A DNA stretch of 35,793 bases from Pseudomonadota bacterium (GTDB lineage Bacteria > Pseudomonadota > Gammaproteobacteria > JAADHS01). Location: assembly GCA_021821045.1 (NCBI GenBank), contig JAKACW010000045.1, positions 1 through 35,793 of the forward strand. Direction: 5' to 3'. Each line of letters begins with the position of its first letter. Position 1 is the stretch's first letter. Shown here piece after piece: positions 1 to 35,793 of the stretch. Position numbers and translations under genes: made by a program. A model generated the notes under the pieces. That model ran no database searches. It was given only the letters and a program-made list of their open reading frames with translations, and was not told the DNA's origin.

Positions 1-134
1 ACGATGTGGTTGTTCGGCAAGCCGGCGAGATCGCCCAGCTTATGCGGGAGATTGAAGTGTTGAAAGACCGCATGAAAGCGGTCATGCCGTCGAACATCGC
101 CAGCCAAGCCGAGGAGACGCCGCCGCATTATTGA
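1..134 (+). CDS. slyX: SlyX family protein, C-terminal part (5' end outside window)
   Basis: The window opens inside this gene; codons read in frame from base 3 to a TGA at 132-134. The last residues, [15 protein letters not shown], match the end of E. coli SlyX almost exactly, including the characteristic proline-rich PPHY tail. The preceding visible part ([19 protein letters not shown]) has the heptad leucine/isoleucine pattern of the short coiled coil that makes up this roughly 70-residue protein. SlyX is widespread in proteobacteria and has no well established biochemical role. It runs towards the cobalamin operon, whose last gene ends on the other strand about 350 bases away. Identification is firm; the start cannot be seen. 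Confidence 0.9.
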
Positions 135-301
135 GCAAAGTGTGTTAGTGATGGCCGGGCGCCGCAATAAGCGCGCCAAAGATAAGGAAAAGGCGCCTGG
201 TCAAAGCCGCGAAGCGGAATCAAATTGGCGCGCCCGGGTGAGCCGGGAAACGAAATCGACCTGCCGGATCGATTTTCCGGCGAACGCCCGTAGCGCAGCG
301 T

Positions 302-345
302 AGGGCTTGAGAGATTCGAACTCCCGACCAACTGGTTCGAAGCTG
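302..345 (-). other. tRNA-like T-arm fragment in the slyX-cobS intergenic gap
   Basis: On the minus strand, bases 325-309 read GGGAGTTCGAATCTCTC: a 5-bp stem (one G-T pair), a seven-base TTCGAAT loop and the closing strand, which is the layout of a tRNA T-arm. It is preceded by GTTGGTC, like the variable-loop region of several tRNAs, and followed by AAGCCCT, which could be a 3' acceptor strand. I find no matching 5' acceptor strand, D-arm or good anticodon stem upstream, so this is not a complete tRNA gene. It could be the 3' remnant of a tRNA left by an integration event. The rest of 135-487 shows no convincing gene; reading frames across it look like random sequence. Confidence 0.4.
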
Positions 346-487
346 CCGGCGTCAATATAACTAATGGATTGTCATGTGTAATTTTGGGCGCCCGTTGCGA
401 CAAATGCTCAATTTTGCACGACTGAGCCGGACGTTTTACCACAAAACTTCCACACGTATGCGGTCCCGAATAATGCGATTAGATCGG

Positions 488-1222
488 CTATAGCAAAGCG
501 AACACGACCAGAACCGCTGCTTCCGTGATTTCCACCAGCGCGCCCGCGATATCACCGGTGGTGCCGCCGAGGCGGCGCAGCATGGCGGTGCGCAATGCGA
601 GAAATACAAGCGCGCTGGCAAGCACAAGCGTGACTCCGTCGGCGCCTGCCATGGCGACGCTGGCGATGCAGGTTGCCGCGACGGATCCGACCGCTGCGCG
701 TCGTGGTAAATGTGCCGCAAGCGGCGCACCCAGTCCGCCGCTACGTACATAGGGTGTGGATAGGAACAGCAGCGGCAACACCGTTCGGCCGAGGATTGCG
801 GCGAGGGCGATGCCGACAGCGTTCGCCGATTCGCACAGAGCGGCCAGTGCGGCGAACTTGATCAAAAGCACCAGCACGACGGCGGTTACGCCCATGGGAC
901 CGCTGCGCGGGTCTTTCATGATAGATAGTGTTTTCTCCCGGTCGCCATGGCCGCCGAGCCAGGCGTCCGCGCTGTCGGCCAAACCATCTAGATGCAACGC
1001 GCCGGTGATGCCTACCCAGATGACGAGCAGCAGCGCCGCTTGAAGCATTTCGGGAAGGTTTGCGAGTAACCACTGTGCGGCGACGAGAGTCACGCCGAGC
1101 AACATGCCGACGAACGGGTAGTAGACGACGGAGCGTCCAAGGTCCGCGTCCGTCAAGTCGCCGTCGATCCGCAGCGGCAAACGGGTGAGAAATTGCAGCG
1201 CGATAAGAAAGTGTCGAGTCAT
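488..1222 (-). CDS. cobS: Adenosylcobinamide-GDP ribazoletransferase (cobalamin synthase)
   Basis: CobS (CobV) joins alpha-ribazole (or its phosphate) to adenosylcobinamide-GDP, the last joining step of the nucleotide loop of adenosylcobalamin, at the inner membrane. The 244-residue length is normal. The family signature LHLDGLADSADAW is at residues 77-88 and IMKDPRSGPMG at 101-111; these acidic stretches bind the metal and substrate. Most of the rest is hydrophobic, as expected for a polytopic membrane enzyme. The ATG overlaps the stop of the upstream phosphatase gene by four bases (ATGA), implying translational coupling. It is the last gene of the riboswitch-led operon. No T-rich hairpin terminator is visible after the stop. 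Confidence 0.96.
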   Translation of the reverse strand: MTRHFLIALQFLTRLPLRIDGDLTDADLGRSVVYYPFVGMLLGVTLVAAQWLLANLPEMLQAALLLVIWVGITGALHLDGLADSADAWLGGHGDREKTLSIMKDPRSGPMGVTAVVLVLLIKFAALAALCESANAVGIALAAILGRTVLPLLFLSTPYVRSGGLGAPLAAHLPRRAAVGSVAATCIASVAMAGADGVTLVLASALVFLALRTAMLRRLGGTTGDIAGALVEITEAAVLVVFALL

Positions 1223-1824
1223 GCCGGCGCTGCGTCGTTGATTGTGACGTGGAGCGCTCCGCCGTCACGTTCGAGGCGGACGCGTCGCATGGCGCCGTAG
1301 CCGACCTCGAAGGTCAGCAGTTGATCAAGTGGTTGACCCAATAGATGACAAAGCATTACCCGTATCACGCCGCCGTGCGTAACCAGCAAAATACGTCGTC
1401 CGCGATGGATGTCGACGACGTCGTTCCATGCCTCCAGCACGCGCACGGAAAAATCCGCCAGCGGTTCGCTGTTAGGCGGCGGGTAGCGTGTCGGCGATTG
1501 CCAGAAGCGTGTCAGTGCCTCGGGGTTTTCGCGCGTCAAATCGGCGGCGCGGCGTCCTTCCCAGTTGCCGAAGTGCATTTCCGCAACCCGAGGCTCGATG
1601 TCGCAGGGAATGGAACGACTCAGGCTCAAGGCGTGGCCGAATTCCGCGCATCGTCGCAGCGGGGAGGCGATGATTCGGTCCCAACACGGGGAGTCTTGTT
1701 CGACGGCCGACCACATTTGGAGCCAACCGTCGGGGGTCAGCGGATCGTCGGTTGAGCCGCGAAAGCGCGGGCCGCCTTGGCACTCGCCGTGGCGCAGGAG
1801 GTCGATGTGTGTCGTTTCGTTCAT
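1219..1824 (-). CDS. cobC: Histidine phosphatase family protein, probable alpha-ribazole phosphatase
   Basis: A 201-residue phosphoglycerate-mutase-fold phosphatase. The catalytic RHGE motif is at residues 11-14, SPLRRC at 54-59, a conserved acidic segment AEMHFGNWEG at 81-90, and the second catalytic histidine in LVTHGG at 147-152. CobC removes the phosphate from alpha-ribazole-5'-phosphate (or adenosylcobalamin phosphate). Specificity is inferred from the operon: CobT makes the substrate and CobS uses the product. I chose the ATG at 1822-1824 because homology starts there; the frame stays open upstream, but that part is low complexity and unlike the family. A gap of 125 bases separates it from cobT, the only sizeable gap in the biosynthetic part of the operon. 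Confidence 0.9.
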   Translation of the reverse strand: MNETTHIDLLRHGECQGGPRFRGSTDDPLTPDGWLQMWSAVEQDSPCWDRIIASPLRRCAEFGHALSLSRSIPCDIEPRVAEMHFGNWEGRRAADLTRENPEALTRFWQSPTRYPPPNSEPLADFSVRVLEAWNDVVDIHRGRRILLVTHGGVIRVMLCHLLGQPLDQLLTFEVGYGAMRRVRLERDGGALHVTINDAAPA

Positions 1825-1949
1825 CCGTGGGTGAATCGCACGTGCAGATAGGTTGAAGGCAGAATCGCGGTAATCGCTTCGGGCATCCTGCCCTCTCGCG
1901 ATATTCGCACGTCCATGTGCATCGGAAACCGCTCCCACTTTCGTTTTGC

Positions 1950-3011
1950 TTACTGCGTCGATACGCTGGCCTCCGTGAACGTGGCCATTTCGTTGTGCAG
2001 CGCACAAGCCATGCGCAACAACGGAACGGCGACGGCGGCGCCGCTGCCTTCGCCCAGACGCATCTCGAGATCAAGCAGCGGTCGCGCATCAAGGGCTTCG
2101 AGTACGACGCGATGACCCGGTTCGGCGGAAGCGTGGGAGTGGAGCAACCACGCATCGGCGCTTGGGCAAAGTCGAATCGCGGCGAGGGCGGCCACGGAAC
2201 TGATGAAGCCGTCTACCAATGCGGGCAGCCCCATGTGGGCGCACGCGATATAGCTGCCGGCGAGCGCGGCGATCTCGAAACCACCGAGACGTCGCAATGC
2301 TTCCTGCGCAGACGTGACCGAGCGCAGGTGCAGATCCAAAGCGCGTTGCACGACGTGCACTTTGCGCGCGACTCCAACATGATCGAGTCCCGTGCCCGGG
2401 CCCGCGAGACTTTCGGCTTTGGCATCGAGCAAGACGCAGGCAAGGGCGGTGGCGGCGGTGGTGTTGCCGATGCCCATTTCGCCACCGATGAACAACTGGG
2501 CATCGGCCAGGCGCGCGCGCTCCGCCGCATGCCGTCCCGCCGCCATTGCCTGGGCGAGTTGATGTTCGGTCATGGCCGGCTGCGCGGTGAAATTGGCGGT
2601 GCCGGGGCCGAGACGATAGTCCTTTACGCCATCGAGCGGGCCGGTGTCGAACGCCGTTCCCAGATTGATGACTTCAAGCGAGGCGCCCAGTGCGCGCGCC
2701 GCCACGCTGATGGCCGCGCCGCCGCGGGCGAAGTTCTTCACCATCTCGGCGGTGACGGCTTGCGGAAATGCGGAAACGCCTTCGGCCGCCACGCCGTGAT
2801 CGCCCGCGAACACCGTGATGTGCACCCGATCCACGCACGGCCGCGCCGTGGCCTGGAGTGCGGCGAGGTGGATTGCGACATCTTCCAACCGGCCGAGCGC
2901 GCCCGGCGGTTTCGTCAGCTCCCCCTGGCGCGCCGCGGCGGCTTGACGGGCGTCGGCGTCGGGCTGCGCCGCAGGAATATCTAACCATTCGATTGCCGTG
3001 ACATCATTCAT
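1950..3011 (-). CDS. cobT: Nicotinate-nucleotide--dimethylbenzimidazole phosphoribosyltransferase
   Basis: CobT transfers phosphoribose from nicotinate mononucleotide to the lower-ligand base, normally 5,6-dimethylbenzimidazole, giving alpha-ribazole phosphate in the cytoplasm. Visible family motifs: [15 protein letters not shown] near residues 32-46, [16 protein letters not shown] near 68-83, [11 protein letters not shown] at 175-185, and LRLGEG-type [10 protein letters not shown] near 316-325 with the glutamate (about E321) that acts as catalytic base in Salmonella CobT. Length about 353 residues, normal. A GTG at 3020 is in frame, but the ATG at 3009-3011 has a better spaced AAAGGTGA ribosome-binding site. 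The start overlaps the end of cobU. No bluB or other dimethylbenzimidazole synthesis gene is in the window. Confidence 0.95.
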
Positions 3012-3585
3012 CGGGATCACCTTTCAAGAAATGAGGCAGACCGGCCACGGTGAAAATCACTTGCTCGCAGCGTTGCGCCAGGGCCTGGTGGAGCAGCCCC
3101 ACTTCGTCGCAATAGCGGCGCGACAACTCGCCCAGCGGCGTTACCCCCATGTTTGTTTCATTGCTTACAAAAATGACTTGGCCGGGCAAGGCGGGTAGCA
3201 CCGCGAGCAGTGCCTCGTGTTCGCGCTCGAACGCTGCGCTGTCTTCGGACAAGAGCAGGTGGGTCAGCCACAGCGTGAGGCAGTCGACCACCACGCAGTG
3301 TCCGTCTCGGCACACGCCGGCGAGCGCGGACGCCAGTCGCAGCGGTTCTTCTATCAGACCCCAATGTTGCGGCCGACGCAGACGATGGGATGCGATGCGG
3401 GCGCGCATCTCGTCGTCCTGCGCCGTGGCGGTGGCCATGTAGGTGACCGGCAGGCCGCTTTCGGTGGCAAGCCGTTCGGCCAGGCGACTCTTACCCGAGC
3501 GCACGCCACCGAGAATGAGTGTTTTGCGGTGAGTCGTGCCGAAATCGGCGGCATCGCCCGGAGTCATCGGTGTGGGAATAGTCAT
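3004..3585 (-). CDS. cobU: Bifunctional adenosylcobinamide kinase / adenosylcobinamide-phosphate guanylyltransferase
   Basis: CobU phosphorylates adenosylcobinamide and then adds GMP, giving adenosylcobinamide-GDP for CobS. The P-loop GGVRSGKS is at residues 26-33 and the Walker B-like [10 protein letters not shown] at 98-107. The segment [10 protein letters not shown] at 63-72 holds the histidine expected to carry the GMP intermediate. SNETNMG, about 141-147, and [11 protein letters not shown], about 153-163, are also typical. The chosen ATG (3583-3585) overlaps the upstream gene's TGA by four bases and gives 193 residues. The frame is open far upstream, but only as an antisense-like shadow. 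About 20 residues precede the first strand, slightly longer than the Salmonella enzyme. Confidence 0.95.
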
Positions 3586-4586
3586 ATCGTGTCCAGCGCC
3601 GCGTCTAAACGCATCCAGTCCCGCGCAGGACTCGGCAAGCCAAAGCGCAAGCTGGACGGTGCGCTGAACAGGCGGGTCAGAATGCCTTGGCGCGCCAAGG
3701 CATCGTGCAGTGCGGGTGCGTGCGGGGTACGCACCCATTGGAACAAGGCGCAGCCCCCGGCGGGTCTGAGCCCGTGACCTGCCAGCAGTAGATGCAGGCG
3801 CTTGCCCTCGTTCATGAGGCGGTGTCGTGTGTCCGCGTGCCACGGGCGATCGTTGAGCGCGGCCGTGGCCACCCAGCGTGCCGGCGCGTTGACCGCCCAC
3901 GGGCCGAGCAGCGTGTGGAGTCGCTTTAACAGTTCCGGATGCGCGCAGACGAAACCCACCCGTGCCCCGGCCAAGCCGAAGAACTTGCCAAGTGAGCGCA
4001 GCACGATCAGTCCTTCGCATGCGCTATGGCGGCACAGGCTGTACTCGGGCGTCACATCCATAAACGCTTCATCGACCACCAGCCAGCCGCCGCGGGCGGC
4101 GAGGCGGGCGTGCCAATCGAGCAATCGATCCGCCGGAAAACACGCGCCGGTTGGGTTGTTCGGATTGGCCAGCACCAACACGTCGGAGCGGTATGCGGCA
4201 TCGTTTACGCGTTCGGCGGAAACGGCGGCGACGTCATGGCTTGCACTGCGCCACGCGGCCGCGTGTTCGGCGTAGCCCGGATCGAGCACGCTGACGCGCG
4301 AGTGCGGTCGCATTCGTGGCAGGGCTTGAATCGCCGCTTGCGAACCGGCCACCGGCAGCAGGTGCGCGGAGCCGTAGTAAGTGCGCGCCGCCTGTTCTAA
4401 TCCGTCATCGTCTTCCGGCAGTCGCGCCCAGCTCGAGGCCGGCAACGCAGGTATCGGCCAGCCGTTGGGATTGATGCCGGTCGAAAGATCGAGCCAGTCG
4501 GATAGCGGGATCCCGTAGCGCTTTGCCGCAGCACGAAGGTGGCCGCCATGGTGAAGTGGGCGCGATTCAAGGTGCAGTGATGTCAT
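3582..4586 (-). CDS. cobD: Threonine-phosphate decarboxylase (PLP-dependent, CobD/CobC type)
   Basis: A fold-type I aminotransferase-like enzyme that decarboxylates L-threonine-O-3-phosphate to (R)-1-amino-2-propanol phosphate, the linker between corrin ring and nucleotide loop. STGINPNGWP, near residues 35-44, and the PLP-binding motifs NPNNPTG at 141-147, VDEAF at 171-175 and SLGKFFGLAGARVGF with the Schiff-base lysine at about 201 are all present. Sequence and neighbourhood separate it from histidinol-phosphate aminotransferase, its closest paralogue. Naming differs between species: cobD in Salmonella, cobC in the Pseudomonas denitrificans scheme. I chose the ATG at 4586; a TTG two codons upstream is possible. 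It overlaps the end of cbiB by about 20 bases. Confidence 0.93.
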   Translation of the reverse strand: MTSLHLESRPLHHGGHLRAAAKRYGIPLSDWLDLSTGINPNGWPIPALPASSWARLPEDDDGLEQAARTYYGSAHLLPVAGSQAAIQALPRMRPHSRVSVLDPGYAEHAAAWRSASHDVAAVSAERVNDAAYRSDVLVLANPNNPTGACFPADRLLDWHARLAARGGWLVVDEAFMDVTPEYSLCRHSACEGLIVLRSLGKFFGLAGARVGFVCAHPELLKRLHTLLGPWAVNAPARWVATAALNDRPWHADTRHRLMNEGKRLHLLLAGHGLRPAGGCALFQWVRTPHAPALHDALARQGILTRLFSAPSSLRFGLPSPARDWMRLDAALDTI

Positions 4587-5481
4587 GGACAAGCCACTCT
4601 CCCGCCAACAAGAAAACGACCCACAGCAGCAAAACGCGGCGAATCAGCCGCCATGCGCGGTCGATGTCGCTGATCCGCGCCGGGACGCCTGCGCCCAACA
4701 ACGGTCGTGTTTGCACGATGCCGTGATAACTCGCCGGGCCGCCTAGACGCACACCGAGACTGCCCGCGCCGGCTGCCATCACGGGGCCGGCGTTGGGACT
4801 CTTCCAGGTGATGCTTTGGCGGCGCCAACAGCGAATGGCGGCGTTGAAATTTCCCACCAGGGCATAGCTCAACGCCGTGAGCCGCGCGGGTACGAAGTTC
4901 AACACATCGTCCAGCCGCGCCGCCGCCCACCCGAAGCGGGAATAGCGCGCATTGCGGTAGCCCCACATTGCATCCAGCGTGTTGGCCAGGCGATACAACA
5001 CCACGCCGGGCGCGCCCGCGAAGACGAACCAGAAAATGGCGCCGAAGATGGCGTCGTTGCCGTTTTCAAGCACCGATTCCACCGTCGCCTTGACGACGCC
5101 CGATTGATCGAGTCCAGTGATGTCGCGGCTGACCATTAAGCCGACTCGCTTCCGCGCGGCGGATAGATCATTCGCCAACAAGGCGTCGCGCACCCGCCCG
5201 GCGTGATCTTCTAGGCTGCGCCAGCCGATGGCCAAGTACAGCAAAGCGGCCTCAAGCGCGCCACTCCACGGCAATCGATCGATTGGCAACACGAGCAGCG
5301 CGAAAGGCGCAACCAGCAGCACCACGGCAAGTGAACCCCTGGCGAAGCTGTCGGCATAGAAACGTTGCTCTAGGCGCTGCGCCAGCGTTCCGAAGCCAAC
5401 CAATGGATGCCAGCGGCGCGGTTCGCCTAGCCAGTAGTCGAGTGCGAGCGCCGCGAGGACCAGCGCGACGTCGCCGACCAT
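4567..5481 (-). CDS. cbiB: Adenosylcobinamide-phosphate synthase (CbiB/CobD family membrane protein)
   Basis: CbiB attaches aminopropanol (phosphate) to adenosylcobyric acid to form adenosylcobinamide (phosphate). The 304-residue protein carries the family's LALDYWLGEPRRWHPLVGFG near the N-terminus (about 13-32), SRDITGLDQSGVVKATVES around 118-136, ENGNDAIFGAIFW just after, and the later KSPNAGPVMAAGAGSLGVRL, plus several hydrophobic segments. The ATG at 5479-5481 shares one base with the stop of cobO (TGATG); a GTG one codon upstream is possible. With the neighbouring threonine-phosphate decarboxylase it forms a complete linker-attachment pair. The cobyric acid synthase that would feed it is not in the window. 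Confidence 0.94.
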   Translation of the reverse strand: MVGDVALVLAALALDYWLGEPRRWHPLVGFGTLAQRLEQRFYADSFARGSLAVVLLVAPFALLVLPIDRLPWSGALEAALLYLAIGWRSLEDHAGRVRDALLANDLSAARKRVGLMVSRDITGLDQSGVVKATVESVLENGNDAIFGAIFWFVFAGAPGVVLYRLANTLDAMWGYRNARYSRFGWAAARLDDVLNFVPARLTALSYALVGNFNAAIRCWRRQSITWKSPNAGPVMAAGAGSLGVRLGGPASYHGIVQTRPLLGAGVPARISDIDRAWRLIRRVLLLWVVFLLAGEWLVHDITAP

Positions 5482-6086
5482 CACAGGTCGACGCCCTTCT
5501 GCGCCCGCACGCCCGCGCGAAACGCATGCTTGATATCGTTCAGCTCGGTCACCGTGTCCGCCGCCTCGATGAGCGCCTCGGGCGCTGCGCGGCCGGTGAT
5601 GACCACGTGCTGCATGGGCGGGCGGTTCGCCAGATCATCCAGCACGGTCTCCATGTCCAGCCAACCGTATTTGAGCGGATAGGTGAGCTCGTCGAGCACC
5701 ACCAATCCCAGGTTCGGGTCGCGCAGCATCTCCCGCGCTACGGCCCAGCCGCGTTGCGCGGTCTCGGTATCGCGCGCCAGGTTTTGCGTCTCCCAGGTGA
5801 AGCCTTCGCCGAGGACGTGCCAGCGAACGCCGGGCTGGCGGCGAAAGAATGCCTCCTCTCCTGTAGCGGAGGCGCCCTTGATGAACTGGGCCACGCCGAC
5901 CTGCATGCCGTGGCCCAGTGCGCGCGCCGCCATACCAAATGCCGAACTGGACTTGCCTTTGCCGTTACCGGTGAGCACCAGCAGCAGGCCCTGATCCCGT
6001 TCGGCGCGGGCGATGGCGGCGTCGACCACCGCCTTCTTGCGCTGCATGCGGTCGCGGTGGCGTTTCTCCCGTTCCGTTGCGCTCAT
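5481..6086 (-). CDS. cobO: Cob(I)yrinic acid a,c-diamide adenosyltransferase (corrinoid adenosyltransferase)
   Basis: This enzyme (CobO/BtuR/CobA family) adds the 5'-deoxyadenosyl ligand of ATP to the reduced cobalt of corrinoids. The unusual P-loop GNGKGKSSSAFGMAARALGHG starts near residue 40. VGVAQFIKG, at about 62-70, LGEGFTWETQN and the Walker B-like LVVLDELTYPLKYGWL follow in the usual order. Its 201 residues equal the family length, and the N-terminus is rich in R, K and E as in other CobO proteins. It starts five bases after the btuM-like stop. In this operon it would adenosylate both salvaged and newly made corrinoids before loop assembly. Confidence 0.95.
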   Translation of the reverse strand: MSATEREKRHRDRMQRKKAVVDAAIARAERDQGLLLVLTGNGKGKSSSAFGMAARALGHGMQVGVAQFIKGASATGEEAFFRRQPGVRWHVLGEGFTWETQNLARDTETAQRGWAVAREMLRDPNLGLVVLDELTYPLKYGWLDMETVLDDLANRPPMQHVVITGRAAPEALIEAADTVTELNDIKHAFRAGVRAQKGVDL

Positions 6087-6091
6087 GGGCG

Positions 6092-6700
6092 TCAGGCGGC
6101 GGTGGGTTTGCGGGTGCCGGGGGCGCCGCGTGTTGCACTGAACAACGCATGCACAGCGGCGCCGCTAACAAGGTAAAACGCGAATGCTTGAACACTGGCC
6201 GGAAAAAATCGCATCAGCCGCGATCCGAACTCAACCAGCGTTGTGTCGGCGAAGCGGCCGGAGAAGAAATAGAAGCCGCCGCTGGAGATCACTTCGCACA
6301 GCGTCACGCCGGCCAGCGCGGCGCCGACGAGGGGCAACAGTGTGCGCCACTGAAAACGATGTTGCCCGGCATACCAACGTCCGGCGAACCATAGCGCACC
6401 GTAGGCCGGCACCAGAAAGAAGTATGCCAGCGTCAGGCAGAAAGCGTGGCCGCCGCTCACGATCTCCGCCAAGCTCGCGCCGCTTGCGAGATGGGGGAAG
6501 AAATCCAGGCCCCAGACGAAGGCGAGCATGGCCGGCAACACCCACAGCGGACGCAGATAGACGCCGGCGAGAAAAAATGCCGCCCACGACGCGGCGGGGA
6601 GAGTGTGCAGCGTGATGAAGTGTTCGTTGCGGGTCGTAACGATCAGCAGTGCGAGCACCGTTCCGATCATGAGTTGGTGGCGGTTGGCGAGTGTCAGCAT
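6092..6700 (-). CDS. btuM: BtuM-like membrane protein, predicted solitary ECF-type cobalamin transporter
   Basis: A 202-residue, very hydrophobic protein with about six membrane segments, preceded by a strong AAAGGAG ribosome-binding site and lying 31 bases after btuB. Size, topology and position between btuB and cobO fit BtuM, the stand-alone ECF S-component described from Thiobacillus denitrificans that imports cobalamin without an ATPase module. BtuM uses a cysteine near residue 80 as cobalt ligand and decyanates cyanocobalamin with it. Here Cys88 sits in the segment GGHAFCLTLAYFFLVPAY, between two predicted helices, and is my candidate; a second cysteine is at 135. No btuC, btuD or btuF gene is in the window, in line with BtuM replacing them. 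The assignment rests on memory of the family and on context, not on an alignment. Confidence 0.75.
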   Translation of the reverse strand: MLTLANRHQLMIGTVLALLIVTTRNEHFITLHTLPAASWAAFFLAGVYLRPLWVLPAMLAFVWGLDFFPHLASGASLAEIVSGGHAFCLTLAYFFLVPAYGALWFAGRWYAGQHRFQWRTLLPLVGAALAGVTLCEVISSGGFYFFSGRFADTTLVEFGSRLMRFFPASVQAFAFYLVSGAAVHALFSATRGAPGTRKPTAA

Positions 6701-6731
6701 GGCTTGCTCCTTTGTTGTGGACCGAGGGTGA

Positions 6732-8564
6732 TTAGGGCCGGTAGCGCAGCGTTACGAAAAAGCTGCGCTCCGGTTGGTTGAAGAACGCGGCGGTTTGGTA
6801 GTTCTTGTCCAGCAGGTTGGCGATCCGTCCCTGGAGGCTCCAGTCGTTGGTCAGCGCATATTCTCCCCGCAGGTCCAACGTCCCGAATCCGCCGAGTTCG
6901 CGAGTGTTGGCCAGATCGTCGTAGCGCGGGCCTTCTGCGAGCAACGTGGCGCCGAGGGAATAGCGACCCAGAGCGCGGTCCGCAGCGAGGCGCAACGCGC
7001 GTTCGGCGCGCCGCGGCAGGACCTTGGCGTTGTTGGCGCCGGCCGCACGGTTCTCGGGGTCGAGCAAGGTGACGTTTGTTGCGATGTTCCACGACTGCCA
7101 GTGCGTGGTCAGAATCGCTTCTAATCCCAGAATACGTGCTTCGTCAATGTTGTTGGGGGCCGAGATTGCCGCGTCGAACGCGATGAGGTCGTCCACGCGG
7201 CTCTCGTAGACGTTGATGGACCAATTCAAGCGATCGGTCTTGCTCGCGATGCCCAGCTCGATGCTGCGCGACTCCTCCGGACGCAGGTTCGCGTTGCCGA
7301 AGCCGGGAAAGTAGAGTTCGTTGAACGTGGGCGCCTTGAAAGCGGTTCCGTACGTAGCGGTGACGCGGAAGCCGGCTGCCATCGCGTAGCCCCAGGCCGC
7401 GCCGCCCGTGTTGTGGCCGCCGAACTGTTCATTGTCGTCTCTGCGCACGGAGATCTGCGCATCATGGGCACCGAATGCGCGTCGGTATTGGGCGAACAGC
7501 GCGGTGTTGTCGCGGGATGTGACCGCATAAGCGGTATCGCTGTCCACGCGATCGTTCTGCCAGTCCAGTCCCGCCGTGAGCGTTTGTGCGCCGCTGAAGT
7601 CGAGGTCGTTTTGCCACGCCGCGCTGTCGCGTTGGGTGTCGAAGCGCGACATCAGGACGCCGTTTTTGAAGTTGTCCGATTCGTCGCGACTTTGCCCTCC
7701 GGCCAGTGTCATCTGCCATCTTTCGCTGGGGAGGGCGACAAGCCGTCCGCCGATGACGTGTTGAACCGATTCGGATTCATTGACGAAGGTGCCGTCGAAT
7801 TCGTTGTCCCCCTTGGCGCGCAACCAATGAACGTCCGCTTCGAGCGTGTTGTTGAAGCGCTTGCCGGCGCGCAGGGTGCCGGACAGATTGCGGTAGCCGT
7901 CATCGTCGGGTTCGATGGTGAAGCAGCCGGCGCCGCCGGGAGAGGGCTTGCCTTCGCAGGCGTTGAAGCCCTTGGTGTCGGTGCCGCTCAGATGGGCGCT
8001 GAACCAGCTCTGCCCATCTCCGCCGCTGACACCACCGGCTACTTGATAAGTGCCGAAACTGCCGCCGCCGATGCTGAAGGCGGGTTCGATTCCGCGACCA
8101 CCCTTGCGGGTGAAGATCTGAATCACCCCGCCGATGGCTTCCGAACCGTACAGACTGGAGCGCGGCCCGCGCACGATCTCGATGCGCTCGATCAGATCGA
8201 CTGGAATATCCTGAAACGCGGTCGTGCCTGCGGTGGCCGAGCCGACTTTTATGCCGTCGACGAGCACCAGAACGTGATCGGACTCAGTTCCGCGCAGAAA
8301 CAGAGAGGTGGCTTTCCCTGCGCCGCCGCTGTTGCTGACGGAAAGCCCCGGCGCGCCACGCAACAGATCCTGAATCGAATGCGCTTGTTGGCGCTCGATG
8401 TCTTGGCGCGTGATGACGGTGGTGGAGGCCAGCGTTTCGTCCGCCGTTTGGGCGGTGCGGGTCGCCGTGATGATGACGCTATCGAGGTTTTCAGTGGCCT
8501 GGTTCGCGAAAACCACAGCCGGGCAGGCCAGCAGCAATGCCGCCTGTAAAGGACGCAAATACAC
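6732..8564 (-). CDS. btuB: TonB-dependent vitamin B12 receptor BtuB
   Basis: Outer-membrane barrel that takes up cobalamin using TonB energy. From the chosen start it has 610 residues, close to E. coli BtuB (614). Residues 1-20 form a signal peptide ending VVFA; a TonB box (DSVIITATR) follows at about 28-36. The plug domain has TTVITRQDIERQQ, LRGAPGLSVSN, FLRGTESDHVLVLVDGIKVG and IEIVRGPRSSLYGSEAIGGV. The C-terminus, RSFFVTLRYRP, is a last beta strand. I chose GTG at 8562-8564 because a GAAGGAG site lies just upstream and a signal peptide starts there; the frame is open through the riboswitch, which would otherwise give a false N-terminus. It is first in the cobalamin operon. Confidence 0.93.
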   Translation of the reverse strand: MYLRPLQAALLLACPAVVFANQATENLDSVIITATRTAQTADETLASTTVITRQDIERQQAHSIQDLLRGAPGLSVSNSGGAGKATSLFLRGTESDHVLVLVDGIKVGSATAGTTAFQDIPVDLIERIEIVRGPRSSLYGSEAIGGVIQIFTRKGGRGIEPAFSIGGGSFGTYQVAGGVSGGDGQSWFSAHLSGTDTKGFNACEGKPSPGGAGCFTIEPDDDGYRNLSGTLRAGKRFNNTLEADVHWLRAKGDNEFDGTFVNESESVQHVIGGRLVALPSERWQMTLAGGQSRDESDNFKNGVLMSRFDTQRDSAAWQNDLDFSGAQTLTAGLDWQNDRVDSDTAYAVTSRDNTALFAQYRRAFGAHDAQISVRRDDNEQFGGHNTGGAAWGYAMAAGFRVTATYGTAFKAPTFNELYFPGFGNANLRPEESRSIELGIASKTDRLNWSINVYESRVDDLIAFDAAISAPNNIDEARILGLEAILTTHWQSWNIATNVTLLDPENRAAGANNAKVLPRRAERALRLAADRALGRYSLGATLLAEGPRYDDLANTRELGGFGTLDLRGEYALTNDWSLQGRIANLLDKNYQTAAFFNQPERSFFVTLRYRP

Positions 8565-8689
8565 TTCGTTCTCCTTCGCACACACCCGTGCGCAAGCTCG
8601 TGGATGACACGGCATGGGAAGGGAGAGAGCAAACGGAGAACAGGCGAAAGGCCGGCTGCACCGTGACATCGCCCTCCGCAATGCCGAAC

Positions 8690-8895
8690 AGATGCACCAG
8701 GCCGGTCTCCGGGCTCGCGAGTGGTGAATCACCTGGCGAATCGCCTTCCCGCGTCGAAACGCAGTGGCAATAAAGATTCGCTTTGACTCGCTTACCGTTG
8801 CGGGGGCAGCGCCGGAATTGTGCTGGTTGTCGCCAGAACGCACCGGCTTCCCGTTTCATCCCGCGGGCGAATGCCGTTGGGACACCTGAAGCTGC
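8690..8895 (-). promoter_or_regulatory. Cobalamin (AdoCbl-class) riboswitch upstream of btuB
   Basis: On the minus strand the conserved pieces appear in the right order: GAAACGGGAAGCCGGTG (8857-8841), GCTGCCCCCGCAACGGTAAG (8810-8791), GCCACTG (8768-8762), and the B12-box stretch AGCCCGGAGACCGGC (8715-8701), comparable to AAGCCCGAAGACCTGCC in the E. coli btuB leader. CAGG at 8888-8885 can pair with CCTG near 8700 to close the structure. The element begins where the predicted transcript starts and ends about 130 bases before the btuB GTG. No T-rich terminator follows, so control of translation or a different termination mode is more likely. A small GC hairpin (8593-8578) lies just before the btuB ribosome-binding site. 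Confidence 0.93.
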
Positions 8896-8900
8896 GGCAA

Positions 8901-8930
8901 ACTCTAATGGGCTTGGGGCGGGGTTGTCAA
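8901..8930 (-). promoter_or_regulatory. Predicted sigma-70 promoter of the btuB-cob operon
   Basis: On the minus strand a perfect TTGACA (8930-8925) is followed after 18 bases by TAGAGT (8906-8901), a four-of-six match to TATAAT. Transcription would begin near 8894, exactly at the 5' edge of the riboswitch. That agreement supports the call more than the boxes alone. Confidence 0.65.
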
Positions 8931-9406
8931 CAACGAAGTGGGAACTGCCTGCGCGCGGGCCGCCACGCCGAAAAGGGGGCAGCTGACCGCGTTTCTGCCG
9001 CCGTTCTCTACGTCCCGTGCAATGTAATCTGAGCGCGCGTGATCAGGTCGTTGGAGCATGCGGCGAAAGTTATTCGCAGCGCCTATAGGTGGTTCACTTG
9101 TCTACATTGCCAGAGTTTCTCTCCCTAGCGTTTTGTGGCAGAGCGCTAATAAGGAAACCGACGCCTAGCGGCCACGACGAGCAGCGCGGCGCCATCACGG
9201 GCATACTTCCGATGTGCGAATGAACTTCGGAGGGCTGTTGGACTACTCACGCTCCAAGAGCGTCGGCACAAGACCATCCTCTACCGTCTCGAGTTGGATC
9301 GCAATGATTGTTGTATATCCGAGCGTATTACTAAGATTGTCATGCCGTATTTTGATTTCCAAAATGGACGTTGCTCTGACAGCGGCGATTTCACCGGAGG
9401 CGCCGA
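8931..9406. other. Intergenic stretch without a recognisable gene
   Basis: Between the btuB promoter and the Rhs remnant I see no gene I can support. Short open frames exist on both strands (for example minus 9494-9243), but none shows a known motif or a convincing start site. The base composition becomes less GC-rich than in the cobalamin operon around 9200-9400, consistent with accessory or decaying DNA. Confidence 0.5.
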
Positions 9407-10190
9407 CCTTATGACGATCCTTTAGCGACCGATCCTCAAAAGGACAATGGCTGCGGTCCCACGATGGAAGGAAACCCGTGCAACGCGGCCACACGTAAAA
9501 AGTTCAAGTCGAGCCAGATTACATCGACGCTGGCGTGATGCCGTTGCAGTACTGCCGGTATTACAACAGCCTAGCGAACGAATCGACAGCATTCGGTCCG
9601 AAATGGCGCGGATCTTATGACCGACGACTCGCCGTCGCCTCCGGCGAAATCATTGCGTGGCGCGAGGACGGGTCGCGGCTGGTATTCACCTGGTCCGGGT
9701 CCGATTGGGTCACGGATGCGGACGTTCACCGCCGACTCGAAACCATCGCGAGTGGCTTCCAGTTCGTCGACGAAGGCGACATCCTCGAGGTTTACGATAG
9801 CAACGGTAAGCTCACCTCGATTTCTACGCGCGACGGCAAAACGCAGACACTTAGCTATATCGGGGCAGGTCAGCTTACCAGCGTAACCGATCCCGCCGGA
9901 CGGGCGCTGAGTTTCGCGTACGACGGCAATGGTCGTGTAGCGAGTCTTGTCGACCCTGCGGGTGAGGTAACGCTGTATGAATACAACGCGAGCGGCGTAC
10001 TGCAATCGGTAATTTTTCCGGACAATACTCCGGGATCCACTACGGACAATCTGCGCCGGGAGTATCACGACGAGGATGTTAATTTCCCGCAGTAGAGCGC
10101 GATGAAATCACGTTCGATTCTAATCGCACGACATCGACGGTCGAAAATGCGCTGGGTTAAATCAAGCGATACGACTATGATGCTTGGACG
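9407..10190 (+). pseudogene. Rhs/YD-repeat protein remnant, frameshifted and truncated
   Basis: The longest intact stretch (9535-10095) encodes a typical piece of an Rhs protein: LQYCRYYNSL, FGPKWRGSYDR, then YD-type repeats such as DSNGKLTSI, DPAGRALSFAYDGNGRVASL and DPAGEVTLYEYNASGVL. Homology continues outside that frame. Upstream, another frame reads GNPCNAATRKKF, the usual GNP-N-ATGNK motif just before the region, and a frameshift near 9500 joins it to KVQVEPDYIDAG. Downstream, a TAG at 10093-10095 ends the frame and a different frame reads FDSNRTTSTVENALG, then a stop and IKRYDYDAW. The rest of the Rhs core, the RHS-associated core motif and any toxin tip are absent. This is a dead fragment of a polymorphic toxin or Rhs element. 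Confidence 0.8.
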
Positions 10191-10193
10191 GCG

Positions 10194-10466
10194 TCAAGAA
10201 GCCACTTCAATTGGTGCGGGGTCCGTGACGCCGGCCTCGCCGACCACTACGCTGCCGTCGACGGCTCGCAGCGCGAAGGATTCGTCCAGCAGCGTTGCCA
10301 GCGCGCTCGCCAACGCGGCGCGGTCGACACTGCACGGCACTTCCGCCAGTGTGCGCAGCCGTTCAAACGCTGCGGCGGGCAACCAATCGTTGTCCGGGTC
10401 CGCCGTCACGAGGAGAATCCCTGCCGGGCCCCACCGTCCAATGCCGCCGAAACCAACGCGCTGCGA
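10194..10466 (-). pseudogene. Out-of-frame 3' continuation of the MglA-like GTPase locus
   Basis: This frame overlaps the end of the GTPase frame and ends at 10194. Its last 80 or so residues (for example WGPAGILLVTADPDNDWLP, FERLRTLAEVPCSVDRAAL, LDESFALRAVDGSVVVGEAG) look like natural protein, whereas the GTPase frame over the same bases becomes arginine- and glycine-rich and unconvincing. I infer that a frameshift near 10440-10470 split one coding region, or that a second small gene was fused and lost its start. I recognise no domain in it. It ends about ten bases beyond the end of the Rhs remnant. Confidence 0.4.
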
Positions 10467-11142
10467 ATGAGTCCATGGTTTGCTCCAAGGACAGGTGCAA
10501 ACGATTGCGTTCGTAGACCCGTTTGAGCAGAGCGAGAAACGTCTCCAGCACGCCCTCGGCGCGCAGGTCGCGCTTATTGAACTGCACCACCTGCGGAAGA
10601 TTCTCGAAATCCGATCCCACTCGCATCGCGCTATCGGCCAGATTGTCGAGGGGTTCGCTGTTGTTCGTGTTTTGGTTGCGCTGGGAGTCGGCGACGAATA
10701 CCGCACCCTCGGCGCGGAACAGCACGGCTTTGCGGGTGCTGTCGTGGGCCACTTGTCCAGGCACAGTGAACAACTTGAATTTGACAAACAATTCCGATGG
10801 TGCGCGAAATCCGACGGGTATCAGATTGAAAAACGGGGTGCGGTCGTTGCGCGTTTCCAATGTCATGAGGTGACCGCGCAGTTCCGCACGGATTTGCTCG
10901 TGCAACTGAGTCAGATTGGTCGTTTTGCCGCTCAGCGCCGACCCGTAGCAAACCAATTTAAACGTGATTGGTTTGAAGCTGGTCGGCGCGCTGGCGCCGA
11001 GCTGGTTCGTCGTTGGTCTGCCCTGCCAGGCCGCTCCACTGTTCCTACGATTTCTTGCCCTAATTCGGGAAGGTTTTCGGAAAGTTCCGGGAATACCTGA
11101 AGCGCCGCGCGGGATGGAATGTCGTCGCTCGATATGTGGCAA
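10363..11142 (-). CDS. MglA-like Ras-family small GTPase, probably frameshifted at both ends
   Basis: The core (about residues 58-225) is a bacterial MglA-type GTPase: P-loop GSALSGKTTNL at 67-77, TVPGQVAHDSTRKAVL at 127-141 (the DTPGQ-like G3 region in MglA style), VFVADSQ at 148-154 and the guanine-specificity motif NKRD at 189-192. MglA proteins are polarity switches for motility and type IV pili in Myxococcus, usually working with a Roadblock partner; related GTPases exist in many proteobacteria. The first 55 residues in this frame look unnatural, while an overlapping frame starting at 11210 reads plausibly (SRAALQVFPELSENLPELG). So an indel near 11000 is likely, and another near 10450. 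It may be inactive. It is transcribed divergently from the receiver gene. Confidence 0.62.
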   Translation of the reverse strand: MPHIERRHSIPRGASGIPGTFRKPSRIRARNRRNSGAAWQGRPTTNQLGASAPTSFKPITFKLVCYGSALSGKTTNLTQLHEQIRAELRGHLMTLETRNDRTPFFNLIPVGFRAPSELFVKFKLFTVPGQVAHDSTRKAVLFRAEGAVFVADSQRNQNTNNSEPLDNLADSAMRVGSDFENLPQVVQFNKRDLRAEGVLETFLALLKRVYERNRLHLSLEQTMDSFAARWFRRHWTVGPGRDSPRDGGPGQRLVARRSV

Positions 11143-11247
11143 TAATCTGAAACAACCGTTTCAACAATGTGCCTCTCGCGGCAGTGTCTAGAGTACAATC
11201 GTGCGTGCATGTGGGCAAATTAGAGGCGGCGGGTGGTGAGTTTGAAA

Positions 11248-12105
11248 ATGAGTGCGGGAGAACAGGATCCTCTGGGAGATCGAGTTTTGCTCGTGGTGGA
11301 CGACGAAGAAAATATTCTGGCCAGTTTGCGCCGCTTGTTTCGCCGTGATGGCTTGGAGGTCTTAGTCGCCCGATCCGCGCGCGAAGGTCTGCAAGTTCTG
11401 GCCAACCGCTCGGTCGGCGTCATTGTGTCGGACCAGCGCATGCCGGAAATGAGCGGGGTGGAGTTCCTGCGAGTGGTCAAGCAGCGCTTCCCGGATACTG
11501 TTCGCATTGTACTTAGCGGTTATACCGACCTGCAGTCGGTGACCGACGCGATCAACGAGGGCGCGATCTACAAGTTCCTATCCAAGCCGTGGGACGACGA
11601 CCAACTGCGCGCCAACGTGAACGAGGCGTTCGAGCGCTATTTCATGAAGCAAGACAATCTGCGGCTGAACCGCCAGTTGACCAGTGCCGTTGACGAGTTG
11701 TCGCGAATCAATGATGAGTTGGAACTGCGCGTTGAGGAGAAAACTCGGGAACTCACGCAAAATCTTCAGTCGTTACGACTAGCCCAGGCCGTACTCGAAC
11801 ACTTGCCGGCGGCGGTGTTCGGCCTGTGCGAAAACAACCGCATCGCGGTGGCCAATCGCGCCGCCTACGCGCGCTTTGCGCATCCGGGTGTGGCGCTGCT
11901 CGGCGAGCCGTTCGGCGAAGTCGTTCCGCCGCTGCTGGCCGACACCGTGCGCCGCCTGCGTGAGCGGTTTGCTGCGGACGGTTCCTCCGAAGAGGAGGAT
12001 GTCCCGGCGCTCGGGCGCGTGATCTGCGCCCCGCTTGTGGTGAACCAGGCGGGTGTCGAGGGTTGGGTTGTGGTCGTCGGCGAACACGTCCCTGGGGCGC
12101 GTTAG
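11248..12105 (+). CDS. Response regulator: receiver domain, coiled coil, PAS-like C-terminus
   Basis: A 285-residue protein. Residues 11-130 are a receiver domain of the RpfG-like subtype: VVDDEENIL at 17-24, phosphoacceptor D62 in VSDQRMPEMSG, switch residue region LSGYTDLQ, and K113 in FLSKPWDDDQL. A charged coiled coil (about 135-185) follows, then a PAS-like fold beginning LEHLPAAVFGLCENNRIAVANRAA. No enzymatic, DNA-binding or HD-GYP output domain is present, so it probably acts by protein contact. The ATG at 11248 has GGTGAG a few bases upstream; a GTG at 11233 is also in frame. It opens the signalling cassette, and its receiver closely resembles the one at 16044. Confidence 0.85.
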   Translation: MSAGEQDPLGDRVLLVVDDEENILASLRRLFRRDGLEVLVARSAREGLQVLANRSVGVIVSDQRMPEMSGVEFLRVVKQRFPDTVRIVLSGYTDLQSVTDAINEGAIYKFLSKPWDDDQLRANVNEAFERYFMKQDNLRLNRQLTSAVDELSRINDELELRVEEKTRELTQNLQSLRLAQAVLEHLPAAVFGLCENNRIAVANRAAYARFAHPGVALLGEPFGEVVPPLLADTVRRLRERFAADGSSEEEDVPALGRVICAPLVVNQAGVEGWVVVVGEHVPGAR

Positions 12106-12282
12106 GATCGTCCTCCGCCTCGGACCAGCCCGGGGGCTTGACTGCGGCGACCCATATCTCCGCAGAGTCGCTGGGGCGTTTGGGGATCGGACCAGCGGAA
12201 ATCGGTATGCGGTGGCCCGAATTCAGCGCGGCCACCGTGGAATCCCGCGCATTGCGGGCCGACGGCTGAACTCCCGCCGCGA

Positions 12283-14178
12283 TTGGCCGCTACTCTTGCT
12301 GCGCTTACCGCGGGAGCAATCGCCGTTTTGGTCGCCACACGCTCGACGGGCGTTGCTGCGTTCAGTCGCCCAAAGTTCAATCGCCGTTTCGCCATCGTCA
12401 TTACGGTGGCGTCGGTGGCCATTTTTCTCGCTGGGTGGGCCGGTACCCGCTACGTGTCGGCACTGCTGTCGGACATTCACGAAGAACGTCTAGTGAAGAT
12501 GACCGAGCAGTTGTGGCAGCGGAGCCTGGAGGGGCACTTCACCCGCGCTGCCGCCCTTTTACCCGCGTTGACCCGCGATACGGTGCTGACATCGGGATTG
12601 CTTACGGGAGAGTACGACAATTTGTCGCGATCGGTCGAAACCACCTACAACCGTTTGAGCACGTTGGGCGTGATTGACCAATTGCTCGTTGCCGACGCCG
12701 ACAACGTCATCCGCTATCGCGCGCCGGTAGGAGCTGCGGCGGATGAGTCATTGGCCCAGGCCGCGGCCCAACGGCGCGTCGTGCAGGGATTGACGGTCGC
12801 CGATGAGGGAGGAGTCTTTTTGTCATTCGCGATGCCGCTCTACAGCGATCAGCGTTTTGCGGGCAGCGTGTTGTTGCGCAAACGCGTCGAACCCACGCTC
12901 GCGGCGCTTGTGGGGAACAGTCCACCAATGGCTGTCTTGCTGATGGATCACGGCGGAGGCGTTATCGCCCGTGCCGGCGATGCAGCCGTTGTGCGAGGGG
13001 CGCAAGAAATAGATCCGCGCGTCCACGGCGCAGTGTGGCAGAAATCGCCAGGGCGCTATCTTCAAGTCACGGCCATCCCGATTGTTTCGTTGACCGACCC
13101 CGATGCCCTGCACTTGCTCTATGCGGTGGACGACAGCGCGACCTACGTGAGGTACATCGGCGCGCAAGTGGCGGTGTCGCTCAGCTACCTCGCGGTGTTG
13201 GTCGCCGCCTTGGCGGTGGTATACCGCTTTATCGTTAAAGTCGGTTACGACCTGTCGCGCGGTCAGGCGCACTACATTGGTGCTCTCGAACACGCCAACG
13301 ACGAAATTCGCAAGCTTCTTGCCGATCTTGGCTACGCCAAAACGCGCCTGATCGAATCGGAGAAGTTGGCTTCTCTCGGTCAGTTGGCGGCCGGTGTAGC
13401 CCATGAGATCAACAATCCCGTTGGTTATATCAGTTCCAATCTCAATACCCTCGCCAGCTACCAAGACCAACTGTGTCGCGCCCTGGATGAGTACGCCGCC
13501 TTGGTGGCGCAATCGCGCGATGAACGCACTGCGGCGCGGGCCCGCGAAATCTCGAAGACGCTCGACGTGGATTTCATTCGGTCCGATGTGGCGCACCTGA
13601 TTCGGGAGACGGGCGAGGGTATCCAGCGGGTGCGTCAGATCGTGGTCGATCTGCAGGATTTTTCCCGTACCGACGCCAGCGACTGGCAGTGGGCCGACAT
13701 ACATCGCGGCCTGGATAGCACGCTCAACATCGTGCGCAATGAGCTGAAATACAAGGCGGACATTGTCAAGGAGTACGGCGACTTGCCGCCGGTGGAGTGC
13801 CTGGCATCCAAGCTCAATCAAGTGTTCATGAATTTATTGGTCAATGCGGCGCAAGCCATCGAGAGCTACGGCAAGATCTGGATCCGTACCGGCACCGAAG
13901 GCGAGGAATGGGTTTGGGTCGAGATCGAGGATACGGGCCGGGGGATTGTCCCCGAACACTTGTCGCGCCTGTTCGAACCGTTTTTTACCACCAAGCCCGT
14001 CGGCAAGGGCACGGGCCTCGGGCTGGCGGTTTCCTACGGCGTTGTGCAGCAACATGGTGGGCGCATCGACGTGCGCAGCACGCCGGGAGCGGGTGCCGCG
14101 TTTCGGGTGGGGATTCCACGCTCCCGGGGTGGTGCGGCGCCTTCCGGCGCACAACAGTCGGCAACAATGGCGGATTAG
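12283..14178 (+). CDS. Membrane-bound sensor histidine kinase with periplasmic Cache-like sensor
   Basis: About 630 residues. One membrane segment at about 36-55, a periplasmic region of some 235 residues (58-290) looking like a double Cache domain (for example RFAGSVLLRK, MAVLLMDHGGGVIARAG), and a second segment at about 294-318. A coiled linker leads to the kinase: H-box [15 protein letters not shown] with phosphoacceptor H374, N-box [11 protein letters not shown] at 516-526, G1 DTGRG at 550-554, and [23 protein letters not shown] at about 564-586. The start is uncertain: the frame opens with TTG at 12283 and there is no nearby ATG or GTG. The 177 bases between the preceding gene and this start hold no gene I can support. 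The stop lies six bases before the next gene. Confidence 0.88.
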   Translation: MAATLAALTAGAIAVLVATRSTGVAAFSRPKFNRRFAIVITVASVAIFLAGWAGTRYVSALLSDIHEERLVKMTEQLWQRSLEGHFTRAAALLPALTRDTVLTSGLLTGEYDNLSRSVETTYNRLSTLGVIDQLLVADADNVIRYRAPVGAAADESLAQAAAQRRVVQGLTVADEGGVFLSFAMPLYSDQRFAGSVLLRKRVEPTLAALVGNSPPMAVLLMDHGGGVIARAGDAAVVRGAQEIDPRVHGAVWQKSPGRYLQVTAIPIVSLTDPDALHLLYAVDDSATYVRYIGAQVAVSLSYLAVLVAALAVVYRFIVKVGYDLSRGQAHYIGALEHANDEIRKLLADLGYAKTRLIESEKLASLGQLAAGVAHEINNPVGYISSNLNTLASYQDQLCRALDEYAALVAQSRDERTAARAREISKTLDVDFIRSDVAHLIRETGEGIQRVRQIVVDLQDFSRTDASDWQWADIHRGLDSTLNIVRNELKYKADIVKEYGDLPPVECLASKLNQVFMNLLVNAAQAIESYGKIWIRTGTEGEEWVWVEIEDTGRGIVPEHLSRLFEPFFTTKPVGKGTGLGLAVSYGVVQQHGGRIDVRSTPGAGAAFRVGIPRSRGGAAPSGAQQSATMAD

Positions 14179-14184
14179 CGGGTC

Positions 14185-16047
14185 ATGGAAAAGCATCGAA
14201 TTTTACTGGTCGAAGACGACGCCGATACGGCGGCGACGATCGAACTCTTGCTGGGCGAGTGCGGCTGTTCGGTGTGCGCCGTAGTTGACAACGGCGGCGA
14301 TGCCGTCGCGTGGACCGCCAAGCACCGCCCCGATCTAGTGGTGATGGATATCGTCCTGCCCGGCGCAATGGATGGCGTCGCTGCCGCGCAAGTGATCCGC
14401 CAGCAGAGCGACATTCCGGTTGTATTCGTCACCGGCCACTGTGACGACTCTCTCGTCGAGCGTCTCAAACTGGTCGCGCCAATGGGCTTTTTGACCAAGC
14501 CGGTGGCCCGCAATGAGCTCAACGTGGTCGTGGAAAGCGCCATCTTTCGCGACCGCGCCAACAAGGAGTTGGCGCGGCGAGCCCTGTCGCTGGTGGAGGC
14601 CAACCTGCGTTCCGCCACGCTGACCACCGTGCTGGAGCAACTGCGGGCCGCCGACAGCGCCCTGCAGGCGAGCGGCGATTTCAAGGCATTTTACCAGACC
14701 ATCGTGAGTCATCTCGTAGAGGCCACGAAGGCTAAATACGGTGCTTTTGGCGTGTTCGACGCTTATGGGCGCTTGACGGCGTTCATTGCCTCCGGCCCTA
14801 TGGGCTCGGCGGAGTTGGATGCCGCGGTGTTGCCCGAGGGAAAGGGCGTGTTGTTGGCGATTTACCAGGGCCGGCGAATCATGCGAATTAATGACATTTC
14901 CCGTCATCGGGTCCACCAGGGATTCCCCGCAGGTCATCCGACCATGACGTCCATGGTGGGGATTCCGCTGATCGACCGGGAGCGTTGTCTGGGCGTCATT
15001 TACCTTGCGGACCGCAATGGCGGTGCGCCGTTCACCGAGTGGGACGAGACTTTGCTAATGATCTATGCCGCCGAGGCGGTACACGTGCTGCAGCGCGCGG
15101 CGTTGCTGGACGAGACTCGCCGCCGCGGGCGCGAACTCGTGCGGCGCAACGAGGAACTGGAGGAGGCGAACCGGCGTTTGGGCGAGGCGCAGGCCCAGGT
15201 GCTGCAGTCGGAGAAGCTGGCGTCCATTGGCCAACTGGCCGCCGGCGTCGCCCATGAGATCAACAACCCGGTCGGTTATGTCGGTTCGAATATTGAATCC
15301 TTGCGTGGTTACGTCAACGACCTGCTGCGGATCATCGAGGGGTACGAGACCTGGGCGGAGAACCCCTCCGACGAGTCGCGGCGCGCCGAATTGGACGCTG
15401 CTCTGCGCACCGCCGACCTGAAGTTCATCCGGCAGGACGTCGAGCAACTACTGGCGGAGACGCTGGAGGGTGTCGCTCGGGTGCGCAAGATCGTGCAGGA
15501 TCTCAAGGAGTTCTCCCACGTCGATGAGGGTGAGTGGGAAGCGGTGGACCTGCATAAAGGCATCGAATCGACCATTAACGTGGTTCGGAACGAGATCAAG
15601 TACAAGGCCGAGTTGGTAAAAGAGTTTAGCGATATTCCCCTGGTGGAGTGCCTCCCTTCGCAGATCAATCAGGTGTTCATGAATCTGTTGGTCAACGCGG
15701 CCCATGCCATCGACAACAAAGGAACGATCGCGCTGCGAACGGCATGGGATCGGGCGGAGGACCAAGTCATCGTGGAAGTTCAAGACTCCGGCTGCGGGAT
15801 TCCGGAGGAGAATCTGAAGAAGATTTTTGACCCCTTTTTTACCACCAAACCGGTGGGAAAGGGGACAGGCCTGGGACTGTCGGTATCCTACGGGATCGTA
15901 ACCAAGCACGGCGGGACCATCGAGGTGGAATCGCAGGTCAATAAAGGAACCTGCTTCCGGGTTCGATTACCTGTCAAACGCGATGTCGCTGCACGGGCCG
16001 AGTTGGTCGGGGCGGAGCACACGGCGCGGACGGTGGAAACGACATGA
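14185..16047 (+). CDS. Hybrid protein: receiver - GAF - histidine kinase (cytoplasmic)
   Basis: 620 residues without membrane segments. Receiver domain at 5-122 with phosphoacceptor D55 ([13 protein letters not shown]) and K105 (FLTKPV). GAF domain at about 165-305 ([38 protein letters not shown]). Coiled coil, then the kinase with H-box [19 protein letters not shown] (H357), N-box [12 protein letters not shown], and G boxes [19 protein letters not shown] and [13 protein letters not shown]. The kinase half is strikingly similar to that of the preceding gene, including the insert after the H-box with LKFIRQDV and the IVQDLKEFS segment. The receiver precedes the kinase, so the protein probably receives phosphate from another kinase and then controls its own. 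Its TGA overlaps the next ATG (ATGA). Confidence 0.92.
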
Positions 16048-17393
16048 GCAGCGTGAACCAGCAGACCTCTCTCGCGGCGCCCCAGGGCGAGGCGACGGTA
16101 TTGTTCGTCGACGATGAAGAAAACATTTTGGCGGCCTTGAAGCGTTTGTTCCGCTCCGGCGGCTACCGACTTTTGACGGCCACCAGCGCGAGCGCGGGGC
16201 TGGAGATTTTGGTGAAGGAGCCGGTCGACGTGGTGATCTCCGACATGCGTATGCCCAATATGGACGGCGCGCAGTTCCTAAAGCTCGTCGCCGAGAAATG
16301 GCCAGATACGATGCGCATGCTCTTGACGGGCTACGCCGACTTGACTTCGGCCGTCAAAGCCATCAACGAGGGGCAGATCTATCGCTACATCAGTAAGCCG
16401 TGGGAAGACAACGACCTTAAACTGACCATGCAGCGCGCTCTGGAGCAGCGCTTTCTCGTCAAGGAAAAGCAGCGCCTGGAGGAACTGACCCGCCGTCAGA
16501 ACCACGAGCTCTCGGAACTTAATGCTGGTTTGGAAAAGAAGGTCAAGGCTCGCACGGCCGAACTGGAACAGATGATGGGCATGCTGGACACCGCCCATCA
16601 GGAACTCAAGCGTCACTACGCCACGACCATCAGCGTCTTTTCGAACTTGGTGGAGCTGCGCGAAGGGCACAGCGCCGGCCATTCGCGCCGGGTTGCGGAT
16701 ATCGCCCGTCGTTTGGCACGCAGGCTGGAATTGGACAAGGCGGCCACCAAGGACGTGATTTTCGCCGCGCTGCTCCATGACATAGGCCAGTTGTCGCTCA
16801 GTGACGAGGTGCTACGCACGCCGTTCAACAACCTCATACAAAAGGACCGCGAAAAGCTCATGCGCCATCCCAAACTAGGGGAGAGCGTGTTGATGGCCTT
16901 GGAACCGCTGCACGGCGCTGCCGCGCTGATCGCCGCTCATCACGAGTGTTACGACGGCAGCGGTTTTCCGAACAAGCTCGCGGGCGAGGCGATTCCGTTG
17001 GGCGCGCGCGTCATCACGGTGGCCGATGATTACGATGCGCTGCAGATGGGTTTGATCGCGCCCAAGCGGTACACGGCCGGGGAGGCGCGAGATTATATCG
17101 TCCAGCAGCGCGACAAGCGCTACGATCCCCGGGTGGTTGACGCCTTCGCGTTGATTGTCGAAGAGATCGCTCGCGAGGAGCGCTTGGCACCCGCCGTAAC
17201 GGTGAAGTTAGGCGATCTGAAGCCTGGAATGGTCCTGGCGCGCGACCTGGTGACCGCCGACGGGATGCTGCTGCTTGCCAAAGGTCATGTCTTCGATGGA
17301 CGGTTGATCCACAAGGTTGCCGTGGTGGCCGAGACGCTGGAGCAAGGGCTGCAATTCTTCATCACCCCCGAGTCCGTTGACGGCGCTTCTTGA
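16044..17393 (+). CDS. Response regulator: receiver - coiled coil - HD-GYP (c-di-GMP phosphodiesterase family)
   Basis: 449 residues of RpfG type. Receiver at 17-135 with DDEEN at 23-27, phosphoacceptor D67 (VISDMRMPNMDG) and K118 (YISKPWEDND). Coiled coil at about 135-190. HD-GYP domain at about 192-385: HSAGHSRRVADIA at 209-221, the HD pair in LLHDIGQ (H245, D246), HPKLGE at 275-280, HHECYDGSGFP at 299-309 and VADDYDALQ. A C-terminal tail follows (VTVKLGDLKPGMVLARDL). HD-GYP enzymes hydrolyse c-di-GMP. Two deviations are visible: the usual HDIGK is HDIGQ and GYP is GFP; the metal-binding histidines and aspartates are kept, so activity is plausible but unproven. It is the likely output of the kinases upstream. 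Confidence 0.93.
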   Translation: MSSVNQQTSLAAPQGEATVLFVDDEENILAALKRLFRSGGYRLLTATSASAGLEILVKEPVDVVISDMRMPNMDGAQFLKLVAEKWPDTMRMLLTGYADLTSAVKAINEGQIYRYISKPWEDNDLKLTMQRALEQRFLVKEKQRLEELTRRQNHELSELNAGLEKKVKARTAELEQMMGMLDTAHQELKRHYATTISVFSNLVELREGHSAGHSRRVADIARRLARRLELDKAATKDVIFAALLHDIGQLSLSDEVLRTPFNNLIQKDREKLMRHPKLGESVLMALEPLHGAAALIAAHHECYDGSGFPNKLAGEAIPLGARVITVADDYDALQMGLIAPKRYTAGEARDYIVQQRDKRYDPRVVDAFALIVEEIAREERLAPAVTVKLGDLKPGMVLARDLVTADGMLLLAKGHVFDGRLIHKVAVVAETLEQGLQFFITPESVDGAS

Positions 17394-17642
17394 CCGCCGG
17401 GGCCAGCGCGTGATCCCCATTATCGCGACGTCATAACCGTAGTTGGTTCTATCGTCCCGAAAGGGATTGCTCGATCACGCGAGCGGTCATCTCCAGACGC
17501 GCCGCATCTGTGTTTCCGTTATGTGGCATGTTGCCGTTGCGATCGGCAAATCAGGTTGGGCTTTATGCGTATTTTATTCCACTCAAATCACATGGTCCGT
17601 GCGTCGACATTCTAGGCGTTATCACCTTGCTTTGGAGTCGGC

Positions 17643-18065
17643 GTGGGCGCGCGGGACGAGAAACTCGATCGTAAAATCTTCGCCGGGCTGCGCGCGCTCG
17701 TGGAATCCGCTTTTCCGAAGGAGTGCAAGACCTGCGGGCGCCTGTACGCGAGCGCGGACGATTTCTTCCGGGAAACCGACTCGGTGAACGGTCGCTCTGG
17801 CCTGAAAGCATCTGAGAACGAGGACGGCTCGCCGCTGGTGGAGCTATTTCGCAACTGCGTTTGCGGTTCGACCTTGATGGATGCGTTCCACGACCGGCGC
17901 GATCGCGGCGAGCGCGGTTTGGCGCGGCGCGAAAAGTTCGGAGCCGTGCTCGACCAGTTGGTGGAGACAGGAATGGTGCGGGAGCGGGCGCGCCTGGAAC
18001 TGTTGCGCGTCTTGCGCGGAGAATCCAGTGAAATATTGTCCGAACTGCTAGGCCGCAAGGTTTGA
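17643..18065 (+). CDS. Conserved hypothetical protein with CxxC and CxC motifs
   Basis: 140 residues, soluble. The sequence holds C28-K-T-C31 in ECKTCGRLY and C72-V-C74 in RNCVCGSTLMD, a set that could bind zinc or another metal. The C-terminal 50 residues are charged and helical (FGAVLDQLVETGMVRERARLELL, LRGESSEIL). I have seen similar uncharacterised proteins in betaproteobacteria near two-component genes but know no function. The GTG at 17643-17645 has a TTGGAG ribosome-binding site six bases upstream, and composition matches the flanking genes, so it is probably real. It follows the HD-GYP gene by about 250 bases with nothing recognisable between, so it may be a separate transcript. Confidence 0.75.
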   Translation: MGARDEKLDRKIFAGLRALVESAFPKECKTCGRLYASADDFFRETDSVNGRSGLKASENEDGSPLVELFRNCVCGSTLMDAFHDRRDRGERGLARREKFGAVLDQLVETGMVRERARLELLRVLRGESSEILSELLGRKV

Positions 18066-18325
18066 TTTCTCATTTTCCATATTGCGAACCCCTGTTTCTT
18101 GATTTGACAGGAAAAAGGTTTATGCATTTGTGCATCCTGCCGCCGACAGTTTGTCCATGCTACGCGTGGTTGCTCAGTTGTCTCGGAACCGTCGTGCTTT
18201 GGCTACGGCCGGGATATTCGTAATAGGTAATTCATTGCGGACAGAAATCCACGACACGTCGCTCCACCAGGGTCTATTCGAGTATGTGCGCGGGTTTTCG
18301 TTGGGCTAGGGGCAGGCGCTTCAAT

Positions 18326-19161
18326 ATGTCTCAATGGTCTCTTACGTTGCGTGCGCGTCTGCTGTTTCTGCTGGCGCTGATCGTCGTTCCCGTTTGTACA
18401 CTGATGCCCCACAACGCGAAAGATGTGCGCCGAAGCGAGACTCTTCATATGAAGACGGTCGCGCTGCGAATGGCACGTCTCGTCTTGCTGGAACGGCGAG
18501 AGCTCATCGCAGGCGCGCGGCAGTTGCTTCCCAGTTTGGCGCGGTTACCGAGTCTACGTGCTTCCGATTCCAGGCCTGTCTGCAACAGCGAGCTAGGTAA
18601 GCTGGTCAAGCGACCCCCTACTACGCGAACTTCGGCGTGAGTGGCATCGATGGGTGGATGCGCTGCAGCGGATTGCCGATGAAAGCGCCCGTGTCCATCG
18701 CCGATTGCGACTATTTTCTCCAGGCCATTGAAACCGGTGACTTCGCGGTCGACGGATACCAGATCGGCCGTATCACCGGCAAGAGCGCGATAACTTTCGG
18801 CTATCCCTTGCGCGACGTAAGTGGCCAGACCGATGGAGTCGTCTTTGCAGCGCTCGATCTCGCCTGGTTGAGCCGAAAGTTGACCGAAATCCCGCTACCG
18901 GAAGGAACCACGATAACGATTCTGGATAGTCATGGCACGGTGTTGGCACACCACTTGGCCGGGCCGAACACCGAGTACGTTACTGTTGGAATCCCGCGTT
19001 CCGTCGCCTACGCCGACATTGATGCCCGTTTCCGAAAGGATTTGCTTGCGCTCTTCCTCAACGTGCTGGCGGTCGCCGGTTTGGCATGGATTGGAACCAG
19101 AAACTTCGTTCTGCGGTCGCTCGACGCATTGACAGTCGCCGCCAAACCGCCCGGGTGTTAA
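18326..19161 (+). pseudogene. Membrane sensor (Cache-type) remnant, frameshifted and lacking an output domain
   Basis: The first part starts MSQWSLTLRARLLFLLALIV, a positively charged end and a membrane helix, and reads to about 18615. A frameshift there moves the homology to the next frame, which begins YYANFGVSGIDGWMRC and runs through DCDYFLQAI, GYQIGRITGKSAITFGYPLRD, VVFAALDLAWLS and TTITILDSHGTVLAHHL, a typical double-Cache periplasmic domain as found before GGDEF or kinase modules. A second membrane helix (about 19037-19090) is followed by FVLRSLDAL, where a HAMP-like linker normally starts. The frame ends at TAA 19159-19161 with no HAMP, PAS, GGDEF or kinase after it. It is both frameshifted and truncated and cannot signal as it stands. 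Confidence 0.75.
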
Positions 19162-19278
19162 GCCTACCCAGACTAATAATGCCATCCTGTCGCCAAGGAA
19201 AACATCAGAACGCGTGTTGTGAGCCGTTACAGTGGCATGCATTGGTTTCCTGTCGACACAGCGAGATCTTGGCTTGAA

Positions 19279-21498
19279 ATGACAACCGACGAAGAAGAAT
19301 TTCCGACGAAGCCGGGCGTGGTCGTTTTGCTCGATGGCGCGAGGGTGGAGGGGGAAATGACCCGTTCCGGAGCGCCGAACGACGCCATCCTGGTGAAGCC
19401 GCGTTCGGGAGACTCACAGGCGATTCGTTTGAGTAGCGTGCGTTACGTTTTGTCCCGAACCTCCCGGTCGAATGGCGAGGCCGTTCAAGACCCCGATAGC
19501 GGGCAGGATGCCTCGCGTCCTCGCGAGCTGTATCGGATCAAATATCGCGACGGGCACGTAGTCAAAGGCGCGATCCAAGGTTCGGTGAAGGGCAAGTGCG
19601 GCGTCCACCTTTTTCGCGCGCAGGGTGGCGTTCTTTGGGAGATGTTCATTCCCCATGATGTGATCGACGAGTTCCGTTCGGTTCCCGTCGGCGGGCGCCG
19701 GCGTTCGGGCGAAGAGGCGAGTGCACCGATGCGCGAGGCGGCTGTCGCCAATCCATCGGCGTTGCATGCCCGTACGGTCAGCACGATGGAAGAGCTGAAG
19801 TCAGTCAGTGCGCAACGAGCAGATTTTTCATCGCGCCCTTTGGGACAGATCCTCGTCGACGCCGGACTCATCTCCAAGAAGGATCTGCAAGAGGGGTTGG
19901 CGAGTCTCGAGCGGGCGCCGGGGAAGCGCCTAGGGGACCTGTTGGTCGAGACCGGGCGCTTGACCGCGACCGAACTTCACGAAGCGCTGGCGCGGCAGTT
20001 CGATCTTCCTTTCGTTGATCTGAGAAAGTTCGAAGTGGATCCTTCGGTGCTGTCGCTCATCCCGGCGGCGTTGGCCCGCAAATACAACTTCATGCCCCTG
20101 ATGCTTCACGACGACCATCTCTATATCGCTATCGAGAACCCCCACGACGTGGACGCCGTCAACGCACTCAGATTCGTGGTCGGCCGCAATGTCGAGGTCG
20201 CGGTGTCGACCCAAGAGGACATCAGTTGGGCCATTACGACGTACTACGGCGCCCAGGAGGACGAGGAAGCCCTCGAGGAGCTCGAGAGCCGCGAGGCCGA
20301 CGACGCGGCGGATAAAAAGGACATCGTAGAAGTCGAACGGCTGGGCCGGGAAAAGCCCGTCGTGCGGATGGTCGAGTACATCATTACCGAGGCGATACGA
20401 CGAGGCGCGTCCGACATTCACATTCGACCGAGCCAAGGGGAAGTCAGTCTCGTGTATCGCATCGACGGATCGCTGGTGAAAGTTCGGAGCTTCCGTAAAG
20501 CCCTGCTGCCCGCGGTCGTTAGCCGCATCAAGATCATCGGGCGAATGGACATCTCAGAACGCCGACTTCCCCAGGATGGGCAGGCGCGTGTCGTATATAA
20601 GGGGAAGGCGGTGGACCTGCGAATTTCGGTGATACCCACCGTTGAGGGCGAAAGCATCGTCATCCGCATTCTCGATACGGATGTCGGCATCCGTTCAGTG
20701 AGTCAACTGGGTCTCACGGACATCGATACCCGCATTCTGGAAGGGCTGCTACACAAGAGCTATGGGCTATTTTTGGTGACGGGGCCGACCGGCTCGGGGA
20801 AGTCCACCACCTTGTATGCCGCACTGAACGAGCTGATCAAGCAAAACATCAATATCATAACTGTCGAGGATCCTGTCGAATACCACATTGACAGCATAGA
20901 GCAGATTCAAGTGAAGCCCGATGTTGGCTACACCTTTGCCGAGGCGCTGCGCCACATCCTTCGTCACGATCCGGACGCCATCATGATCGGCGAAATTCGC
21001 GACCAAGAGACGGCCAAGATCGCGGTGGAAAGCGCTCTGACGGGACATGTCGTGTTGAGCACGTTGCACACCAATAGCGCCGCCGCGACGATTGTTCGGC
21101 TGCTCGAAATGGGGCTGGAGTCCTATCTGATTTCTTCCACACTGCTCGGCGTCCTCGCCCAGCGGCTTATCCGACGCAATTGCGCACACTGTCTCGACGT
21201 GGAGGAGGTGGACTCCGCGATACGCCAGTCTTTACGGGTGAGCCAGGATGAAGTTTTCTACAAAGGAAAGGGCTGCGAGCAATGCAACGGAACCGGATAC
21301 AAAGGGCGCATGGTGGCCTACGAACTGCTCCTCGTCGATGAGGCGGTGCGGGAGAGTATCGAGCCCGGTGTCCCCGCCGCTGCAATTCAGAAACCCGCCC
21401 TCGCTGCCGGGATGGTGCCGTTAACGGCCAACGCGCTTGCATCGGCGCGAGCGAAACTGACATCCCTGGCGGAGGTGTACCGGGTCCAGCTTGGGTAG
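19279..21498 (+). CDS. pilB: PilB/GspE-family motor ATPase with two extra N-terminal beta domains and an MshEN domain
   Basis: 739 residues, some 170 longer than usual PilB. Two small repeats at about 8-62 and 82-137 (GVVVLLDGARVEGEM; YRIKYRDGHVVKGAI) resemble DUF6982/Sm-like beta domains. An MshEN module at about 186-325 shows both motifs of the c-di-GMP-binding type: LGQILVDAGLISKKDLQEGL and RLGDLLVETGRLTATELHEA. The ATPase has Walker A GPTGSGKST at 502-510, the aspartate box, Walker B DAIMIGEIRD at 566-575, a His box to TLHTN at 595-599, and a zinc site of two CxxC pairs (635/638, 666/669). PilB drives pilus extension; GspE drives type II secretion. The ATG at 19279 was chosen; a GTG at 19219 is in frame. 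No pilC or pilD gene adjoins, so the exact role is open. Confidence 0.88.
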   Translation: MTTDEEEFPTKPGVVVLLDGARVEGEMTRSGAPNDAILVKPRSGDSQAIRLSSVRYVLSRTSRSNGEAVQDPDSGQDASRPRELYRIKYRDGHVVKGAIQGSVKGKCGVHLFRAQGGVLWEMFIPHDVIDEFRSVPVGGRRRSGEEASAPMREAAVANPSALHARTVSTMEELKSVSAQRADFSSRPLGQILVDAGLISKKDLQEGLASLERAPGKRLGDLLVETGRLTATELHEALARQFDLPFVDLRKFEVDPSVLSLIPAALARKYNFMPLMLHDDHLYIAIENPHDVDAVNALRFVVGRNVEVAVSTQEDISWAITTYYGAQEDEEALEELESREADDAADKKDIVEVERLGREKPVVRMVEYIITEAIRRGASDIHIRPSQGEVSLVYRIDGSLVKVRSFRKALLPAVVSRIKIIGRMDISERRLPQDGQARVVYKGKAVDLRISVIPTVEGESIVIRILDTDVGIRSVSQLGLTDIDTRILEGLLHKSYGLFLVTGPTGSGKSTTLYAALNELIKQNINIITVEDPVEYHIDSIEQIQVKPDVGYTFAEALRHILRHDPDAIMIGEIRDQETAKIAVESALTGHVVLSTLHTNSAAATIVRLLEMGLESYLISSTLLGVLAQRLIRRNCAHCLDVEEVDSAIRQSLRVSQDEVFYKGKGCEQCNGTGYKGRMVAYELLLVDEAVRESIEPGVPAAAIQKPALAAGMVPLTANALASARAKLTSLAEVYRVQLG

Positions 21499-21501
21499 AG
21501 A

Positions 21502-22599
21502 CTAATCGATCGACAGCTTTTCCGGGTGACTGGCTGCGCCACCCTCGAGCATTCGCATCTGAACGCCGACATTGTTCTTCGAGTCGGCCTGCCGCAAGGC
21601 CTCGTCCTTTGAGATTTTTCCGGCCTTGTAGAGGCGCAGCAACGATTGGTCGAAGGTCTGCGTGTTCTCATCCGCGTTGCTGGCCATGACGTCGCGTACC
21701 TTCTCGATCTCGCCCTTTTGAATGAGTTCGCTGACATAAGGCGTGTTGAGAAGAATCTCGACAGCTGGCACCCGCTTGCCGTCGACACCGATGACCAAGC
21801 GCTGGGAAATGATCGCTCTCAGATTCAACGACAGATCCATCAGAATTTGATGGTGCGCGTTTTGCGGAAAGAAATTGATGATGCGCTCTAATGTTTGATA
21901 AGCGTTGGTGGCGTGCAGGGTCGAAAGGCACAGGTGGCCGGTATCGGCGTAGGTAATGGCATGTTCCATGGTGTCACGGTCGCGAATCTCGCCGATGAGA
22001 ATCACGTCGGGCGCTTCGCGCATGGCGCGCCGTAAGGCACTGTCGTACGAATCCGTGTCCGAGCCGATTTCGCGCTGATTTACCAGCGACTTCTTGTGCG
22101 GGTGCAAATATTCGATGGGATCTTCGAGCGTCAGAATATGCCCCGTTCGATGGGCGTTGCGGTAATCGATCATTGCCGCGAGCGTTGTCGACTTTCCGGA
22201 GCCGGTGGAGCCGACGACCAAGACCATTCCCCGTTCCTCCATCACCAGATCGCGTAGGCGCAGAGGAAGATTGAGTTGTTCGATGGTGGGGATCGTGGTG
22301 TTCAGATAGCGCACCACCATGGCCACTTCGCCGCGTTGGCGAAATACGTTCACCCGAAAGCGCCCAAGGTTGGCGACGGACAACCCCATGTCCAGTTCGC
22401 GCGTTCGCTCGAAGTACTTGCGCTGATCGTCGTTCATCACGGAGTAGGCGAGGGTTTGCACTTCGCCGGCTGGCAGAGGGTGGTTGCCGACCGGGGAGAC
22501 AATCCCTTCCACTTTGATGTTCGGCGGGGCACCGGTGGTGAAGTACATGTCCGACGCGCGTTTATCGACCATCAGTCGCAGAAATGCAGTGAGTTCCAT
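21502..22599 (-). CDS. pilU: PilT/PilU-family twitching motility ATPase
   Basis: 365 residues, a hexameric motor ATPase for type IV pilus retraction. N-terminal PAS-like region with MVDKRASDMYFTTGAPP (10-26), Walker A GSTGSGKST at 130-138, aspartate box LEDPIEYLH at 158-166, Walker B DVILIGEIRD at 198-207 and His box TGHLCLSTLHATNA at 220-233. The early KRASDMYFTTGAPPNIKVEG and the C-terminal extension are closer to PilU than to PilT as I know them. PilU works with PilT, but no pilT lies next to it here. It converges with the PilB-like gene; the two stops are three bases apart. A candidate promoter lies about 65 bases upstream. Confidence 0.88.
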   Translation of the reverse strand: MELTAFLRLMVDKRASDMYFTTGAPPNIKVEGIVSPVGNHPLPAGEVQTLAYSVMNDDQRKYFERTRELDMGLSVANLGRFRVNVFRQRGEVAMVVRYLNTTIPTIEQLNLPLRLRDLVMEERGMVLVVGSTGSGKSTTLAAMIDYRNAHRTGHILTLEDPIEYLHPHKKSLVNQREIGSDTDSYDSALRRAMREAPDVILIGEIRDRDTMEHAITYADTGHLCLSTLHATNAYQTLERIINFFPQNAHHQILMDLSLNLRAIISQRLVIGVDGKRVPAVEILLNTPYVSELIQKGEIEKVRDVMASNADENTQTFDQSLLRLYKAGKISKDEALRQADSKNNVGVQMRMLEGGAASHPEKLSID

Positions 22600-22915
22600 C
22601 GCAGGTTGATTCTCCGCTCCAGAGGATGGGAAATACGTCGCGACTGCTCACGCGGCCGCAAATATCTGACATTCGGTAGGTCGGTATGTCAACGTAGAAC
22701 TTTATCCGTGCGTACTGATTTGCCGGAGACGCCCGTGCCTAGACGGATAAAATCGATGGCGCGAGTGTGTCGTTTCATTTGGGGGCGGCGTAATTCCCAG
22801 TTCGGGGGTCGGACAATCGGACGAGAGTTTTCCGGATTGCTCAAGTCCAGGTCAATTCTTCCTCTACCACACTAAACAAAATGAAAAGCCTCGGTTCGAC
22901 ACGCTCAGGAAACAG
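22600..22915. other. Divergent intergenic region between pilU and the GGDEF-type gene
   Basis: No gene is evident in these 316 bases. It must hold the promoters for two divergent genes. The minus-strand candidate for pilU is listed separately. For the plus-strand gene I see only its ribosome-binding site (AGGAAACAG directly before the ATG at 22916) and no convincing promoter boxes. Confidence 0.5.
22664..22692 (-). promoter_or_regulatory. Candidate sigma-70 promoter of pilU
   Basis: On the minus strand a perfect TTGACA (22692-22687) is followed after 17 bases by TCAGAT (22669-22664), a weak match to TATAAT. The distance to the pilU ATG is about 65 bases. The -35 box is strong but the -10 box is poor, so the call is tentative. 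Confidence 0.38.
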
Positions 22916-24538
22916 ATGAACAGTCAACGATGTCGTGATGTTGCGCGAAGCTGCGCACGGCTGGCGCGCATCGTCGTGTTGTTCGGTGCTGTAACACAGG
23001 GTGCGGCGGTCGCTGGCGCGGACTCTTCCCACCGGGAGTGCACTGCAGTCTTTCCCGAGTCGTTTCCCCCTCACTTTCAAGTGACAAACAATGGCGTTCC
23101 GATCGGTTTCGCGATCGAAGCCATGGAGGAGATCGCGACGCAAGGAAAGCTAACGATCAAGTATGTCAGCACGCCAACGTGGGAGGAGGCCATAAGACGG
23201 GTTGTCAGCGGCCAGGCCGATTTGATTCCCAATCTCGGGATAACGGACGAGCGCCGTGCGGCGTTGGATTTCTCGATTCCTTATGAGACCTTTGCTCTTC
23301 GGTTGTTCGTCCGGCGGGAAAACGGCCTCTATACCGGGTTGAGCGATTTTTCCGGCGTGGGCGTGGTGGGGGTGGTGAAGACCAACCTCGGGAAGTCGCT
23401 GGTTGAGGCAAATCCTGGCGTACGTTTCCGAGTCTTCGATTCAGTGACCACCGCCATCGTCGAGTTAAGAAACGGAACGCTCGATGGCATTGTTTTCCCG
23501 GAACAGGTCTTCCTTCATTTCGCATCGCAGATGGGCTATTCCGACCGATTCAAGGCCGTTGGCCCCCCGTTGGCGGTCGTGGAGCGCGCGGTCGCGGTGC
23601 GCAAAGGCGACACTCAACTACTCGCGCAATTGGACGCCGCGATTCCTTCGGTACTCTCATCCGATGCCTTCCAGCGAATCCATTCGCGCTGGTTCCCGGC
23701 CCCGCCGGGTTTTTGGACGACCCGCCGAGTCGCGATCCTGCTTGCGACTCTAGCGATCGCCGGCGGGATTCTAGGCTTTGGCGTTTATCTTGCGCGGCTG
23801 CGGGCAACGAACCGGGCGTTGAATACGGCTCACGGCTTTTGTTCGACGGTTCTGCAGGCCGTACTGGAGGGCGTCATTACCATAGATCGCCACGGGGCTA
23901 TCCGAAGCATCAACTCGGCGGCACAATCGATGTTTGGATACGCCGTGGAGGATATTTTGGGTCGCCACCTGGCGGATCTGTTCGTTCCGGAGGACACCGA
24001 CAAAATCCAGCAATACCTGATGCGCGAGCGTGAGCCGCACTATTCCGCCGACTACAGTCCCATTCCCGTATTTAGAAGCGCGACGGTGCAGCGCAAGTCC
24101 GGCGAGCTGGTTCCGGTGAGATATGGACTGGCTCCAGCCAAGATCGGAGCCGACACCCTTTTCGTTTTAACCGTCCGCGATGTGTCCGAGCAGTTTCGCT
24201 TGGAAAAGCAAATCGAGTTTCTCGTGGACCATGACGAATTGACTGGATTGCTCAACCAGCATGGACTGGCGCTCGTGCTGGGGAGTTTGCTCGGTCAGGC
24301 GCGCCGGCGGAATAGCCCGCTGTGCTGCGTGGCAATAGGCATCATGCATTTTGGTCAGATCAACGAAACGTATGGCCGGGCAGAACAAGATCTCTCAAAA
24401 ATTGAGTGTAAAAGAGGCACGTCGGCTGTCGAAACAGTAGTCGAACGTGCGATCGCAAACGTTGTTCTTTGGACTGCGAGGCCACACGCTGTTTCAAACT
24501 CCGCTGCGAGGAGCCATACCTACACCAACAACTTTTAG
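22916..24538 (+). CDS. Periplasmic binding (SBP_bac_3) - PAS - truncated GGDEF protein
   Basis: 540 residues as read. A signal peptide (to about 36) precedes a family-3 solute-binding-like domain at about 40-262 (PPHFQVTNNGVPIGFAIEAM, GITDERRAALDFSIPY). A membrane helix lies at 271-292. A PAS domain follows at about 306-425 (VLQAVLEGVITIDRHGAIRS), then the start of GGDEF (VDHDELTGLLNQHGL at 437-451). Homology stops at about residue 488 (QINETYGRAEQ); the last 50 residues are not GGDEF-like and the catalytic GGDEF loop is missing. The early GGDEF part is also unusual, with AIGIMHFGQ where a metal-binding DxDxFK is expected. The gene was cut near base 24378, so it cannot be an active diguanylate cyclase. 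Confidence 0.8.
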   Translation: MNSQRCRDVARSCARLARIVVLFGAVTQGAAVAGADSSHRECTAVFPESFPPHFQVTNNGVPIGFAIEAMEEIATQGKLTIKYVSTPTWEEAIRRVVSGQADLIPNLGITDERRAALDFSIPYETFALRLFVRRENGLYTGLSDFSGVGVVGVVKTNLGKSLVEANPGVRFRVFDSVTTAIVELRNGTLDGIVFPEQVFLHFASQMGYSDRFKAVGPPLAVVERAVAVRKGDTQLLAQLDAAIPSVLSSDAFQRIHSRWFPAPPGFWTTRRVAILLATLAIAGGILGFGVYLARLRATNRALNTAHGFCSTVLQAVLEGVITIDRHGAIRSINSAAQSMFGYAVEDILGRHLADLFVPEDTDKIQQYLMREREPHYSADYSPIPVFRSATVQRKSGELVPVRYGLAPAKIGADTLFVLTVRDVSEQFRLEKQIEFLVDHDELTGLLNQHGLALVLGSLLGQARRRNSPLCCVAIGIMHFGQINETYGRAEQDLSKIECKRGTSAVETVVERAIANVVLWTARPHAVSNSAARSHTYTNNF

Positions 24539-24548
24539 GAGTCGTTCG

Positions 24549-25115
24549 ATGAACAAAAAGTATTTTTCCCGAAGCGCTTCACGGGCTTGGTTCTTTGGAC
24601 TGTCGTGTTTGGTGGTATCAGCCACAAGTCAGGCACAACTTCCGGCCGACGTTCAAGAAAAGGTCAATGCGTACAAAACTCAACTGCAAAAGTGGGCCTC
24701 ACACCCCGTCATAGTCAATGCAGTGAAGAACGCCAACGCGACAGGCAGCGTGCTGCCTGACATGTCCAACTCACGGTGGCTCGATGTTCCCGAGTCGGAC
24801 CCACGGGTAACACAGCTGTCCAGTAACGATGCAGGCGCATTGATGTCCGAATGGGAAGCCGATCCCAATATAAGCAAGCTCTATCTGCGCGACGCTGAGG
24901 GGAACATGGTAGCGGCCGGCCGGAACAAGCCGCTACTTTGGAACAATAAAACGAAGCCACCGTTCCAGAACGCGATTAAGGGTGAGGGTGTCTGGACGGC
25001 CGACGAGATCAAACCGGACCCGGCGTCCCAAATCCCAGGGGTTCATGTCTCCGCACCCATCATGGATGGAGGTAAAGCTATTGGTGTGCTCCATACGAGC
25101 GTGGTCGCCAAGTAG
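24549..25115 (+). CDS. Secreted single-Cache-like sensor protein next to a chemoreceptor
   Basis: 188 residues from the ATG at 24549, which has an AGGAG site upstream. Residues 1-29 form a signal peptide (basic start, hydrophobic core WFFGLSCLVVSA, likely cut after SQA). The mature part looks like a Cache/PDC ligand-binding domain: long first helix with ASHPVIVNAVKNANA, then SKLYLRDAEGNMVAAG, LLWNNKTKPPFQNAI, GEGVWTADEI, and the final strand GKAIGVLHTSVVAK. No second membrane helix or output domain is present, so it should be free in the periplasm. It lies 45 bases before a methyl-accepting chemotaxis gene and may bind a ligand for it. Composition is less GC-rich than in the flanks, suggesting acquisition. 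Confidence 0.8.
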   Translation: MNKKYFSRSASRAWFFGLSCLVVSATSQAQLPADVQEKVNAYKTQLQKWASHPVIVNAVKNANATGSVLPDMSNSRWLDVPESDPRVTQLSSNDAGALMSEWEADPNISKLYLRDAEGNMVAAGRNKPLLWNNKTKPPFQNAIKGEGVWTADEIKPDPASQIPGVHVSAPIMDGGKAIGVLHTSVVAK

Positions 25116-25160
25116 AGCAGCGTTTCGAACGACAAGCCAATTTCAGCAGAGGACGTTGCC

Positions 25161-26840
25161 ATGGGTTTAAACAAACTCAAGGTCGGCACGCGACTAGGCG
25201 CAGGATTTACTCTCCTAATATCGCTCACATTGGCCATGACTTGGATCGGATACGCCGGATTGTCTACCATGAATACAAGCCTGTTAAGCGTTACCCACGA
25301 CAAGATCCCGAAAATTGCACTGGTGAACGAAATGCGTGATGCAGTGCGGTTTCAGTCCATGGCACTGCGCGACATTGTTTTGCAGCAAGACTTGTCGTTC
25401 AAAAGGACTGAGATCAATCGTATGAAAAACGCCCGCGAAACGTATCAACTTGCTGCAGAGAACCTTATGAAGATTGAGCCAGATCAAGCGGCTTTATTGC
25501 AGCAAATCCGCGAGTTGGAGGAAAGAGTGAAGAACGCAATGATGACAGCTATTGATCTGTCACTCGACGATATGCACGAAAAGGCTGGGGATAGCGTTCG
25601 GGGGGCGGTCCGCGGGCAACAGTCCGATCTGATTGAAAAATTAGATACATTGCTGTCTCACTATGAACGAGAATCCAGGCGCTCGGCCGAACAGGCCGAA
25701 AACGCGTATGATTTTGCATGGCGCGCACTGTTGATAGTGGGACTTGTAGCGGCAGCGCTGGGCGTGTGCATCGCAGTGGTAATTACCTTGAGCATCGTGA
25801 AGCCCCTGCAACGTGCAGTATCCTTCGCCAATGGCATCGCCAGGGGCGACTTGTGTGACCATATCGAAATCAAAGGCGCCGACGAGACCTCCAATTTGCT
25901 CAATGCTCTGAATGAGATGAAAAATAATCTCGCACACATCATTCGAGGAACACAATCAAACGCCGATAGCGTTGCCAAACTGGCCGGTGGCCTGATGCGA
26001 GACACCCACGATGTCGCACAGCGTGCGCAACAACAGTCCGACCGCGTTTCGAATGTCAGCACGGCTGTTGAGCAGGTCAGCGCATCTATTCAAGATATTT
26101 CGCGTGGGGCGACGGGCGTGTTGGAGGCGGCCCACAATACAGATAACATCATCCGCGAGAACCACGCTCTAGCCGACTCTAGTGCCGCCGCATCAGTAAA
26201 AATCTTGACTTTAGTGGAAAGCGCAGTTGAGGCAATTCATAAGCTGAGCGACGAAATCAAATTGATCAACGAAGTCACCGACGTCATCAATTCCATCGCC
26301 GACCAAACAAATTTACTCGCCCTCAATGCCACCATCGAGGCTGCCCGCGCCGGAGAACATGGGCGAGGGTTTTCACTTGTCGCCGATGAAGTACGGGTCC
26401 TCTCCAAGCGCACGGCCGAAAGCACGGCCGATATCGCTAACATGGTCAAAAACATCAAGCTAAAGTCAACGGAAGCGGTCGATCGCATCGTCAGCCTTAA
26501 AACTGTTACGGGAGAGGCCTCCCGTTATTCGAATCTGATTCGCGAATCGTTCAACAAGGTCGTCGATGTGGCCGCCCATGCTACAAAATTGGCCAAACAA
26601 ATTTCAGAAAGCACGCAGGAGCAGACAGTAGCGACCGAAGACACAGCAAACAACATGCACGTCATTAACCAACTCACGCAGGAAAACGCCACGACCGTTG
26701 TGCTGTGCTCGGAACGAGCGGCACAATTGGAAGAGACTGCGTCCAGCCTTCGTCAGCTAGTTAGCCAATTCAAACTAGGTCCGCGCCCAAGCCTCGCATC
26801 CCACGCGAAGACCGCCGAATCTGCGGCAAAGTTGGTCTAA
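25161..26840 (+). CDS. Methyl-accepting chemotaxis protein (four-helix-bundle sensor)
   Basis: 559 residues. Membrane helix 1 at about 12-33; a periplasmic helical bundle of about 150 residues (36-185) of 4HB_MCP type, with [14 protein letters not shown]; helix 2 at about 187-212. A HAMP domain (213-265: [20 protein letters not shown]) leads to the signalling hairpin, whose conserved tip [38 protein letters not shown] is at about 375-412. The C-terminus has no CheR-binding pentapeptide of NWETF type. It transmits ligand signals to CheA. It follows the secreted Cache-like protein, probably in one operon; four-helix receptors can sense via periplasmic binding proteins, which fits that pairing. 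GTGCC-rich flanking style is absent; composition resembles its partner gene. Confidence 0.93.
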
Positions 26841-26924
26841 AGCCGATTACTTCTCCGTACCCGGATCCATTTTTGAACCGCTCCGGGTTTTTGAGGAGGC
26901 TCCAACCGTTGAGAGAATGGAGCC

Positions 26925-27248
26925 ATGAACAAGACAAACAAGTTTTCACCTGAGGTTCGAGAGCGTGCAGTGCGGATGGTCCAGGAGCACTGGGATGCGT
27001 ACCCCTGCCTGTGGGCTGCGGTTGAATCGATCGCCCCGAAGATCGGCTGTGTGCCGCAGACGCTGCTGGAATGGGTCAAGCGCGCCGAGGTCGATAGCGG
27101 CCAACGCGCTGGGCTGAGCACGGCTGAGCGTGAGCGCATCAAGGAGCTGGAGCGCGAGGTCAAGGAATTACGGCGCACCAACGAGATCCTGCGCACGGCC
27201 AGCGCTCTTTTCGCCCAGGCGGAGTTCGACCGCAAGCTGAAGTCGTAA
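26925..27248 (+). CDS. IS3-family transposase OrfA
   Basis: 107 residues. The N-terminal helix-turn-helix [17 protein letters not shown] and [16 protein letters not shown] binds the element's ends. The C-terminal leucine zipper ([22 protein letters not shown]) mediates multimerisation with Orf[11 protein letters not shown] at the end is the usual site where a programmed frameshift gives OrfAB. The frame is complete, but its partner orfB is truncated, so no transposase can be made from this copy. Confidence 0.93.
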
Positions 27249-27396
27249 ACGCCTACATCGACCAGCACCGGGATGCGTACGGGGTCGAGCCGATTTGCAA
27301 GGTACTGCAGGTTGCCCCGTCAGCCTACCGGCGCCATGCGGCCCGGCGGCGCAATCCCGAGCTGCGCAGCGCGCGGACCCAGCGCGATGAGCGCTT
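27242..27396 (+). pseudogene. IS3-family transposase OrfB, N-terminal fragment
   Basis: Starting inside the end of orfA, the frame reads [20 protein letters not shown], then [17 protein letters not shown] and NPELRSARTQRDERL, the standard start of IS3-family OrfB. The match stops there, before the integrase core with its DDE residues, and the next bases belong to a kinase-like gene. It is a deletion product. Confidence 0.8.
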
Positions 27397-27401
27397 GGCG
27401 T

Positions 27402-28345
27402 TGGGAGATCTACATCGCCATTGTATTCTTCGGGGAGTTTCCCTAGCTCATCGCGGAATATACCGGGTTCCGGCCCGGGTGGGTGCTGCTCGCACTGAAC
27501 GCGCTGGCGCTTGGCACGGTCTTCGGTTTCGTGTTGTGCAATTTCGCGGTCAACCGTGAACTCACTCAGTTTATCCGCCTCGGCGAGATCGGATTCGTGG
27601 CGCTGGTCACTCTCATGAGCGTGGAACTGGGTCGCGAGTTGCGCGCCGGTGGTACTGCGCTCAAGGACTCCGAGGCGCGGTTTCGAACTCTGTTCGATCA
27701 GTCCCAGTTCAGTATTAAGCTGTTTGCGCCGGATGGTCGAACTCTGCGCGTCAATCCTCCATGGGAGATGCTCTGGGGCGTCGATGTTTCGGACCCCGGT
27801 GGGCTATTGCAGGATCGCGTATCCGCGCATTCAGTTATTCCGTCAACGATGACGCCGGGCAAGTCCGCGAGGTGACCTTGATTCACGAGGACATCACTGA
27901 TCGTCGGCGCACCGACAATGCGATCCGAAATATTGCCGCCGGTGTGTCCGCCAAAACGGGGGAAAGCTTTTTTTGTGATCTTGTAATCTATCTCGCGCGG
28001 GTGTTTGGCGCCGACTACGCGTTTGTCGGCGTTCTTGACGAGAAGCAGGCTGACTCCATCAGAACCCAGGCTGTATGTGCGCACGGTAGGATTGTCTCCA
28101 ATATCACGTACTGCTTGAGGGGAGCACCCTGAGCAAATGTCATGGGCCCGTTGACCTGCGCCTTCCCCCACGGCGACTGGGCGTATTTCCCGGGGGACAA
28201 TCTTTTCGAGCCGTTTCAGCGCCTTCATTCGGATGGCGCGCTTCCGGGAACGGGCATTGGTTTGAGCATCGTTCAACGTACTATTGATCGCCACGGCGGA
28301 CGCGCTTGGGTAAAAGCCGCGGAGTGCAAAGGAGCGTCGTTTTGA
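27402..28345 (+). pseudogene. PAS-GAF histidine kinase remnant with stops and internal deletions
   Basis: Pieces appear in natural order. First come membrane helices (WEIYIAIVFFGEFP, a TAG at 27444-27446, then GWVLLALNALALGTVFGF) and a PAS start (SEARFRTLFDQSQFSIKLF). After a frame change around 27800 follow the PAS end (REVTLIHEDITDRRR) and a GAF domain (GESFFCDLVIYLARVFGADYAFVGVL). In the GAF motif normally reading GTPCANV, the sequence is GAP-stop-ANV, a nonsense change of cysteine to TGA at 28130-28132. The frame then goes from FPGDNL straight into the end of a kinase ATPase domain (FEPFQRLHSDG, GTGIGLSIVQRTIDRHGG). The H-box and most of the ATP-binding domain are lost by deletion. Confidence 0.8.
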
Positions 28346-28660
28346 TTTGTATGTCTTCCTTCCCAGGACCGCCGGGTCGACGCGCGATGCGGAGTCTCGC
28401 GCCAGTGGAGCGTTAAAATCGGCACGGACATGCCCATTTCGTGGTGCGCAGGCGCGGTTGGGCGATTGCCGACTAGGTGGAATTGAGTCCGTAGTTCTCG
28501 AAGAATGAAAGGTTGACGTACTGCAGCCAAAGGTGGGGGACGGAGTGCCCTTGACATCGCGTTCAGCGGTGCTCGGAAGCGTAGAGGAGCACGTTCTGGT
28601 AAACGTGCAAAACGAACGTTGGGCGACGGTCAACGTAGGCAACGCCTTGAGCGCTTCGTA
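28346..28660. other. Stretch without a recognisable gene
   Basis: Between the kinase remnant and the LysR remnant I find no homology I can name. A plus-strand frame over about 28515-28700 reads smoothly (for example VLGSVEEHVLVNVQNERWA) but has no start site or known motif. It may be another scrap of a lost gene. Confidence 0.4.
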
Positions 28661-29325
28661 TCAAACCGATTTCCCAATCCTCTTGGCCAAAAGTTCGGTG
28701 AATACTTGAGACTTAAGTGGGGTGTATTCTCGCAAAGAGTGCACGGGCCAGTTTGCGCTCTCATAATCTCTTGCCGTGCCATCATATTTGTCGAGAAAGC
28801 GAATCAATGAACCCGCTGCGATATCCTGATCGACCCACCAATCGGGAAGCAATGCGTTCCCCACGCTGGAAAGCGCGCACCGTCTGATCGCGTCTGAATT
28901 CGTGACTGCGACTAAGCAGTTTCCGCGAATGCGAATGCTCATCGTGGTTCCGCCACGTTCCCTAAACCACCAGTTGCCACTATCTCCTTTTCTTGGAAAT
29001 AGCAGGTAGTTGTGTTTGCTGATCTGCTGAGGTGTAACCGGCTCGCCATGCCGTCGTGGGTACGCCGGGCTCGCGCAAATGCGGATTTATAACGTCCTGG
29101 TTCGTCGGGCGACGTAAGATGAAGGCTGTAGCGATCCGAGCCTGACCGCAACGTCGATCCGGTTGTCGATTAGATTTAGATAGGCGTCGGTCGGCGGCAA
29201 TTCGGTGGAGACGGACGGGTATCGTCGCGTGAGTTCCGGCAACAGCGGAACGATGTACATTTGGCCAAGTACGACTGCTCCGGTGACACGTAGCGCTCCC
29301 CGGGGTTCTTCCGTGAATCCGCCGC
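28661..29325 (-). pseudogene. LysR-family regulator remnant (effector-binding domain, in-frame stop)
   Basis: On the minus strand the frame from about 29325 reads EEPRGALRVTGAVVLGQ, IVPLLPELTRRYPSV and LIDNRIDVAVRLG, the first half of a LysR effector-binding domain. A TAA at 29089-29087 interrupts it; the same frame goes on with ICASPAYPRRHGEPV, KHNYLLFPR, LVAVTNSDAIRR, LLPDWWVDQDIAAGSLIRFL and a normal end LLAKRIGKSV. So one nonsense codon breaks an otherwise aligned domain. The N-terminal helix-turn-helix is missing: upstream of about 29325 the homology switches to a gene on the other strand. Confidence 0.82.
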
Positions 29326-29560
29326 TGCAGTTCGAGGTGCCCAGTGACGAGGGCAACAGGGTGGCGCGCAGATTCACCACCGCTGTTAAGAATCGCGACG
29401 CACCCGTCCAGGCCATGAAAGAGTTAGGGTATGACTTCTTCGGCTTCGATGGTGATGATTCGGCGGAGTTCCCTATACCGGCGACGTTTGTGATTTCCCA
29501 CGGTGGCCTTGAACCGGTCCGATTCGAACACGTTCTATACACCCGGCGAAACTGGCTGCA
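29318..29560 (+). pseudogene. Peroxiredoxin-like (AhpC/TSA) fragment
   Basis: The plus-strand frame reads LQFEVPSDEGNRVARRF, then GYDFFGFDGDDSAEFPIPATFVISHGG and VRFEHVLYTRR. This is the pattern of the C-terminal half of a thioredoxin-fold peroxiredoxin-like protein (SDPGNxVAR, FNGDDSxELPxPATFVID, VRFxHVDPDYTRR). The N-terminal half with its catalytic cysteine is absent, and the fragment starts where the LysR homology stops, so the two truncated genes abut. Homology fades near 29560, where another frame takes over. Confidence 0.6.
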
Positions 29561-29823
29561 TGGTTTATCCAGCGGCATGCAGATGGGATGATTCACCACC
29601 ACACGATAGCAGTCAGGACACGCGCAAGGTCGCGACTGTTCTGGCCAAATTTTTCGGCGGAACGATTACTGGTTCTGGGCCTTATGAGAATTCGTACATC
29701 GTCTGGTTGAGCGACGAACACGGCGGGGCGATAGAACTTTATCCGTGCGGTACGGAGATGATTCCGGATCGCGACCAAGGACAGGAAGTTTCTATCCACA
29801 ATCCCGGGCACTCGAACTATTGA
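29503..29823 (+). CDS. Small hypothetical protein, weakly VOC/glyoxalase-like, possibly a fragment
   Basis: 106 residues. The N-terminal 15 residues overlap the peroxiredoxin fragment in another frame and are probably not genuine. The rest (DSSQDTRKVATVLAKFFGG, ENSYIVWLSDEHGGAIELYP) resembles part of a VOC-fold domain with a final strand carrying the usual IELYP-like metal-binding glutamate. The assignment is weak, no proper start site is visible, and the protein is shorter than a complete domain pair. It may be another fragment in this decayed zone. Confidence 0.42.
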   Translation: MALNRSDSNTFYTPGETGCMVYPAACRWDDSPPHDSSQDTRKVATVLAKFFGGTITGSGPYENSYIVWLSDEHGGAIELYPCGTEMIPDRDQGQEVSIHNPGHSNY

Positions 29824-29854
29824 GCGCGGCGCCGAAGAATCTTTGACGCCGCGC
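29824..29854. terminator. GC-rich inverted repeat between the decayed zone and cusF
   Basis: GCGCGGCG (29824-29831) and CGCCGCGC (29847-29854) form a perfect 8-bp stem with a 15-base loop, 20 bases beyond the cusF stop on the minus strand and just after the VOC-like stop on the plus strand. No T-run follows on either strand, so it is not a classic rho-independent terminator, but the position suits mRNA 3'-end formation or stabilisation for convergent transcripts. Confidence 0.5.
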
Positions 29855-29873
29855 CCAGTGCCGACATCCCCCT

Positions 29874-30245
29874 TTACTTCATCGCCGTCACGCGGGTGAC
29901 TGTCGCACCCCTGCCGTGGGTCACGAATTCAAACTCTACCTGCTGCCCAACTTGAACACCGCTGCCCAGCTCAGCGGAGATCGTGAAAGGCATCTGCATC
30001 GCAGGCCACTTGGCGGAAGCGACCGGACCATGGGCAATGGTGATGGTGCCTTTGGCAGGGTCGATGGCCTTCACGGTGCCGGTTGCCTTGTGGGTGGGGG
30101 CGGACTGTCCCATGGCTGAGTGATCACTCATATCCATGCCTTTCATGCCGTCGCCGTGATCTTTCATGCCGCTCATGTCATCAGCCCCTGCCGGGGCACT
30201 CGATAACAGTGCAGTCAACAGTGCAATTGACGTCAGTCTTTTCAT
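29874..30245 (-). CDS. cusF: CusF-like periplasmic Cu(I)/Ag(I) chaperone
   Basis: 123 residues. Signal peptide at 1-20 ([20 protein letters not shown]). A methionine- and histidine-rich stretch at 24-45 ([20 protein letters not shown]) may bind extra metal. The CusF fold follows, with all ligands in register: H72, W80, M83 and M85 in [15 protein letters not shown], spacing 8-3-2 as in E. coli H36-W44-M47-M49. It hands copper or silver to the CusB/CusA pump. The ATG overlaps the cusA stop by four bases and has an AAAGGAG site inside cusA. E. coli has cusF between cusC and cusB; here it is last in the operon. Confidence 0.93.
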
Positions 30246-33200
30246 AGTACTTGCTCCTTTCGCATTGAATGGCTGAAGAGAAGTTTCCGGCAACGCATCA
30301 GCCGGTACGCTGCAGGAATCACGAACAGTGACAACAGCGGCGCGGTCACCATGCCGCCCACCATGGGCGCGGCGATGCGGCTCATGACCTCGCTGCCCGT
30401 GCCGCCGCCCCAGAAAATAGGCAACAAACCGGCGATGATCACGGCCACGGTCATGGCCTTTGGCCGCACCCGCAGCACGGCGCCTTCGCGGATCGCCTCC
30501 AACAGTGCCGCCTCGCTGGCATCACCGCCCGCCGCGCGCCGCTGCCAGGCTTGTTTCAGATAAATCAGCATGATCACACCGAACTCGGCGGCGACACCGG
30601 CAAGCGCGATGAAACCCACGCCTGTCGCAATGGAAAAATCGAAGTCCATCCAATAGAGCAACCAAATGCCGCCGGTGAGTGCAAAGGGCAGCGTAGCCAT
30701 GATGAGCAGGGCTTCGTCGACGCGGGTGAAGGTGAGATAGAGCAACACGAAAATGATCAGCAAGGTGGCCGGCACGATCAAGGTGAGCCGGGCGCGGGCG
30801 CGCTCCATGAATTCGAATTGGCCGGAGTAAGCGAGACTCATCCCCGCTTCGAGTTTGAGGTCACGCGCCACGGCGGCGCGCAAATCCGCGACCGTGGACG
30901 CAAGATCCCGTCCTCGCACGTCCACATACACCCAACCGCTCGGGCGCGCATTCTCGCTCTTGATCATGGGCGGACCCTCCGTGACGTTCACCCGCGCCAC
31001 CGTGCCCAAGGTAATCTGGCTTCCTGCTGGAGTGACAATGGGCAATTGCGTCAGGCGCTCCACGGTATTCCGCCATTCGCGCGGATAACGCACGTTGATG
31101 GGATAGCGCGCCAGACCTTCGACCGTCTCGCTGACGTTGTCGCCGCCAATGAGGCCGGCGATCACCGCTTGCAAGTCGGCAATGTTGAGCCCGTAGCGCG
31201 CCGCGGCCACACGATCGATGTCGATATCGACGTAACGCCCGCCGCCGAGCCGTTCGGCCAAGGCTGACGACACACCGGGCACACCTTTCGCGATGCGCTC
31301 GATGGCCTGGGTGGCGCGATCGATCTCAGCAAGATCACTGCCGGAAACCTTCACGCCGATCGGACTTTTGATGCCGGTGGCCAGCATGTCGATGCGATTG
31401 CGAATCGGTGGAATCCACACATTGGCGAGGCCTGGCACTTGCACGATGCGGTCCAACTCCTCCACCAGGCGCTCGGGCGTCATACCAAGGCGCCATTGAT
31501 CGCGCGGCTTGAACTGGATGGTGGTCTCGAACATCTCCAGCGGCGCGGGATCCGTGGCTGTCTCGGCGCGGCCGGCTTTGCCGAACACGGTGGCAACCTC
31601 CGGCACGGTTTTGATCAAGCGGTCGGTTTGCTGCAACAGTTCACTGGCCTTTTGCGCGGACAGTCCCGGCAACGCACTCGGCATGTAAAGCAGATCGCCT
31701 TCGTCGAGCGGCGGCAGGAACTCGCCCCCCAATTGACTCAGCGGCCACAGCGAAGTGAGAAACACACCAACAGCACCCGCAAGCGTCAGCTTTGGCCAGC
31801 GCAGCACCCCTTCCAACAGGGGTCGATACGCGCGAATCAAGCCACGATTGAGCGGATTGCGCGCTTCTTCGGGCAGTTTGCCGCGTATCCAATATCCCAT
31901 CAGCACGGGAATCAAGGTGACGGACAGGGCGGCCGCCGCCGCCATGGCGTAAGTTTTGGTAAAGGCCAGCGGACCGAACAGCCGTCCTTCCTGAGCTTGT
32001 AACGTAAACACAGGCATGAAAGACAGGGTAATGATCAACAATGAAAAGAACAGCGCCGGACCGACCTCGGTGGCGGCTTCCCGCATCACCTTCCAGTGTT
32101 CTTCTCCCGCGAGCACGGCACCGGGATGGGCGTGCTGCCAAGCTTCGACTTTCTTGTGGGCGTTTTCGATCATGACGATCGCGGCATCGATCATGGCGCC
32201 AACGGCGATGGCGATGCCGCCCAAGGACATGATGTTGGCGTTGATGCCTTGATAGCGCATCACAATGAATGCGATCAGCACGCCCAGTGGCAGTGAGACG
32301 ATCGCCACTAGCGATGAGCGCAGGTGCCACAGAAACACGGCGCACACCAATGCCACGACGATGAACTCTTCCAGCAACTTGTCCGTGAGATTCGCCACGG
32401 CCCGGTCGATGAGTTTGCTGCGATCATAGGTCGTGACGATTTCCACACCCGCGGGCAGACTGGTCTTGAGTTCCTCGAGCTTGACATGGAGGGCTGCCAA
32501 CGTTTCCCGCGCGTTCTTGCCCGAACGCAGGATCACCACGCCGCCGACGACTTCGCCTTCGCCATTGAGTTCCACCACGCCGCGCCGCATGGCGGGACCG
32601 CGCTGGATGTGGGCGACATCGCCAAGGGTCACCGGCACACGGCCGGCGAGTCGCAGCGGAATTGCGCGCAAATCCTGGATCGTTTCGAGATAACCCGTGG
32701 CGCGCACCATCAACTCCGCTTCACCTTGTTCCAGCACGGCGCCACCGCTTTCCTGATTGGCCGCTTGAATTGCCGCGCGCACCTCACCATACGTGATGCC
32801 GAGATTGGCGAGCTTCACCGGATCGAGCACCACTTGATATTGCCGGACCATGCCGCCGACGGTGGCCACTTCCGCCACGTTCGGCAGCGTTTTCAACTCG
32901 AACTTGAGAAACCAATCCTGCAGCGCGCGCAGTTGGGACAAATCGTGCTGACCGGTCCTGTCGATCAGCGCGTACTCGTAAATCCAACCCACGCCGGTCG
33001 CGTCCGGCCCGAGCGCAGCCCGGGCGCTCGCCGGTAGACTGCTTTGCGCTTGGTTGAGATATTCCAAAACGCGCGAGCGCGCCCAGTACAGATCGGTGCC
33101 CTCCTCGAACAATACGTAGACGAAGCTGTCGCCGAAAAAGGAAAAACCTCGCACCGTTTTTGCGCCCGGCACCGAGAGCATGGTGGTGGTGAGCGGATAA

Positions 33201-33397
33201 GTCACTTGATTCTCGACGATGCGCGGCGCTTGGCCGGGATAGCTGGTGCGGATGATGACTTGCACATCGGAGAGATCGGGCAACGCATCGATGGGCGTGG
33301 TCCTCACTGACCATAAGCCCCACGCCGTGATGAACAGCGTCGCCAGTAGCACTAGCAAACGGTTGGCAATCGACCAGCGGATGAGGGTGGCAATCAT
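30242..33397 (-). CDS. cusA: CusA-family heavy-metal RND efflux pump, Cu(I)/Ag(I) type
   Basis: 1051 residues, full length for an HME-RND inner-membrane pump with twelve membrane helices. The three methionines that hold the metal in CusA (573, 623, 672 in E. coli) are matched by M572 ([10 protein letters not shown]), M622 (PLEMFETT) and M671 (RIDMLATG). The proton-relay aspartate is D404 in [21 protein letters not shown]-terminus [21 protein letters not shown] is typical. The gene overlaps cusB and cusF by four bases each. It expels copper or silver ions from periplasm and cytoplasm through CusC. The methionine set argues against the zinc/cobalt CzcA subtype. Confidence 0.97.
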
Positions 33398-34659
33398 CGT
33401 CCGCCCTCCGCTGCGGGCGCATCAGCCGAGCGCGCTTCGATACCCCGCAGACTCGCCTCGGAATCGATGAGGAATTGGCCGCTGGCGACCACTTTGTTCC
33501 CTTCGCTCAAACCGGCAGTGATCACCGTCTGCTCGCCCACCTCTTGCCCCAGCGTCACCGCAACCGGCGTAAAGCGTCCGGCTTCGTCTGCCACCATGAC
33601 CAGCGCACGCTTGCCGGTGCGAATCACCGCTTCGGTGGGCACCGCCAATGCAGATTCCTCGGCCGCACTGAGCAGCGTGACCTGCGCGGAAAGTCCCGGC
33701 CTCAATTTTCCATCGGGATTAGGGAGTTCTATGCGCACCCGCAAGGTGCGGGTCGTTTCATCGAGAGCCGGCAGGATCGCCGTTACACGTCCCTCGCGCG
33801 GTTGTCCGGGAAAACCGGCGAGAGTTACCTGCGCCGACGTGTCTTGCCGAATTGCGCTTGCGAATGCTTCCGGCACCGCCGCTTCGAGCCAAACGGTTTT
33901 CAATCCGTTGATGCGCGCCACGCTCTGGCCTGCCGTGACGGTCATGCCTATGCGCATGTCGAAGGACTGCACGGCGCCTGCAATCGGCGCTGTGACGGTG
34001 AAGCGCGAGCGCGGTGTGCCACTTCGCTCGACATCGCGGATCAACGCCTCGGGCATGCCCAGCAGCCGCAGCCGATCGCGCGCCACGGCCAACAAGGTGT
34101 CATCGCCGGCGCCCCGCTGCAGCGCCAAGAATTCGTGCTGAGCGAGCGCCCACTCCGGCACCAGCAACTCCACCAGCGGCTGCCCCGCTTCGATCACATC
34201 GCCCGCCGCCAGCGGCCAAACCCGTTCCACGAGACCTCCGCTGCGCGTCTGCACCTCGGCCCGGTCACGCTCGTTGAAACCGATCACCCCCGTAGCGTCG
34301 ATCTGCAGCGCGAGCGGAATACGCGTCACGTTCGCAAGTCGTACACCGAGGTTTTGCGTGACAGCCGGATCGATGCGCAGTGCGGTGGATGTATTGCCGT
34401 CTTCTGCATACTTGGGCAACAATTCCATGTCCATGAACGGGGATTTTCCGGGCTTGTCGAAGTGCTGCTGCGGATACATGGGATCGTACCAATAGAGCAC
34501 CTGCTTTTCGGATTGCGGCGCGCTTTCCACGCCATCGGCCTTGGCCATCGCTTCCGGCGCACCGGCGTGTCTTGCCCACCACCCGCCGCTCGCCGCACCG
34601 AGCACCAGCAGCACGGCACCCAAAACGACATCTTTTACCCTGCGCAGTGGACGGTTCAT
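33394..34659 (-). CDS. cusB: CusB-family membrane fusion protein with N-terminal heavy-metal-binding motif
   Basis: 421 residues. One N-terminal membrane helix (11-29) anchors it. The heavy-metal-binding module at about 56-84 contains [19 protein letters not shown] and MDMELLPKY, including the methionines that take metal from CusF in E. coli. Then come the barrel-sandwich (lipoyl) halves ([39 protein letters not shown]), a helical hairpin with [10 protein letters not shown], and beta-barrel parts to the C-terminus ([20 protein letters not shown]). It links the CusA pump to the outer-membrane channel. It starts with ATG overlapping the cusC stop. Confidence 0.95.
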
Positions 34660-35793
34660 GGTTGCGCTCCTGCTGCATCACCATAGATATAGTGCAAACG
34701 GGCGGCTAACTGGCGCCGCTCTCCGTCGAGGGCAATGGCGTCGAGTTCGGCGACGAGGCGTTCGCGACGCGCCGTGACCACCTCCGACAAACTGCTTTTT
34801 CCGCCTCGCCAAGCGGCCATGGTCAACGCGACTTTTTCCTCCGCCAGCGGTAGCAACACCTGCCGTTGGCGCCGCACCGCCTGCACCGACCGTTGGTACT
34901 GCGCCAAATCTGTTTCAAGCAGGGCGGCATGCTCACGCAACAAGGCCTCGCGCTCGGCCGCCAGCGCTGCCGTTGCGGCGTGTTTGGCGGCGATTTGCGG
35001 GTTTTGACGCGTGCCGGGGAAAAGCGGCAGATCGAAAGCCACCTGCAGCGAAACCATGTCGCCGAACCGGGCATCGCGCTGCTGATACGCCAGTTCCAAC
35101 GCCCAGTCCGGTTGCTTGGCGGCCCGCGCTTCGCGCAGTTCCGCGTTCAGCACCCGTTGCTGGGAATCCAAAATGGCCAGCTCCGGATGTTGATGTAACC
35201 CGTGTAAAAGGTCTTCGCCCACGATGGGCCATTCGGGTGGCTCGCCCTCCAAAGGCGCGTCCGCCGCCGCACCGATCCAGCGTTTCAGATCGGCGATGGC
35301 TTGCTCGCGGCGGGCGCGCAGCCCATCGCGGCGCTCTTCGATCACCGCGGCCTCTTGGCGCGGCGCCAACGCTTCGGCCGCCATGGCCTGTCCGCCAGAG
35401 AGACGGGCGCGCACTGCGGCGTCAAAGAGGCGGTTCTCATCGAACAATGCCTCCATGCGCGCGAGCTGCAGTTCGGTTGTATGGCGGGCGATCCACGCCA
35501 CCGCTGTCTCATGCCGCACGATCCGCTGTGTGGCGCGCGCTTGCGCCTCGGCCATGTCCACCCGGCTTTGTGCCGCGGCAACCCGCGCCTCACGTTTGGA
35601 ACGGTTGGGAAACTCTTGCATGAGCGCGAGCCGGCGCATGGTCATCGCATCCTGGTCCAGACGATAGCGATCCGCGCCCTCGACCGGTAAATTCTCGATA
35701 CCGAGTGCGAGTTTGGGATCGGGCAATGCGCCGGCCGGAATAGCCGCCTGCTGGGCGGCGTCGAGGTCAGCGGCGTCGGCCGTCAATGCCGGA
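34656..35793 (-). CDS. cusC: CusC-like outer-membrane efflux protein (TolC family), N-terminus outside window
   Basis: The frame is open to the window edge, so the signal peptide and first residues are missing; the TTG near 35786 is internal. The visible 378 residues show the TolC-family helical pattern: LPDPKLALGIENLPVEG, RLALMQEFPNRSKREARVAAAQ, later LAILDSQQRVLNAELREARAAKQPDW and the second repeat with DMVSLQVAFDLPLFPGTRQNP. The C-terminus is ARLHYIYGD. It forms the outer-membrane channel of the Cus efflux complex. The family assignment is strong, but the name CusC rests on the operon, since TolC-type proteins diverge fast. The operon's promoter and any cusRS regulator lie outside the window. 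Confidence 0.85.
   Translation of the reverse strand, partial: PALTADAADLDAAQQAAIPAGALPDPKLALGIENLPVEGADRYRLDQDAMTMRRLALMQEFPNRSKREARVAAAQSRVDMAEAQARATQRIVRHETAVAWIARHTTELQLARMEALFDENRLFDAAVRARLSGGQAMAAEALAPRQEAAVIEERRDGLRARREQAIADLKRWIGAAADAPLEGEPPEWPIVGEDLLHGLHQHPELAILDSQQRVLNAELREARAAKQPDWALELAYQQRDARFGDMVSLQVAFDLPLFPGTRQNPQIAAKHAATAALAAEREALLREHAALLETDLAQYQRSVQAVRRQRQVLLPLAEEKVALTMAAWRGGKSSLSEVVTARRERLVAELDAIALDGERRQLAARLHYIYGDAAGAQP

Follow-up and report, generated by a model that had tools for sequence, protein, structure and literature searches.

Does the close grouping of an MglA-like GTPase, histidine kinases, c-di-GMP-related response regulators and pilus-type motor ATPases on one gammaproteobacterial contig represent a single pilus-control circuit? 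A sequence-only reading had suggested that it may, and the question was addressed here by domain analysis and by comparison of gene neighborhoods across genomes. The DNA examined (the window) is a stretch of 35,793 nucleotides of contig JAKACW010000045.1. Searches with Pfam and NCBIfam models confirmed the domains of the genes that had been listed, and the GTPase is recognizable on the minus strand between positions 10194 and 11142 by its matches to MglA structures in the PDB (E 6e-31). The features are collected in Table 1. The plus strand from 11233 to 17393 encodes, in this order, a REC-PAS protein, a membrane histidine kinase, a REC-GAF-histidine kinase and a REC-HD-GYP protein, and the genes of the latter two overlap by 4 bp. 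Two of these products had been described as RpfG-like receivers, which has to be corrected: the REC-PAS protein carries no HD domain and only the other one is a REC-HD-GYP protein. The motif of this predicted phosphodiesterase reads HHECYDGSGFP, with GFP in place of GYP, and the HD and HH motifs are present.

Table 1. Features of the window discussed in the text
Feature	Position	Strand	Evidence
Partner-kinase stub, remainder replaced by RHS-repeat fragment	10194..10394	-	tblastn with L027/L082 histidine kinases
MglA-family (Group 1) GTPase pseudogene	10427..10977	-	69.6% identity to the L023 GTPase
REC-PAS response regulator, intact	11233..12105	+	Pfam/NCBIfam; 53-56% identity in L024, L025, L026
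Membrane histidine kinase, intact (periplasmic cache-type sensor, HisKA, HATPase_c)	ORF 12283..14178	+	Pfam/NCBIfam
REC-GAF-histidine kinase, intact	14185..16047	+	Pfam/NCBIfam
REC-HD-GYP response regulator, NosR family, intact	16044..17393	+	NF053512, 565.6 bits (cut-off 400)
140-aa protein with CxxC-like motifs, no Pfam/NCBIfam match	17643..18065	+	47-56% identity to cluster-adjacent relatives
MshEN-PilB-like ATPase	19219..21498	+	Pfam/NCBIfam
PilT/PilU-family ATPase	21502..22599	-	444 bits (cut-off 319)

The entire stretch looks like a decay zone. Broken genes lie at 9535-10095, 18284-19161, 22916-25115 and 28661-29602, comprising an RHS/DUF6531 fragment, a frameshifted dCache sensor, an SBP-PAS protein with a truncated GGDEF domain and a split LysR regulator. 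A truncated IS3-type element (26925-27400, plus strand) retains its HTH transposase orfA and an ALIL frameshift pseudoknot (102 bits), and its orfB is shortened. A cobalamin riboswitch is also found in the window (8683-8904, minus strand, 111 bits); it lies upstream of the gene for a TonB-dependent receptor and of a B12 operon with cobO, cobD/cbiB, cobU, cobT, a cobC-like gene and cobS. Five other loci (L047, L048, L051, L058 and L091) encode a relative of the 140-aa protein close to the GTPase cluster.

The GTPase was searched in 369 sampled genomes of the class, which constitute an unselected test. Besides the window genome, seven strong matches were obtained, six of them full length with 60-69% identity, and the 12-20 kb regions around the strong matches showed the core described below, in most cases with a REC-HD-GYP gene immediately upstream. 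A profile built from the cluster members was then run on 84,980 named genomes and yielded at least 576 relatives, of which the best 80 were combined with the loci of the class genomes to give 86 loci. The GTPase gene is followed by a gene for a short histidine kinase (about 410-414 aa) and one for an ATPase of about 745 aa with REC, MshEN and PilB-like (T2SSE) domains, here termed the REC-ATPase; this core is present in all 86 loci, a uniformity that is partly selected since resemblance to the cluster GTPases decided which 80 named loci were taken. The ten loci without a complete REC-ATPase all stop at a contig edge. The genes are tightly packed, with a median spacing of -4 bp between the GTPase and the short kinase and of +2 bp between the kinase and the ATPase. 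The usual upstream genes encode a histidine kinase, a REC-HD-GYP protein and a REC protein. A REC-HD-GYP gene occurs in 60 of the 86 loci (directly upstream in 51), a REC protein of about 180 aa is encoded directly upstream in 37, and a REC protein of 255-300 aa, the counterpart of the REC-PAS protein of the window, is found in 27. The carriers are Beta- and Gammaproteobacteria and a few Desulfobacterota, many of them inhabitants of water and soil, including Dechloromonas, Azonexus, Zoogloea, Pseudothauera, Sulfuricella, Methylomonas, Methylomicrobium, Janthinobacterium, Noviherbaspirillum, Andreprevotia, Hahella ganghwensis and Desulfogranum mediterraneum. In 10 of 87 loci (including L023:5368-6108), the gene for a DUF6901 protein lies close to that of the REC-ATPase, in several of them immediately after it, and this protein may be an accessory part of the module.

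Another account of the window would be chance proximity: the remnant of an old GTPase, an operon of two-component genes and a pair of pilus ATPases that came to lie close together in a stretch rich in signaling genes and pseudogenes. The many fragments of the region (RHS, dCache, truncated GGDEF, broken LysR and IS) fit this explanation. It is contradicted by the recurrence of the GTPase together with the histidine kinase and REC-HD-GYP genes in loci of many families, which refutes chance for these three components. A profile (A2) of the N-terminal domain that is private to the short kinase, run on the 369 class genomes, retrieved exactly the six genomes with an intact GTPase, each time at the same locus, and in addition one weak coiled-coil match. 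Six out of six such overlaps would arise by chance with a probability of about 3e-13 if relatedness is ignored, and the six genomes belong to six different families. Judged from these sequence comparisons, the association of the GTPase, histidine kinase and REC-HD-GYP genes lies far above chance, and as an account of the whole locus chance proximity is considered quite unlikely.

It does hold for one part of the neighborhood. Neither a PilT/PilU gene nor a PilB gene lacking a REC domain was detected in any of the 86 cluster loci, and four loci from other genomes that resemble the PilB region of the window have none of the cluster genes alongside, which excludes PilB and PilU as cluster members. 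The window PilB carries a rare N-terminal extension (residues 1-205; 19219-19833, plus strand) that is found in four other genomes among the 369, where it is not located beside such clusters. This extension resembles two SH3-like repeats and is possibly also present in a paralogue from the same genome (G000 C24, L125:8518-10902). Elsewhere in the genome, ORF order and sequence reveal a T2SS operon, a contig with a PilB fragment, PilC and PilD, and additional pilus-like loci; PilO is encoded as well. The window PilB and PilU are bystanders and probably independent paralogues. The neighborhood comparison that the sequence-only reading had called for therefore gave a divided answer: the GTPase, kinases, REC-HD-GYP protein and a PilB-type ATPase do co-localize, and a pilus-type ATPase does belong to the circuit, but it is a different one, the REC-MshEN-PilB fusion, which has been lost from the window genome.

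The GTPase had been noted to look damaged, and the damage proved to be worse than stated. Its G1 (GSALSGKT), G2 (DRT), G3 (TVPGQ) and G4 (NKRD) motifs are retained, but a 26-aa in-frame deletion near position 10556, after NKRD, has removed the stretch up to G5, a frameshift follows near 10490 and no in-frame start codon is found at the proper place, so that neither a complete G1-G5 set nor an intact reading frame remains. In an alignment with 78 relatives, the window copy is altered at 21 of 87 conserved columns (those kept at 93% or more), by 12 substitutions and 9 gaps, compared with five or fewer for any other sequence. Read in the frame after the shift, positions 10388-10209 encode roughly 52 residues that belong to the N-terminal domain of the partner kinase; a stop codon and an RHS fragment come next. 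The kinases of L027 and L082 match this stub with 46% identity over 52 aa (E 2.8e-9), and many further kinases match positions 10209-10388. Only about 55 residues of the partner kinase are left, fused to the GTPase remnant. An assembly error might account for the frameshift taken alone, but not for the combination of deletion, kinase stub and losses at conserved sites. No second copy of the GTPase was found in a search of the organism's genome, and a full-length REC-ATPase was not detected in this 98.5%-complete assembly, where the matches are ordinary PilB/GspE relatives without a REC domain. The GTPase and its partner kinase are a relic of the widespread conserved module.

The sensor genes are preserved. 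Of 87 conserved columns, just 4 are altered in the REC-HD-GYP protein, which shows 50% identity to the GTPase-adjacent REC-HD-GYP protein of L023; in the REC-PAS protein it is just 3 of 51. The order REC-PAS, kinase, kinase, HD-GYP is that of L026, where the GTPase, short kinase and REC-ATPase genes come downstream; unlike in L026, the GTPase remnant of the window lies upstream of these genes and is inverted. A second, independent case of decay was encountered in G335 (L029), in which a GTPase fragment without a P-loop runs into REC-ATPase fragments and the adjoining REC-HD-GYP gene is intact. The REC-GAF-histidine kinase is absent at E 1e-50 from the same-family relatives G001 and G002, so that close relatives offer no intermediate stage.

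A working variant might nevertheless be envisaged, in which the shortened GTPase is functional and the window MshEN-PilB replaces the lost REC-ATPase as the motor. This PilB is intact, lies 8 kb from the GTPase and possesses a good c-di-GMP motif in its MshEN domain, and the GTPase still has G1 to G4. The lost segment up to G5, the frameshift, the missing start codon, the altered conserved columns and the reduction of the partner kinase to a stub speak against such a variant, as does the location of similar PilB proteins in other genomes away from these clusters, and we regard it as highly improbable. The window probably carries a decayed copy of a module composed of one or more histidine kinases, a REC-HD-GYP protein, a REC protein, a Group 1 MglA-like GTPase, a short GAF-like histidine kinase and the REC-MshEN-PilB ATPase, of which the sensor half was kept and to which PilB and PilU do not belong. 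A real unit thus makes up only a portion of the stretch; its GTPase and partner-kinase genes are pseudogenes and its REC-ATPase gene is lost. With the GTPase and partner kinase reduced to pseudogenes, the circuit cannot operate in this organism as described, and a broken copy of a conserved operon explains why the locus looked both suggestive and damaged.

In the intact relatives, the module order, the tight overlaps, the co-occurrence of the genes and the intact catalytic motifs of the GTPase, REC and ATPase proteins can be seen directly in the sequences. In the six cluster GTPases, R53, T54 and TVPGQ (78-82) are invariant, and L025 has an I after it. They thus show both Group 1 MglA features, TVPGQ in G3 and, in G2, an Arg neighboring the conserved Thr; this signature implies an intrinsic arginine finger (PMC4316618). 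An MglB-type roadblock protein (PF03259) was found in one of seven genomes, about 0.4 Mb from the cluster, and no MglB-type GAP is coupled to the module. A roadblock/MglB domain hidden in the short kinase was considered and rejected. The AlphaFold model of the kinase N-terminal domain (mean pLDDT 93) matches only GAF-like folds; none of these matches reaches significance (best E 0.11), and the 50 best listed include no roadblock domain. The REC phospho-Asp and the Walker motifs are invariant in the REC-ATPases of the relatives, and the REC domain has retained its phospho-acceptor set. A YxSLFTG-like start is conserved in 67 of 76 REC-ATPases compared with 4 of 1,223 other ORFs, which makes this N-terminal motif a candidate docking peptide.

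The notion of a c-di-GMP-tuned motor was weakened by the MshEN domains. At the key positions of the c-di-GMP motif, the cluster REC-ATPases match at a median of 10 of 22 compared with 19 of 22 in the unrelated window PilB, whose MshEN domain also exceeds the cut-off of NF053729 (49.4 versus 38 bits). The two RLGxx..G..L..L..Q motifs of a c-di-GMP receptor are not both present in the REC-ATPases, as the RLG of the second motif is missing in the sequences inspected. Loss of c-di-GMP binding through such changes has been documented for XpsE (PMC5013675). With this motif lost, the motor of the cluster is probably controlled by phosphorylation and the GTPase rather than by c-di-GMP.

The REC-ATPases are motor ATPases of the PilB/GspE type (PF00437, 416 bits, with the Walker A motif GPTGSGKT), and the machine that they would drive is presumably a type IV pilus. 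A secretion role is possible because the scores for type IVa PilB (TIGR02538; 543 bits in L023 and 567 bits in L034) are below the cut-off of 675.65, as is that of the window PilB (536 bits), and the GspE scores follow close behind. The intact module might accordingly serve a type II secretion or pseudopilus system instead of type IV pili, and the NCBIfam model nearest to the kinases is T2SS_HK, below its cut-off. However, the nearest solved relatives of the REC-ATPase are PilB structures (5tsg, 6olj and 3jc8) ahead of GspE, and the type IV pilus marker PilO was detected in all seven genomes tested, so that a secretion system is the rather unlikely choice. One of the cluster kinases (L034:6596-8077) carries a sensor domain of the PilJ type, which is a further hint at a link to pili. 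No pilin or platform genes were recognized near the cluster REC-ATPases.

The following mechanism can be proposed for the intact relatives. Sensor kinases would phosphorylate the REC-HD-GYP protein, thereby lowering c-di-GMP, and also the REC domain of the ATPase. The GTPase would cycle between GTP and GDP by means of its own arginine finger, without an MglB-type GAP, and would recruit or license the phosphorylated REC-ATPase, which in turn would power a type IV pilus or a related machine whose genes lie elsewhere. The window organism may have lost its output half by inversion to the other side and deletion, leaving the REC-PAS, two histidine kinase and REC-HD-GYP genes of the sensor/HD-GYP half as the only ones under selection. 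It is a tentative proposal, which we rate slightly short of an even chance, that the module is an undescribed self-contained unit of a GTPase without MglB GAP, a dedicated GAF-like kinase and a REC-bearing motor, forming one relay in which the motor, for pili or for secretion, is gated by phosphorylation together with the GTP state and the MshEN domain has given up c-di-GMP binding.

Control of pilus-type motors by small GTPases and by two-component systems is already known, the former mainly from Myxococcus. The occurrence of Group 1 MglA in Beta- and Gammaproteobacteria and the wide variation of its gene neighborhoods are reported by Wuichet & Sogaard-Andersen 2014 (PMC4316618), in whose sections consulted here no such module is described. 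REC-MshEN combinations are already listed (PMC5013675). The words MglA and receiver are absent from a 2024 review of PilB regulation (PMC11656802), and no description of a GTPase-kinase-REC-ATPase operon was found in the open-access literature, so this operon is apparently new. Its compact form in the culturable Dechloromonas denitrificans, Azonexus hydrophilus and Zoogloea would make the control of pilus motors by small GTPases directly testable with three gene deletions.

The module resembles MglA of Myxococcus xanthus with SgmX/FrzS control of type IV pili (PMC7519303, PMC4316618) in its Group 1 signature and in tying a Ras-like GTPase to a PilB-type extension motor. It differs in that no MglB is encoded adjacent to it and usually none in the genome, in the receiver domain of the ATPase and in the placement of kinase and ATPase genes in the GTPase operon. 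With the actinobacterial conservons (CvnA-D, Group 2 MglA), it shares a small GTPase encoded together with a histidine kinase, but no roadblock protein is found nearby, the motifs are those of Group 1 and a motor ATPase and REC proteins are present; the conservon set of kinase, roadblock, CvnC and Group 2 GTPase is thus absent. Like the PilB/MshE-type extension ATPases (PMC5013675), the cluster ATPase combines MshEN and T2SSE domains with intact Walker, Asp/His and zinc motifs, and it is set apart by its N-terminal REC domain, its YxSLFTG start and its degenerate c-di-GMP motif. The control of PilB by PdeK-PdeR/FimX in Xanthomonas (PMC11656802) likewise links a two-component c-di-GMP phosphodiesterase to a pilus motor, whereas the module uses HD-GYP and not EAL, has no FimX/PilZ and includes a small GTPase. 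The window and cluster REC-HD-GYP proteins belong to the NosR family (NF053512, 555-566 bits; L034, 555.3 bits), from which the module is distinguished by its GTPase-motor context.
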